A stretch of DNA of 64,000 nt from Prostheceraeus crozeri (taxonomy: Eukaryota; Platyhelminthes; Polycladida; Euryleptidae), in contig CAJQUW010001817.1 of assembly GCA_907163375.1 (NCBI GenBank), positions 39,111-103,110 of the forward strand, written 5' to 3'. The position numbers were made by a program, and so were the translations under genes. The notes beneath the pieces were generated by a model. The model searched no databases and was not told the origin of the DNA. It worked only from the letters and a program-made list of their open reading frames with translations. Below are positions 1 through 64,000 of this stretch, one piece after another (position 1 is the stretch's first letter; every line of letters begins with the position of its first letter).

Positions 1-313
1 TGTTTTGCTTGATAGCTTTTGGCTTGTAGAACAACATATTACATAACAAAGGAAACAAATGTAATTTTATAAGAGTGAGCTATGATTTTGTGTAACATTG
101 CTAAATGAAGATCAAATTATCTACTACTTTTTTTATCTATAACAGGAAAACAACTCAATATTCATGCTTGAAATTTCCAACAATGATATTAGTAAGCACA
201 ACTGACATATCTTCCAAATTTCAGAGAAATTCGTTCAAGTTTGGCGGAGTTAGACAAAGTTGAAGTTAAGGCGATGTTTAAGGGTGATCCATTTTTTATG
301 AAACAATCTGTAT

Positions 314-373
314 TTCATAATGCTGGATTTGTCTTCATAATGGTGGATTTGTCTTCATAATGCTGGATTTGTC
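314..373. repeat. 20-bp tandem repeat, three copies
   Basis: The unit TTCATAATGCTGGATTTGTC is repeated three times head to tail; the middle copy has one substitution (C to G). Seen directly in the sequence; no function assigned. Confidence 0.9.
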
Positions 374-1091
374 TTCATTTTTTAGATTATTTGGCCCTAG
401 AAGTTCTATAGACACTTGGCAGGTTCTAATGTTACACGAGCTTCTCACGAATGCTACAAGTATCTCACAACATGAGGAAACAGTGTGCCTTTTCGTCTTC
501 AATGAGCTCGAAAAATCTGCATTTTAGGACTCGCGTGAACTGACGTGGATTCAGTGAGCATGCGTTTGAATGTCCTGTGACAAAGAAGCAACAAATTCAT
601 CGTGTTGACTCTGAATCGATGTAAGTGGAAAGAATGAACTGAGAAACCTGACAACATTATACAAACTCAAAGTTCAATCATTCAAAGTTTGAAACTAAAT
701 ATTATCATTTGTGAAGTTCTCAGCAGCACAAATAACAAAGAGAGATTGGCCATTGTTTGTAATGGAAACATTCTGCGATTGAGGCCTAGTTTCGTATCTC
801 CAGACACTAAATAGCAGCTATTGCAATATTTTATGGGTGAGGAGGAGGAATTGCCACACTGCAAGCCACGCCTGCACACGCTAGGAAACCCGGTACCGTA
901 TATCTTCTATTAAACGCTCCCGGCGTATATTTTTTCGCTAAGATTCTAGCCAGGCGTTTGATAGAGACCCGGCGTCTATAAAATTCATGTCAGTGACGAA
1001 GCATTGTTTTCTTATATTTAGGAGTCGGCGCTTTCTTAAAATATTAACTTTAGGTTAAGTGGGACCAATTACTAGCATTGTTACATACGTT

Positions 1092-1184
1092 TTCTTCAAG
1101 CAACGGAGGGAAAACCACGATTGACCGGTGTAGTCGTCTTTATTCCAGCGACAGGTCGTGGTTTTCCCTCCGTTGCTTGAAGAA
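1092..1184. repeat. Perfect 29-bp inverted repeat (hairpin)
   Basis: Arms 1092-1120 and 1156-1184 are exact reverse complements over 29 bp, separated by a 35-nt loop. The arms are GC-richer than their surroundings. It could be a foldback-element end or a transcribed hairpin. No flanking target duplication was identified. Confidence 0.9.
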
Positions 1185-3333
1185 TATGAAAGGAACCGTA
1201 TATACGTATACAATACTGTAATCAACATGAAGGTAATTGCCTCTTCATAACGGTACCTCGATCAGAAATGCTCCAGTAAACCTATAGTAAGAAAGCCAAG
1301 CTTCTCCTAGTCAGTGCTTGAGATTCGTTTGATTACTTTCATTAGTATCACACCAACTATTGTCAGAGTCGTCATCCAAAGCACACACATCCTCTTCCTC
1401 GAACTCAGTTGATGTCAGACCCGTACCTGAAGTCGTTTCGAAGACATTTTTGATTTTTGGGCTATTTTTAATCAAAATCAAAAAAGCTGAATCCATGCAA
1501 ATCAGTGATACAAACACTTAGTTGAGGTCAGAGAATGTACTGCAGACTATTGCTCTCGCGCAGGCTAGTCCATGTGTAGGCGTATGGAAACCTTAAAATC
1601 GGATATCTGCTACAGACCCGGAGTCTATTAGAAGCCGAAACCGAGACATGAAATTTGCCAAAAAGTACCAAAATGCAAGATATCATGCTGCTCAGCCCCG
1701 AAGTATTCGTCAAAATTGGCAGCGATTAATTGTATTCTTCTATATGAGTTGATATCTCACAGATACGAAACCTGAATGATACGCTAGCTAGTCGTTATCG
1801 CGTTTGGTAGTATTTAAATTCGAACTCCAGAGAAAAGATGTTATCTACTACGGTTGCAGAGTCCCTAATGGAGACCCGATATGATCCGGAGCCGCAACTG
1901 AAAAAACATGGCACGGAACCTGCTTTACATGCATGATTATTCTTCTTCAAGCGGTGATTTCAAAGGTTGATTTGAACATGTCGACACGGCACATGTTCGT
2001 AATAAAGTCGGTCATCTTCGACTAAGTTTTCTCGAGCTACTCAATAAAGGAAACTCCTATTTTCTACTTCTCTCTCTCTCATCTCAATCTTCCTCTCTTG
2101 TTCTGCACTCTTGATTTCATTCCTCTTCATTTCTCATGCTATGAAGCGGACGCTTAACAGTTTCTTAATGAAAAAGTGCTTGATTGAAATCGTTTACGTG
2201 AATTTCAATTGCCTTTATTATCCGGTAATCGGGTGACTTCATGGTTAAGAATTGTTTATCGACGAGGAAGCACGCATCGAAGGAAAGCTGAAGACATGTC
2301 CGGTTTTTTCTCAAACGTTATTCTGTTGACTTATGGGGAATCTATGTTTGAAGTTCAATTGAAACCAGAATCACATTATAGCGCTCTTACAACAGCCGTG
2401 CAATTTGATAGCATTTAATTGCTGGCTGCAAATAAGCCCATTCAAGATATCGGTAATAGCTTGAATGATCTTGTCAAAATTTTCTCGCTACTGGGTGCTT
2501 CAGATACGCAACAAATTCAATTGAATTGATGTAAATTCATCAACAAAAGAATATCAGTCGCGTGAACTGGTATTCAGTCGTGTGTCCTCTGACAATTCTT
2601 GATGCACAGCTCCTATCAATAGAACTAAGATAATGCCTGCAAATTTTCTTCATTTGCGAATCTATTTCGAAGGTGAGGACAATAACAGCACTAGCAGTAT
2701 TGTAATATCGAAGAGTTAAAAATTACAAAGAATGGAGCGTGTTTAATTCAACGCGTTTCATTTTCTCACAGTCATGTTGCATTGTAGATGCACGTTAATT
2801 CTGTGCTTGTCATGCATTAGCCCCAACCTCCCTCTGCTGCCAATGCTGTTGATTGCTTTTCTAATTTAGTGAAAATCATTTTTAACATATTTTCGAAACT
2901 AGACTAACTAATTTGCGATGAAATAGCTTCCAATGTTTAAAAGGTAGCGAATTTGTAGATACATTCGGCACTGGATTCGTTAAGAAATTTTCCGAATTTT
3001 TGGAAGTCCGAGCCACATAGACAACTATCACAGGCCGAGTTGGAACCGGGTCGGGCTCGGGCCTAGAATATGTGTGCATGGGCCTGAAATTTCATAAGAA
3101 TATAAATAAAAATGTGATCGTTTTCCAATTTCCTTCCGATTTGGTTTTATCAAATGATAGTGTGTGATATCTTAGATCAATCTCTGCAGATGTGTCGTAG
3201 GAATCGGGGTGTCAGAGATGACATCCACTTGAAGGAATTTTCGGTCGCACAGCTTACGATAAAGGAGCTATGAATTAACGCTTTTGTTTACTAAACGAAT
3301 GCCAGCATCTTCGAGCAACTGGCCACTACCCCT

Positions 3334-3588
3334 ATGTTACTTCGACACATTCGGAAAAGGAAACTCTCCTTCTACGGTCATCAATGCAGGGAGGGAGGAT
3401 GCCTTTTAACGAGAACTGTCCTGCAAGGCAACATGGAGGGCAGCCGGCGCAGAGGAAGGCCCAGGACGCAGTATGTCAACAACATCATGAAATGGACCGG
3501 ACTCAACAGGCACGAATTGAACTGCGCAATGCGTGAGCGAAAACTGTGGCGTGCCATCTCCAATGGGTCGGCCGAAGTTCAGCAATGA
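3334..3588 (+). pseudogene. LINE reverse transcriptase C-terminal fragment
   Basis: The 84-residue frame ends with a tail I recognise from many animal non-LTR retrotransposon polymerases: an RKRKLSFYGH-type segment (linker after the RT thumb), then a basic GSRRRGRPRTQY stretch, a MKWTGLNRHEL segment and a final W. Nothing upstream encodes the RT core, so this is a 5'-truncated copy, the usual outcome of target-primed reverse transcription. The family is RTE/BovB- or CR1-like by pattern only. Confidence 0.75.
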
Positions 3589-4142
3589 ATATGCCGCATA
3601 AAGTAAAGTAAGTTACGAAAGACTATCATTGGCAGTTTGTTGCGAGACCACATGCTGCGTTACGCAACTTGCCTCGAGAAATCTGATCGCTATCTTTTGG
3701 TAAACTGTGACAAGATATGAAAGCCAGAGATAGAGAAGAAGACAAATAAAACCATATCATTGTTTGGAGGAGTCATCGTGCATGACAAGCCAGATGTTAA
3801 AGCTAGCCTATTATCCCTTGGCTAAAAGAATTGAAAAAAATCCACATCCGTGAAAGTATTCGTGAGACGGTTCACAAGAAAAAGCGCAAATCCCGGTTAA
3901 AGGATTACTGTACATGCTCAGAGTCAGGTGTGAAGACAGCAAATAGAGAAACTTTATTGGTGTCTCATTCAGTGATCCATCGTTTCTCATTCTTGTGTGC
4001 AATATTTCTATCTTCTTGATTGCAGAGTCAAATTAATTATTTTATGTAGTTCACGCTGTCTGCTGCAGAAATATAGGAATTCACTATGGAGAGAAGGCCT
4101 ATGGTCTGGGAGCACGCGACGCCACTGGATCATAAGAAATCC

Positions 4143-4202
4143 AATTTGTGGAACATTTGTATATTCTAACCGAATTTGTGGAACATTTGTATATTCTAAC
4201 CG
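4143..4202. repeat. 30-bp tandem duplication
   Basis: Two head-to-tail copies of a 30-bp unit, 4143-4172 and 4173-4202, identical as far as read. It lies just left of the foldback element starting at 4274. Confidence 0.9.
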
Positions 4203-4273
4203 AATGTTCGCTATCACATCATAATTCCCCCCCACTAAAATTCCGAATGATTTTGTGATATTTTTTTCATGTA

Positions 4274-5031
4274 CAGTACTCGACAGCAAGTTTTAAACTT
4301 GGCATAAATCTCCGGACACGTACATTTTTCAACACTTTCTTAACTTTTTTGCTATTAGGAAATATCGAAAAATTTATAATCATCTGAAAGAGAATTTTCG
4401 GATCTATCATTTGAACGTTGTTGAATTAATTGTTTTTGAAATTGGTGGTTCCTAGAAGGCCATAAACCCGAAAGCCCTAAATTTTCTTTGACTTGTTTTG
4501 ACAACCACATAAATCAATTTGAAACATTCTCCATGTGATATTCAAAACCGTCACAAAATAGGCTTTCAGAAAATATATAGTTTGACAGTGTTTTCCCGAA
4601 GTTTATAGGCAATATTTTGAAAGTAGTATAGATAGATAATGTGGCGATTTTTTCCATTTTTAGAATATTTCTTCGAAGGGCCTTAAATTTACCCAACAAA
4701 AGCAGAAAACACTAGTTTTGAGGTAAATAAATGCCACCAGTTAGTTAACAGCGTTATTTCTGTTATTATCGCAACACATTCTGAAAATGAAAAAATCGCC
4801 ACATTTTCTATCTATACTACTTTCAAAATATTGCCTATAAACTTCAAGAAAACACTGTCAAACTATATATTTTCTAAAAGCCAATCTTGTGACGGTTTTC
4901 AATATCACAAGGAGAATGTTTCAAATTCAATTATGCGCTTGTCAAAACAAGTCAAAGAAAATTTAGAAAGTGTTGAAAAATGTACGTGTCCGGAGATTTA
5001 TGCCAAGTTTAAAACTTGCTGTCGCGTACTG
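4274..5031. mobile_element. Foldback MITE with TA target duplication
   Basis: Arms of about 250-390 bp (roughly 4274-4665 and 4786-5031) are imperfect reverse complements around a loop of about 120 bp. The outer end is CAGTACTCGACAGCAAG and the other end is its near-perfect complement (one mismatch). TA dinucleotides flank both ends (4272-4273, 5032-5033). TA duplication and foldback shape suit a non-autonomous Tc1/mariner-superfamily element. No transposase frame is present. Confidence 0.8.
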
Positions 5032-5033
5032 TA

Positions 5034-8000
5034 TATCTCATGAAGTTTCATGCGGATTTAAAGCGCTTTGCATGAAATGTTTCTTCAAATTTCATGAGTT
5101 TCTTATGTGTTCTCATTAGAAAGTTTGGTGTTTCCTTTGCATTTCTGAATTTATCTATCTGGTATTAAGTTATTGAAGTTTTTACATCCTCGCCAAGTTG
5201 CCCCGAAGTCTTCTCACGCAATGCTATCACAGCATTCGTAATAATAAACCATCATTTATCATGATAGAACATTGAACTGTGATTGTATACATATTCATAC
5301 TTTCAACATCTTGCATAGTCCTGCTCATTTGAAAGTCAAATTAATTTGTGCATCATTTCGAAAAGGCTGCTGCAGATCGTTGTGATGTATTCTATGTTTC
5401 CTCTTTTTATCCTATATAGACTAAACTTGGAGACTCTTATCGATTGAATAAGTTTTATTATGACTCCTTCCTTTCGAGGCTGACATGCATGCCTTTCTAC
5501 ATATAAATTTGTTGAAAGTATGCCCATCATTATGATATAATTGTTTTCACAGAAACCTCATGATCGACGATGCAATTTGATGCAATTTATCACTTTTCAT
5601 AGTCTCAAAGACGAAGATATGTTGCTTAGATATCAATGCGACAGGCAATGCCGTGACATCATCTTATTGAATAACACCATGCATTTTAGATTATGCTTGG
5701 AGCTCAGAAAGCCAAAATCACGTATTTTGAAAATGTTTCAAGTTTCGTTTTGAAACATTCAACTTTGGCAACCCAAAAGCATTCACAAAAAACATAGGTA
5801 ACCTTTGTACACAACCTGTATTTGATCGTAGATATTTGAGGAAGTATCTTGAAACAGTATGCATGTAGATATAGATTTCTCGAAACGTAGATTTTCAAAT
5901 TGCGTGACTTTGCCTTGTAAAATGAAAATCTCCACTGCATCGGTTGAAAGTGCACACGCATGTAATCATTGCATCATATGTTCATTGTATATATATTTGA
6001 ATTAGGATAGGTTACCGATATGAAATTTTCTTTATTCGGAAGAAGCATCCTCAACTTATAGAGTGACTGCTCTTTATTTGATGTTTGTTTTGCTCACACA
6101 TTTTTTGAAATAAAAAAGGATTTACAGGCCTATCTTTCCTTACATAAAAGAATTTCTTTGAGACTAAGTGGTACGCGGCGAACGTGTAAGATCTCAAGTG
6201 GTAATGAGATGTTAAAATGTTGGGAACCACTGTTTTACACCGTCAGACATAAAACAATCTTAACAAATGACAGAAAATTGAGAAATGTTTGACTAAATGC
6301 AAACCGCGCCTTAACCAAAAGAAAAATTCTGTCTGCTTAGCAAATTTTCCCTGTGTCTAACACGCTCGTCGGCTTCATGCGCAGATCTAAGTTTCTACAC
6401 AACTCGAATCACGAGAATGAAATTGATCAATCCAATTGATTGGTTGAAGAGAATTCATTCATCTCAGACAGCTATTGTTTGCTTTTACTTGTGTACTTCT
6501 ATTGTTTCAAAATATCAACCAGATCTTCGAGTTTCAGTTGACTCTTTTTTATCTCACCACACGGTTACTGTATTTATTTATCAGTAACATGAATGAATGT
6601 ACATACAGAATTCGCCTGGTAAGTGAAAAATACTCCTCAATCCTTTATACAGTAAACTGGAAACTTGTGGTTTATTTAACAGAAATCCTTTTCAGTTTGT
6701 TGTAGACTTTTCATGGTCGCACTGTCAATTGATACGAGAACTTCTGTGTTTGTCTCAATTGTGGCCTGGCTTCCTTATAACTTCTGTTTTTGTTGATCTA
6801 TCTCCTCATTTACGTAACTTTATATCACAAATTTCTTAGTTCCACATGTTGATCCAATTTCAATGAGCAAATAATCAAACAGCAGCAAGAAATACAATCC
6901 TACAACAACATGTGACGTCACATCATTTAGTCTTTGCTTGAAAAAGAAGTCAAATCTCCTGAATTTCTAAAGTGGAAATAATGGAAGCAAACTGCAGATA
7001 ACATCATTGAGTGACATTTGATGTTTTACTGATTCACTCAATTTAGCAGGAGCATTTATGCTTCGTTCGTTCTACTTCTCCATATAAACAATTGTCTTTC
7101 TGTTAGATGAAATGTTGAGTTGAATTGTTTTAACTTTTAAGCACTTAAACTTCACATTAGATCAGATTTCTATGGTTTAGATGAAACTTCGGATGAAAGC
7201 GATAGAATTTGTGTGAAAAGAAACTATGACAGATCATGCAAAAATCATCAGAGGGCTAGCACCACGAAAATGGTGAAAATATATTCCCTCACCGCTCTTA
7301 CTGCTGACGGATGCGAAAGAAAATCCGCGCTGAAAAGAAAGGAAAAGAAAATCCGCGCTGTCATTTTCACTTCAGCCTTAGTAAGTGGAATGTACATTAT
7401 GGCGTTGTTAATATACTTTTGTCGCTACGAATTGAATTCAGATGACGTACGAAGTGTTTATTTTCAATTTTTGATAGCGCACCTGATGGAATATTTTCCA
7501 TTTGTCTCAAAATTCAAAGCGTTTTATATCCAAATTGGGCAGCGTTGATTGCATACAGGATGGAGATGATGGTTAAAACAAATCAAGACATTCAGATGAT
7601 TGTCAGAGCGAAAAAGTAATGATGGCGAGCAAAATATTTACATTTACAGATCAGATTCTTCACGTTACGAAATGAGTCAACAAAAACATAAAATTGTACG
7701 CTTGGAAGATGAGGATGCTAAGTATCACTACACTATAATCCATAATTACAGGATTTCTCAACCTTTTCTTCTCATTCTCCAAAATTCACCAAGTCTAACC
7801 TTTCATTCACCAGCAGCGAAATATTCGACATTTATCAAGTTTTGTGGGTAATAACGCTCAAACCCACACATCACATAACTGCAGCAAAAGACGAAACTCT
7901 TTGCTCTTCTCAACAAGCTCATTAATCAATTTATTGGGAAACTAATAACAAAAAATGCAACTCTGTGTAGTTGCATGAGATTTCTGCATTTGCTTTGCTT

Positions 8001-8157
8001 TGACGAGTGCAATAGTGTGAATTAGTGTTTAGTGAAATGAAAAAATTATTTTCTCACGAACGACTCCAGAGGCGACGGATCGGATGAACTATGCGTTATC
8101 AAGTTTTTAAAAAGATGACGTCGCAAAAATCAAAAAATGCTATAATTATTCAGTCTC
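5034..8157. other. Stretch without a recognised gene
   Basis: Several short open frames occur (for example 7213-7548), but none shows a domain, convincing codon structure or paired splice signals. I see no RNA gene or repeat of note. Confidence 0.4.
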
Positions 8158-8355
8158 TACCGGTTTCAACTGTCAACAGGATGACAGAGATTGACCAATC
8201 TTCATCAGCAGAAATATAAAAAGAAGACATTTAGTCCCTACAATTTCAAACGACAAACAGTTTTTAAAAATTCCATTATATGCATGCATAGACTACCTAG
8301 ATATTCTAAGATATATTCCAAGATATCAATATCATAAACATAGAAATCACAAAAG

Positions 8356-8841
8356 TTATAGGGAACTAGGAGATTTAGATTCATAGATCGCTGACCTCTG
8401 TAGTACATGCTGCATATTAAGGCCATGAGGACAGTCAGTCATTAGTTGGCTAATGAATTTCAGTTCCTCCACCTTTCGTTGTTGATCATTTCCTTTTATT
8501 TCTTTCAGTATTGTCATCCTTAAATCTTCTTCCAGGTGTTGATGTTTTATACAATGATGAGAAACCACCCTTTCTTCATCTCCATGGCGGACGTCAAATC
8601 GATGTTCTGTCATTCTTTCTCTCAAAGTTCTTTGGGTTTCTCCTACATATAAAACATTACAATTACGAAAACTTAGACCATAAATGATGTTTGATGATGT
8701 GCATGTTGTTTTAGCAGCTTTGATGTTATAAGAAATTCCAGTGATATCGCCTATCCGCGCGGCCACAACAGCGCGAAAAAACAAACCGCTCATAGTAGCC
8801 AAAAACGCGTAAACAGCCTTTGCTGCGACGTCATTCACCAA
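8356..8841 (-). pseudogene. Penelope-like element GIY-YIG endonuclease fragment
   Basis: From about residue 45 the frame reads as the C-terminal GIY-YIG nuclease domain of a Penelope-like retroelement: a divergent GIY segment (NIIYGLSF), a YIG segment (VLYVGETQRTL), the conserved Arg of LRERMTEH, and the HH/E region followed by the tail that ends PLE proteins. No reverse transcriptase precedes it; the first 40 residues look unrelated. About 150 bp downstream, on the same strand, lies a CTGATGA...GAAACCGGTA segment (8208 to 8158) typical of PLE 3' regions. The element is 5'-truncated and dead. Confidence 0.75.
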
Positions 8842-9237
8842 ATCAAGAAACTGTTCTCCAATGTCTTCTTCTTCCTACGGGGAGTTGTCAAGCTGAAGGG
8901 GCCTCTGGTGAACTGGATTGTTGAGTTGTCGCTTTTGAAGTCCGGGAAATAGCGTTGAAACTCGTCCAGAAGCCTGAGGTGGATGACACCTTCAATCTTG
9001 AGAAGTGGAAGGAAACAAATCCTGCACCGGAAAAGAGCTTTTGCCTTATTATCGGGAAATAAGTTTCAATTTTCAGCACAAGGAATTTGAATTTAATTTA
9101 GTATTGATTTTTCAATTAATGTCATTCATATTTTAGCCTGTTTGTATCTCTTTCATGTAGCAGTTGAGCTTGACTCAATAAAATTCAGCGTGGAATTCAC
9201 AAAATCATCTGCTATATTGACTGTTCAATTCTTTCAG

Positions 9238-9618
9238 AGCTGTTCGCTTCCTTCTCGCGACACCGAACAAAACATTCATCCTTCTCATTTGTTATCCATG
9301 CATTTCTATCTCTCAACTCACTATGGTCGAAGGTTCTTGCCAAGCTCATGCCTGACTTATGTCTCCGAGACCTCCACTTTCCATCGGAGCAGGGCCTCGA
9401 GGCACCTGATCACATGGATCCACCTGAAGACAATGAAGGAAACCGCAGTGTCACCACAGTTGAGGGCGTCAGTCACATTCTCCAAAACGGATTGAAGGAC
9501 CAATCCTATGCACTGGCCTCTCTTTTCTACGTTGCCCGAGAAAGTAGCCATGACGACGTCCAGAGCCGCGACCTGAAACTTCAGAAACTGGTATCACGGA
9601 AGCGGTCTTGCCATATAG
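9238..9618 (+). CDS. Candidate host exon, protein unknown
   Basis: A 381-bp block is open in one frame throughout. It is preceded by a polypyrimidine-rich acceptor (TTCAATTCTTTCAG) and followed by a strong donor, GTAAGTATAG, at 9619. It encodes about 127 residues of mixed, non-repetitive composition, including MPDLCLRDLHF and SHILQNGLKDQ, followed by a basic end (SRKRS). I do not recognise the family. A second open block just upstream (about 8926-9061) also looks coding but lacks a clear donor. Splice signals plus frame suggest an internal exon of a host gene; other exons were not found. Confidence 0.4.
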
Positions 9619-9619
9619 T

Positions 9620-11149
9620 AAGTATAGGTAAAGTGTCGACTCAAAAGGTGCGTGTATACAGTGAAAATCTTTATATCATAAGATTCAGTTTTTTATGAAG
9701 ATGACGTTCCTGCCAAAAAATTATTTGAGCAGTTTTTAAAAAGCTAAATTTTTGCAAATTTATATACTACCGACATGAAGCCCTTTTACGAGTAGTATGA
9801 AACAAGTTGGATATCAAAAGGAATAAAATATCTGCTGAGAACCATCTTAATTAAGCTGAAATTAAGCTGATGATCTAGGATATATTTCATGAACCACATT
9901 ATAATGCAAGGAAAAGTTGAAATCTTGCCTAATATGTCATGTTTTTAATTCAATTTTCAGCGGCATGAGATAACGATTCACATGGCGTCATTTCTTGAAC
10001 TTGAATTATTAATATGGATCCATTTGCATCTTTCAACGCTCACTGTGATCAGTTTCTTTGATTGCGATGTTTTGCTCTTTCAGTGGCAGTTTGTGATATG
10101 ATCACGCTTAAGATAATAATCTTATTATAATGTAGCTGAGTTTTTAGTAATGGCAACCCATCGAATTGCTCATTTAAACAAACTATAATTACCTATCCAA
10201 GTTCTCATGACATGGAGGATTTGTGGAATGCCATTCCTTATTCCGTATTGCTATAATTGTCAGTCAAATTCGCTTACAGCAAGTTGAAATTATCCCTTAG
10301 CAGCATTTTCTCATAAATCCAAAAGAAAAACACACCAGTGTAATATAGCCAAAGCTGCTGTATTAATTTTAGTAATACTGCAGCTTTACTCTTCTCTCGC
10401 TTACATTTCTCCAAAACGTGAAAACTGCATATCTCACAGGTGGTAGTGGGTCTCGACCTGGTCTCGACTCATATTCATTGAATGAAATCGAAACTGTGTA
10501 GACATTGGGGATTTGATAAATGCTGAGTTGCTACAATGCCTTATGATAAAATAAAAATTAAAAAAACGTCACTTTTATGATCTGCAAATATAAATGAAGC
10601 TTCTACCATCATTTGCTGTAGTGCTGGAACAAAGTTCCTAGTAAGGAAGTGACTTAAGTTTCCGGTGCATTTTACTACAAGAAATTTTAAAAATCAGGTG
10701 ATTTCGAAATGAGAAATCCATTTCCACACTTGACGAGGCTATTCATGATTTATAGCATACAGAAGGATGAAAAATGTTTCATCTCATTTCTCAAGTCTCT
10801 ACGTGTGTATATACTGGAAGAAAATGTATATTGAGGTTGCAGCAGACTTGATAATGATCAATACTTTTATATCAGGCAAAAATCATCAGTCTCTTCCGAG
10901 TTAATTTCAACATTTGCTGCATTTCCTGAAGGTTGTCATTATTCGGTTGTCATCAATACAACCACAAAGACTTCATTGATGTTGTATCTTGCATTAAGAT
11001 ATTAAACTATCGGAGAAAGATGTCAATGTCGTTTGAAATTCAACTAATTTTCTTTAAAGTGAACGATATTCTTAACTGACCTTTTAATGCTGTTTACATG
11101 TGTTACCAAATAATCAAATTCAGATTAAGTATCATGACTTGTCTCACAA
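9620..11149. other. AT-rich, no gene seen
   Basis: Low-complexity AT-rich DNA, possibly intronic to the preceding candidate exon. No open frame with a recognisable domain, RNA gene or long repeat was seen. Confidence 0.4.
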
Positions 11150-11494
11150 TAAAAGATAGAGCAATTTGCAATTGCAATTAATTGCATAAATGTGGATCCA
11201 GATGGAATAATTGCATTTGATTATTGAATTGAATATTGATTCATAATAATAATAATAGTTCAAATAATTAATACACAAAATTAATTATATATAAATTGTA
11301 AAACAAACAATAATTGTACTATATCCTGATTATAAATTTATCAGAACTGATCTTCAAGATTTTTGATTTTTTACCTTTCAAATTATCATCTTCAGATTAA
11401 TATGGATCACAAATGAAATACAGTCAAATACAATTATCCCACCTGGATCTACATAAATGCAATTAATTGCACTTACAAATTACTCCATCTTTTA
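11150..11494. mobile_element. Small MITE with TA ends
   Basis: The ends are imperfect inverted repeats of about 85 bp, opening TAAAAGATAGAGCAATTTG on the left and its near complement on the right. Both contain the palindrome GCAATTAATTGC. Terminal TA dinucleotides suggest Tc1/mariner-type insertion. No coding capacity. Confidence 0.6.
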
Positions 11495-11602
11495 TTCGAT
11501 TGCATTATATGAACTTCACTCCTTATTACTTTTTGACAGTGAACTCAATTTGACTGTGATATGGTTTTCATCCATACGAAATATTTTCATTTATAGACAC
11601 AC

Positions 11603-11603
11603 T

Positions 11604-11675
<72 letters not shown>
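11603..11675. repeat. (TA)n microsatellite
   Basis: About 73 bp of pure TA, directly abutting the 3' end of the minus-strand SINE. It may have grown from the SINE tail. Confidence 0.95.
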
Positions 11676-11677
<2 letters not shown>

Positions 11678-11850
11678 AATCTCAACAGATGTAACCACCA
11701 CTAGACATGTTTCGGCCTGTTGGGCCTCATCAGTCGTGGGTAGGTTTGAACCAGCGACGTTGGAGCTAGAGGACGTGGAAGCATACCCTCTAACCACAAG
11801 GCCACCGGACCATCTGTTGAGAGCGTGAATTAGCCAGGAAGGCACTGCTT
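11676..11850 (-). mobile_element. tRNA-derived SINE carrying a hammerhead core
   Basis: Read on the minus strand, a tRNA-like head carries a Pol III A-box-like segment (TGGCCTTGTGGTTAGAGGG, about 11786-11804) and a B-box (GGTTCAAACC, about 11745-11754). The body follows, ending in GAGATTTGATATATA beside the (TA)n tract. The acceptor stem does not close as a functional tRNA. The body contains a hammerhead ribozyme core (separate entry). Pol III would transcribe it from the internal boxes, and mobilisation would need a LINE in trans. Confidence 0.75.
11695..11750 (-). ncRNA. Hammerhead ribozyme in SINE (consensus core)
   Basis: On the minus strand the order is CTGATGA (11733 to 11727), a stem II hairpin GGCC-CAACA-GGCC (11726 to 11714), GAAA (11713 to 11710), the palindrome CATG, then TC with predicted cleavage between 11704 and 11703. 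Stem I pairs CCAC with GTGG next to the core and AACC with GGTT farther out, separated by a small internal loop; one G-A mismatch lies near the cleavage site. The very short self-complementary helix III is what is known from hammerheads in animal retroelements, which act best as dimers. The core matches consensus; activity is inferred. Confidence 0.7.
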
Positions 11851-11982
11851 TAACGCAGGCACGTGGAGGGCGGACTGCATTCTGCAATCACTTAATACCG
11901 CATCCGAGATTGAGGCGCTTCACGTAGGCGCTACTCATTACATGTTTAGACAAGTAACCTGGCAATTGATAAATTTATGAAA

Positions 11983-12121
11983 GAGGGTATGCTTGCACGT
12001 CCTCTAGCTCCAACGTCGCTGGTTCAAACCTACCCACGACTGATGAGGCCCAACAGGCAGAAACATGTCTAGTGGTGGTTACATCTGTTGAGATTTGATA
12101 AATTTATCAATTGCCAGGTTC
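11983..12121 (+). mobile_element. Second SINE copy, 5'-truncated, inverted
   Basis: This repeats the SINE body in opposite orientation, starting inside the tRNA head after the A box. The B box GGTTCAAACC is at about 12021-12030. The hammerhead core is CTGATGA (12040-12046), GGCCCAACAGGCA, GAAA (12060-12063), CATG, TC. The last stem II base is mutated (C to A), so this copy is probably weaker. A 22-bp sequence, CCTGGCAATTGATAAATTTA and neighbours (about 11957-11979), recurs inverted just after the SINE (about 12098-12121). Confidence 0.65.
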
Positions 12122-12567
12122 GGATTGCATTTCGCCACTAGTGTCTGGTCCAAAAGAGCCTTACTACTTTTAAACTAGATATCTCGGTTTGGGATATTGA
12201 GCTTCTAGAGATCAAAATTCGCTCTCAGGAAGGTGACAGCCGTTTAATTTCTGAATCATAAAGTTGCTCAAAGTAAAAATCAGATGGATAATATGAATTC
12301 ACCTCTTGGTGATTCGTTGCTATGTCAAGGAGTAAGACAACTGAAAGCGGAATTTATGAAGAATCAAGTCAAAGTAGAAATCACCGAGTGGTGCAGTTCA
12401 CTTCTTTGAATAGTCTCACGTCATCAGACGACGATTTTTCCAAATTCATTCTTGACAAGCTTCATATGACAGCATTGAGCTAACATAAAATCTGCAGTTA
12501 TGAATGCAGTAGGCGTGCGCGCGCACGCTCGCAGGTGATTTGCACCAGTTCTCTACATTGGATGGAA

Positions 12568-12822
12568 ACATAGAAATTGACAACAATAAAACCTCTAGAA
12601 TGGAAATTAAGCTTCATGCAATGCACAATAACGGCACATAAATCGCACGCATTTTCACTTAGGTGCACCTGCCAACGTCTGCATGATTGGGTTAGAATCA
12701 GTCACATGAGTAAATCGAAGCTTTTAATTGGTTCTTCATGCCCCAACTTAGTTCCCCCGGATGTGCCGCGACCTTGAGTCAATTTCCATTCTAGCGAACT
12801 TCAGATAAACAGTTTATTTCTA
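12568..12822 (+). repeat. 255-bp dispersed repeat, copy 1
   Basis: Nearly identical, in reverse complement, to 19316-19573. Identity ends abruptly at both borders (last shared bases CAGTTTATTTCTATG). No coding domain. The pair brackets the MFS transporter and the RT pseudogene in inverted orientation. Confidence 0.8.
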
Positions 12823-14348
12823 TGGTTGGAAGTAATAATGTCGCATCCGAAACATGCTTGGCTATAACCTTAATCAGTGGCAAACTGTTAGCAACTGCTT
12901 CAAGGCAATCTCGGAGAATCCAGTGCCTTTGTCATTCACTAGGTTGAGAGGACATTTCATCGCGCCTTATTCCTGGCATCGTGATGAAAAGCGACTTTCC
13001 AGATGGGAATTGAAGGACGACTTTGAAATGCATGCGCGGCATGATGATCTTTAAGACTAGCGAAAACACTATCCACGATGGCGTCTTCAATAAGCTAAGC
13101 TTCGCGCGCCTATTATTGACTAATCTTCCTGGTTTGCTTGAGTCACTGCCCCAGCAAACTATTGGTGAGCCTTTCCAATGGATATTATCTAAAGTTTACA
13201 AGCTTTGCGATTTCTAATTTCGAAGTTATCATCAATTGAAAATATTCAGAGACATCTGTTACGACAAAATACCTGTTTTTTATAGTATTTTTGACATATG
13301 TTTGACTCAAAAGTGTTTGAATTGTCAAGTGAAGTGTTTGACATCATACACCAGACTTTTATGCAGATGATATATCATTGAACTTAATTTTTGATTGATT
13401 ATTAGAAATAAATTATGACTAAAATACGGCATCTCTAGCATACATAGATCTAGGTCAGTAAAATTGTGAATTTCCGATCAATGCAATGCATGTTGATGAT
13501 ATTAAATATGCATAAATGGTTGGGGGAAAATAAGAATGTCTGTTGTGGTGCTCTATGATGACGATTGAATTGAACATAAAAAAGATGTCTCGGATGTGAC
13601 ATGTAGCATATATGAAATTCAGTTCTACAGCCAGCCATGGTCATGAGGTCACATCATCAATCCATCCATGCGCTACATAATCTGATATTTCGTGCTTTGA
13701 ACTGCAAATAGATTAAGTTGGTTACCATGTACTAGGAAGACTGATGATTTAAGAAAATTAATTAGATGCTGGTAAATCTTTCTGTGGTATAAATGCACCA
13801 AATATGTCATGAGGCATGATGTTATGTCCTTTTTTACTTGCGTTCACTATTTGTCGTAAAAAGCTGATAATATTACTTATAAAGCTTCTAAGAGCAGTGT
13901 TTAAAGTATATTGTTGCTGTTACTCACATAACAATTAAGTGGATGCACTCGTGGATGAATGAGCATGTCAAATATAACTTTATTTGTACTCTGTCAATGG
14001 TAAATGAGCGATTTCTACTAATTAAGGTGTTCAGCTTTGTGCAAAGATTATCAAATAATCTCAATTTTCACAAAGCACTTTTTCACATGTCATGATCTGG
14101 AGATGTGAGATGTGATGATCAGAACTTGGCATCGGGGCCAGAATGCAGAGGAATTATTCAGATTTGACATGTGCGTGATATCGGCGGGACGCGAGACGTA
14201 GATCTGAAGAAAAGTTCTGTTAATGTGTTTCTGATCCGCCTTCTATCAATGTGCTCATGGACCGTAACTTTCATTCATTAATAGATTAGCTGTAGATGTT
14301 TGTCATACCTTAGAGCTCTTGTCTTTCCATGCGATCTCTGCTTGTACT
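12823..14348. other. Upstream of the MFS gene, no recognised gene
   Basis: Two overlapping short frames (12854-13054, 13023-13217) have a somewhat protein-like composition but no domain. The rest is AT-rich and may include the 5' flank or an upstream intron of the MFS gene. Confidence 0.35.
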
Positions 14349-15743
14349 ATGTCTGCATCAGCCGAAGTACATCCAAACTCTAAAGTTCAGATTATTCTAG
14401 TCATTCTCGCTTCACTTTGTGCATTTTTTGTAGTTTTTATTCAAGAAAGTTTTTATTCGATTCAATCATTACTTCTATACGACAATATTTCAAATCATTG
14501 GACCGCTAAAGGAATATCAGTGCCTTTTTCAACACTAGAATATGAACTGCTTCTTGGTATTCCATTTTTCACCACAGTTCCTGCTCTTCTTTTTGGTGGC
14601 TTGCTCATCGATGCATGCGGGATGCCGAAATGCAACCTCCTATGCAGTGTTATTTGCATCCTGGGAGTTATTGTCCGTGCTACTGGTATCCAGATTTCAT
14701 ACATACATCCTCTTGCTGTCACATTACTCATTGTAGGACAAAGTGCTTACATCAATGGATATTTTACCATTCTCATGATGCGAAGCTACATCCCCGTGAT
14801 GTATTTTCAGAAGAGATGGAGACCTGTGGTTGCCAGCATCCTGAATGTTGTAGGAAGATGCGGAGGGATTGCAGCTTATCTGGGTGTACCTCAAATCGGA
14901 GTATTGTTTGGTGTCGTCAATGCATTCTGGATGTTTACAGGATTTACGTTATGTCTAGTCCTTGTTTCCTTAACCTTGTATATATTTTTCAAATTTTCTG
15001 ACAATTTTCGAGTGTCAGATAAGGCAAACAGGGACGCAAAGCTAGCCTTGTCATTGGACGGCTCATCTGTTCGAACGATTCTACTATCATACCGGTCAGA
15101 ATTCTGGGTACTCCTTGTCGCCTCTTCATGTAGCCAATGTATTGCAGTACTTCCAATTTCTAATGCAAATGAAATACACCGCGTACTATTTGGTTTGAAC
15201 TACGTTACCTCTGGAGTCAATGTTGCAGTGGATAGCTTATCAAATCTATTAGCTTCCGTTGTTCTGGGTAGTTTAGCCGGATACACACATCAACCATTGA
15301 TATTTGGTTTTTTGGGAACTGCCTTTGCTTTATGTTCCACAACAATCTTACTATTACAATTGACAAATCCCATTTTTGCGTATATTTTGCTAGGAATCAG
15401 CCACGGTGCCATAATGACCTGCATGCACCCGACCGCAGGAAACTATATACCCTTAAAGTTTCTTGGTATTGCATTGTCCATTATGTCTACTGGCGCCGTT
15501 GCTCTTACTGGCACCATGTTTGTTATAATTTGCGTGTTCTTGACTAAAGGAATCCAAGAAGGAACCAAACAACAATGGAGAGAATGCCTATTTACTCAAG
15601 TTGCACTTAGTGTTGTTGCAATGACATGCATGGGGATACTGATAATTCGAGACGTAATGGAAAAGTGCAGAAAATCTGAGAATGTGGAAGAAACCGAAAC
15701 GGCAGCACTTAAACCTTTAGAGCCAGTTAAGGAATACAATTAG
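14349..15743 (+). CDS. Major facilitator superfamily transporter, MFSD1/SLC43-like
   Basis: A single uninterrupted frame of 464 residues, counted from the ATG at 14349. About 12 hydrophobic segments are visible, with the usual cytoplasmic break after the sixth, where the polar KFSDNFRVSDKANRDAK stretch lies. An LFGGLLIDACG segment after TM2 corresponds to the MFS loop 2-3 signature (G...D..G), with a second, weaker equivalent later. The C terminus is short, acidic and cytoplasmic. Overall layout resembles small-solute or amino-acid/dipeptide carriers such as MFSD1 and SLC43; substrate cannot be read. The gene shows no intron within the frame, and an LINE remnant begins right after the stop. 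The frame is intact, so it is probably an expressed host gene or a recent retrocopy. Confidence 0.7.
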   Translation: MSASAEVHPNSKVQIILVILASLCAFFVVFIQESFYSIQSLLLYDNISNHWTAKGISVPFSTLEYELLLGIPFFTTVPALLFGGLLIDACGMPKCNLLCSVICILGVIVRATGIQISYIHPLAVTLLIVGQSAYINGYFTILMMRSYIPVMYFQKRWRPVVASILNVVGRCGGIAAYLGVPQIGVLFGVVNAFWMFTGFTLCLVLVSLTLYIFFKFSDNFRVSDKANRDAKLALSLDGSSVRTILLSYRSEFWVLLVASSCSQCIAVLPISNANEIHRVLFGLNYVTSGVNVAVDSLSNLLASVVLGSLAGYTHQPLIFGFLGTAFALCSTTILLLQLTNPIFAYILLGISHGAIMTCMHPTAGNYIPLKFLGIALSIMSTGAVALTGTMFVIICVFLTKGIQEGTKQQWRECLFTQVALSVVAMTCMGILIIRDVMEKCRKSENVEETETAALKPLEPVKEYN

Positions 15744-15764
15744 TGTTTCACTTTCCATCCATGA

Positions 15765-17820
15765 TGCTGTAACAATTTTTTTAGAATGTGATGAAGTATC
15801 GGTTTGCATCATGATAAACTACGATTTTTCAAAGGCATTTGATACATTGAGTCACGAAACTTTGTTAAGTAAGCTAGTGCATCTACACTGTAAATCGCTC
15901 AATACCAATCACATACGAAGGATGCATACCAAAATATTTTTTGGTATATTTCTGTATTCTCTTGGTATATAGTTGTGTGATTTTCGTATGTTATTTCAAA
16001 TATGGTATGCTTTACATACTAAAGCCATACCAGCACAATGTTAAAGGAAAGCATCAATGATTTCTAATATATGTTGATTTAAGGCCCTTTGTCAACAAAG
16101 ATCACACTAATGTTAATACTGTTCTGTAAGTAGTTAGATAATAACATTAAATAGTCAAACTTACAATACTGAATTCGATTTTAATGCATGTAAGTCTAAG
16201 GCATTTCATAAATAATCAACAAGTATTTAACCATCAACAATTGTGCATCATGTAATTTTGAAATAAGGCATATTATCAATCCAAAATAAAAACACATTAT
16301 AATTCATGAACACAAAAATAGTTTTGTTTGAGATATATAAGTCAACATGGTTGCTCGATAGTTATCGTATTATTTAAATTATGTTTATCAATTTAGTTCA
16401 TGGAAATAAGCTAATTAGGATTCTTGTGAATGTCATAAGACAAGTATCAACGATGACATGCGGCGTTGCTTTAACAATATCTCCAATCTAGTTAAATACC
16501 ACACTTTCACAAAGTAATATTCACGACTGGTATTACTGGAAAATGTTATTTGACAGTAGTATGTAATATAACTTATTTTTTGCCATGTTACTTAAAGCTG
16601 TACATACGAAATACATACCAATGAGACTAATTTTCACCAGGTCTCGTATATAAAACATACCAAAAATTCGTATTTAATTGTAAAACAGCCAATCACAGAT
16701 AGAATAGTTCGTATCGCTACATACCAATCACAGACGAAAGTTAAGTGAGATTTCGTATGAAAAACATACCAGATCTCTGTAAACATACTAGAATCTCGTA
16801 TCAGATGTTAGTTTCAAATTGTATGTGATTTTTGTATATGTTTGTATGTAAGTTTCGTATCCAGCGATTTACAGTGACCATTTCCCATTGGTTTTATTCA
16901 TTTGACTGATTCATATTTAAGCAACAGATTTCAAAATGTTAAGCTTGGTAAATCATTCAGCTCATTTCTGCCGATTTCTAGTGGGGCTTCTCAAGGCTCT
17001 CAAGGGCTCCTTTTGGGGCCTTTCTTATTTGCTGTGTATTGTCATGATTTGAGGACTTTGTATGATACCACGCATATAACACAATATGCTGATGATATTT
17101 GTGAGATTTTTCCAATAAAGATGTGTTCGTTTCAAGAATCAATACAAGTTGTTAAATCTGAGTATTGTCATCTGAAAAGTTGGGCTAATGTCAATCATTT
17201 TAAATTTAATTGTGATAAGACCAAAGCTATTATATTTTGTAAGAAGGGCATTATACTATATTTTCCGTGTGACATCGAAATTGTGGATAAATTGTAAATT
17301 TTGGGAATTTGGTGGAATTCGAATATAAACTGTAATACACATTTTGTTGATGTTGAAACACGTTGTTCTAGTCGCTTATACATGCTGAGAGTTTTGCCAA
17401 CCTTTTTTGAATCATGACGAGGTATGGATTGTCTTTATGTCAAATGTACGTATTAAGTGTGCTACTGTATGCTACTCAACTATTCGGAGAACTGTCGTAT
17501 TGTTGTAAGCGCATCATCCGCAAGATTTTTAAGCGTGCAAAGAAGATTATCCGTCCTAACATGTGTAAATGTGCCAACACTTTTGAAAACTTTTTAAGAA
17601 GACGATTGAAATACTTTCAAGATTTTTACTTTAAATCTCATGAATCGGATCATCTTCTACACGATGCAACGACACATTTCAGAAGCGATCGCATTCTTGT
17701 TGAGGCAAGTTTCACAAAACGCCGACAGAACTGTTTTGTTGTGTTGTCAACATTGATTGTTAATAATTCACGTGATTTGATGAAACCTCTATTACTTTGT
17801 GATTTTGATTTTGAAATCAA
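15765..17820 (+). pseudogene. Decayed LINE reverse transcriptase, split by an insertion
   Basis: RT motif 1 (NYDFSKAFDTLSHETLLSKL) lies at about 15810-15880. After a 991-bp insertion the frame resumes at about 16877 with FPIGFIHLTDSYLSNRF, then GASQGSQGLLLGPFLF (motif B') and QYADDI (the catalytic YxDD equivalent, near 17090). Thumb and C-terminal remnants continue in another frame at 17414-17820. Stops and frameshifts separate the blocks. It resembles the RT at 27558-28733 in order and wording, so both are probably of one LINE lineage. It ends beside a (CT)n tract. Confidence 0.8.
15886..16876. mobile_element. 991-bp TIR element inserted in the RT
   Basis: The ends are inverted repeats: CACTGTAAATCGCT on the left and AGCGATTTACAGTG on the right, followed by imperfect inverted homology. 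The interior has many CATACCA/CGTATG motifs and no coding frame. A target duplication is not clear, so the superfamily is left open. Its removal reconnects RT motifs 1 and 2. Confidence 0.7.
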
Positions 17821-17821
17821 T

Positions 17822-17823
<2 letters not shown>

Positions 17824-17889
<66 letters not shown>
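17824..17889. repeat. (CT)n microsatellite
   Basis: Uninterrupted CT dinucleotides just downstream of the RT remnant. Reading frames through it (poly Ser-Leu, or Arg-Glu on the other strand) are artefacts. Confidence 0.95.
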
Positions 17890-17892
<3 letters not shown>

Positions 17893-17946
17893 AAACTGAA
17901 AGAATTGTAATACATAATGGACGTCCAAATAATAGTGTTCTGGACA

Positions 17947-18202
17947 GGAAACTCCATACATTTGGAGGGCGCATAGATATATACATCAACATGCGCGAAA
18001 TAGGAACTCCAAAGCATCGGTTCAAGTCATGTAAATCGAATCATGAGTAACACATGAAATTCATATTGACCGTGATATTTGATTTTTCATTTCATATGTT
18101 ACCCATGATTCGATTTCTATGACTTGAACCGCTGGTTTGGAGTCCCTATTTTGCGCATATTAATGTAGATATTGATGAGCCCTCTATTTGTATGGAGTTC
18201 CC
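17947..18202. repeat. Foldback inverted repeat
   Basis: Imperfect arms of about 115-125 bp (from 17947 and ending at 18202) share GGTTCAAGTCAT and AATCGAATCATG segments, with a short central loop. Likely a small foldback MITE; no target duplication identified. Confidence 0.7.
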
Positions 18203-19315
18203 TAACCACTGAATGCATTTATCAGTTTGATCAAAATGTATGTCAGTATTAGCGTCGGCCAAATTTCGTCATTCTTGTTCAAACGGTGCTAATCAAGCAT
18301 ATCCGTCATTGTATCACTCACGTATTGTTCATAGTCAGAAGTACATAGCGAATGTTTATACAAGTAATCACCGAGTATTTAGCATTCTAAATTACCAACT
18401 TTAATAGGCTACTGATTACTATACGTATAGCAACAGATAGTTTTCGATTTCCGTGTAAATTTGTATGTTTTTTTCTATGTTTAAGATAATAAAGTTGCAG
18501 AAATTAAAGTATGACTTTTTGTAATCCCAATCAGATTGGGAGCCGGGTTGAATTTTCCGGCCTGCTCCAGTTTTCACTATTCGGTTCGGCGCCGGGTCTT
18601 GGTTTTTGATTTTAAGGACCGAGCCTGGCCCCTATCCTTATTAATTAAAGATTTTATCATTTAAATACATTTTTAAAATTAAGATTCATCACCCAAAATG
18701 CTTTCCAGGTCAGAATTAAGGCATAATCATCTGGATGCTCATACACTTAAATAAATGCAAGCTTTAACTAATTTAGCAATTGTATGCATTCATGCTGAGA
18801 AATACAGGTACTTATAATTCGATTCATGTAAACATGTTCATGTCTTTCAAACCGTAATGGTGGAAAGGTGAAACCGAAGTCGGAAGTATGCACTGAAGAT
18901 AGTTTCAGTTCTGTTTTTGAATGATGTTCATCATAGTTTAGCGTTCTCAGGGGTAATTGTAGCAGCCGGTAATAATAGTCATTATTAATGGCAACAGTTG
19001 TCCAAACCAACAACTATCTCTAAATTAACATCATGGATGCAAATGGCAATCATTATCGAAAATATTACTGGAAATGATGACAATAATTACCCAAATCAAA
19101 AATTTCAGGCAATTGCATATCATCACTTTGGCTTCTACGAATCTGCAGGTCTAATGCCAAGTTCTACGGTTCCTTTTCTTTTCAGACACGTTCAAGAAGT
19201 GCTCATGTAAATCCAATGCGTCTCATATTAAAGGTTCTGTCTGAAAGGAAAGTTTCTATATTTTCTTTCATAATTTTTGGCATGGAAAGGGTCTTCAGGT
19301 CATTTCCTTTGGGTC
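18203..19315. other. No recognised gene
   Basis: AT-rich DNA without a domain-bearing frame. A GC-richer patch at 18530-18625 is not explained. Confidence 0.35.
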
Positions 19316-19573
19316 AGCATAGAAATAAACTGTTTATCTGAAGTTCGCTAGAATAGAAATTGACTCAAGGTCGCGGCACATCGAGGGAACTAAGTTGGGG
19401 CATGAAGAACCAATTAAAAGCTTCGATTTACTCATGTGACTGATTCTAACCCAATGATACAGACGTTGGGAGGTGCATCTAAGTGAAAATGCGTGCGATT
19501 TATGTGCCGTTATTATGCATTGCATGAAGCTTAATTTCCATTCTAGAGGTTTTATTGTTTCAATTTCCATGGG
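19316..19573 (-). repeat. 255-bp dispersed repeat, copy 2 (inverted)
   Basis: Reverse complement of 12568-12822 with a few substitutions. See that entry. Confidence 0.8.
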
Positions 19574-19720
19574 TGTCAGTGTACCTTTGTTTATGAAGCT
19601 TAACACATTCAGATTTGACAAGCCTCCCAATGGCGGCCGTCATAGCATTTTGACCAATTTCATCCACATTCTCGCATACATCACCGATCAGAATCATGAT
19701 GATAATGAGAGAGAACCACA

Positions 19721-20090
19721 ACATTAGAGAGGTCGTCTCTTCTTCTTTTTGATTAGAGAGGAAACATTGGAACATGCAATGTCAATGAAATGGCACAATC
19801 TGTTGACTAAATACCATAGCAATCGAACAATGAGCAGCCAGTTCAACATTAAACACGCTAAATTGTGCGAAGTTTCAGTGACTGTTATCAACCGGATCAC
19901 ACAGCAAAGAGACACAGTCGATGTCAAGTTCTACAGAGAAGTTTGTGAACGTTTTTTCGGGCGCCTGCTAACTTTTTTTAAAATGATCGGAGGGCCCAAC
20001 ATTATCGAGAAAACTTTAGCGCAATTATCTGAATTCTTCGAATCTGAAGGAATCGTGACGATCGGAACATTTTAAAAGAATTCAGAGCAA
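19721..20090 (+). mobile_element. MITE family copy (CCACAGAATTAGA type), partial
   Basis: Shares more than 300 bp with 37914-38437, including GAAACATTGGAACATGCAATG, CAGTTCAACATTAAACACGC and GAATTCTTCGAATCTGAAGG. A 108-codon frame runs through it, but the other copies do not keep the frame, so I do not call a gene. The terminal repeats are eroded in this copy. Confidence 0.6.
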
Positions 20091-21198
20091 TCCTCAAGTG
20101 ACTATTGTATCATAGATATGAAAACAATTGTCTCCAATTCAGCTTTATTGAAAAGCACAGAAGCGGATGAATTTTCATTTCACATGTCGGTCTTTTTATA
20201 CGACAAAGTCAAGGAGTGAAGTGAATCGCTCATCAATGTTCACATTAACCCGGACAAACAAATTCAGCTATTGTTGCTGTCTGATTGCTATTGGATGAAG
20301 TCCGTATCTTCCTCACAGTTTGGTCGTCGATGATTTCAGACATTTCTTGAAAACTATCCATATGCAAAGACAGGAACTTTATTTGACAGCGAAACTATGT
20401 CCAAAGGGCATGTCGCTGAATGAGATTGACTGCTATTTAAAATGCCATAAATTCTTTATAATAAATCAATCGCATTTGATTAAGAGTATATCTCTCCCAC
20501 GATTCATTTCGAAACGCATTTCACATTCCTTCCTATCCATGTTTAGTCTTCTTTTTCACGATTATCAAGAAGCATATTTACTTATGTACGTGTCACTTCA
20601 TATCAGAGGTGAATGTTTGGAAGTCTAGTGATGCTGATTAAATGCTTGATTGATTTCTCGTCGCTCCTGAAAGAGTTTTTATCATGACGGGATCATCAGG
20701 TCTAACATTGACATTTGATACTGATAAATAAAGTAACGAAGACGATGTTCAACATTTGCAAGGTTTGATATGGTTCATCCATTTTCAGATCCTTCAAGTT
20801 TAAATTACTTTACTTCATCATTTTATTTTTTAGTTTCAATTAAAATTTGTCGTTGATTTTTCAATGTCTAAGATTTCAATTACAATAAATGTTGCTTTTG
20901 TGAATTTTAGAATGCAAATAGTCAACGTCTGGTGGTATGCCTACCGCGAGTGACGTGAAATCAGCTATTTTGCTCGCATGAATGTGTGAATGATACAATT
21001 CTGTGCATTTTTTGTATTCTTGCAATATTGACATATACCTGTAGATCTTGTGTGACCATCAACAAGCACCTATCTAATTGTTTAAAGCGCATCACTTTGC
21101 TAGAAGTGCAAACTGATTCAAAGCGATGGCACATTCAAGAACTTACTAAGTGAGAAAAAAGAAATTTTCAATGCCTTACAGAGATAGGAAAAATAGTC
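20091..21198. other. No recognised gene
   Basis: AT-rich DNA. The frame 20320-20628 has no recognisable domain. Confidence 0.35.
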
Positions 21199-21229
21199 GT
21201 GTGCCGCATGCGGATTGCTGTGAATTCCC

Positions 21230-21512
21230 TCAAAATGCTCCGATCAACACGATTCCTTCAGATTCGAAGAATTCAGATCATTGCGTTTGATTTCTCGATA
21301 ATTTTGGGCCCTCCGATTATAATAAGAAAGTTGATAACAGTCACTGAAAATTCTCACAATTTGGCGTGTTTAATGTTGAACTGGCTGCTGCTCATTATTC
21401 GCTTGCTATGGTTATGTCAGCAGCTTGTGCCATTTCATTAACGTTACATGTTCCAATGTTTCCTTTCTAGTCAAACAGAATAAGAGACGACATATCTAAT
21501 TCTGTGATTCTA
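21230..21512 (-). mobile_element. MITE family copy, partial, inverted
   Basis: Minus-strand copy of the 37914-38437 family: it ends ATCTAATTCTGTG at 21500-21512 (terminal repeat) and contains the complements of the CAACATTAAACACGC and GTGACTGTTATCAAC segments. An internal part is deleted. Confidence 0.6.
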
Positions 21513-22159
21513 ACACAAGTGAAAAGTCCGATTTCTGCGATTTCCGTGTGTACATGTACAGGCATTTCGCACGTCTGTGATCGTTCTCCATTAAGACAAT
21601 TTTACATGCACGGGTTAATTTAACCCGATAAATCTTGTTCTACAACTGGCAGGCACTCAACACACCGGTGTGTCCTGGGAGATCTAAAACGCTTTATCAA
21701 GTTTTCATCAAAATTAGGTTTCTTTTTTATTCACCTAGCCTCACGCTGATCACTCACTCATTGCCAACAGTTTTAGCAACTAACAAGCGAAAAACTGATG
21801 TTGACATGTTGTCACTGACTTTTTATCAATGTGGAAACGCAATATGCATTCATGCGTATTACCAAGATTCATTATATTTTGACTTTTTTTGCGAAAGGTT
21901 TGTTTGTATAATGTTTTAATGCTAAATTTCAAATTCTTCTCCTTGTCTTCATAGGCGAAATGTCGAGGTTCAAATCGTTAAAGTTCACTTAGTGAAGTCT
22001 TAACGCATCTAACAGTGTTTAATATATTCCTATATTAAGTCATCGAGATAAGTTAATCGATACAGATGTGATCTCTGTTTTCACAGCCAAAGAAACATCG
22101 AATGACAGATTGATTAAGTACTTCTGCATTATCCTGACATTGTCAATAAGATTATCAAG

Positions 22160-23218
22160 AGAGAGAGAGAGAGAGAGAGTGAGAGAGTGAGAGAGAGTGT
22201 GAGAGTGTGAGAGTGTGAGAGTGTGAGAGTGTGAGAGTGTGAGAGTGTGAGAGTGTGAGAGTGTGAGAGTGTGAGAGTGTGAGAGTGAGAGAGTGAGAGA
22301 GTGAGAGAGTGAGAGAGTGAGAGAGTGAGAGAGTGAGAGAGTGAGAGAGTGAGAGAGTGAGAGAGTGAGAGAGTGAGAGAGTGAGTGAGTGAGTGAGTGA
22401 GTGAGAGAGTGAGAGAGTGAGTGAGAGAGTGAGAGAGTGAGTGAGTGAGTGAGTGAGTGAGTGAGTGAGTGAGCGAGTGAGTGAGTGAGTGAGTGAGCGA
22501 GTGAGTGAGCGAGTGAGTGAGCGAGTGAGTGAGCGAGTGAGTGAGTGAGTGAGTGAGTGAGTGAGCGAGTGAGTGAGTGAGTGAGTGAGTGAGTGAGTGA
22601 GTGAGTGAGCGAGTGAGTGAGCGAGTGAGTCAGCGAGTGAGTGAGCGAGTGAGTGAGCGAGTGAGTGAGCGAGTGAGTGAGCGAGTGAGTGAGCGAGTGA
22701 GTGAGCGAGTGAGTGAGCGAGTGAGTGAGCGAGTGAGTGAGCGAGTGAGTGAGTGAGGGAGTGAGTGAGGGAGTGAGTGAGTGAGAGAGTGAGTGAGTGA
22801 GAGAGTGGGTGAGTGAGAGAGTGGGTGAGAGAGTGGGTGAGAGAGTGGGTGAGAGAGTGAGTGAGAGAGTGAGTGAGTGAGTGAGTGAGAGAGAGAGAGT
22901 GAGAGTGAGTGAGAGTGAGTGAGAGTGAGTGAGAGTGAGTGAGTGAGTGAGAGAGAGTGAGAGAGAGAGTGAGGAGAGAGAGTGAGAGAGAGAGTGAGAG
23001 AGAGAGTGAGAGAGAGAGAATGAGAATGAGAATGAGAGAGAGAGTGAGAGAGAGAGAGTGAGAGAGGAAGTGAGAGAGAGAGTGAGAGAGGAATTGAAAG
23101 AGAAAGTGAGAGAGAGAGAGTGAGAGAGAGATTGAGAGAGAGAGTGAGAGAGTGAGAATGAGAGTGAGAATGAGAATGAGAGTGAGAGAGAGAGAGTGAG
23201 AGAGACAGAGAGGGAGAT
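22160..23218. repeat. GAGT/GAGA/GAGC satellite, about 1.06 kb
   Basis: Ordered blocks of GAGA, GAGTGT, GAGAGT, GAGT and GAGCGAGT repeats run for over a kilobase with almost no other sequence. The 359-codon minus-strand frame of Ser-Leu-Thr-His repeats is a by-product of the 4- and 8-bp periodicity, not a gene. Confidence 0.95.
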
Positions 23219-23321
23219 GAAAATTGTGTCTCACTAAAACTGTTGAAGTCGAAGTCCGGGTCTAACTACGAATATATCATATTCCACTGACTACCATCTC
23301 TGAATCATTCCACTTACAGAT

Positions 23322-23687
23322 ATGACGAAGACAACTGGAACACCAAATTTCAAAAGACTAACAGAGAAATGCGGAGAATGCGGCGAAGGGGAGGAGAAGA
23401 AAGATTACCTAACATGTGACAAATGCGAAAAATTGTTTCACTATTCGTGCACTGGATTGCCACGCTATGAATTGATAAAATACACGAAAAAGAACAGATA
23501 TAAGAGAAATTACAGCTGTAGAGAGTCCATAAAGAACATACACCTCATCGAATTTAACAGCATCATGTACGTTATGACAAAATTTGACGGCACTATTCTA
23601 TTAGCAGATCGCTACAGACGGATGGTGACTGAAAAAGAAGAAGAAAATGAAGAACTCCCAGAAAATATTCGCAAACAAGAAGGCTAG
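23322..23687 (+). pseudogene. LINE ORF1 fragment with PHD-type zinc finger
   Basis: Residues about 16-66 contain CGECGEG-(x)8-CDKCEKLFHYSC, the C4HC start of a PHD finger, followed by a Glu-rich coiled coil. PHD fingers are known at the N terminus of ORF1 proteins of some CR1/L2-like LINEs. The finger lacks its last Cys pair in standard spacing. The frame stops at 23687 and ORF1 resumes in another frame downstream, so it is broken. Confidence 0.65.
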
Positions 23688-23929
23688 ATAAATGAAATGG
23701 AAAATGAGATATGCAAATTGCAAAAGATTAACTAATGGCCATTGAAAATGGGAGCACGAACGTACGAAGCCGAACTTGTGGAGAAAGAGAGACGATCAAT
23801 GAGTTGACGAGAAGCAGAAGAAATTACGATGATGATGATGACAATTAAGAAGAGCGAACAACAACCAAAAGAGAAGAGCAACCACAACCGACAGAGGCAA
23901 TTAATGAGAACAAGGCAATACGAAAGGAA

Positions 23930-24313
23930 ATGGAGCTATCCAAGATTATGCTATCCGACTTGAGCAGCAAAATCCGAGAACAACAACAGCAACAACAACA
24001 GCAGTCAAGCAACATCAATACGTGGACAAACAACATCAACATAATCAGCAAGTGCTACAAATGTGGATTATATGGACACATGGACCGTAACTGCTTCACT
24101 AGAGCAATGTACAACAACAGAAGACCAAATTACCAAAGATACAGCAGCTTCTACCGACCAAGATCCAAAAATTGCAACGACAACAACAACTACCACAGAC
24201 GACGATACCAAGGACCAAATAACAATCCGTACCCGCATTACCAAGAACCACAGTACTACGTGCCACCTCCACCCACAAAATTAGATTCATCTGCGCGCGC
24301 CTCGGTTTCCTAG
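23930..24313 (+). pseudogene. LINE ORF1 C-terminal part with CCHC zinc knuckle
   Basis: A glutamine run is followed by CYKCGLYGHMDRNC, a perfect CX2CX4HX4C retroviral-type zinc knuckle, and a basic, Asn/Tyr-rich tail typical of nucleic-acid-binding ORF1 proteins. It belongs with the PHD fragment upstream and the endonuclease downstream, and is separated from the latter by an inserted MITE copy. Confidence 0.7.
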
Positions 24314-24352
24314 AAAGGAAGAATTCTATGTAACCTTAATATCGAAATGGCA

Positions 24353-24876
24353 CATCACAGGATTAGACAACTTGCTCCTTCTCGAATGGATAATTCGTGT
24401 ATCGCTTGCTATTGGAAATGGCAAACAATAAGCTGTCAGCAAAGGACACCAGAGCCAGTGAGAGATGTGTGCGTGCTGTGATATCACTTCGCACACACCA
24501 AAACACACATCGATGCGTGGCTTCGATTCAATGTATGCACTATACAGTGAGCAATGCCGAGGAGAGGATCATTAAGTGAACTAATTTTCGTACGCCTGCT
24601 ACTTTCTTTAATAATGATCGGAAGGGTCAACATTATGGAGAAAACTTGTGGGCAATGATCTGAATTCTTCGAATCTGAAGGAATTTTGGCAATCGAAGCA
24701 CTTCGCTGGAACTCACATTAATCCGCAAGCGACGCACGACTTTTTTTCCTATCTCTGTAAGGTATTAGGAATTCCTTCTTGCCCACTTAATAGGCTCCTC
24801 AATGTGCCGTCCATTTCGTATTAATCACACTTCTAGCAAACCGAAGCAGATAAACAAAATATTTAATTCTGTGCCT
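24353..24876 (+). mobile_element. MITE family copy
   Basis: Starts CACAGGATTAGACA and ends TTTAATTCTGTG, matching the terminal repeats of the copy at 37914-38437; the interior matches in the ATGATCGGA...AACATTATGGAGAAAAC and GAATTCTTCGAATCTGAAGG segments, while the first half is divergent. It sits between ORF1 and ORF2 of the LINE. Confidence 0.55.
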
Positions 24877-24907
24877 CCACCTCAATACCCCTACGGACTG
24901 ACGCAGC

Positions 24908-25388
24908 TTGGTGCCCCTTCTCATCCAGCCGCGACTACTGAACAGCACCCCATGCAGACCGTTTGATGCTGACATAGGAGAGGAGACAACAATTGATAAG
25001 TATGATCCTGCTGAATATCAAAATCATGATAAATGCAACACTATCAAAATATTTTATATCAACATAAATGGCCTAACTGAAAATAAAATCAAATACACGT
25101 ATTTAATGAATGATGCCAAAAATTCACAGATTGTATGTTTTACGGAAACTCATATTGATTTTGAAAACGAACCTATTGTCATGAATGCTTACACTGCTAC
25201 TCATTCCAGTTTTAAAAGGAAGAACATGCTTTGCAGAAACGTCAAAGGAGTTTCTATATTTCTTAAGGAAAACTCAAATATAGCTAATGTCTCTAAAATA
25301 ATACCTGAAAATGGCAGACTTATAATTATGAAATTATCTAATGATGACTGGAAAGATATAAATGACATATACCTCATCTTATGTTACC
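24908..25388 (+). pseudogene. LINE apurinic-like endonuclease, N-terminal half
   Basis: The segment FYININGLTENKIKYTYLMNDA is the first EEP/APE motif (N of the NxxG type) and IVCFTETHID contains the catalytic Glu. The domain then stops at an insertion near 25389 and continues at 26021. There is no ATG at the start; the frame opens upstream without one. Confidence 0.75.
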
Positions 25389-26018
25389 GGGATAACCGGC
25401 TGAGAAAAGCATGTAAGCATGCTGAGAAAAACGACTTCAGCAGAATAAATATATATATCAGATTATAAAATGAAAAATGCAGGCAGGCTGTTGTGCGGTC
25501 GTCTTTCCGCGCAGCTCCTGTTTGCGGCTTGCTTTCAGCTTTGTTGCTTCTGCTAACTATACTTAACCGCCATCGTGTTATTCTCTCCACCTCAACCTCA
25601 GCACCCACCTTGTATTATTGATTACGAACCTCAGCTTCTTGCTATTCTACAGATATTTTACCATGGATTTACTTCATTCATTTACATTAATTGCTTTCTC
25701 GCATTTTCCATTTCTCCAGTCATGATCAGACATAATAGTTGCTTAGTCATCACTCATCGTTGCAACTGCTTATCAATCCCTCGCTCGCTCTGTACTTAGT
25801 GGATACATCGCTTACCGTCTGCTGACCTTTATCTCATCACACAACGTTTTGATCGGCTCGCTTGGCAGTGTGGCAGTGTGCAGTGTGTTTCCCCTGCATC
25901 AATCCAACGACTTCTTGTGACCATACGCCTGCAACGCGCTTCTGTGTTTTCGTAATTGCACTCACCGAATTACTTTTGTATTTTGAGTCAAGAAATAAAG
26001 ATTATTATTATTATGTAA
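25389..26018 (+). mobile_element. Retroposon-like insertion with (ATT)n tail
   Basis: About 630 bp interrupts the endonuclease. It ends AATAAAGATTATTATTATTATG, a polyadenylation-like signal followed by ATT repeats, as in SINE or LINE tails, and short TTATGT sequences occur at both borders. No coding domain. It reads as a non-autonomous retroposon inserted in the sense orientation. Confidence 0.5.
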
Positions 26019-26020
26019 TC

Positions 26021-26361
26021 ATGATTGGTAACATGAACGGCAGCATTGCTGCGAGAAATGATAACGATTTCCTGAATATTCTAGCAAGATCATCATATGA
26101 CAAAGCAGGTAAAGAATATTGGTAAAGAATTGATAAACTTCTGTATTGATGTTTCTCTTATAATAGCAAACGGAAGATTTGAAGAGGGAAAATTTACGTA
26201 TTATAAAATTCATTTTGATTCAAATTGATAGGGTTCATAGATCAGTCATTGATTATCTAATGATCTCGGAATCTATCATGACACGAATAAAGACCTTCGA
26301 AATAATGGAACCAAGATTATATACAGATTATGTTCCACTTCGCATAGAAATCATTGCTTAA
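26021..26361 (+). pseudogene. LINE endonuclease, C-terminal half
   Basis: IGNMNGSI corresponds to the GDxN motif of EEP nucleases (catalytic Asp replaced by Asn here). VIDYLMISESI matches the S-x-I-D segment, and the end TDYVPL matches the SDHxP region with His lost. Frameshifts occur between these blocks. The catalytic substitutions show it is dead. Confidence 0.7.
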
Positions 26362-26849
26362 GAAAAAAATGCAATCTAATTTAAAGCACTATCCCCACAT
26401 CATATCGTGTAACAATAGAACTAAAAGATCGAAACCTTTTAAATGGACTACTGATGGTGAAAATAAATTCAACTTCTCAAATTTTCGAAAACAATGCAAT
26501 CAGTTGCTACAAGAAATAAAAGAGAATGACTTAGCAGAGAAAGAAGTCTATGATACACTTATTATTAACACTGCGAAAACCACTCACAAAAAATAGTAAC
26601 CGACAAACTATTTATTCTATAGAAACAAGACAACTAAGACAAAAATATAAAACAAGTGTGGAAGAACGAAAAGCAATCAAAACGGACGAAAATTTAACAT
26701 TATTGCTGAAGACAAAGAAATATTTGAATAAGGAGATGAAAAAGGAAAAACGGAAGTTACAATCAGCGAAATTAACAGATTTAGAGGACGCTGAAATAGG
26801 AAACGACAGCAAGAAATTCTGGCAGCTAATGAATAATATCAGCGAATAA
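26354..26849 (+). pseudogene. LINE ORF2 linker between endonuclease and RT
   Basis: Two overlapping frames give a Lys/Glu-rich segment ending DSKKFWQLMNNISE, the usual stretch that precedes the RT domain. It stops at 26849, where a sequence resembling the 5' start of the same element (matching 23273-23320) begins, so the copy is interrupted or recombined there. Confidence 0.6.
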
Positions 26850-27550
26850 TATCATGTTCCACTGACTACCATCTCTGTGAATATTCCACTTGCAGGTGAG
26901 TTAAACCCAAGACATGTATGCTTCAATAGTTAGATGAATGCTTAGCGCTTGCATGTGTCGATTCACCAAAATCTCTAACTTAAATAATGATTCTGCAATC
27001 GCTATGTTAAACTCTATGTTAAACCTTGATATTCCTCTGTCATATCGACTGATTACTTTGAGTTTATTTTCATTTAAACCACTGACATCAGTAGGTGTCT
27101 ATATCTTTGTAATGTATAATCGGTAGGAGGTTATCAGCGTTTAACTCCTGCATTTAACCTCCTGCAATCACTATCTATGAACTGCTGGGAAATCTCAGTA
27201 CTGCAAAACAAATGTAATGTAATGGAAATCTTAATAGTAAAAACCTTTTACTGTGGTGTAATAATTTATGGCTATAATGTAGATATGTTACATCAATGTG
27301 TTGTTGATATCAACGGTTTAAATATCTTAATACCATAATGACATCTAACCCTAAACCATTTTGGAAATCTTAGTAGATATCAGTGGTTTAAATAAGATAT
27401 CTACCTGATTTACGGAGTTAAACCATGAAATCTACTCGTCTTCGCTGCGCTCCGACTCGTAGATTATCACTGGTTAACTCCTAGAATCAGGTAGATATCA
27501 TATACATATTGCCGGACTTCGACTAGAAAACTACTTAAATTACAAAATGA
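26850..27550. other. Second LINE 5' sequence and spacer with a hairpin
   Basis: ATATCATGTTCCACTGACTACC and following bases (about 26847-26897) repeat the leader at 23273-23320. The rest has no gene but contains the inverted repeat at 27396-27499. Confidence 0.5.
27396..27499. repeat. 45-bp imperfect hairpin with GC-rich loop
   Basis: GATATCTACCTGATT...ACTCG on the left pairs with its complement ending at 27499; the loop contains CTTCGCTGCGCTCC in otherwise AT-rich DNA. Confidence 0.75.
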
Positions 27551-27557
27551 TTCGAAT

Positions 27558-28733
27558 GTGAATTTGAGACGTGGAAATGTTTGCGTGTGGATGCGCTTGT
27601 CAATAAGATGTGAAGCAATTACTAAAATAAGAATTCAACATTCCCGCGACAACCGTTTGGAATATGATATCATGTATCTGATGCACTATAATACATTTGC
27701 CATCATAAAGTTGCATGATGTAATGACAAAGTGGCTAGTTTCTGAGTTGTGCAATGGTTTGAGTGTTATATTTTTTGATATAAGCAAAGCATTTGACACT
27801 GTGCCGCAACATCTACTTCTTCGTAAGCTCATTTCGAAATCCACTGTCCATGGTGGTCAAATTCCCTTTGGTTTTATTAAGTGGCTGTATTCATATTTGA
27901 ACAATCGGTTTCAATCAGTATGCCTAAATGGTGTGTACAGCAACTTTTCAGAAGTGACAAGCGGAGTGATTGGACCGCTGCTATACATATTTTTTGCAAG
28001 TGATCTACAATTATGTCATTGTTTTCCTGAGGTTGCATTAATAAAGTACGCTGATGATACTGCTGTTGCAGTGCCAATTTTTGAACAAAAGGCTGAACGA
28101 ACAAATGATGTCATCAACTTTGTGAATTCTTGGTGTCTTGAAAACGAAATGAATTTAAATCTCACCAAAACCAAACACCTGTTTGTTAGTCGAAGTATCG
28201 ATGTAAACAGAATCTCATCGCAGTTTACCATTGAGCTCTCGCAAACTGCTAAGTATCTTGGTGTTTATTTCAATGAAAATTGTACATGGAAAGATCATTT
28301 TCAGCATATCGCAAAGCAAGCCCGTAAAAGCCATTATGCTCTTCAATCCTTGCGCTTTTCCTTATCCAGCGAACAATTGAAATCAGTATACATATCAACT
28401 ATCAGGAATGCTATGGAGTACGCGTCTGCGGCTTTCTGTGGTGCGTCAAGATCAGAAGTTCAAATTTTAACTAAAATTCAGGACCGCTGTCACAGACTTT
28501 TTTGTGAATCAACCGACTGTGAATGTCTCCCGCCCCTAATTCAACGATTTGAATATTTTGCTTGTGAAATTTGGAAGACAATCATGGAAACTGACTCACA
28601 CCCGCTGAATTATCTGATTCCTACGAAGCTGCCATCTGGACGTTTTTCTGTTCCTAAAAGTAGAACAATCCGAAGACAGAAAACTTTTATTCATAAAGTC
28701 ATAGAACTACATAACCTCAAGTTTGTGCGTTGA
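27558..28733 (+). pseudogene. LINE reverse transcriptase (CR1/Jockey-like), probably inactive
   Basis: The frame encodes RT motif A (FFDISKAFDTVPQHLL), motif B' region (TSGVIGPLLYIFFASDL), motif C (KYADDTAV) and the thumb (YLGVYFNENCTWKDHF), ending about 100 residues later. The RT palm is intact except that the PQG triplet normally within motif B' is deleted, which should impair catalysis. No proper start is present: the frame opens after 27.54 kb without the endonuclease. It ends near a TCTA-repeat tail (about 28790-28808), as in CR1-like elements. Confidence 0.8.
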
Positions 28734-28787
28734 TTTTCCTTGTATTCACTTGAATTTGATTTTGATTTTCATTCTATAAATAAAAAA

Positions 28788-28808
28788 CCTCTATCTATCT
28801 ATCTATCG
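28788..28808. repeat. (CTAT)n tail of the LINE
   Basis: Five tetranucleotide repeats 55 bp after the RT stop codon, the probable 3' terminus of the retrotransposon. Confidence 0.75.
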
Positions 28809-29239
28809 ATCTTATGATTACTTGAATTTGAAAAAGGAAAGTGATTTTGGTTACTCGGTTATAATGTTCTCAAAACTTGATAATTAAATGCATGTACTCA
28901 ATCACAGTGCTTCGTGATAGATGTATCTATGAACGATTAAATGCATATGTTAAAATCAAAATTCATGATGAAATACTGACTACTATCAATTTTTCATGCG
29001 TCTCCTCTCCGGTCAGTGATTTTAGATTTGAAAGTTCTTGCAGAATTTTCAATGTCAACAGTTGGCTTCGTCATAGTTGCCCATCACTTCATTTTATCAT
29101 CCTCCCATCGTACTTATTTTATCACATCATATGATGTCGTCGAATACATGACATCACTGAATCATTTCATCATTTTATCATTTCATTTAAACGTCATCAA
29201 TATTTTGTCAAATGTTTTGACTAATACGCATTTTCAGTT

Positions 29240-29243
<4 letters not shown>

Positions 29244-29287
<44 letters not shown>
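29244..29287. repeat. (GA)n microsatellite, left of the PLE
   Basis: GA dinucleotides abut the left pseudo-LTR. Another GA tract abuts the right one, so the PLE appears inserted into a GA microsatellite. Confidence 0.9.
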
Positions 29288-29290
<3 letters not shown>

Positions 29291-29835
29291 TAGAGAGAGA
29301 AAGAGGGAGAGAAGATTAGACAGCTCTCCCTCGTGCCACTCGCGCTATGGTCCGCTACTATACTCAGGAAAAACGCAGATGCGAGGAGACCCGGGTTTCG
29401 AGGTCTTTCTCAATCCTCGAGGGTAAATTTTAATGAAATGAAATGATGAAAGGGTTATGGGTACAGAATGAGCGGAGATACATGAAATGTGATCAGAAGA
29501 CTATTATTTACAATTATGGATTGAAGGGTTCAATGTACAGGCTTATGCTGAATGACAAATGGATCGATGAATTGATTGACATGGATTAACAGATTGAGTG
29601 ATGAAGCTAAGTGGCAACCTTAGTTAGGCCTATGTGACAATAGTTGTTTGAGATTTCTATGTTTAGTAAAGACTCTAGTAGTTTTAGTAATTCCTGAACA
29701 AATGCCATGAATTGTATCAGCAACGCGATCGGAACAATGACTAAGTGGTAGGATCAATTTAGTTTCATTTGATGTATTAACATTTAACGCGATATTCAAG
29801 CCATTGTTAACAGTGTCTAATCTATTGATCCAGAC
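29288..29835 (-). repeat. PLE pseudo-LTR, 3' copy
   Basis: Direct repeat of 33333-33880. It encodes the last ~70 residues of the RT/GIY-YIG protein after a one-base frameshift, and contains a hammerhead-like motif near 29381-29419 (minus strand). Confidence 0.9.
29381..29419 (-). ncRNA. Hammerhead-like motif in PLE pseudo-LTR
   Basis: Minus strand order: CGAGGA (stem I), TTGAGAA in place of CTGANGA, a 7-nt segment where stem II should be, GAAA, the palindrome CCCGGG, TC, then TCCTCG closing stem I over six perfect pairs. The second copy lies at 33426-33464. Known PLEs carry hammerheads in their pseudo-LTRs; the core and stem II deviate here, so activity is doubtful. Confidence 0.4.
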
Positions 29836-29854
29836 ATTTTCTCTGTGAAGTCTT

Positions 29855-31765
29855 TTAATTTCGTTTTTTGCAAATTTCTAGACCGCAGAAATGGAAATTA
29901 TCAATTGAACAGGGTGGAATGTTAAAATGCTCAGCTGGGCTTGAGTAAGTAATATTTTTGTTGCGAATGGCTGAAATATGATCAAGGATCCTACGCATCA
30001 AAGGTCTGGAAGTCTGCCCAACATACCGAATATTGCAATTTGAACAACTTATTAAATAAATTACACCAGATGTTTTGCAATCTAAATTGTGGACTATAGG
30101 ATACATGATATTAGTATTTGAATTAACTGTATCGACGTTGCTTGAAAACTGGCAAACTTTGCATGTTGCAGTAGAACAGGGCTTGAAACCTGGATTCCAA
30201 CTAATTTTTTGATTAGTATTGGTAAGCACTGATTTAGTTGTTTGTCTCAAGAAAGATCTAGAATAATTCTGGCTACGCCAGACAGGTTTAACTAATTTCA
30301 AAGTATTCTGAAAGTCGTCTTTAGTTGACGAGTGGGTTGCAAATCTATAAATTTGACTATAAATAACACCCTTGAAAGTGTGTCTAGGGTGATAGCTCGT
30401 CTTGTTTAAGATGAGGTGAGAATCTGTTTCTTTGAAAGAAGTACGGTACCTGAGGGTGTTGTCAAATTTATATATTTCAAGGTCCAGAAATTGAATTTTA
30501 TCAGTACCGATGTTGGCGGAAACTTTTATGTTATTATGTTGCGTATTTAAATACTTAACGAATTCCAGAAATTCATCTTTGTTACCAGGCCAGATACCAA
30601 AGATGTCGTCCTGAAAACGGATCCAGAGAAAAGGCTTAACGTGATATGATTTTAAGGCATTTGACTCCCAAAAATTCATGAAAATGTTGCAAAAAGATCC
30701 TGAAAATGCTCCTCCCATACTGGCCCCACAAGTTTGAAGCCAGTATGTGGAATTGTATTGGAAATCATTGTTATTTAGCAGTAATTTCAATAAAGTTAAA
30801 ATTGTCAAGTCAGGTCTAGATCTGTCAGGCTTACGTATGAAAATGTCAGATATGATTTCAAGTGTTTGATCAACCGGTACTTTTGTGTATAGGGATTCTA
30901 CATCGAGAGTAAAGAGGAGGCTGTTATTCGGAGAAATGGTCTGTCGTAATATTGCTATTACATGGTTCGAGTCCAATAAATACGAAAAAGAGTCTTGGGC
31001 TATAGGTTTTAGAAAATAGTCTTGAAAGGATGCGACATTCCGGCTAACGGAATTGACATCGGATACAATGGGCCTCCCTGGGGGCATGTCGTCGTAAGGC
31101 CAAACGGGTTTGTGAATTTTTGGTAAGATATTGAATGTTCTATCTGAAGGATCTACATTTGGCATCAAAAAATCAAATTCTTTTTTGCTTATCATTTTTT
31201 TACTTTCTAAATGTTCAAGACATTGTTTGATTCTCTGGTCAAGCCTTGTTGTCAAAGGCGTAAAAATTTCTACATAATTAGAGTCTTTGAGTTGTCTCAA
31301 TGCTTCTCTGTCATATGCGTTTTTAGAAACAATAGTCCATCGCTGACCCTTATCGGCCGGTCGTATAACTACCTCGGCTTGGTTCAGTCTCTCAATTTCA
31401 GATAGCTCATTAGGACACAAATTGACAGGAGGATAGCATGTTTTGCAATTATCAAGAATCGAATCAACCGCTGAAAAAATAATTTTGGACTTTTCTAATA
31501 TATTTGGAGGTACTAGTTCTTTAGGGGGCCATTTATTAGATTTAGTGGTACCGAATCGGTTATTAAATTTGGATTTGCTCTTTGGTTTAGATATATAAGA
31601 AAATTGCCAGTGTAATTTACGAACATAATCTTGAACGTTTAATCTTATTTTTTTGTGAGGACAAATTTTGGGGGTTGGTATAAATGTTGGGGTTTTAGAA
31701 AGCAATTTGTAAGTATAGAAATTAGGTTGAAAATTTCTATCGAGAATAATAGTATTCGACATCAT
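29855..31765 (-). CDS. PLE reverse transcriptase with GIY-YIG endonuclease
   Basis: A 636-residue protein beginning at an ATG pair. The central RT carries VIRPADKG (motif near the fingers), LPKIHKP, GRPIVSD, TLDVESLYTKVP (motif A), GASMGGAFSG (motif B) and RFQDDIFG (motif C, the PLE form of the catalytic pair). A Zn-binding-like CSTATCKVC precedes the GIY-YIG domain: VIYLISCSNCNIRYVGQTSRPL and downstream His/Arg. The frame closes early at a run of six A (near 29861-29866 on the plus strand TTTTTT); with one base fewer the frame would continue through the pseudo-LTR. This is either a sequencing/assembly error or a fresh mutation. Product: target-primed retrotransposition enzyme. Confidence 0.85.
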   Translation of the reverse strand: MMSNTIILDRNFQPNFYTYKLLSKTPTFIPTPKICPHKKIRLNVQDYVRKLHWQFSYISKPKSKSKFNNRFGTTKSNKWPPKELVPPNILEKSKIIFSAVDSILDNCKTCYPPVNLCPNELSEIERLNQAEVVIRPADKGQRWTIVSKNAYDREALRQLKDSNYVEIFTPLTTRLDQRIKQCLEHLESKKMISKKEFDFLMPNVDPSDRTFNILPKIHKPVWPYDDMPPGRPIVSDVNSVSRNVASFQDYFLKPIAQDSFSYLLDSNHVIAILRQTISPNNSLLFTLDVESLYTKVPVDQTLEIISDIFIRKPDRSRPDLTILTLLKLLLNNNDFQYNSTYWLQTCGASMGGAFSGSFCNIFMNFWESNALKSYHVKPFLWIRFQDDIFGIWPGNKDEFLEFVKYLNTQHNNIKVSANIGTDKIQFLDLEIYKFDNTLRYRTSFKETDSHLILNKTSYHPRHTFKGVIYSQIYRFATHSSTKDDFQNTLKLVKPVWRSQNYSRSFLRQTTKSVLTNTNQKISWNPGFKPCSTATCKVCQFSSNVDTVNSNTNIMYPIVHNLDCKTSGVIYLISCSNCNIRYVGQTSRPLMRRILDHISAIRNKNITYSSPAEHFNIPPCSIDNFHFCGLEICKKRN

Positions 31766-31825
31766 GCTGCCACTTAGCTTGAACGCGAACTCAAAAAAGT
31801 GTCAAAAATACGACTGAGTGACAAT

Positions 31826-33178
31826 TTAGTGCTTGGTGAAAAAAACATTATTATCAACAATGAAAGGATCAGGAGGCATAATTGCGACACATTCATCTTT
31901 ACATTGGTTACGAATATAATCATTTAATGCCTGCACATTGGATTTTTCGGTTTCTGAGAAATTATCAGCAATGCCTCCCAAAACAAAAAAGCGGTTGGCA
32001 TTAGGATACTTCTCCTTGAGGAGAGTAATGAGGGATTTCACACATTTTGTATTAGTTATGGGGATATTTTTGTAATCCAAGGTGCTGATGCAAAAAATGA
32101 TGTTTTTTATTTTGTCCTGTTTCTTGCTTAATTGGCTAAGCACAGTTTTCCAATGGTGCAATTTCCCATTATCATGGGAACAAATAGTAGCATTTGCATT
32201 ACTGTAAAACCTTATATTATGGTCACCAATTATGAGAGTTTCACTACTGGATGACTCACTCACAACGTCCTCAAGGTTTGGCATGGAATTAGATCGCTGC
32301 CTCAAGCGTTCAGGTGGAATGACACTGCCGAAAATGTCTAATTGCCTTTTCCTTGATGGTCTGACAGTTGGAGAAGGACTTGTTGTAGCAGCATTTTCTT
32401 GGTTCTGAGTGGATGTAGTAGATGGGGCTGGAATGCCGTTTAATGAGGATCCGGTGTTTGGTACTGGGTTCTCTGGAGCTTGATCTTGTTCAGTCTGAGA
32501 GCAGGCTCCTTCGCGATCATTGCTGAGTACAATTGGAGCAGCTGCTTGGCTGGTTACCGCTTCGTTGATATTCGGGATGGATTGAGTCTTTGACTGTCCC
32601 CAGCCATCGGATTCATCATCAGTGAGATCACAGATTAGCTGGGCATCTTGGATGTGGTCAATTGATTGGTCGATGACGGCTTTTGCGAGTCTCTGGCCAA
32701 GTTGCTTTGTTGCCCAATTGGTGGCAATTTTGAGGGAATTCTTCATGACATCACTATGGATTGCATTCAACCGTATTTGGTCAGTTGTCTCTTCTAGGAT
32801 TTTGGAGTAGTGTGTTTTCATTGCACTCTGAAGGTTTTTGGCCCACGTATTGGCAAGGTGCTTGGCGATATCCTTGAAGGTTTCGTTGATAAATGCTGGT
32901 TTTGGAAATCTCGAGAGGGTTGAAACTGTCTTTTGGAAGGACACTGGGGTCTTCTGGAGGCAGTGCAAATGATGGATGCATTTAAAGACAACGAAATGCA
33001 TACGAGTTACATGGAAAAATTCCTTTGGAACTTTCAATGGAATTGACGTAGAACGTGCTGGTCCGGATCTTGGAGGATGGCCCGCATTTTGGTATTGGAG
33101 AGGCAATTGATTGCGGTGCTGCTGATTTGAGTATTGTAGATGGAGGAAATTATTTGATTGGGAGAATCCGCCTTGCAA
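31826..33178 (-). CDS. PLE accessory ORF1 with SGNH-like C-terminal domain
   Basis: About 450 codons are open; no ATG opens the frame (the listed start is TTG and a TAG lies shortly upstream), so the first usable Met is near residue 65 or the 5' end is spliced. The N-terminal third is helical, the middle is Ser/Pro/Thr-rich and disordered (SRKRQLDIFG is a possible nuclear signal). The C-terminal 130 residues, from LIIGDHNIR through IIFCISTLDYKNI to LNDYIR, have the alpha/beta rhythm of an SGNH-hydrolase fold, as known in some LINE ORF1 proteins, but the usual GDS serine is replaced. It lies between the pseudo-LTRs in the same orientation as the RT, so it belongs to the element. Function: possibly RNA chaperone. 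Confidence 0.6.
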   Translation of the reverse strand: MQGGFSQSNNFLHLQYSNQQHRNQLPLQYQNAGHPPRSGPARSTSIPLKVPKEFFHVTRMHFVVFKCIHHLHCLQKTPVSFQKTVSTLSRFPKPAFINETFKDIAKHLANTWAKNLQSAMKTHYSKILEETTDQIRLNAIHSDVMKNSLKIATNWATKQLGQRLAKAVIDQSIDHIQDAQLICDLTDDESDGWGQSKTQSIPNINEAVTSQAAAPIVLSNDREGACSQTEQDQAPENPVPNTGSSLNGIPAPSTTSTQNQENAATTSPSPTVRPSRKRQLDIFGSVIPPERLRQRSNSMPNLEDVVSESSSSETLIIGDHNIRFYSNANATICSHDNGKLHHWKTVLSQLSKKQDKIKNIIFCISTLDYKNIPITNTKCVKSLITLLKEKYPNANRFFVLGGIADNFSETEKSNVQALNDYIRNQCKDECVAIMPPDPFIVDNNVFFTKH

Positions 33179-33332
33179 AGATGGAGCTGTTCTGGCGACC
33201 GCCGCATACGATTGTTGACCATGGTTCTACTGAGAATTCGGTCGGTATGGAGGGTGGACAGGGTTAGGTAGTAGAAATCTTCGTTGCATGCTTTGGATGA
33301 AAAGAAGAAGACCACAGGCTCTGGGCAATGAG

Positions 33333-33880
33333 GAGTAGAGAGAGAAAGAGGGAGAGAAGATTAGACAGCTCTCCCTCGTGCCACTCGCGCTATGGTCCGC
33401 TACTATACTCAGGAAAAACGCAGATGCGAGGAGACCCGGGTTTCGAGGTCTTTCTCAATCCTCGAGGGTAAATTTTAATGAAATGAAATGATGAAAGGGT
33501 TATGGGTACAGAATGAGCGGAGATACATGAAATGTGATCAGAAGACTATTATTTACAATTATGGATTGAAGGGTTCAATGTACAGGCTTATGCTGAATGA
33601 CAAATGGATCGATGAATTGATTGACATGGATTAACAGATTGAGTGATGAAGCTAAGTGGCAACCTTAGTTAGGCCTATGTGACAATAGTTGTTTGAGATT
33701 TCTATGTTTAGTAAAGACTCTAGTAGTTTTAGTAATTCCTGAACAAATGCCATGAATTGTATCAGCAACGCGATCGGAACAATGACTAAGTGGTAGGATC
33801 AATTTAGTTTCATTTGATGTATTAACATTTAACGCGATATTCAAGCCATTGTTAACAGTGTCTAATCTATTGATCCAGAC
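33333..33880 (-). repeat. PLE pseudo-LTR, 5' copy
   Basis: Direct repeat of 29288-29835; upstream of ORF1 in the element's own orientation, so it would carry the promoter. Confidence 0.9.
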
Positions 33881-33884
33881 GAGA

Positions 33885-33912
33885 GGCGAGAGAAGAGGAG
33901 AGAGAGAGAGAG

Positions 33913-33993
<81 letters not shown>

Positions 33994-34032
33994 GAGAGAG
34001 AGGAGAGAGAGGAGAGAGAGATAGAGAGAGAG
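33885..34032. repeat. GA-rich microsatellite, right of the PLE
   Basis: GAGAGA and GGAGA repeats; continuation of the microsatellite split by the PLE. Confidence 0.9.
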
Positions 34033-34039
34033 ACTAGTA

Positions 34040-34288
34040 GCAGAAGTAGGCACTTATCAAAATCGCAATACATATAGAAATTGTGTTTGTAAGTTATGTG
34101 ACCAAGAAGGAATTGAAGATATCTATCATTTTATCGTTGCATGTCCAGCATACAGCAATGAAAGAAGTGCGCTAATATCGCATCTGAAAGATGCCACTCA
34201 ATCCTATTTCTATTTTTTTTCATACGTACATCTTTTATTCAATAAAAGAAATAACAATGATCGACAGGGATTTACAAAAGGTAAGTAA
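34040..34288 (+). pseudogene. LINE C-terminal zinc-binding tail
   Basis: The frame after the GA tract reads CVCKLCDQEGIEDIYHFIVACPAY, the CX2C...HFxxxCPxY signature that ends many non-LTR RT proteins, then a hydrophobic/basic tail to a TAA at 34286-34288. No RT precedes it, so it is a 5'-truncated copy. Confidence 0.7.
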
Positions 34289-34320
34289 ATGAGAAACGTC
34301 TTAGAAAAGGGAAAAGAAAG

Positions 34321-34751
34321 TTAGTGGAAACATGTAGCCTCAATCTCCGACCGACCTATCGACGTCTCAAGGCGCTTGACAATGCTTTGTGCATTACTTC
34401 TGACAAGGGCCATTGATATCCGACCGCAAACAGACATAACCGTGTCAGATAAATTGGCTCCCATTTGAATAGCTAAGCGGCGAGACAATCGCGCAACAAA
34501 ACTCATCGCTTCGTCACCCAAACCGCCATATGCTGTTACCACAAAAGGTAGGCACACCCACCCAAGCTCGCGACTTTTCGCCCCATTTCGCCACATTTTG
34601 TCCGTATTTCTTGTCAGCCGCTGCCGATGTGACATGTCGAACTGTCAAACTCGCTCCAGTTAAATGTGTCATGTTGAGCGGATGAGTGACAGTTACATCC
34701 AGTGCATCATATAATACATTCTGAATCTTATTGTGTCGTGTGACGACATCA
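34321..34751 (-). pseudogene. LINE ORF C-terminal part, separated by transposon insertion
   Basis: Minus-strand frame with WVCLPFVVTAYGGLGDEAMSF, matching the C-terminal region of the RT family found at 39343-40731. Its upstream continuation lies beyond the 4.47-kb insertion: reading across the CCTT duplication joins the GHHALTSRNEG segment (about 39235-39270) to the VVTRHN segment next to 34750. Small frame breaks are present on both sides. Together with 39232-41831 it makes one interrupted LINE. Confidence 0.75.
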
Positions 34752-34755
34752 CCTT

Positions 34756-34990
34756 CACGGTGGGTTTAAAACTTTTTTACCCTCGAAAAATTGTCCATGT
34801 TAAATTCTTGCGCAATTTTGATCTACAGTGGTTACTGATTGCATCGACACCAATTTTAAAAAAATCGACAGCTGTCCAACCGATTTACAGGCCAAAACGC
34901 ATATCATATTACTTATAAAATTGATGTTGCAGTATTGAAGTGAACAGCAGTCGTCCAATATAATTTTGAGCTGGAATCCATTTCTTGACT
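34756..34990 (+). repeat. Left TIR of the CCTT transposon
   Basis: Aligns in reverse complement with 38676-39227 apart from the extra tandem copies there. Shared landmarks are ATTGTCCATGTTAAATTCTT, GCATCGACACCAATTTTAA and GTCCAATATAATTTTGAGCT. Confidence 0.8.
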
Positions 34991-35453
34991 ACTGAAAATA
35001 ATGTCTACTGACCAGCAACTATGTTCTAGAGTTGTCACCGGTACACAGCGGTCCTATTTGTAATCACTTCATGTACTAGGTGTTATAATTGAGCCGACAT
35101 AGAGTCCAACTTTTTCAAAACTTCATAAAAGACATCATGGCATGATTGATCTATTGGTAGTAAAAGCACAAGCACAAAAATACAAAATTCGCTCTCAACT
35201 GCAACTTCAACATGCAAAACAAAACAAGTTAGAATGAATTAATTGTCATTTTTCCGCAGACAACTCAAATTTGTCGACTATTATATTCAAGCACTGCTTG
35301 GAGAAGTCTTTGAGAAAATGAGGGATGATTGAGAGGCACCTGGTATTTCAACCAAAATGGTTTGAAATTAGAATGTAGGGACTCAGATGCCTGCTCGGAA
35401 TAGGGCCCTAGTGGAAGACATTTTCTCTCACAAAAATCAATCACATCAAAAAA

Positions 35454-36172
35454 TCAACCTGGAGTTACAGGTTTTTCAAGACTCAAGTAGCTTGTTTGAA
35501 AATTGTGTATGTTTTGAACATACTCTGGACTCAGTCGGCTACCAAAGCAGCTGTCGACAACCTTTCGCAAGTCAGACAACACTTGAATATACTTTAAAAT
35601 ATGAACTGGGCATATTAGACGAAGCAAATCAACAGTCTTAAGAAGTTTTCGACATGAGTTGCCGTCAAATGTGCCACCACGAATAGTTGACCTAATCAGA
35701 TGACAGGAATCGGGCCATATAGTAGCCTCGGACCATTCTTTCAACATGTGGTCATAATCGAATTAACAGCACCCATCATGAGATGAAGCTCTGGGGGAGG
35801 TATGAAATTGACTACCGCATTTTTGTCGTCATCCTTTATTATCAGCAAATGAACACAGTTAGAATAATTCCTTGCTAGTTTCGGATCAGCACCCTCGCGA
35901 TGCCAGCTCCAGAAACTTTCTGAAATGGTTCTCAGAGTTCTCAATTGTCCCCTACAAGAAAGTTTACCTTTCTCAACGTCGCACCATGCACAAGGATGGC
36001 AAGAAGAATGGGCATTTAGTCCCAACATAATGTTGATCATCTTAAGATCGAGAGCGTCGGTAAGATTTGGAATTACAGTCTTCTTCAATTTCTTCTTCAA
36101 CTCGCACGCAATAACACGCCTCAAGTGTGTGAATAATGTAACGAATGAGTCATAGATTAATAATAACATCAA
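35454..36172 (-). pseudogene. Degraded transposase-like protein of the CCTT element
   Basis: Two overlapping frames (35741-36172 then 35454-35747) together give about 240 residues. Landmarks: HPCAWCDVEKG (Cys pair with a His, perhaps zinc-binding), NFIPPPELHLMMGAVN, then WPDSCHLIRSTIRGGTFDGNSCRKLLKTV. I recall similar uncharacterised repeat-borne proteins in cnidarian and arthropod genomes but not a family name. The catalytic region is not identified. It is broken by at least one frameshift and truncated at the N terminus near the Tc1 insertion. Confidence 0.5.
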
Positions 36173-36207
36173 TAGCTATCTATCTTTGATGAAGGCATTC
36201 AAACATA

Positions 36208-37799
36208 CACTTAGCACAATTGAAAACGCACCACCTGTCAAATCCAGCTAATTCGAAGTAAATCGCTTCGATTGAATATGGAATGAAGGACGCACGCTAA
36301 TTGACATAGATATCTGCACGACGGCGGTCTGGTGGTGGGATTGCGTAATTGTTCAGACTGAATTACTGAAGCAAGCATTATTATTACCGAATCACTTAGC
36401 AAGCATCTGTTCAAATTGATCTTCGATCGTGAAGTATAAAATTAACGACTTATTATGGGAAATGACGGTTTTGTGAAAAATCTTAAGATGGTGCGTCAAA
36501 TGTCTGATGCCGAAAGATGGCGTGCTATTGGAATGCTTGACGCTGGAATGTCCCTTCGGGCAGTCGGACGACATTTCGGTCGTTCGCATACGACGATTTC
36601 CCGACTTCTCAAGAAAGCGAGAGCAAATGGTACCGTGGCACATGCTGGCGTTGGTGCAGTTCGTCACACAACTGCCAGAGCTGACCGGCGATTGCTCAGA
36701 ATGGTGCGAGGCAATCCCACACTCCCCGCAACTCTTCTACGACTGATGTGGGGCGAAAGAAGTCGCAGAGGCAACATCCTGAGCTCGGGTACCATAAGAA
36801 ATCGGCTTCGAGAGCAATGACTTCGCTCAAGGAAGATGCGCAAATGCCCCAGATTAACACCTGCGCATGTGGCACGAAGAGAGCGGTGGGCGATGCAACG
36901 AGTTCACTGGAGACTACCACAATGGAGACGTATCATCTTCACTGACGAAAGTCGGTTTCGTCTGTTCCGCAATGATGGCCGCATTCGTGTTTGGCGTGTG
37001 CCACGCCAAGAGATGCTGCAGCAACACGTCCAGCCTACTCATCAGCAACAGGGGCCATCCGTTCACGTGTGGGCAGGCATCACCCTGACGGCAAGACCGA
37101 GCTGGTAGTGCTCAACACGAACGTGACTGGTGAGCGTTATGCTGAACTGCTGCAAACGCATCTTCTGCCATTTGCGACTCGAACATTCGGAGACGTGGCC
37201 AACTGGATCCTGCAAGATGATAACGCACCTTCGCATTGTGCATACAATGTGACGCAGCTGAAGGAAAACTTAGGGATACGGACTCTTCGCTGGCCATCAA
37301 GGTCGCCGGACATGAACCCGATCGAGCACGTGTGGGATTATCTGAAGCGCCAAGTTCAGCAGCGGGACCCGCCTTCGCAAACACTGCGTGAATTACAAGA
37401 GACAGTGGTTGCAGTTTGGCAACAAATTCCTCAAAATTTTCTGAGACGGCTCGTCCTCAGAATGCCGCGACGAATCAATGCGTTATTGACTGCTCGCGGA
37501 GGTTATACCCGCTATTAACTTGTACAAGTATAGATGTTATGTTTAATAATTACTTTTCTTAATCACTAAAAGTTTGTCCTTTTCATTTACATGTTATGTT
37601 TAATAATTTCTTTTCTTAATCACTAAAAGTTTGTCCTATTCATTTACATTAGCTGTCAATCATGTCATTAGACCCCTGACCGCCGTCGGGCAGTAGCACA
37701 GATATCTATGTCGGTTAGAATGCGTCCTCCATTATCAATCGTGTATAGCGATCAATTTGACGGATTTGACAGGTGGTGCGTTTTCAATTGTGCTAAGTG
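36208..37799 (+). mobile_element. Tc1-like transposon nested in the CCTT element
   Basis: Ends CACTTAGCACAATTGAAAAC / GTTTTCAATTGTGCTAAGTG are perfect inverted repeats, and TIR homology continues for over 100 bp with gaps. TA duplications flank it (36206-36207, 37800-37801). One transposase gene inside. Confidence 0.9.
36455..37518 (+). pseudogene. Tc1-family transposase, DD34E, disabled
   Basis: The N-terminal helix-turn-helix pair is visible (RAVGRHFGRSHTTISRLLKK). Catalytic residues are Asp of FTDESRF, Asp of LQDDNAPSH and Glu of NPIEHVWDYLK, with 34 residues between the last two, as in Tc1. An in-frame TGA at 36818-36820 and a frameshift near 37080 break the frame. About 345 codons in total, normal for Tc1. 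It cut and pasted its own element at TA sites when intact. Confidence 0.9.
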
Positions 37800-37913
37800 T
37801 ATTTCTATTAGTGCAACTGATTCCATAGACATATTTGATCTGATAGATATCTTGTCTTGATTTGACAGAAATGCGTGATAGAATGATACAATTCAATTCA
37901 GGACTGCTGGCAC

Positions 37914-38437
37914 CACAGAATTAGACAGGTCATCTCTTCTTCTGTTTGACTAGAAAGGAAACATTGGAACATTCAACGTAGATGAAATGGCACAATCTGC
38001 TGACATAATACCATAGCAATCGAACAATGAGCAGCCAGTTCAACATTAAACACGCCAAATTGTGCAAAGTTTCAGTGACTGTTATCAACCGGATCACACA
38101 GCAAAGAGACGCAGTCGATGTCAAGTTCTGCAGAGAAGTTTGTGAACGTTTTTTCGTGCGCCTGCTAACTTTTTTAAAAATGATCGGAGGACCCAACATT
38201 ATCGAGAAAACTTTTGCGCAATGATCTGAATTCTTCGAATCTGAAGGAATCGCCGCGATCCGAGCATTTTGAAGGAATTCACAGCAATCCGCAAGCGACG
38301 GACGACTATTTTTCCTATCTCTGCAAGGTATTAAAAATTTCTTTTTGTCTACTTAATACGTTCCTGCATGTGCCATTATTTTGATTCAGTTTGCACTTCT
38401 AGCAAAGTGATACAGTTAAAAAATCTAATTCTGTGGC
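37914..38437 (+). mobile_element. MITE family copy with best-preserved ends
   Basis: Begins ACCACAGAATTAGACAGG and ends ATCTAATTCTGTGG, giving a 13-bp terminal inverted repeat CCACAGAATTAGA. It is the reference copy for the relatives at 19721, 21230 and 24353. No conserved ORF. Confidence 0.7.
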
Positions 38438-38675
38438 TGGCACACTTTGCCGACAGCAACCGTGATACGAAGCCAAACGATTAATTAAGATAGATATCTG
38501 AAACTAATAATCCAGATGTTGCTGATGACATTCATCTGAATACTCAGGAACACGGATGAAGTGAGAAAATGTTAGAAAATTGATTACTTCCTAGGTAGTC
38601 TTATCAAAACACATATCAAAGACAACTGTAGGACACAATTGTCAAACAGTAGATATTATTTGCAGAAGCCAAGAA

Positions 38676-39227
38676 ATACATTCCAGCTCAAAATTATATT
38701 GGACGACTGCTGTTCTCTTCAATACTGCATGCAACATCAATTTTATAAGTAGTATGATATGCGTTTTGGCCTGTAAATCGGTTGGACAGCTGTCGATTTT
38801 TTTAAAATTGGTGTCGATGCAATCAGTAACCAGTGTAGATGATTGTTATCTAAAACTTAGTCATGGACAGTTGTCGTCTTCATCAATAATGCATCATCAA
38901 TTTTGTAAGTAGTATGATAAGCGTTTTTTGCCTGTAAATCAGCGAGACAGCTGTCGATTTTCTTAAAATTGGTGTCGATGCAATCAGTAACCACTGTAGA
39001 TGATTGTTATCTAAAACTTAGTCATGGACAGTTGTCGTCTTCATCAATAATGCATCATCAATTTTGTAAGTAGTATGATAAGCGTTTTTTGCTTGTAAAT
39101 CAGCGAGACAGCTGTCGATTTTCTTAAAATTGGTGTCGATGCAATCAGTAACCACTGTAGATCAAAATTGCGCAAGAATTTAACATGGACAATTTTTCGA
39201 GGGTAAAAAAATTTTAAACCCACCGTG
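38676..39227 (-). repeat. Right TIR of the CCTT transposon, with 161-bp tandem copies
   Basis: Contains three successive versions of the CTGTCGATTTT...CAATCAGTAACCA module; the last two junctions are 161 bp apart (38835, 38996, 39157). The insert carries an extra GATTGTTATCTAAAACTTAG segment absent from the left TIR. Confidence 0.8.
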
Positions 39228-39342
39228 CCTTCATTCCTGCTCGTCAGGGCATGATGCCCTAAAGGATCCATTGTTGTAGATTGATGAAAAGGACAGTTTT
39301 TGCCAGGTTGGTTCAAGGGAAGTCCTAACCACCACTTGACTG

Positions 39343-40731
39343 CTACATCATTTCATTTGGTTGCAAAGTCAATCCGAGACCAGGTGAAGAAACAACTTTC
39401 AGCCAATCGGATGCATGAGGAGCGGATATGTTTTCTAAACGTACCATGTCCGCTGTGGTTGAATTCTGTAATAGCAGTCGTTCCAATTCTTTTTCAATCT
39501 TCATTGGAAAGCGATGTTGGACGGATTTTAAATCCAAGTCTTTTAAAGTATCAAAATCAACACTATCACTCGAAGAAATGCGCAAGTTTATGTGTCTCAC
39601 TGCTGCTTCACAATTAGTTGTAAGCTCTAAACCAGACTTCAAGAAAGATGCAATAAATGCCGCACCAGCGTGTTCCGAAACTGACCGAAGACCTAAGCCT
39701 CCATTCTTAATGGCGAGCTGCGCTTGTTTCCATGCCACATCCGTACACTGAATGGCGGTGCACTCCTCCAAGGCTTTCCGCATACAATCGTCAGATTTCT
39801 TTAGGGCGTCAGTTGATTGTTCGACAGGTGTAGTTCTTGCAATGTGAACAAAGCGGCAAAATCCTGAACAACGCCGAAGAATAGCAAGGGCAACTTGAGG
39901 ATTGTTTAGTTCACTCAATGCATGAAGAAGTTCACCGGCCTTTCCAATCTTCTTAGAGATGAAGGCATCACAAAATTCTGCATTTCCAATCGGTGAAACA
40001 AGAATTTCAAAATTTGGTATATTCGATCTCTTAATGCTCTGATTGAGGAAATTCAAGTTTGAGCGACTGAAAACTTCGCATTTCAAAAAGTTGACCTTCA
40101 GGTCTGTCGTAGGAGTAGCTTGATCAAGACATTCGATTACACGCACAATAGATTCACGTGATCCAGCGAAAACACCGTCATCAAGATACCAGGCATGAAA
40201 GACTAGGGACACGGAATTCGAAATTGAGCGGATTATGCACTGTAATCCCAAGGAAAACAATAAAGGACCGAGAGGGTCTCCCTGCTGCACGCCTGTTTCT
40301 GATGTAAGCGTCCCCATAGGATGACGTAAAATGGGATGTGCTCCATAACATGCGTTTATCCATGCAAGCAATTCTGGAAAGTGATTTCGGCATTCATTGA
40401 AAATAAGCTGACGGGAAATAGAGTTAAATGCGTTCGCCATATCAACTTTTAGAATAATGAAATCATCATCATTCCAATGAGCATCTATTATTCTTCGTAG
40501 ATGGTGAATACTTTTTTCGGTACCACTCGGACAGGCAACTCCAAATTTATGGGGATGGAAGAAATCAGCAGCTTTGCTTCTTAGTGCTGTACAAGCACAT
40601 TTGCTCGCAATTCTGCGAAGAATTTCACCTGCAGCAATAGGTCTAATGTCTTTATCTCCTTTTCTTAGAGCGGTCACATTTGCGCTCGCAAGAATGTGAA
40701 GAATTTCAGGTGCTGCAGAGCTGCGTAACAT
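39343..40731 (-). pseudogene. LINE reverse transcriptase core
   Basis: 462 codons open from an ATG. Motifs: LRKGDKDIRPIAAGEILRR (RT1), ILKVDMANAFNSISR (motif A, catalytic Asp), TGVQQGDPLGPLLFSL (motif B), AWYLDDGVFAGS (motif C, catalytic Asp pair) and LKVNFLKCEVFS (motif D). A thumb-like region with an LRRCSGFCRFVHIART segment follows. The frame ends at an apparent one-base shift near 39343, after which GLPLNQPGKNC continues in a second frame. All palm residues are intact, so inactivation is by frameshifts and the insertion. Confidence 0.85.
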
Positions 40732-40786
40732 AATATTTACTATGCTGCGAAGTGAAGTACAAATGGGTACTGATGGTGTTGCCTCA

Positions 40787-41260
40787 TTAGCAGTTCAATG
40801 ATGTGTGGACAGCGCAAGCCAGATGAGCCACATGCCGTATCACTTGGGAATGAACGCAAAATAGCCAATATATCAAAGTCAGATGGAAGTTGAAGTGGAT
40901 CACTGTCACTGCTAATGGATGGAATTGTTGGTGGAGGGGAATGTGGGTGCTTCTCGACAAGTAAATTCCAAGTTTCTGGTGTATTTGGGGCTGTACCACT
41001 AGAGGTAAGGACGCGAGCAGCTTTACCAAAGAGTCCATCTTGTGCCAGACTCTTATTGCCGATTCAATTTTTGCCTCCAATTCTCTTGCAGGATTTCTCT
41101 GCCTTTTGGATGAGTTGTTATGCGACGCTGAGCATTTTGCCATTTCCCACAGTTCAATACATTCTCCATTTGACCATCTTCGACAATACTCAGTGATATT
41201 CGGACGCTTATGTTTTCGACCAGCCCTTTTACAGGAAGGTAGTACACATTTTGGTAACAT
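40787..41260 (-). pseudogene. LINE ORF linker upstream of RT
   Basis: A Cys-containing segment (LPKCVLPSCKRAGRKHKRP) is followed by basic helical sequence (RQRNPARELEAKIESAIRVW). Position and strand place it between the zinc finger and RT, displaced by frameshifts on both sides. Confidence 0.55.
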
Positions 41261-41831
41261 AAGTAAACGTGACCATGCTTCTACTGTGTTGGATGAAATG
41301 AAGTCTTGTAAAGCTTTTGAAAGAACAAGACCAAAAAGATTGACGAGCTGAACTGGTAATGTGCTTCAACGTTGCGCGAGGGAGGCTCATGATTTCTTCT
41401 AATGTTGGGAGAGTTAGAGAGGGTGATTTTTCGTCATTAATGGTATAATTTTGATTCACACATTTATGAGAATTTTGCCTAGATAAGGCAACGATGCGTT
41501 TGCAACGGCAGATATACTTGCCATGTGTTTTGAGCCAAGTTTGTGGGACGGTGCCTGGCAATACATCTTTTATATGACTCTCCATATGTTTAATTCCACT
41601 CGTTGAAGCATATCGTGTGTTACAACCTGTAACGCAACACAAAGTACCGGGACCGGTATAGACTCTTGAGTTCGAGTCAATTGGTGAAGTATTTGACGCA
41701 TCTTCGGCAGAAATTGTTTCAGATTGATTAGGTTTCCATGTTCTCGACTGTTCGATGACAGCGTCGATAACTAGATCCAGTTTATCCAAACTGCTAACTT
41801 CTGTGGCCATTACTTCATCATCCTCACTCAT
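41229..41831 (-). pseudogene. LINE N-terminal C2H2 zinc-finger region
   Basis: Starts at an ATG. LCCVTGCNTRYASTSGIKHM carries CX4C with downstream His residues of a C2H2 finger; a second CRC...HKC cluster follows. Such fingers recognise target DNA in R2-type and related LINEs. Confidence 0.65.
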
Positions 41832-41994
41832 AATTGAGAGCCGATGGCTCGAGGTTATGTATACAAAAGAATTGTATACAAAAGAAAAAAATGTATCCTA
41901 TTTCTATGAATTTTATGAATTCTTTGACCATTGGACATGTTAAACCGATAGACGAGTACATTGATAAGGCAATGAACATCAGAAGTCATAGATA

Positions 41995-42495
41995 GCTGAC
42001 TGCAGACTGTTCAATCTACATTTAAGAAGTGTTTTGTATGATTGACCATGGATCCATCGATTGACTTATCTCAACAACTGGATTATTGAAAGAACAATGA
42101 CGTCTGAGATCATCGATAGCGGACTGCAGACTGTTCAATCTACATTTAAGAAGTGTTTTGTATGATTGACCATGGATCCATCGATTGACTTATCTCAACA
42201 ACTGGATTATTGAAAGAACAATGACGTCTGAGATCATCGATAGCGGACTGCAGACTGTTCAATCTACATTTAAGAAGTGTTTTGTATGATTGACCATGGA
42301 TATCCATCGATTGACTTATCTCAACAGCTAGATTATTGAAAGAACAATGACGTCTGAGATCATCGATAGCGGACTGCAGACTGTTCAATCTACATTTAAG
42401 AAGTGTTTTGTATGATTGACCATGGATATCCATCGATTGAATTATCTCAACAGCTAGATTATTGAAAGAACAATGACGTCTGACATCACAGATAG
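41995..42495. repeat. 124-126-bp tandem repeat, four copies
   Basis: TGCAGACTGTTCAATCTACA starts near 42001, 42125, 42249 and 42375. Later copies differ by TA insertion (GGATATCC for GGATCC) and a few changes. Minus-strand frames repeated in it are by-products. Confidence 0.9.
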
Positions 42496-42886
42496 CGGAG
42501 TGTGGACTAAGTGCGTATGTTATAAATAGGAAATGTTACACAGAATGACATGATAGACTTATTCAATCGATATCTAGACAAATGTAAACCGATTGCATCT
42601 GAAACAATAGATACATGTATTTGACAATTATTACTGACCGAATAGAATATAGTGGATAGGAACAATACATTGTTTAACTGATAGTTGATGATGAAGATCA
42701 ATCATTTGCACTGACATTCGAGCGGAAAATTTCTCTGTCATTTGCCAGCATTCTAAATCGGAAGTCGGTGACAAAACCCGTTCTGCTGCTTGTCATATTC
42801 TCATCATGTATTCAAACGGTTTTTCAGGTATGTACCTGCAAAAGAGCATGATATGCTCTAAAGCCCTAAACATCCATCACTAAATA

Positions 42887-42892
42887 ACCGCG
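42887..42892. repeat. Polinton target duplication, left (ACCGCG)
   Basis: ACCGCG directly precedes the left TIR and recurs at 59100-59105 directly after the right TIR. Six-bp duplications are characteristic of Polinton integration. Confidence 0.95.
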
Positions 42893-43355
42893 AGTAGTAT
42901 AGGGTATAGGATTCGGCGCATCGCTTCGCTCAGCACCGAATCCCACACCTAGGTAGTTACAAAAAATGAAAAAATACAAAAAAATAGGGTCCTCCTGAAA
43001 TTTATAAAAAAACAGACAAAATAGATAAAAAAAATTAAAAAATACAAAAAAATAGGGTCCTCCTGAAATTTATAAAAAAACAGCTAAAATAGATGCGAAA
43101 TGGGAAAAATACAATGTCTATGACCCATGAACAAAAATATTCATTTAAAAATGGAAGATGAAAAAACAAAAGAACCATCAGCCCCCTTATATCCTTCATT
43201 ATCATATGACATAAAACCTTCGGTTCCCAATGAAATGGATATAGTAAAACACAAAGATAGAGTCAGGTACATGAAAGATAAGGAAGCCCAATTATTACTT
43301 AAACTAGAACATTATAATAAATTAAGAAAGAGATGGACCATAGCTAAGAATGTGA
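42893..43355 (+). repeat. Polinton left TIR
   Basis: 463 bp, reverse complement of 58625-59099 apart from a few indels in A-runs. It begins with AG, has two tandem copies of an AATAGGGTCCTCCTGAAATT module, and its inner part copies the 5' end of the ORF at the other end. Sequence diverges right after AAGAATGTGA (43355). Confidence 0.97.
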
Positions 43356-43360
43356 TGTAA
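43151..43360 (+). pseudogene. Truncated TIR copy of the two-TM protein gene
   Basis: The first 68 codons repeat the N terminus of the gene at 58215-58829 because the TIR cuts through it. The frame stops at TAA two codons after homology ends. The PSAP/YPSL region and the upstream promoter-like tract are retained, so a 69-residue peptide could be made. Confidence 0.85.
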
Positions 43361-43508
43361 CACAATTCCGCTGAAAACCCAAAAGTGATGAAAGGCGAAA
43401 ACCCGTCAGCTACACCATCAGCCCCTTTATAACCGTTATGTAAAATCAACCATTTTTGCACAAAATTGTTTCTTATTCAACAAAATTGACGCGAAATTAC
43501 ATATACAT
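43361..43508. other. Spacer inside the left TIR
   Basis: No gene. A CACCATCAGCCCCTTTATA segment echoes the ORF start at 43178. Confidence 0.4.
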
Positions 43509-43805
43509 TACAAAATGTCAAGAAATGTCTCCTCGAAAGGAGACATTTTACTCTGTAATTAAATTTGAAAAGTCTCCTGTCAAGGAGACATTTACATTAC
43601 TATATAATGATATAAGTAGTGTATGAATTGACACACTTACAAAATGTCAAGAAATGTCTCCTTTCGAGGAGACATTTTGCTCTGTAATTAAATTTGAAAA
43701 GTCTCCTGTCAAGGAGACATTTATATTACTATATAGTGATATAAGTAGTGCGTATGAATTGACACATTTACAAAATGTCAAGAAATGTCTCCTCGATAGG
43801 AGAGA
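43509..43805. repeat. 130-bp tandem repeat with hairpins, 2.3 copies
   Basis: Units start TACAAAATGTCAAGAAATGTC at 43509, 43638 and 43769. Each complete unit carries two palindromes, TGTCTCCT...AGGAGACA and GTCTCCTGTCAAGGAGAC. Position next to the TIR suggests a role in replication or transcription; this is inference. Confidence 0.85.
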
Positions 43806-43831
43806 TGGTGAGAATGTTACATTTGAGACTA

Positions 43832-44419
43832 TCAGAACTCCATTGGGCTTTCCATTCTTGGGACTTCCATTCTTGGGGTTTCCATTCTTGGGGTTTGCAT
43901 TATTTCTTCAAATGTTTTTCGGCGTCGTCCATTTTTGATGTGCGATGAAATTATACGAAAATTGATTTTAAAGAATGTTGCGGATTCATGAGAATCGGCG
44001 ATGAACGGATATTGTAAATAAAAGTTATAAAGTCTTCTTAAAAACGCGACATAACTCCGGGAATATTGGAAATAGTCACTAAATGTATTTCCCGCACGTA
44101 GAATTTTGAATGCACGCCCCTTCAAGATAGCTAGTTTCAAACTACTGTTCTCATGATGATTTTCGTAGTTTTCAATTCTTTGTAAGAAACCACGTAGCGT
44201 CGGCAGAGTTACTTCTTTATTCAGTTCCTCGTTGAAATTAAATGATGACGACGATTCACAAGATGCAGTTAAAGATGTTTCAAAAGTTTCTATAATTCTC
44301 CATTCTTTGTATAAATAATCTTCCTCTTCTTTTGTCTTAATATTCCTCCTTCTGTACTCTTGGAAAACTTCTTCATTAAAATATCCATCCTCATTGCAGA
44401 TGAATCGTGAAAGACACAG
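43832..44419 (-). CDS. Orphan Polinton ORF without an ATG, PRME repeats at the end
   Basis: 195 codons are open from a TGA at 44420-44422 to the stop at 43832, but no ATG occurs before the last 20 residues. Composition is that of a folded protein (for example TLPTLRGFLQRIENYENHH and YVAFLRRLYNFYLQYPF), so the first exon is probably elsewhere (spliced), or initiation is non-AUG. The C terminus is a five-residue repeat (PRMET, PRMEV, PRMES), matching 15-bp tandem repeats in DNA. I do not recognise the family. It faces the protease gene across a 200-bp spacer. Confidence 0.5.
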   Translation of the reverse strand: MCLSRFICNEDGYFNEEVFQEYRRRNIKTKEEEDYLYKEWRIIETFETSLTASCESSSSFNFNEELNKEVTLPTLRGFLQRIENYENHHENSSLKLAILKGRAFKILRAGNTFSDYFQYSRSYVAFLRRLYNFYLQYPFIADSHESATFFKINFRIISSHIKNGRRRKTFEEIMQTPRMETPRMEVPRMESPMEF

Positions 44420-44625
44420 TCACGTAGAACACTCACAGAGAGAATGAAAATTGACAATACGTGGCAGCATCAGTTCCTAATGGCAACCGCTACTGCTTGT
44501 GGCAGACAATGGTGTCATGCATAATGCGCTAGAGGCCGCCCCGCTAGAGGTAACAAAAGCCCTGAGTCATACAGATTGTGCAATTCTTTTGTGTCATTTC
44601 TGAAATAGAATTTGTCTCATGTAAA

Positions 44626-45048
44626 ATGAATAGCATAAATGACTTCTTAAAGCATTATGGAACGCAAACTACGACAAATTTCGACCTAAAGAAAATTGCT
44701 AATCAATTAGGAATAAAGAACTTTCATGTTTTAATGAGAGACGAATTACAATTGATCAAAAATAAGCCAACTGTAAATTTCATAACGAATCTTCACACTT
44801 CAGACCAAAACGGCGTACATTGGTCAGCAGGCGTTAAAAATCATCAGCAGAACTATTATTTTGACTCATACGGGCTTCCACCTACGAATGAAGTAAGAGC
44901 AATACTTGGCAATGGTATTTATAATACGTTTCAAATTCAAACACCAGGCACTACCTATTGCGGTCAATTATGTTTATACGTTTTGTACAAATTACAAAAA
45001 GGAGTACCATTTCTAGATATAATGTTAGAGTTAAACGATAAAGGTTAA
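44626..45048 (+). CDS. Adenain-like cysteine protease (PRO)
   Basis: 140 residues from the ATG at 44626, preceded by TGTAAA. Active-site order of the C5/adenain family: His of NGVHWSAGV, Asp of YYFDSYGLPP (Glu/Asp position), Gln before and Cys within TTYCGQLCLYVLY. It is shorter than adenovirus proteases (about 200), as usual in Polintons. It would cleave virion precursors, probably at (M/I/L)xGx-G sites such as those noted in neighbours. Its TAA overlaps the stop of the convergent integrase gene by sharing TTAA. Confidence 0.92.
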   Translation: MNSINDFLKHYGTQTTTNFDLKKIANQLGIKNFHVLMRDELQLIKNKPTVNFITNLHTSDQNGVHWSAGVKNHQQNYYFDSYGLPPTNEVRAILGNGIYNTFQIQTPGTTYCGQLCLYVLYKLQKGVPFLDIMLELNDKG

Positions 45049-46364
45049 AGCTCGGTTTTCTGTAATTCGTTTTCATAGAATCTACCTTTGATATCCTCAT
45101 TATCTAAATCTATAATTTCATAAGTAAACGGATAAGTTTGATTTATTTTAGAAACTTCAAATATCTCTTTCGTCCAGTATCCGACGAAGCCCTTTTCAAA
45201 TTTGTTCTTATATTTAAATATTCGTACCCTATCCCCAATTTTAAATTTCGGCTTACGTTTCTGTAAATTCGGATTACTCTCATTCGAATAATTATTTTCG
45301 AATATTTTCTTTCGTATTAAATCAGGGTCGTCAGAAGCATTCTTTGGAGTTTCTTCAATACCTGAATGAATCTTATTGTTATACTCTTCTACAACTCCTG
45401 GTAATATCTTCAACCATTTCTGATTTCCTTGCTCAGTAAATTTCTTAAAGATCTTACTTTTTAGCGTTCTATTAAAGCGCTCTATTACTACAGCCTTTCC
45501 TGCATTTTCTGTGGAATAAACAGTTTCAAATAGTGGCTTTACATTTCGGTTGTAAAACTCGGACCCTTTATCAACAAACAATTTCCTTGGCTTTCTAAAA
45601 CTTTCTTTAAAGATTTCTTCAAACGCATATTTAACTGACAGACCACTTTTGTTTTTTAAAGGCTTTACCCAAGCATATCGTGTATATAAATCTATAACGG
45701 TCAATGCGTACTTAAACCCTCTTTCATTAGGCATATTAATTAGATCTGCACTCCAAATATCATCTTTATTAAATACTTTTACCTTCAATAGATATTTCGG
45801 CTTTCTGTATTCCTTGTGAATTTCGGACGCGTAGCGGCTTGGGTCATTCGACATTTTATTCAACGAAGTTGACGGAACTAAAGTTTTATCTATCCCCTGG
45901 CCAAAAAGCATTTTTGCTTGTAAAGCTTTCTTAACAAACATTCTTTCAATTCTTTCTCTAAATGTAGGATTTTGAATACTATCTAATTCTTGTATCATTT
46001 TCTTATCTGCTTCATGTCGAGAACTTAGGTCATGATTTCGATAAGCTAAATCATGTTTATAAGCGGCGGCGTCTACTCTATTTATTGGTTTACTATTTTC
46101 TCTAGGCGTGTCATCATCGTTTAATCTTAAATCTAATCTTGTGCCGGGACCAGTAAAATTATGCCCAGGTAAATGTTTCTCCTTCGAATATTTACTCCAA
46201 ATAAAGCCAGGAAAGTTTTCTAATGCTTTTTGTATATCACCACCGAAGTGGTGTGGAACTTTGTTCTTGTCACCTCCGGTGTGGTGTGGAACTTTGTTCT
46301 TGTCACCTTTTAAGAGATAATCCATTAGATCTAGATTTGAAATCCTTAAGTTATTCAAATTCAT
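45045..46364 (-). CDS. Phospholipase A2 - integrase fusion protein
   Basis: 439 residues. 1-45: a duplicated GDKNKVPHHxG segment. About 64-130: parvovirus-VP1-type phospholipase A2, with a calcium-loop TGPGT and the catalytic HD pair in DAAAYKHDLAY (His104, Asp105). Linker with LFGQ-G (153-157), a match to the adenain site (M/I/L)xGx-G. 200-300: retroviral-type integrase core, Asp207 (WSADLINM), Asp265 (FVDKGSEF), Glu295 (VIERFNRTLK); the Asp265-Glu295 gap is short. 370-439: SH3/chromo-like tail (KFKIGDRVRIFKYKN...GRFYENELQKT), the typical Polinton integrase end. The usual N-terminal zinc region is replaced by PLA2. ATG follows a TTTAAAA tract. The frame is single; assembly error is possible but no join is visible. 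Confidence 0.9.
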   Translation of the reverse strand: MNLNNLRISNLDLMDYLLKGDKNKVPHHTGGDKNKVPHHFGGDIQKALENFPGFIWSKYSKEKHLPGHNFTGPGTRLDLRLNDDDTPRENSKPINRVDAAAYKHDLAYRNHDLSSRHEADKKMIQELDSIQNPTFRERIERMFVKKALQAKMLFGQGIDKTLVPSTSLNKMSNDPSRYASEIHKEYRKPKYLLKVKVFNKDDIWSADLINMPNERGFKYALTVIDLYTRYAWVKPLKNKSGLSVKYAFEEIFKESFRKPRKLFVDKGSEFYNRNVKPLFETVYSTENAGKAVVIERFNRTLKSKIFKKFTEQGNQKWLKILPGVVEEYNNKIHSGIEETPKNASDDPDLIRKKIFENNYSNESNPNLQKRKPKFKIGDRVRIFKYKNKFEKGFVGYWTKEIFEVSKINQTYPFTYEIIDLDNEDIKGRFYENELQKTEL

Positions 46365-46380
46365 TTTTAAAGATTAAATC

Positions 46381-46854
46381 TTATCGCACCATACTAGGAT
46401 TTAGATATATGCCAGATCCGTCTTTTGTTTCTTTTATCTCAATCAAATCATCAATATTGTGTAGGACATTTTTAAGAACTCGTTTCCCTTCATTAGCTAA
46501 ATTTAATTTACTAATAAAATTATCTACTATTCCGTCACCTCTAGCAGCTTTCTCTAACTCCCTATTATGACGTTTTTGCTCTTCTAATGCTGCCTTCTCT
46601 GCTTTATTTTTATTTACTGCCTGGACAATACCAGCTGTCCCACCTGCAACACTTCCTGCTGCTGCTATACCACCTATGATTAGCGGAATTAATGGGAGAA
46701 TTCCACCATTCTTTTCTTCTTGTAATTTGATATTCTCTATCATTGGTTTACTTATGTAATACTTCCTTTTGTTAATTGTAATAGCTTTAGGTGTATTTCT
46801 GTCAATGATGTTACGTAGTTTTAATTCAACCGTTTTATTATTCACTTGCGCCAT
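46381..46854 (-). CDS. pX-like (core/membrane-active) virion protein
   Basis: 157 residues. A Gly-rich hydrophobic stretch, GGILPLIPLIIGGIAAAGS through about residue 80, is followed by a charged helix. A Gly-Gly followed by such an apolar block is the hallmark of adenovirus pX and Polinton counterparts. Starts directly on TTTATTAAAAA. It lies between integrase and hexon, as in other virion clusters. Function in DNA condensation or membrane disruption is inferred. Confidence 0.65.
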   Translation of the reverse strand: MAQVNNKTVELKLRNIIDRNTPKAITINKRKYYISKPMIENIKLQEEKNGGILPLIPLIIGGIAAAGSVAGGTAGIVQAVNKNKAEKAALEEQKRHNRELEKAARGDGIVDNFISKLNLANEGKRVLKNVLHNIDDLIEIKETKDGSGIYLNPSMVR

Positions 46855-46867
46855 TTTTTAATAAAAA

Positions 46868-46948
46868 ATTTATAGTCTTAGGTTTTACTAACCGACCGGA
46901 GCGAAGCTCCTCTGGCTTTAGACGACCGGAGCAAAGCTCCTAAGGTTA
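46868..46948. repeat. Intergenic palindromic repeats GACCGGAGCGAAGCTCC
   Basis: Two copies of GACCGGAGC(G/A)AAGCTCCT lie between two genes reading the same way; each has a GGAGC...GCTCC palindrome. Possible transcript-end hairpins. Confidence 0.7.
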
Positions 46949-48283
46949 CTAACCTATCCTAACCATCTTTCCATTAATAATTTCAATAGAATATTCGGCG
47001 TCTTCTAGCAATAAACCATAAGCCATCAATGATGTTGTGGAATTTGCCTTTTCAATATTAATTGTCACATCACAACCGGTCTTGATAATATCTTCAGATT
47101 GTGCACTTAAATCAAAACAGAAAACAGGATATAAATTCTTCCAATCTACAGGATTTAATTGTGCTTCAACTCCAAATTCTCGGCACAAATTTCTATAAGC
47201 GTCATATCCTTCCATGAATTGATTATTTGCGTTATCAAATCTCAATGGATCAATAGGATAACGTGTTTGATTTAATGAAATTTGTAAACTTCGAATTGAA
47301 TTAGTATGGAAAATACTATTGTTCTTATCAAAACTAGGCGTTTCATTCTTTTGAAAAGTGAGCAAAAAATATCTTGGTGTATTTGATGTCCTTGTGAAAT
47401 GCCAGTTAAATCTTTGTTCGGTAAACGTGACAGAGCTCGCGGTACGCTTCATAAAACTTACTGGAATTGGTTTGCCCGTATTTAATCGTTTCGTAATAGT
47501 TGTTTCAACCTCTAAACTAGGAGTAATGTGCTTAATCCACCATTCAAGTCTATCAATTTTTAGGTATGCTTTCTTCCCAGCCTTTCCATAAAATATTGAT
47601 TCATTATTTACAGTGCGATGAACTATGAGTTTGAATTTCAAGTGACATGATATTTTATTGTAATCTAAATACCCGAATAATGGAGACAATGACCAATTAA
47701 CAGTTTGTTTACTTTTATTATTAAAATTGCGTCTTTTCTGGTATGAGCTATTTTGTGTACTGTTTAACTGTTTCACTATGTTTTCTACATCTTTCGCAAT
47801 TCCTGCTGCATCTGTTCCAGTGTGAGTTAAATCATCTTTAAGTATGGCGGTATGGTTATCAGGAAACCATCCTTCGATTTCATGCATTTTAGTATTTTCA
47901 CCTATTGTTACAAATCGAAGCATTGAATCAATAATGCCAGGTGAATCACTTATGGTTTCTATATTTTGTGTTGCAACATCTAAACGCATTTGTGTGAATA
48001 ATCTTGGGAAGAAATTGTTTTCTAATGTAATATTATCCGTAGCCGGTAATGGTGTTGTAAAATCAGCATCAGAATAGAGAGAATATTCACAGTGTAAAAA
48101 TGAATCGGGTAAATATAAATAACTTTGTTGATTGTCAACTTCAAAAATTAAATCGCCTCCTGTATTCACTCTACCTGAAGAACCGGGGTTCATAGCAATT
48201 CTTATATAGTCATTCTTTTTTTGATTGTAAGTAATGAACGGGGGATCATCTAATCTAAATTTGCTTTCAATCAGAGTTGCCAT
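46949..48283 (-). CDS. Major capsid protein (hexon-like, double jelly roll)
   Basis: 444 residues. Hallmarks in common with Polinton major capsid proteins: an N-terminal RVNTGGDLIFEVDNQ strand followed by LYLPDSFLHCEYSL, a central region with WWIKHITPS, and the C-terminal VFCFDLSAQSEDI...CDVTINIEKANS...AYGLLLEDAEYSIEIINGKMV, in which strands of the second jelly roll are clear. It forms pseudo-hexameric capsomers in this lineage. Start ATG follows AATAAAAAAATATA. The identification rests on pattern and context; a structure prediction would settle it. Confidence 0.85.
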   Translation of the reverse strand: MATLIESKFRLDDPPFITYNQKKNDYIRIAMNPGSSGRVNTGGDLIFEVDNQQSYLYLPDSFLHCEYSLYSDADFTTPLPATDNITLENNFFPRLFTQMRLDVATQNIETISDSPGIIDSMLRFVTIGENTKMHEIEGWFPDNHTAILKDDLTHTGTDAAGIAKDVENIVKQLNSTQNSSYQKRRNFNNKSKQTVNWSLSPLFGYLDYNKISCHLKFKLIVHRTVNNESIFYGKAGKKAYLKIDRLEWWIKHITPSLEVETTITKRLNTGKPIPVSFMKRTASSVTFTEQRFNWHFTRTSNTPRYFLLTFQKNETPSFDKNNSIFHTNSIRSLQISLNQTRYPIDPLRFDNANNQFMEGYDAYRNLCREFGVEAQLNPVDWKNLYPVFCFDLSAQSEDIIKTGCDVTINIEKANSTTSLMAYGLLLEDAEYSIEIINGKMVRIG

Positions 48284-48297
48284 TATATTTTTTTATT

Positions 48298-48376
48298 AGA
48301 AAAAATCAGTTTGATACTCGGCTAAAGCCTCTGAACAAGGTTCTACTAGAATTTTGCTACTAGAATTTTGCTAGAC
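48298..48376. repeat. Spacer with duplicated 3' end of the pVI-like gene
   Basis: GCTACTAGAATTTT occurs twice in tandem at the stop codon of the pVI-like gene, and CTCGGCTAAAGCCTCTGAACA here recurs at 48905-48930 in the next spacer. Confidence 0.75.
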
Positions 48377-48830
48377 CATTTCCTCTCATTTCTTCAATTG
48401 TTTTTTCATCATGTTTACTTTCCATCTTCGCTAATTTAGCAATTTTGTTTTTTGTTTCCTCTGAGAGCTTTTTGTCTTTTTGCATTTCTTTTGCGTCATT
48501 TCTAAGTTTGCGAATAGCTTCTAGTTGCTTTAATTCGTTTTGTGACTTAACAGCATTCGATATTGCACTAGCTGTACTACCTATAGCAGCCGCTCCTTTA
48601 GCAGCAGATGAAATCAAATCTTTATTATTTTTAATCAAGTTAACGATACTTCCGATACCAGAAAAGATGCCAGCTCCTTCTGTTTGGACGGCACCTGCAG
48701 TGCCTAGGAACTTTTGTGTTCCAACAGTTTCTACACTATCATAATGGTACACAGGATTCATACGTGGTTCATGAGCAATTTTATTATTTGAAGCAAAATG
48801 CTTAAGATTGTGTTTATAAATTATAGGCAT
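48360..48830 (-). CDS. pVI-like amphipathic virion protein
   Basis: 156 residues. After a polar N terminus comes an amphipathic, Gly/Ala-rich block GAGIFSGIGSIVNLIKNNK (52-70) and AAKGAAAIGSTASAISN, the character of adenovirus pVI membrane-lytic regions. A helical Lys/Glu stretch follows, and the last residues are EEMRGNGLAKF; MRGN-G (148-152) fits the adenain consensus, so five residues would be released. Short C-terminal release is also known for adenovirus pVI. Starts on CTTAAAAAA. Confidence 0.6.
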   Translation of the reverse strand: MPIIYKHNLKHFASNNKIAHEPRMNPVYHYDSVETVGTQKFLGTAGAVQTEGAGIFSGIGSIVNLIKNNKDLISSAAKGAAAIGSTASAISNAVKSQNELKQLEAIRKLRNDAKEMQKDKKLSEETKNKIAKLAKMESKHDEKTIEEMRGNGLAKF

Positions 48831-48849
48831 TTTTTTAAGCTTAAATTTG

Positions 48850-48935
48850 ACTTTTGGGCCGATCGGCTAAATTCTATAGGTTAGTAACCTGAGGACCTTT
48901 GGTCTGATCGGCTAAAGCCTCTGAACACGGTTCGA
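48850..48935. repeat. Spacer with palindromes GATCGGCTAAAGCC
   Basis: GGTTAGTAACC and GGACC...GGTC inverted pairs, plus a copy of the CGGCTAAAGCCTCTGAACA module. Lies between co-directional fibre-like and pVI-like genes. Confidence 0.6.
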
Positions 48936-49727
48936 TTAAGATTTACGTTTGTGTATGGACAACAACTTCGCGGTAACTTTATTAATTGCCTGTTGCACTT
49001 TATCTATTGCGTCAAGCAGCGTGTGATGTACTTTAATTTCTTTTTCATTTACTTCTATTTTTTTCTCACTTTTCTTTACTTCTGTTTTAAGAGCGGCCAA
49101 TTGAACTTTAATATTATCGAAATTCGTTTTAAGGGTCTTCAAGTCACTAATCTTTTGTTTAAGTCCTTTAACTTCATTTATCATTCTGTTCATTTGCTTT
49201 ACTTGTTGTGTGATGCGGCTACTTAATTCATCAACACTTTTTTGGAATGTGGATTGCAGCTGTTGTAAGTGTTGTAATAATTTTCGATTCTTTTCGCTTA
49301 CTTTTTCTAACTCTTCTTTCAGTTGTTTATTTTGATTTGTATTCTTTGCAATGGCAGACTTTAAATTTAGTGATAACAGGATCACAAGTTTTGAATGTTC
49401 TGTTATTTTTTTATGAAGTTTTACTATATCTGCTTCTATATTTCCATGTTTGCTACTTAGGTCTGTTAGCTTTTCTTGCAGTCTTTCATCATTCTGCTTT
49501 AGAAGCTTGGTTTCTTTCATTAGAGGAGACAGCAGTGACACAATTCTATCGAACTGTTTATCAACATATTCTTTATTTGCTAACTCAGTACTTTGTTGTG
49601 GAAGAATAGAAAGATGTAACGGACCTGTTAAAATGTCTCCAGTTTTCATGATATAGTTGTCTAGTTCTATTTCTGATTCTTGATTATTCGGTGTGTAAGC
49701 ACACCCGCCAACATTTGTTAACATCAT
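48936..49727 (-). CDS. Fibre-like coiled-coil protein with tail-fibre motif
   Basis: 263 residues from the ATG at 49727 (upstream in-frame TTG is in the promoter tract). Residues about 24-57 read DNYIMKTGDILTGPLHLSI...TELANKEYVDKQ, closely resembling the repeat motif of phage and NCLDV tail-fibre proteins. The remaining 200 residues are continuous heptad-like coiled coil. An N-terminal attachment unit plus long coil suits a trimeric spike or fibre at the capsid vertex. NVGG-C near the N terminus fits an adenain site but may be chance. Function is inferred. Confidence 0.55.
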   Translation of the reverse strand: MMLTNVGGCAYTPNNQESEIELDNYIMKTGDILTGPLHLSILPQQSTELANKEYVDKQFDRIVSLLSPLMKETKLLKQNDERLQEKLTDLSSKHGNIEADIVKLHKKITEHSKLVILLSLNLKSAIAKNTNQNKQLKEELEKVSEKNRKLLQHLQQLQSTFQKSVDELSSRITQQVKQMNRMINEVKGLKQKISDLKTLKTNFDNIKVQLAALKTEVKKSEKKIEVNEKEIKVHHTLLDAIDKVQQAINKVTAKLLSIHKRKS

Positions 49728-49746
49728 TTTTTTTTTATTTAAAAAT
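49728..49746. promoter_or_regulatory. 19-bp shared divergent promoter
   Basis: Only TTTTTTTTTATTTAAAAAT lies between the ATG of the minus-strand fibre-like gene and the ATG of the plus-strand zinc-finger gene. Both starts sit on the AT tract typical of this element, so promoter elements must overlap or lie within coding sequence. Confidence 0.65.
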
Positions 49747-50118
49747 ATGTTATCCAACAATTCATCATTAAATAAACATATGAGAACATGTAGTGATTGT
49801 GGAAAAAGTGTAACATCTAAGAACTTTATGCGTCACCAAAAAACATGTCAATCACCATCACAACCAAAAGTAAAAGATAGACAATGTGCGAATTGTAATA
49901 AGTTTTTTACTAGTCAAGGTTTCTTGAATCATTCTCATTCATGTGCTATTAATACACGAAAATGCACTAATTGTCAAATCGTTAAGCCCAAAACAGAATT
50001 TTATGATAGTAAATACCGATGTAAAGAATGTTTAAAAACACAAGTGAGATGTAACAAGTGTAATAAAGTTCTGTTGGAGAGAAACTACTCACGTCATGCA
50101 GCAATTTGCATGATTTAA
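49747..50118 (+). CDS. Zinc-finger protein, four Cys-rich modules
   Basis: 123 residues. Modules: CSDCGKSVTSKNFMRHQKTC (CX2CX10HX4C), CANCNKFFTSQGFLNHSHSC, a CX2C...CX2C pair (CTNCQIVK...CKECLK) and CNKCNKVLLERNYSRHAAIC. Basic residues between the fingers suggest nucleic-acid binding, perhaps a late transcription factor that reads the AT-tract promoters; that link is inference. It opens the rightward block of four genes. Confidence 0.7.
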   Translation: MLSNNSSLNKHMRTCSDCGKSVTSKNFMRHQKTCQSPSQPKVKDRQCANCNKFFTSQGFLNHSHSCAINTRKCTNCQIVKPKTEFYDSKYRCKECLKTQVRCNKCNKVLLERNYSRHAAICMI

Positions 50119-50136
50119 TTAATTTTATATCCGTAA

Positions 50137-50304
50137 TAGTCCGATACTCACTTGAGCCTCCGTAATAGTCCGGTGCTCTTTTGAGTGTTTTACCTTCATT
50201 TGAGCCCCGGACTCAATAGTCCGTACTAGTCCGGAAGTCCTAGAGAGGTTAAACACTCAAGTGAGCACCGGACTATTTCAGGTGCTCAACTGAGTGTCGG
50301 ACTA
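50137..50304. repeat. 168-bp nested inverted repeat in the spacer
   Basis: Outer arms 50137-50156 / 50285-50304 (TAGTCCGATACTCACTTGAG) and inner arms 50164-50190 / 50251-50277 (27 bp, two mismatches) are inverted. The whole spacer would fold as a cruciform before the ATPase gene. Confidence 0.85.
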
Positions 50305-50346
50305 GCTGAGAGAGTTTTAGACAAATTTTTCATATAAAAATTAAAA

Positions 50347-51561
50347 ATGAATTATGAAAAATTGTATACCGAAATTCCCAATCGGCCTCCCACGATCATC
50401 AAACAACGTGAACAAAATAATGATTCACAATCTTTATTTTCAGAAAATTCAGATCTAGGAAGACTCTTTGGGTTTCTGAAATTTCATTGTTTGAAAATTA
50501 TTCTTATATGTATTCTTATCTATCTTATTTATTGTTTCATAAACTGGTTAGGGTTCTTACAAACAGCAGAACAAACGAAAATTACATTTTATAAAAATCA
50601 AACCAAAAACTTTAAAGGTTGGAAAGAAGTTAGGCATAACGACGAGAAACCTAAAGGACGTGCCGCACAAGAGAACTTACATTTTATAATATATGGCAGA
50701 ACAGCGAGTGGAAAGACTACGTTTCTTAGAAGATATATAAATCAACATTACCCTAAGGAAGGTAATGTACATGTGTTTTGTCTGCAGAGAGATGAATGGC
50801 AAGGATATTCAAATGTTTACGGTGAAAAAGATTTATGTGTGTTAGAAGATATGAGTACTTTTGCTGGGACATACGAGCAAAAGTCTTTACTAGTGTTAGA
50901 TGATGTAGCTAGTTTAGTAAAGCAAAAGAACATATCAGAAATATTCACAAAAGGTCGTCACCATCATATACAAATTGTAGTATTAGCTCATAAAGCCTGC
51001 GACGTGGATAATAAGATTAGAGAAAACATAGAAGTCTTTTATACAACTACTCAAAATAATGTAGCATTCTTTGAGGATATCAAGAAAAATTATAGACTAA
51101 CTTTACCCTTAGCTAAATATGTACATGTTAAGTACGGTATAATACGGGTTGATACTATTTTGAATCAAATGCAAGTGTATGATAGCGATCTAAATATACT
51201 ATTGGATACTGAACATGATTTTTATAGTAATGCGACAGATTTTGATATTAGTCTTTATGCGGGTGCTAAGAACTTATCGCCGCATAATATAGAAGAAATA
51301 ACAATTTTTCTAGAAAACGAATCACTTGAGCCACTAACAATCATACCCGAAACATTTTATTTCTATTTCGATCATTATCTGAATAATGTGTTAAAAATTA
51401 AAACCCCTGAACGATTAGAGAATAGAGATGCGCTAGATGTTATTAGAACAGGCATTAATGATTTTCGTGATGTACTAAAAAATGTACAACCTCTAGTCAC
51501 TGATGCTAAAAGTACATTGAGTGACATAAAACCAATATTAAATGAGTTTAATGATATGTAA
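50347..51561 (+). CDS. Second P-loop ATPase with N-terminal membrane anchor
   Basis: 404 residues. A transmembrane helix, CLKIILICILIYLIYCFINW (48-67), is followed by an ATPase domain: Walker A GRTASGKT (117-124), Walker B LLVLDD (181-186), and FTKGRHHHIQIVVLAHK, which parallels FTRGRHNNCSVFYLTQS in the packaging ATPase. Hence a HerA/FtsK-type relative, probably a paralogue of 55609-56385. The C-terminal 150 residues are unknown, ending in an amphipathic coil. Membrane-anchored DNA translocation or packaging at a membrane is inferred. Starts on ATTAAAA. The last 20 bp and stop are duplicated. Confidence 0.8.
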   Translation: MNYEKLYTEIPNRPPTIIKQREQNNDSQSLFSENSDLGRLFGFLKFHCLKIILICILIYLIYCFINWLGFLQTAEQTKITFYKNQTKNFKGWKEVRHNDEKPKGRAAQENLHFIIYGRTASGKTTFLRRYINQHYPKEGNVHVFCLQRDEWQGYSNVYGEKDLCVLEDMSTFAGTYEQKSLLVLDDVASLVKQKNISEIFTKGRHHHIQIVVLAHKACDVDNKIRENIEVFYTTTQNNVAFFEDIKKNYRLTLPLAKYVHVKYGIIRVDTILNQMQVYDSDLNILLDTEHDFYSNATDFDISLYAGAKNLSPHNIEEITIFLENESLEPLTIIPETFYFYFDHYLNNVLKIKTPERLENRDALDVIRTGINDFRDVLKNVQPLVTDAKSTLSDIKPILNEFNDM

Positions 51562-51580
51562 ATGAGTTTAATGATATGTA
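51541..51580. repeat. 20-bp duplication at the ATPase stop codon
   Basis: AATGAGTTTAATGATATGTA occurs at 51541 and 51561; the first copy includes the stop codon. Confidence 0.95.
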
Positions 51581-51600
51581 AATTTTTTTCTTTTTAAAAT

Positions 51601-51891
51601 ATGGAGTACAAAATAGAACACGTGCCAGTTTTAAAAGATCATTATCATCCTGTAAATTCAAAACAATCAGTTAAAAGTCAATATCATCGAAAATATATGC
51701 AATTCGTGCAAGATTATAAAATAAAACATGGTATAAGAAGTTACGCTAAAACAAAAGACTTTCCACTGTGTCTACGAAGTTTTAGAGTATTCTTAGCGTA
51801 CAATAATTTATGGTGGTTGGTTAATAAAGAACGATTAACAGTTTACGATTTAGAAACATTGCATCAACTAAATATTCCTGTGTATATGTAA
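51601..51891 (+). CDS. Small Polinton ORF, unknown
   Basis: 96 residues, basic, with FPLCLRSFRVFLAYNNLWWLV near the end. No domain recognised. Between ATPase 2 and polymerase, starting on CTTTTTAAAATATG like its neighbours, which supports expression. Confidence 0.6.
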   Translation: MEYKIEHVPVLKDHYHPVNSKQSVKSQYHRKYMQFVQDYKIKHGIRSYAKTKDFPLCLRSFRVFLAYNNLWWLVNKERLTVYDLETLHQLNIPVYM

Positions 51892-51920
51892 TTAAAAACA
51901 TAATTTTTTCTTTTAAAAAT

Positions 51921-54900
51921 ATGAATTGTAAAATGAGTAACAAATCAACGCATACGCTTGACGAGTTAATAAAGAAACAAATTGAGGAGTTTGATGAACA
52001 AATTAAACATAGTAAACGTCGTAAACGCAATCGTGGTAAACGTAGTAAAAAACAGAAACATATTAGGCGTAGTATTAGACGTAATACTAAAAAACAGAAG
52101 CGTAGAACAAAGGAAACATCAACCACACCAATTCCCGACATATTCTCTGATGATGATGATAGACTTGGTGATGATCTATTGAATCTGTTTAATCCGAACG
52201 CTATCACATATGAAAATGAACTTTTTACTAATGTAGTAAATGATATACGTAACCTTTTACGCAATGGGAAAGTTTTAAATTTATTGGGTGTAATAAAAAA
52301 AGAAGATGGAAGCACAATAGAAAACTTTTACGCTACGTTTTATAATAAAAATTCATTTGAAACATGGTTTCTTAATCTAGAAGAGAAATCCGATGCTAGT
52401 GAATGGATTTTTACAGGTAGTATCAAATACGAAGATTTTGGTATGAAACTCGTACAAAGATCACATAGAGGCGCTGGTATTAATATGAAATATAGAATCA
52501 AAGAATACATCGGGCAATATTGTTACATTCCTTCTGAGGATTTCTGCTTTATAAAATGTTACAACGCCTTACGTGGGTTCAATCAAGAACAAGCTAAAAT
52601 TATAATCGAGATGTTTAATGACTTTTTATATAAAGAGAAAGCTACATCTAGGACAGGAGTAATGGCAAACTGTAAATTTTCCCAATTCAATAAATACTTT
52701 GGAGAATGTGTACAGTATTATAGTGCTACTAATCGTCATTTAAATCCCAGAGGTATTACAACACCTTATAGTCATGTTTATTACAATTATTTTCACGAAG
52801 GTTCATCAATAGGTCATTATTGTTTAATCAATAAATTCCATAAAGCAGAAGCTATTAGAGAAATTGAAAATAATTTCAAACCAATATATAAAACTGTCAC
52901 TGATGAAAATCTAACAACACTTCCGTATAAGACCATAACAAAGAAACCAATTGACTATGGTTCAACATATATATGGGATCTCGAAACTTATCCAGATCCT
53001 CGTTGTGCAACAGCTCATCCTATTCCTTATGCTTTAGGTACTATCAATTTCAATAAATTCATGTGTTGCTTACCGAAGCAAAGATTGGAAGAAATAGACG
53101 CACGATTGTTACGCGATATGATTAAAATAAAAAGGAGCAAGGATGAACATGAGATTAAAGAACTTAAGAAACAGATAAGTGAATATAATACCTTAACTGA
53201 GCAAGAACTTAACAAACTTCAACGTTGGGTGAAAATCTTTATTAGGAAACATAATGAATGTCCGATCGGGGGAAACCCAGAGGACGTATGTCCGATACAT
53301 CAATTTTTCAAAAACCTTGGATCTCTTAATCATTCGAAAGTAACTTTAATAGCACATAATTCATCAGGTTTCGATGCATATTTTCCGATAAAATCTAATT
53401 TTAAATTAACTAAACCACCGCTTAAAACATCACGAGGAATACTCACTGCTTCTTTACAAAATCCTTATACAACTGAAAGTGTTAGTAAGTATATCCAACG
53501 TTCCTCTAGATCTAAGCAACTAGGTGACTCTACAAAACGTAACATAAAACCAAGCAAACCTTTACAAACCATTGTAATGAAATGTAGCTATCAACACGTG
53601 AAAACAAGTCTTTCCAAATGGTGCGAGAATTTTAAAATCCCTAGCAATATGTGCAAATTAAATTATGAAATTGGCGAAATTACACATGACAATTATCTAG
53701 AAAAAGAACATGAGTGGAAACCGTATTTAATTAACGATGTTCTTTCATTAGCATTTTGTATCTACAAGTATAATAATGTTATGAAAGAATTAGTTGGTGA
53801 AGATATAACTACTAATTTAACATCCTCCGCTTTAACATTTAACGGTTGGATGAAGAGTGTACAAGAAGCCAACATAAATATTCATTCGCATACTGATTTA
53901 TGGACTAGGAACTATGTTAGAAAATCTGTTAAAGGTGGAAGAGTGTCAGCAAATATAAGACATTACGGATCTCCATTTTGTAACATCTTGATACCAATAT
54001 TACAACGATATTTTCCTGGTAATAATTTAATAGATTTAATGAAGCAGTATAATCAGTTGCAAGACAAGAATGCTCTCTGTAAAGAAATTAAACATAAACT
54101 ACGCGACCAACAAAATGAATTCTTAATGGCTTTTGATGCAACATCTTTATATCCATCAGCTATGTATGACGAACATTCAGAATACCCTAAAGCTGAATCT
54201 GCTAGAAAATTTAGACAAGAAGAAGAACAAGCAGTATTATATCAATTTAACACTCAATCATTTCGCCCTAAAACTGGAATATTCACAGTTGTGTTTCATT
54301 ATCCTGATGAGATGTTTTTTCAACCAGTTCCTGCGAAAGATAAGGTAAAGAATGAAAACAATTGTAACCAAGAAATAATAAGGTTTAGGAATGGAACGTG
54401 TTATGATGTATTAACTTCTGTAGACATACAGGAAATTGTTAGATGTGGCGGGAAAATATTATCTATTACAGATGGTATAATTTATGAAGAAAATTATCAC
54501 ATTTCACCATTTCGCAAATACATTGAAAAGCTCTTCAATTTAAGAAAAAAATATAAAATAGAAGGAAACACTGTGGGCGATGAGTTAATTAAATTATTAA
54601 TGAATTCACTATATGGAAAAACCGTACAAAAAGACATAACCACTAAATATCATTTATGGAATGAAAGTACATTGAGAAAAAATTTCACTCAAGAAGTAAA
54701 AGATTTTGAAAAAGTAAATGATGAACAATTCTTAGTGAAAGTAGAAATGGAAGATGATGAATTTCTTAAAGCTAATATTACAGACACTGAAAAGACGGCC
54801 AAAGGCCTGAGCAGCTACGCTACGACGACCAACGGTCTGAGCAGCTACGCTACGACGACCAACGGTCTGAGCAGCTACGCTGCGACATCATTCATGCCAT

Positions 54901-55511
54901 CACATTTAGGTTCTTTTATTCTTGCTCACTCTAGAAGAATCATGAACAACTTTATTTTAGAAATTAATGGTTTCAAAGAAAAATACATTCATTATACAGA
55001 TACTGATTCAATATATATTTCCAACGAACTCTTCAATAAATTAGATGCTGCTGGATATGTTGGTGGGGAATTGTGTCAAGGGAAAAATGATTATGGAAAT
55101 GGTGGAATTATTTTTGCAATGTTTATTGCACCTAAAGTAAAATATTGTATTACTGTAGATGAACAAGGGAGACTTAGTGAAAAGAAAACATTTAAGGGTT
55201 ATACAAAAACTAAAGTAAAAGTAGAAGATTTTCTAAAATTATACCATGGGGAAACATTGACAACAATTGTTAATAAACCATGGAAAAGATCTTTAGAAAC
55301 TGGTATTAGTATTCCTGATAAAAATAATAACACTGAAGAAAAAAGATTCACTGGTAAAATAAATATTCTTAAACGTCAAGCGCCTAATGCAAATGGTATT
55401 ATGCTCCCCTATAGCGGAGAAGATGTACAAGACGAAATATTTCAACGAATAAAAAAAGAATGTAATATAATTGAATACAATGATAGTGAAGACTGGGAAG
55501 AGGAATTATAA
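51921..55511 (+). CDS. Protein-primed family B DNA polymerase (PolB)
   Basis: 1196 residues. A highly basic N-terminal region (about 30-65) may be an NLS or part of a terminal protein. 3'-5' exonuclease: IWDLETYP (Asp353, Glu355), HNSSGFDAYF (Asp485), YLINDVLSLA (Asp606). Polymerase: motif A AFDATSLYPSAMY (Asp739), motif B LMNSLYGKT (Asn895), motif C YTDTDSIYIS (Asp1027, Asp1029). Typical Polinton length and order. Odd feature: three copies of GLSSYATTTN-like sequence (about 958-988) between motifs B and C, coded by GC-rich 30-bp repeats. It replicates the linear element from its termini. Confidence 0.96.
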   Translation: MNCKMSNKSTHTLDELIKKQIEEFDEQIKHSKRRKRNRGKRSKKQKHIRRSIRRNTKKQKRRTKETSTTPIPDIFSDDDDRLGDDLLNLFNPNAITYENELFTNVVNDIRNLLRNGKVLNLLGVIKKEDGSTIENFYATFYNKNSFETWFLNLEEKSDASEWIFTGSIKYEDFGMKLVQRSHRGAGINMKYRIKEYIGQYCYIPSEDFCFIKCYNALRGFNQEQAKIIIEMFNDFLYKEKATSRTGVMANCKFSQFNKYFGECVQYYSATNRHLNPRGITTPYSHVYYNYFHEGSSIGHYCLINKFHKAEAIREIENNFKPIYKTVTDENLTTLPYKTITKKPIDYGSTYIWDLETYPDPRCATAHPIPYALGTINFNKFMCCLPKQRLEEIDARLLRDMIKIKRSKDEHEIKELKKQISEYNTLTEQELNKLQRWVKIFIRKHNECPIGGNPEDVCPIHQFFKNLGSLNHSKVTLIAHNSSGFDAYFPIKSNFKLTKPPLKTSRGILTASLQNPYTTESVSKYIQRSSRSKQLGDSTKRNIKPSKPLQTIVMKCSYQHVKTSLSKWCENFKIPSNMCKLNYEIGEITHDNYLEKEHEWKPYLINDVLSLAFCIYKYNNVMKELVGEDITTNLTSSALTFNGWMKSVQEANINIHSHTDLWTRNYVRKSVKGGRVSANIRHYGSPFCNILIPILQRYFPGNNLIDLMKQYNQLQDKNALCKEIKHKLRDQQNEFLMAFDATSLYPSAMYDEHSEYPKAESARKFRQEEEQAVLYQFNTQSFRPKTGIFTVVFHYPDEMFFQPVPAKDKVKNENNCNQEIIRFRNGTCYDVLTSVDIQEIVRCGGKILSITDGIIYEENYHISPFRKYIEKLFNLRKKYKIEGNTVGDELIKLLMNSLYGKTVQKDITTKYHLWNESTLRKNFTQEVKDFEKVNDEQFLVKVEMEDDEFLKANITDTEKTAKGLSSYATTTNGLSSYATTTNGLSSYAATSFMPSHLGSFILAHSRRIMNNFILEINGFKEKYIHYTDTDSIYISNELFNKLDAAGYVGGELCQGKNDYGNGGIIFAMFIAPKVKYCITVDEQGRLSEKKTFKGYTKTKVKVEDFLKLYHGETLTTIVNKPWKRSLETGISIPDKNNNTEEKRFTGKINILKRQAPNANGIMLPYSGEDVQDEIFQRIKKECNIIEYNDSEDWEEEL
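54795..54890. repeat. 30-bp coding repeat in PolB
   Basis: Three units of GGTCTGAGCAGCTACGCTAC + GACGACCAAC (the first and last variant), markedly GC-richer than the rest of the gene, kept in frame. Confidence 0.9.
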
Positions 55512-55523
55512 TACACTAGTCAG

Positions 55524-55630
55524 TGAACAAATGTTCTATTCAGAGTTTTACTCTGCGAACAAATGTTCTATAGACTTTCAGTCGGGGCAAAGCCCCTCGA
55601 GGCGAAGCCTAGTCAGCGAACAAATGTTCT
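55524..55630. repeat. Spacer with three GAACAAATGTTC palindromes
   Basis: GAACAAATGTTCTAT lies at 55525, 55557 and 55618; the last is the 3' coding end of the packaging ATPase. GGGGCAAAGCCCC and AGGCGAAGCCT hairpins lie between. The convergent PolB and ATPase genes end here, so these may act as bidirectional terminators. Confidence 0.75.
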
Positions 55631-56385
55631 ATAACTCTATCATGTACTTTTTTATCAATATTGACTGTGATAAAACCATAGTCGTTTGCCCAAGCATTGT
55701 TACACGATTGTTTAAATTCATCTTTATCTCTTATACATAAGTCTCTTAACAAATCACTTAGGTTTCTTTGGTTGATTTCGAAAAGCATAAAAATATTAGC
55801 ATTCTTTCTAATAACACTTCCATCTAATGAATACATACTTTGTGTCAAATAAAAGACACTACAGTTATTGTGTCTACCTCTTGTAAAATAATTTCTCTGA
55901 ACTGCCTGATTTCTATCATTAACACAATCATCAAACACCACACAATGTTTTTTCGTTTTATTTAGTTTACTAGGATCTTGCATATTGCCACTATCATCTA
56001 TTAATTGTATCGTTATGTGCCTATTTCTATTGGGTTCTACTAGTTGTTTATTTTTCGCTGCTTCTTCACACCAGGAACTTATTTCTTCTTCATACTCCGA
56101 TTTTTCATATTCTTCAAACAGTGAAGCTATAGTTGATTTTGTAAGATTATTTTCAAAACCATGTTTCAAAAATTGATAAATAGGTTGTTCTGCTGTTGTT
56201 GTATAAATGATAAGATTGTTATAATCCAAAAATTTGGGTGTCGTGAGAATTTTAAATAATAGATATGTTTTTCCACAACCTGATCTTCCACAAATAACTG
56301 ATAAAACTTTATTTGACAAGTTATGATGATGATTGAATTTCACTTTCTTGTTTAGTGGATATTTTTCACAACTGCTTTCACTCAT
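55609..56385 (-). CDS. Packaging ATPase (FtsK/HerA/A32-like)
   Basis: 258 residues. Walker A GRSGCGKT (33-40), Walker B HCVVFDDC (148-154), then YFTRGRHNNCSVFYLTQSMY, the sensor/arginine region characteristic of Polinton and NCLDV genome-packaging ATPases. The size is normal. It pumps DNA into capsids. Starts on ACTTAAAAAATG. First of a leftward block with penton and two accessory genes. Confidence 0.93.
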   Translation of the reverse strand: MSESSCEKYPLNKKVKFNHHHNLSNKVLSVICGRSGCGKTYLLFKILTTPKFLDYNNLIIYTTTAEQPIYQFLKHGFENNLTKSTIASLFEEYEKSEYEEEISSWCEEAAKNKQLVEPNRNRHITIQLIDDSGNMQDPSKLNKTKKHCVVFDDCVNDRNQAVQRNYFTRGRHNNCSVFYLTQSMYSLDGSVIRKNANIFMLFEINQRNLSDLLRDLCIRDKDEFKQSCNNAWANDYGFITVNIDKKVHDRVIEHLFAD

Positions 56386-56407
56386 TTTTTAAGTCAATAT
56401 TTTTTAA

Positions 56408-57196
56408 TCATACCTCCCGAACCAAAAGATCTATCATAATTTCTTCACCTCCAAAATTTATTTCCTTTCCTTTCTCATCTGTTATTCTAATTGTAATTGA
56501 ATTAATTGTTTTTCTTGTAACAGGGAAATATATTAATGATTTTGGGATTACATTCAAACTGTAACCAATCGGAACTGTAAATGCTGGATAACTGAAGATA
56601 TTATTTGACAGCTTTCCATTAACATAACCACCTTCTATAATATCACATTGAACGTTGATTGAATTTATTTCAGTTACTTTAGGTATATTTTCACTTATAT
56701 GAAAACCTTGTGTATAGAGTTGCTTTTTAAATCCTAAGAGTCTTGATAAAGATTTGTCAATATTAAAATCTACTTGATGATCTTCATCTAAAGTAAGAGA
56801 AAATTTATTTACTGCTGGTTCAACTGCGAAATGTAATTGTTTCTTGTCTTTAAATTGAATGCCTAAATGTCTTTTTATTTCATTGGAAATCGATTCAACT
56901 TCATAAGATCCAGGAAGAAAAGTTAATTCTTTCCAAGTTTTACCTTGATCATTAGAATATTTAAATCGGTCATTTACATCTTTGATAATATTTTGTATAG
57001 TGTTAAATGTTGAAAAACTAGTTAGTGCTACTTCATAATGTTTGTCTTGTTCTAAGTGAATAATAGGATCTAAATGACAGGTATAGGATGAAGTAGTTGT
57101 TATAAATTTTAATGTCGTACTAAATTTTGATGAGGTTAAAATCTCGGTTAAATTTTCTAAATGCTTATTAATTTTTTCTAGTTCTGCCGAAGACAT
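56408..57196 (-). CDS. Minor capsid (penton-like) protein
   Basis: 262 residues. The pattern matches Polinton minor capsid proteins: PIIHLEQDKHYEVALTSF, FLPGSYEVESISNEIKRHL, NVQCDIIEGGYVNG, PIGYSLNVIPKSLIYFPV, ITIRITDEKGKEINFGGE. Beta-rich, single jelly-roll by family knowledge; forms pentameric vertices, where a fibre could attach. Starts on AGTTAAAAAAATG. Confidence 0.88.
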   Translation of the reverse strand: MSSAELEKINKHLENLTEILTSSKFSTTLKFITTTSSYTCHLDPIIHLEQDKHYEVALTSFSTFNTIQNIIKDVNDRFKYSNDQGKTWKELTFLPGSYEVESISNEIKRHLGIQFKDKKQLHFAVEPAVNKFSLTLDEDHQVDFNIDKSLSRLLGFKKQLYTQGFHISENIPKVTEINSINVQCDIIEGGYVNGKLSNNIFSYPAFTVPIGYSLNVIPKSLIYFPVTRKTINSITIRITDEKGKEINFGGEEIMIDLLVREV

Positions 57197-57200
57197 TTTT

Positions 57201-58112
57201 TTAACTAAATAATTTAGCTAAGCTTTTGTAGTCTTTTTCACTAATAATTTTCTTTTCCATTAGTCTTTTTAAGATTGCATGTATTTCGTTAAAACTAGAG
57301 TTATGTCCTTCTTTTGTTGCAGCTAATAAAATCTCTAATCTGTTTATTAATTCTTGTGGATCATCGGGGAGGAAAACCGTTGTCTCTTTTAGACCTGTTC
57401 CTGTTTTTGGGTAACTAGGCGGTGTTGGAACACTAGTTGATGTTGGAGAAGCAGCCATTGGTGTTGAATAACCAGTCGGTGTTGAATAACCAGTTCTTGC
57501 TGGCGAAGCAGCTGTTAATATTGGTATCTTTGTTCCTGTTTTACTGGTACTAGACGGTTTGGATAATAAGTCATTCAAAGTTGTATAACGCTTAAGAGTT
57601 TTTACAGTTCCAACCTTATCTAACATAGTTTTGTATTTCAGTAGATCATCAGGGTGATAGTTATCTAAATCCGCTCCTCTTAATAAATCCACGATATTTC
57701 TGTCTAAACTGAAAGCTGTTTTGTCTGGTGCAAAAATTAAACTTTCTTTAGGATTTATAGATAATTCTTTTCCACCTAAGGAAAATCTAAGAGATGGCTT
57801 TCCATCTATAAATGAAGTAGAATGTTCAAAGAGCATAGATTTGGGTAATTTCTTGTCTATGTTTGCTTCTAACAAACCATAATCATCTATGATGGTTTTC
57901 GGCACTGAATCCGCTATATCAATTTGTTTATCATGAACTACAAGTTCTTTCTTAATATCAGATTTAATTTGGTCAACTAATTGGATTTTGTCTTTCATCT
58001 CAGATTGAACGCCAGCTTGTAGCATTCGATATTGTCTATGTTTTTTCTTCATAATATTTTTCTGTTTTATTAATTCTTCTAGTTGTTTTATTTTTGTCTC
58101 ATTTGTGTTCAT
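57201..58112 (-). CDS. Conserved Polinton accessory protein with coiled coil
   Basis: 303 residues from the ATG at 58112 (upstream in-frame GTG rejected; the AT tract precedes this ATG). N-terminal coil (1-80), a middle domain with LRFSLGGKELSINPKESL and LDNYHPDDLLKYKTML, a low-complexity Ser/Thr/Pro repeat (TGYSTP twice), KTGTGL, then LPDDPQELINRLEILLAATKEG. Similar arrangements occur in Polinton proteins of unknown role that I recall from other animals. No catalytic motif. Ends a few bases before the penton start. Confidence 0.65.
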   Translation of the reverse strand: MNTNETKIKQLEELIKQKNIMKKKHRQYRMLQAGVQSEMKDKIQLVDQIKSDIKKELVVHDKQIDIADSVPKTIIDDYGLLEANIDKKLPKSMLFEHSTSFIDGKPSLRFSLGGKELSINPKESLIFAPDKTAFSLDRNIVDLLRGADLDNYHPDDLLKYKTMLDKVGTVKTLKRYTTLNDLLSKPSSTSKTGTKIPILTAASPARTGYSTPTGYSTPMAASPTSTSVPTPPSYPKTGTGLKETTVFLPDDPQELINRLEILLAATKEGHNSSFNEIHAILKRLMEKKIISEKDYKSLAKLFS

Positions 58113-58214
58113 TATTTTATAAGATAATATTTGAATTTTGTGGTAGCATTGGTACACAGCATAAACACTGCACCAAAGGTGCTGAGACTTGAAGAGTCGA
58201 CTTTACTGAACAAC

Positions 58215-58829
58215 TTATTTTTGTTCTATTGAACTTTGTTCTAACGTTTTTAATAAAGTTCTTATTTCTTCTAAAAAAGCTTCATTGTTTACTTTGTCTT
58301 GAGGTTTAACAGGAATTTTAGTTGCTTCTCTAGCTATTTGGTCAAATTTTTCAATCTCATCTAACGTAATAACATTGTCATCACACACTCTCTGGAAGTA
58401 ATAATGTAGTTTATCATATACTTCTTTGACATGTGTATGTTTCTTAGTTAAGGATTTTCGTTTCTTAGACATTACAGATTTATCTATCACTGTTGCAAGT
58501 GACGTTGTGAAGACACCTGTGCCTGTTAAAGCAGTAGCGACAACAGGAATTGTAAGAACGCCAGACGAAATGACAATAGTGAGAGCGCCTAAAGAAATTG
58601 TTAAACAGATACCAACGCCTTGTGTCACATTCTTAGCTATGGTCCATCTCTTTCTTAATTTATTATAATGTTCTAGTTTAAGTAATAATTGGGCTTCCTT
58701 ATCTTTCATGTACCTGACTCTATCTTTGTGTTTTACTATATCCATTTCATTGGGAACCGAAGGTTTTATGTCATATGATAATGAAGGATATAAGGGGGCT
58801 GATGGTTCTTTTGTTTTTTCATCTTCCAT
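58215..58829 (-). CDS. Two-transmembrane protein with PSAP and YPSL motifs
   Basis: 204 residues from the ATG at 58829, which sits on ATTTAAAA (an earlier ATG at 58853 adds eight residues). N terminus: EPSAPLYPSLSYD, in which PSAP is a TSG101-type and YPSL an ALIX-type late motif. Then a coil, two hydrophobic segments with GVGICLTISLGALTIVISSG and VVATALTGTGVFTTSLATVI, and a helical charged C terminus. Comparable proteins with two Gly-rich hydrophobic helices recur in Polintons. Membrane localisation and ESCRT recruitment are inferred. Its 5' end lies inside the right TIR. Confidence 0.65.
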   Translation of the reverse strand: MEDEKTKEPSAPLYPSLSYDIKPSVPNEMDIVKHKDRVRYMKDKEAQLLLKLEHYNKLRKRWTIAKNVTQGVGICLTISLGALTIVISSGVLTIPVVATALTGTGVFTTSLATVIDKSVMSKKRKSLTKKHTHVKEVYDKLHYYFQRVCDDNVITLDEIEKFDQIAREATKIPVKPQDKVNNEAFLEEIRTLLKTLEQSSIEQK

Positions 58830-59099
58830 TTTTAAATGAATATTTTTGTTCATGGGTCATAGACATTGTATTTTTCCCATTTCGCATCTATTTTAGCTGT
58901 TTTTTTATAAATTTCAGGAGGACCCTATTTTTTTGTATTTTTTCATTTTTTTGTATCTATTTTGTCTGTTTTTTCTGTTTTTTTTTATAAATTTCAGGAG
59001 GACCCTATTTTTTTGTATTTTTTCATTTTTTGTAACTACCTAGGTGTGGGATTCGGTGCTGAGCGAAGCGATGCGCCGAATCCTATACCCTATACTACT
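58625..59099 (-). repeat. Polinton right TIR
   Basis: 475 bp, reverse complement of 42893-43355 with small indels. Ends CTACT at 59099, followed by ACCGCG. Confidence 0.97.
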
Positions 59100-59105
59100 A
59101 CCGCG
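59100..59105. repeat. Polinton target duplication, right (ACCGCG)
   Basis: Perfect copy of 42887-42892. Confidence 0.95.
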
Positions 59106-59740
59106 CCTCCTGATTAAATAATAGGATTAATAACCTGCTGGTGGGTGTGATGTGTAGGCCCTAAATAAAAACAATAAATAACATGATTTGTAAATGATAT
59201 GATGCATGCTTTGTCTCCTCTCCTCTCGGTGTCTCATTAAGCCACGACTCATTGTTGACATTCATGCCGCTATCATCATCATCTGTACATATATCAGACT
59301 ATTTCAGACTTTCATTTCAATCACGTCATTAATTGAATTCAATGACGATCAAGGTGCCAGCTTGTGTTTTTTGACCTTTGATTTCATCCACCCATTCATG
59401 TCATCTTTCACCTTCATACCGCTAATATGTACATGTAATAATTATATATGCCACAACTCTTGTACCCACCCACTTCTTGGGCAATAAACTTTTTGAGTTT
59501 TGAGAGAGAGACGGCTCTATTCCCGAATGTCAAGAAGCATTCGTAGGCACATCATTACATGAACTAATAACATAGACATTCAGTCTGGGAACAAATAAAA
59601 TTCAAATCACCTCACCCGTTTTAGAGGATTTAGTTGCGGTCATTATAAACGATTTGCGGCTTTAATCCATGCGGTGTTTTTGCACTGTGAGAAGGTCACA
59701 TTGACTGTGTTCCTTTGACTAATTTGTCCTCAAGTTACAG

Positions 59741-59855
59741 GGAAGAGATGAAAGAGTTGGTGACGTTGCTGATGTATCTTCTAAAAATGTTGGAGAACAA
59801 GTTTTTCGAGCATACAATTTAGCACAAAGCATATTGAATTCACTCACTACTGACA
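59741..59855 (+). CDS. Candidate host exon, protein unknown
   Basis: 115 bp between an acceptor (CTCAAGTTACAG) and a donor (GTAAGATA). It encodes GRDERVGDVADVSSKNVGEQ and continues helical, through VFRAYNLAQSILNSLTTD, with no stop. Looks like a coiled-coil exon of a longer host gene. The flanking exons were not found. Confidence 0.4.
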
Positions 59856-60777
59856 GTAAGATAAAAAACAATAAAGCATAACCCAATGTAGGCCTATAAC
59901 CACTCAATTCTAAAAAACTAATGAAGAGTTTAATTATGTTAGGAAGCTTTCGCAGATTTCCGATAATGACATGCGATGTTCGATAAACAAGCTTATGGGT
60001 ACTTTGATACATTCTAGTAAGTAGAATACAATTATACATCACAAGTTCTTTTGATGATGTTAAGAGACATTTTCATCACAAATTCAAGAATAATGTAAGC
60101 AATACTTCATTTTCTGTCAAGCAGTTCCTTCTGATGTTGTTTACAGGACCATTTACTCGGCTTCCCAAAATTGTTAAAACTAATGGATGAAAAAAGGTCA
60201 CTTCAGTCCAATGATAAGAGATGATAAGAGCAGTTCCATGAAGGAAAACTTGTATCTGCCAGATATAGGAATGATATCTCTTAAAGTGCACGATCTGTTT
60301 GAAGAACAGGTTATGTGAACTACAGAATCTGATTCAATTACTTGTCAAAATACCAGAATTCATGTTGTTGCTTGTGACCCAACATGCAGCTAATGCCTAT
60401 CACATTCAAAGAATTTCAAACAAAAAGCAAAAGCATAATTGATGTGCAAGCTAGTGAAATATATCTTTCAGTCTGTTGCAACAACCAAGCTTGTCAATTC
60501 ATTTTACTGCATTTTCCAAAGTGCATTTTGTAATGGAAAGTATCCACATTCACTGAGTGTAAATGGAATAATTAAATATTGAGTTCCATCCTCAGTTGAA
60601 AAATGAGACAGACCTGACTAGCTGCTATTTCATCCAATATCAGGAATCATCAGCAGACCTACTCAACATCGCCACATTCCCTATTTAAAAGTTGCAGCCA
60701 TGTCCGAGTAAATTTGAGAATTCCAATTAGCAAGTTAATGAAACTTCAACAGACATTAAATATCACTTTAAACACAC
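59856..60777. other. No recognised gene
   Basis: AT-rich DNA, possibly intronic. Nothing with a domain or a clear repeat. Confidence 0.35.
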
Positions 60778-61432
60778 TGTGAGGAATGGGCCGGTGCATT
60801 GTCATGGTGCAAACGCCAATTTTTTGACTCCTACAAATCCCGCCTCATGCGTCGACTGCTTCTCGAAGACGTCGTCGAACTTCTCTGTAGTACTCTTTCG
60901 TCACTGTCTGATTTTCTGGTGCAAATTCGTGATGCACAATTCCCTTGCAGTCCAAGAAGACCGTCAACATGACCTGACGTGCTTTCGTCGGTCTCGGTGA
61001 TGATGGGCGTTTCCACTGAGACGATTGTGCTTTGGTCTCCGGGTCATAACCGTATACCCATGTCTCATCGCCGGTAATGATGGTATCCAGGTAGTCAGGG
61101 ATTGCGTCACAAGTTTAGAGCAAATCTTCAGCGGTTTCTTTGCGCACACACCGCTGCTCTTCAGAAAGCAGTCTTGGCACAAATTTTGCAGCCATTCGGT
61201 GCATGCCCAAATCCTGTGTCAAAATGACATGGGCAGAGTCTTTGCTGACGTTCAATTCGTCACCGATTTCCCGAACTGTCAAACGGCGATCGTCCATTAT
61301 GAGTTCATTAACGTTGTTGATGACAACTTCATTGCGACACGTCAATGGCCGGCCAGATCGGAAGTCACTCTCCGCAGATGTTCGACCTTCCATGAACCTG
61401 TTATACCATTCTTTTATCTGTGTGATGCTCAT
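60778..61432 (-). pseudogene. mariner transposase, truncated and frameshifted
   Basis: 61115-61432 encodes TQIKEWYNRFMEGRTSAESD, RSGRPLT and VREIGDELNVSKDSAHVI (the two helix-turn-helix units). Beyond a stop at about 61115 the frame continues with ITGDETWVYGYDPETK (first catalytic Asp), VFLDCKGIVHHEF (second Asp) and, after a shift, WRLHHDNAPAHS (third Asp, of the D,D34D mariner triad). The N terminus and C terminus are missing and no TIRs were seen. Dead copy. Confidence 0.85.
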
Positions 61433-62640
61433 GGATTCATCAAGAAAAGTAAAGCAAGTTTAAAAACATATTTGATAAGTTTTTCGTCATTCTAAATTCA
61501 TAGCACTAAAAGTTAGATACCATGGTCGGACACTTTTTAAACATCAATTTTCTATACTGTGCATGATAACCTATCCACACAGGGCATTTACATGCATTGA
61601 TATCCTGGTCGGCCTCTCCCCGTAAACTATTGAATGAATTCACATGAATTTCTCAGCACATTCATTTGACATTGTTGCCTCATCCTCGTGCAATTCAAAA
61701 AAATTGAAATCACCCATTTTGAAGGAACGACTTACTCGGCAATTCATTTCATATGAGGAGAGGAAAACCGCTGTTTGTCCTTATACTAAGTACTTAAATT
61801 TCTCAAACTTTTTTGGAAACAATAATTTTCTTTTAAGTAATCTTTTGCACTTTCTAAAAATTAACTAGTCGTTAGCATGTTTTTTTAAATTTCAATTTTT
61901 TTAAAATTTTTAGTTACCTGGAATTTTTTTAGAATTTTTTTAGGAATTTTTTTACCTGGAATTTTTAGTTACGTTAAATTTGACATTTCACCAAATTTTG
62001 GCCAGGAATCCTCTTCGTGAGTGCCATTTGCGATGACAAGCTGTCTAAATGTACTTTGACAACTTACTAAGGAGAATAAGAATTGATTGATAAGACTTAT
62101 TTGTGCATACAAGTCAAAAATGCGAAGTTTTATGGAATATAAAATATTTTACATTAAAAGTCGCCTTCCACTCTGTTTGTAAAATGGAGTTTATGTAGTT
62201 TTAGATATAATCTGATAAATAAAGAAAATAGTCAACTTGTATATCTCAAAGGTTTCAAATGAATGGGAAGATTCACAAAATTGACATTTTAGTTGTATCA
62301 AGCAGCATCTGCAGAAAGCTAAAATTATATTAATGAGCAAAACTGCGAACTGACTGAAGTCATGAATAAGTTGTTCTTCATCTTCTATCTCTCTTCATCT
62401 TTTGTTCCTCAGAATTCTAGTTGCTAATTTACTGCCTTTGAAGAGATTCACTCCAAAATATTGAAAACTTTGAGCAAGAAATGAGCAGTTTTGTGTATTT
62501 CAACAAGTTAGTTAGGCTAAATTAGTTTTATTCTTATAGATGAGCTGGCAAATTGTAACAACAGAAAATACGAAAGAATTATGTGGTAGATACCCGAAGA
62601 TATCAAGGTTGGGCCAAAACCCAACTAAGACCGCGCACAC
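61433..62640. other. No recognised gene
   Basis: Very AT-rich, with long T/A runs around 61870-61980. No coding frame with a domain. Confidence 0.4.
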
Positions 62641-62676
62641 TGAGTTCCGATAGAGAGGACAGAAAACTCGATACTA

Positions 62677-62718
62677 ATGCGATGACCGGTTTCGTGTAAT
62701 GTCTTTATCAAATCGCAT
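62677..62718 (-). ncRNA. Hammerhead-like motif in second PLE
   Basis: Minus strand: ATGCGAT (stem I), TTGATAA in place of CTGANGA, AGACATTACAC, GAAA, the palindrome CCGG, TC, then ATCGCAT, which closes stem I with seven perfect pairs. Stem II does not pair well. The layout equals that in the first PLE's pseudo-LTR. Confidence 0.4.
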
Positions 62719-62759
62719 AAACTGAAGCACAGTACAATCGTTTACAGGCATTAAATACA

Positions 62760-64000
62760 TTAGCGAAAAGTGTTCAACAAGTTACGAAGATTTGAGTGGT
62801 TTGTGTAGCTGCCAATGGTTTTGTAGTTTTTGATTGACTGTTGACAGATACGGACAACTTGCTTGCTGCAGGCGCTATGTGGTAAGACCAAGTGAATAGA
62901 ATTATTGTAGTCACCAAGCTTATTGATTCCGTGCGGTGAAATCGTATTGAGTCGCTTCATCCATCTAGCTTCTTTGGTCTTTCGTTTGGTAGTGTTCACA
63001 CAATACTCCAATGCGGTAAAAGAGAAATGTGCAATGGAACAATGCGTACGGAAATGTTCAGAGACAACAGTAGGATGACAATATAAAATATTATATACAT
63101 GTTCTCTGATACGAGTTGCAAGACATCTCGATGTTTCTCCTACGTACGACTTAAAACAGTTTGTACAGGTAATGAGATAAATTACAGCTACACTATTGCA
63201 ATACAACCTATGTAAAATGGGGTAAGTATGTACAGAAAAGGTAGGTGTAGCGTATTTACAAATATTACAACACTTATGTGGATCACATGGAAAAAAGCCA
63301 GGTTCCCACAAGGAGGGGCTACGGTGAGTAAATGCAAAAAGTTTGCGAATACAATTTCTGATAGCACTGCGTGTATAGCCCTTTTTCATCCAGTTCTTTT
63401 GTACAATCTTTTTGCTCAAACAGAAACGGTAAGTAGAACTGAGAGTTAAAAATCTGTACAATTGAGAATAAATAATACTGGAAAAGATATGTGATGGATG
63501 ATATGAGTCGGTATCTAATAAGTTAAAAGAATCTGTGGGCTTGAAGCCTACACGGTGAAAAATACAATCATTACATCTGTACAGTTCTAAATCTAAAAAT
63601 CTGATACTGTACAAATTAAAAGTCACAGAGACAGAAATATTTACATCGAGGCTATTTACAGAATTTACAAAGGTAAGTAGGTCCGCTTCCGAATGATTCC
63701 ACACTCCAAAAATATCATCAATGAAGCGGATCCATAAGCATGGAATTTTTGAGAACTTAATGATCTGCTCCTCCCATTGTCCAAGATAAATGTTGGCATA
63801 GGAACCACCAAAGGCGCAGCCCATGGCGGTCCCGTGGACTTGTAAAAATCTTTCACCATGAAAAGTAAAGTCATTGGATGATAGTAACAAACGTAGCATT
63901 GACAATATCGTGAGATCAGGACGGCGTACATCAGGAAAATTCAAAAAAGCTTGAGCACATGCTTTAACACCTTCGTTTGTTGGAATAGCTATAGATGAGC
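62760..64000 (-). CDS. PLE reverse transcriptase with GIY-YIG, partial
   Basis: The frame is open to the window edge. RT motif B (GTAMGCAFGGSYANIYLG), motif C (RFIDDIFGVW), thumb (FLDLELYRC) and YSQLYRFLTLSS are followed by a Cys cluster (CDPHKCCNIC) and the GIY-YIG domain: VIYLITCTNCFKSYVGETSR, RIREHVYN and the conserved ARWMKRLNT end. Upstream RT motifs lie outside the window. The frame in view is intact. It differs clearly from the 29.9-kb PLE, so it is another family. Fresh copies of both suggest PLE activity in this genome. Confidence 0.88.
   Translation of the reverse strand, partial: SSIAIPTNEGVKACAQAFLNFPDVRRPDLTILSMLRLLLSSNDFTFHGERFLQVHGTAMGCAFGGSYANIYLGQWEEQIIKFSKIPCLWIRFIDDIFGVWNHSEADLLTFVNSVNSLDVNISVSVTFNLYSIRFLDLELYRCNDCIFHRVGFKPTDSFNLLDTDSYHPSHIFSSIIYSQLYRFLTLSSTYRFCLSKKIVQKNWMKKGYTRSAIRNCIRKLFAFTHRSPSLWEPGFFPCDPHKCCNICKYATPTFSVHTYPILHRLYCNSVAVIYLITCTNCFKSYVGETSRCLATRIREHVYNILYCHPTVVSEHFRTHCSIAHFSFTALEYCVNTTKRKTKEARWMKRLNTISPHGINKLGDYNNSIHLVLPHSACSKQVVRICQQSIKNYKTIGSYTNHSNLRNLLNTFR

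What the first reader, a model, noticed from the sequence alone, without database searches (positions are those of the whole stretch)
45045..46364. Phospholipase A2 fused to a Polinton integrase, with a protease site in the linker
One uninterrupted frame joins a VP1-type PLA2 (calcium loop TGPGT, HD catalytic pair at 104-105) to a DDE integrase core and chromo-like tail. LFGQ-G (153-157) lies between them and matches the adenain consensus (M/I/L)xGx-G. This suggests a virion polyprotein that brings both a membrane-breaching lipase and the integrase into the capsid, to be separated by the element's own protease during maturation. I do not know of this fusion being described for Polintons; the usual integrase zinc region is missing where PLA2 sits.
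Basis: partly seen in the sequence, partly recalled or inferred. Interest (0 to 1): 0.92.

Follow-up and report, generated by a model that had tools for sequence, protein, structure and literature searches.

The report
Polinton phospholipase fused to its integrase
A virus-like Polinton element makes one protein that joins a membrane-attacking phospholipase to the enzyme that inserts its DNA into chromosomes; the joined form recurs in many related elements and may be how both enzymes travel in a virus particle.

The parts
42887..42892 (.). target-site duplication ACCGCG, left
   Evidence: read directly; identical to 59100-59105
42893..43355 (.). left terminal inverted repeat of the Polinton
   Evidence: 97% over a 475-column alignment with 58625-59099; 328 nt at 100%
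44578..45048 (+). PRO, adenain-like cysteine protease candidate (HW, FDSYG, CGQLC)
   Evidence: ORF; motifs recalled, no fitting Pfam or PDB match, poor single-sequence model; convergent neighbour in 8 of 8 loci read
45045..46364 (-). PLA2-integrase fusion ORF, 439 aa
45897..46235 (-). PLA2 module, residues 44-156
   Evidence: Pfam PF08398 at 62-129; mean pLDDT 83-98 per block over 51-150, lower outside; BFVD match to an entomopoxvirus PLA2-like protein
45894..45908 (-). LFGQ-G, residues 153-157, candidate protease site
   Evidence: 40 of 40 copies compared; xxGxG 76 of 98, strict consensus 6 of 98 relatives
45834..45890 (-). variable, predicted disordered linker, residues 159-177
   Evidence: pLDDT <50 at 158-170; 15-36 residues between G157 and Y178 in 40 copies
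45048..45833 (-). integrase core and C-terminal domain, residues 178-439
46381..46854 (-). small virion-protein candidate (weak Adeno_PX match, below cut-off) with two GxG motifs
46949..48283 (-). major capsid protein, double jelly roll
   Evidence: PF21738 E 2.2e-21
48360..48830 (-). pVI-like candidate (likeness recalled) with EGAG-IFSG and C-terminal RGNG-LAKF
   Evidence: G-x-G-IFSG in 12 of 16 relatives, C-terminal G-x-G-[LVI]AKF in 10 of 16, 4 of the other 6 lacking that end
50347..51561 (+). A32-like ATPase
   Evidence: PF04665 E 6.9e-8
51921..55511 (+). family B DNA polymerase
   Evidence: PF03175 E 3.9e-33
55609..56385 (-). second A32-like ATPase
   Evidence: PF04665 E 1.3e-5
58625..59099 (.). 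right terminal inverted repeat
59100..59105 (.). target-site duplication ACCGCG, right

Best explanation
The ORF is a genuine two-enzyme protein of a Polinton (polintovirus) living in a large eukaryotic genome. Shown: fused architecture, kept catalytic residues, purifying selection on both domains, predicted disordered linker, position in the capsid-gene cluster beside a protease-like gene. Inferred: it is made with the capsid proteins, packaged, and delivers a parvovirus-like PLA2 that breaches the endosomal membrane together with the integrase that later inserts the genome; the PLA2 module is the integrase's ticket into the virion. Inferred with less confidence: the element's adenain-like protease cuts after LFGQ, freeing PLA2 with the C-terminus that some stand-alone PLA2 proteins already have, and freeing an integrase without a zinc domain.
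For: Both domains above Pfam cut-offs. 103 of 120 listed hits carry both domains. 96 host copies scored, 95 without a stop. G72, D98, H104, D105, Y108, D120, D207, D265, E295 in 96 to 98 of 98 relatives; in the 40 copies compared the integrase residues in 40 of 40 and the PLA2 residues in 38 of the 38 that reach them. dN/dS 0.19 PLA2, 0.08 integrase core, 0.11 C-terminal domain. PLA2 and integrase distances correlate among the 98 (r 0.74; maximum of 500 permutations 0.06). Fusion convergent to PRO in 8 of 8 loci, with the 46381-type ORF on the other side in 7 of 8. Residues 151-158 dN/dS 0.02, on 8 codons only, while the linker beyond has indels. GxG-aliphatic motifs in the two small proteins 4 seen, 0.42 expected, kept in 30 of 30 copies read for the 46381 ORF and in 10 to 12 of 16 relatives for the 48360 ORF. 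Eight of the 97 hits end one residue after the glycine equivalent to G155, at the would-be P1. Entry lipases in Polintons are proposed in PMC4642659 (passage read).
Against: The adenain P4 position is K or R in 83 of 119; strict match 6 of 98. Stand-alone PLA2 proteins keep the same G-x-G without an integrase to release, so it may only cap the last helix. The strict consensus is not enriched in the capsid-gene cluster. The GxG-aliphatic motif was defined after seeing the proteins; the capsid protein has none, PolB has one. G-x-G is missing in 22 of 98 relatives. PRO is identified by recalled motifs alone. Copies used for dN/dS came from the best protein matches, which biases the ratio down. 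No evidence of virions, packaging or activity.
Confidence: 0.6

Rival explanations
1. Uncut bifunctional enzyme: the fusion stays intact; PLA2 docks the integrase in the capsid or on membranes and stands in for the missing zinc N-terminal domain as a spacer or multimerising part. G-x-G is the cap of the last PLA2 helix.
For: G-x-G also in stand-alone PLA2s; P4 not conserved; G155 ends the modelled helix 135-155; in some relatives only 4 residues lie between G155 and the integrase head.
Against: Linker length and sequence differ even among host copies, which is odd if the domains must hold a fixed geometry; GxG-aliphatic motifs recur in neighbouring virion-candidate proteins.
Confidence: 0.33
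2. The PLA2 domain has lost enzyme activity and is only a packaging or structural tag on the integrase.
For: No activity is shown; the third loop position varies (G74 in 81 of 98).
Against: G72, HD pair, Y108 and D120 kept in 96 to 98 of 98 relatives; dN/dS 0.19.
Confidence: 0.06
3. Assembly join, read-through or decayed pair of genes.
For: None found.
Against: 95 of 96 scored host copies without a stop; 103 of 120 listed database hits fused.
Confidence: 0.01

Closest known systems
Polintons/Mavericks (polintoviruses)
   Same: PolB, rve integrase, A32-like ATPase, double-jelly-roll capsid protein, inverted repeats, 6-bp target duplication
   Different: integrase lacks a zinc domain and carries an N-terminal PLA2; two A32-like ATPases
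PLA2-bearing Polintons, e.g. Spodoptera Sf Maverick CAP (PMC5803895, passages read)
   Same: parvovirus-type PLA2 domain encoded by a Maverick
   Different: there PLA2 (CAP) and INT are listed as separate ORFs; here they are one frame
Parvovirus VP1 unique region PLA2 (PF08398)
   Same: domain family, calcium loop and HD pair; PLA2 tethered to another viral protein
   Different: tethered to an integrase, not to the jelly-roll capsid protein
Retroviral (foamy virus) integrase
   Different: no zinc N-terminal domain; upstream partner is a lipase; DNA-virus-like element

Membership tests
Polinton/Maverick | terminal inverted repeats with 6-bp target duplication, about 15-20 kb | tested here: met
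   42893-59099, 16,207 bp, repeats 97% alike, ACCGCG on both sides
Polinton/Maverick | family B DNA polymerase, rve integrase, A32/FtsK-like ATPase, double-jelly-roll capsid protein | tested here: met
   PF03175, PF00665, PF04665, PF21738 above cut-offs
Polinton/Maverick | adenovirus-type cysteine protease | tested here: inconclusive
   recalled motifs HW, FDSYG, CGQLC only; no PDB hit, no fitting Pfam hit, model poor
Polinton/Maverick | penton protein | tested here: inconclusive
   56408-57196 has no penton hit in Pfam
Parvovirus-type PLA2 (PF08398) | profile match, calcium loop, HD catalytic pair, further aspartate | tested here: met
   E 5.4e-9; conservation
Parvovirus-type PLA2 (PF08398) | calcium-dependent lipase activity | not testable with these tools
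   needs an enzyme assay
Retroviral-type integrase | DDE triad and RNase-H-like core with C-terminal domain | tested here: met
Retroviral-type integrase | N-terminal HHCC zinc domain | tested here: not met
   no Cys in residues 1-204; HHCC-like pattern in 0 of 97 relatives
Adenain cleavage site (M/I/L)xGx-G | full consensus conserved among fused relatives | tested here: not met
   6 of 98; GxG core 76 of 98
Adenain cleavage site (M/I/L)xGx-G | cleavage by the element's protease | not testable with these tools
   needs recombinant protease or particles

The most novel reading that the evidence does not exclude
Polintons use a retrovirus-like plan: a virion-packaged polyprotein carries the entry lipase and the integrase, and the maturation protease separates them at a G-x-G site at the PLA2 edge, so that integrase arrives in the cell with the genome instead of being made afterwards. 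The PLA2-integrase join has formed or split several times, which suggests a selected design and not one accident.
Probability: 0.4. Interest if true: 0.82.

Novelty: new variant of a known kind. Interest (0 to 1): 0.62.

Why it matters
Whether Polintons make infectious particles, and whether the integrase travels in them, is open. A single gene that fuses a membrane-breaching enzyme, useful mainly during entry, to the integrase is hard to explain for a purely intracellular transposon. Its upkeep in many open copies and its spread among related elements argue for an extracellular stage, and give a concrete protein to look for by mass spectrometry.

Tried and rejected
Assembly join: rejected. 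PLA2 and integrase as separate ORFs in the host genome: a search with a stand-alone PLA2 gave 150 scored matches; 30 loci were held; 21 gave a PLA2 frame by my pattern, 19 of these read into the integrase head, 2 stop earlier, and 9 were not parsed; the other 120 were not read. Strict adenain consensus: not conserved. Alternative start at M152: not a conserved Met (M in 24 of 119). The GxG in PRO as an autocleavage site: two of eight copies read GTGT there. IMG/VR: queries with the fusion, its alignment, PolB and the capsid protein found no relatives; the PLA2 alignment found 5 short contigs. Phage records: none. VIA-align listed no PLA2 chain; the list was filled by integrases. PRO model: mean pLDDT 41.6, unusable. 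PHROGs, 7 proteins: two weak matches of no use. Papers: 10 searches; passages read in PMC3671162, PMC4061559, PMC4642659, PMC5803895, PMC11071296, PMC4028283, PMC12220804 and PMC7805220; a term search in PMC8363768 found nothing. The rest were seen only as listings. A paper that I recall as the founding adintovirus paper (doi 10.1093/ve/veaa055) is not held, so the fusion could be described there or in other papers not held.

Limits of the counts: A2 uses 97 of the 120 listed hits of 1444. The site in the fused set was located by pattern in 96 of 97. For the PLA2 tree I hand-picked 40 stand-alone proteins and 7 outgroups of the 97 hits; the tree rests on 115 columns, long branches meet, and the bootstrap had not settled. 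'Stand-alone' means that the predicted protein ends; their genomic neighbours were not seen. For dN/dS I fetched 40 of the 96 scored copies, left out the one with a stop (L041) and added the window copy, 40 in all; two (L018, L043) lack the N-terminal part because the script began at the first Met in frame.

Full report
What is there. The reported coordinates hold a 439-aa open frame on the minus strand. Pfam finds a phospholipase A2 domain of the parvovirus VP1 type (residues 62-129) and a retroviral-type integrase core (202-276), both above curated cut-offs. The surrounding element is a Polinton of 16,207 bp, 42893-59099, with inverted repeats of 463 and 475 nt, 97% alike, flanked by the 6-bp duplication ACCGCG. 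It encodes PolB, a double-jelly-roll capsid protein and two A32-like ATPases, and a protease-like ORF recognised only by motifs that I recalled. The fusion lies in a minus-strand run with the capsid gene and two small proteins, and is convergent to the protease-like gene in 8 of 8 host loci read, one of them the window's own; the neighbouring small ORF was found in 7 of 8.

It is real and common. Of 1444 database hits, 120 are listed and 103 of these carry both domains. Of the 23 that I left out of the alignment, 21 still hold at least part of PLA2. In the host's 2.05-Gb genome 96 copies were scored and 95 have no stop. The two small neighbouring ORFs each gave 150 scored copies, none with a stop; these numbers are caps of the search, and two haplotypes of one locus may be counted apart. 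A search of the same genome with a stand-alone PLA2 gave 150 matches; of 30 loci held, 21 were parsed and 19 of these read into the integrase. Named hits to the PLA2 part come from a limpet (Lottia gigantea; several of its gene models read into the integrase head) and a spider (Araneus ventricosus; PLA2 with DUF5679, no integrase).

The linker site. LFGQ-G fits (M/I/L)xGx-G here and in all 40 copies compared, but only 6 of 98 relatives, the window included, fit it; P4 is K or R in 83 of 119. What is conserved is K at 151 (119 of 119), G at 155 (118 of 119) and G at 157 (99 of 118), at the end of the last PLA2 helix. After it the sequence is free: 15 to 36 residues between G157 and Y178 in the copies, 4 to 76 residues from G155 to the integrase head in the 96 of 98 relatives that could be measured. 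The same motif is found in stand-alone PLA2 proteins: of 97 hits, 35 had no located site, 10 read into an integrase head, 29 have a tail of 3-22 residues, 13 a longer one, and 10 end within two residues of the G155 position, 8 of them after exactly one. So the motif is not specific to the fusion. There the motifs ARG[D/E]GIV and DGSGIYL are kept in 30 of 30 copies read; G-x-G-IFSG in 12 of 16 relatives and the C-terminal G-x-G-[LVI]AKF in 10 of 16. G-x-G-[ILVM] occurs 8 times in minus-strand ORFs against 1.18 expected by shuffling, and 2 times against 0.90 in plus-strand ORFs; the strict consensus is not enriched in the capsid-gene cluster (2 against 0.68, P 0.15). I chose the G-x-G-[ILVM] motif after seeing the proteins. 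At P2' in fused relatives 45 of 72 with G at P1' have I, L, V or M, background 0.22.

History. Pairwise distances of the PLA2 and integrase parts correlate (r 0.74), so the gene is mostly inherited whole. But the fused forms are not one clade with respect to the stand-alone ones (p-AU 0.002; 6 changes of state). Some fused and some stand-alone forms share an N-terminal DUF5679 domain. PLA2 and integrase have thus been joined, or split, more than once, on a tree of only 115 columns.

Mechanism and status. That Polintons can carry parvovirus-type PLA2, probably for entry, is in print (PMC4642659, PMC5803895; passages read), with PLA2 (CAP) and INT as separate ORFs in the latter. In ten searches of the held library I saw no description of a PLA2-integrase fusion; the paper I recall as the founding adintovirus paper was not held. 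I take the protein to be a virion component that brings lipase and integrase together (0.6), with cleavage at GQ-G somewhat less likely than not on present evidence. It is a new variant of a known kind.

Noticed in passing
50347-51561 (+) and 55609-56385 (-): Two different A32-like ATPase ORFs in one Polinton; the first has, by eye, a hydrophobic stretch near its N-terminus.
   Followed up: no
48360-48830 (-) and 46381-46854 (-): Both small proteins end with a short peptide after GxG (RGNG-LAKF; DGSG-IYLNPSMVR), reminiscent of the adenovirus pVI C-terminal cofactor peptide (recalled).
   Followed up: partly
   Followed up: partly
45834-45890 and 46236-46364 (-): Linker and N-terminus of the fusion are built of short blocks that differ between copies, in frame, while PLA2 and integrase columns show no gaps.
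   Followed up: partly
42893-43355 and 58625-59099: The inverted repeat includes the first part of ORF 58215-58853, so a truncated copy of that gene start lies at the other end.
   Followed up: no
49747-50118 (+): C2H2 zinc-finger ORF between the coiled-coil-like ORF and the ATPase.
   Followed up: no
L004 27-494: A divergent PLA2 ORF on a 3.4-kb IMG/VR contig beside an ORF that looks like a methyltransferase by eye.
   Followed up: no
29855-31765 (-), 62760-63944 (-), 39343-40731 (-): Two ORFs with GIY-YIG and reverse-transcriptase similarity (partly below cut-offs), Penelope-like by recall, and one further reverse-transcriptase ORF flank the element.
   Followed up: no
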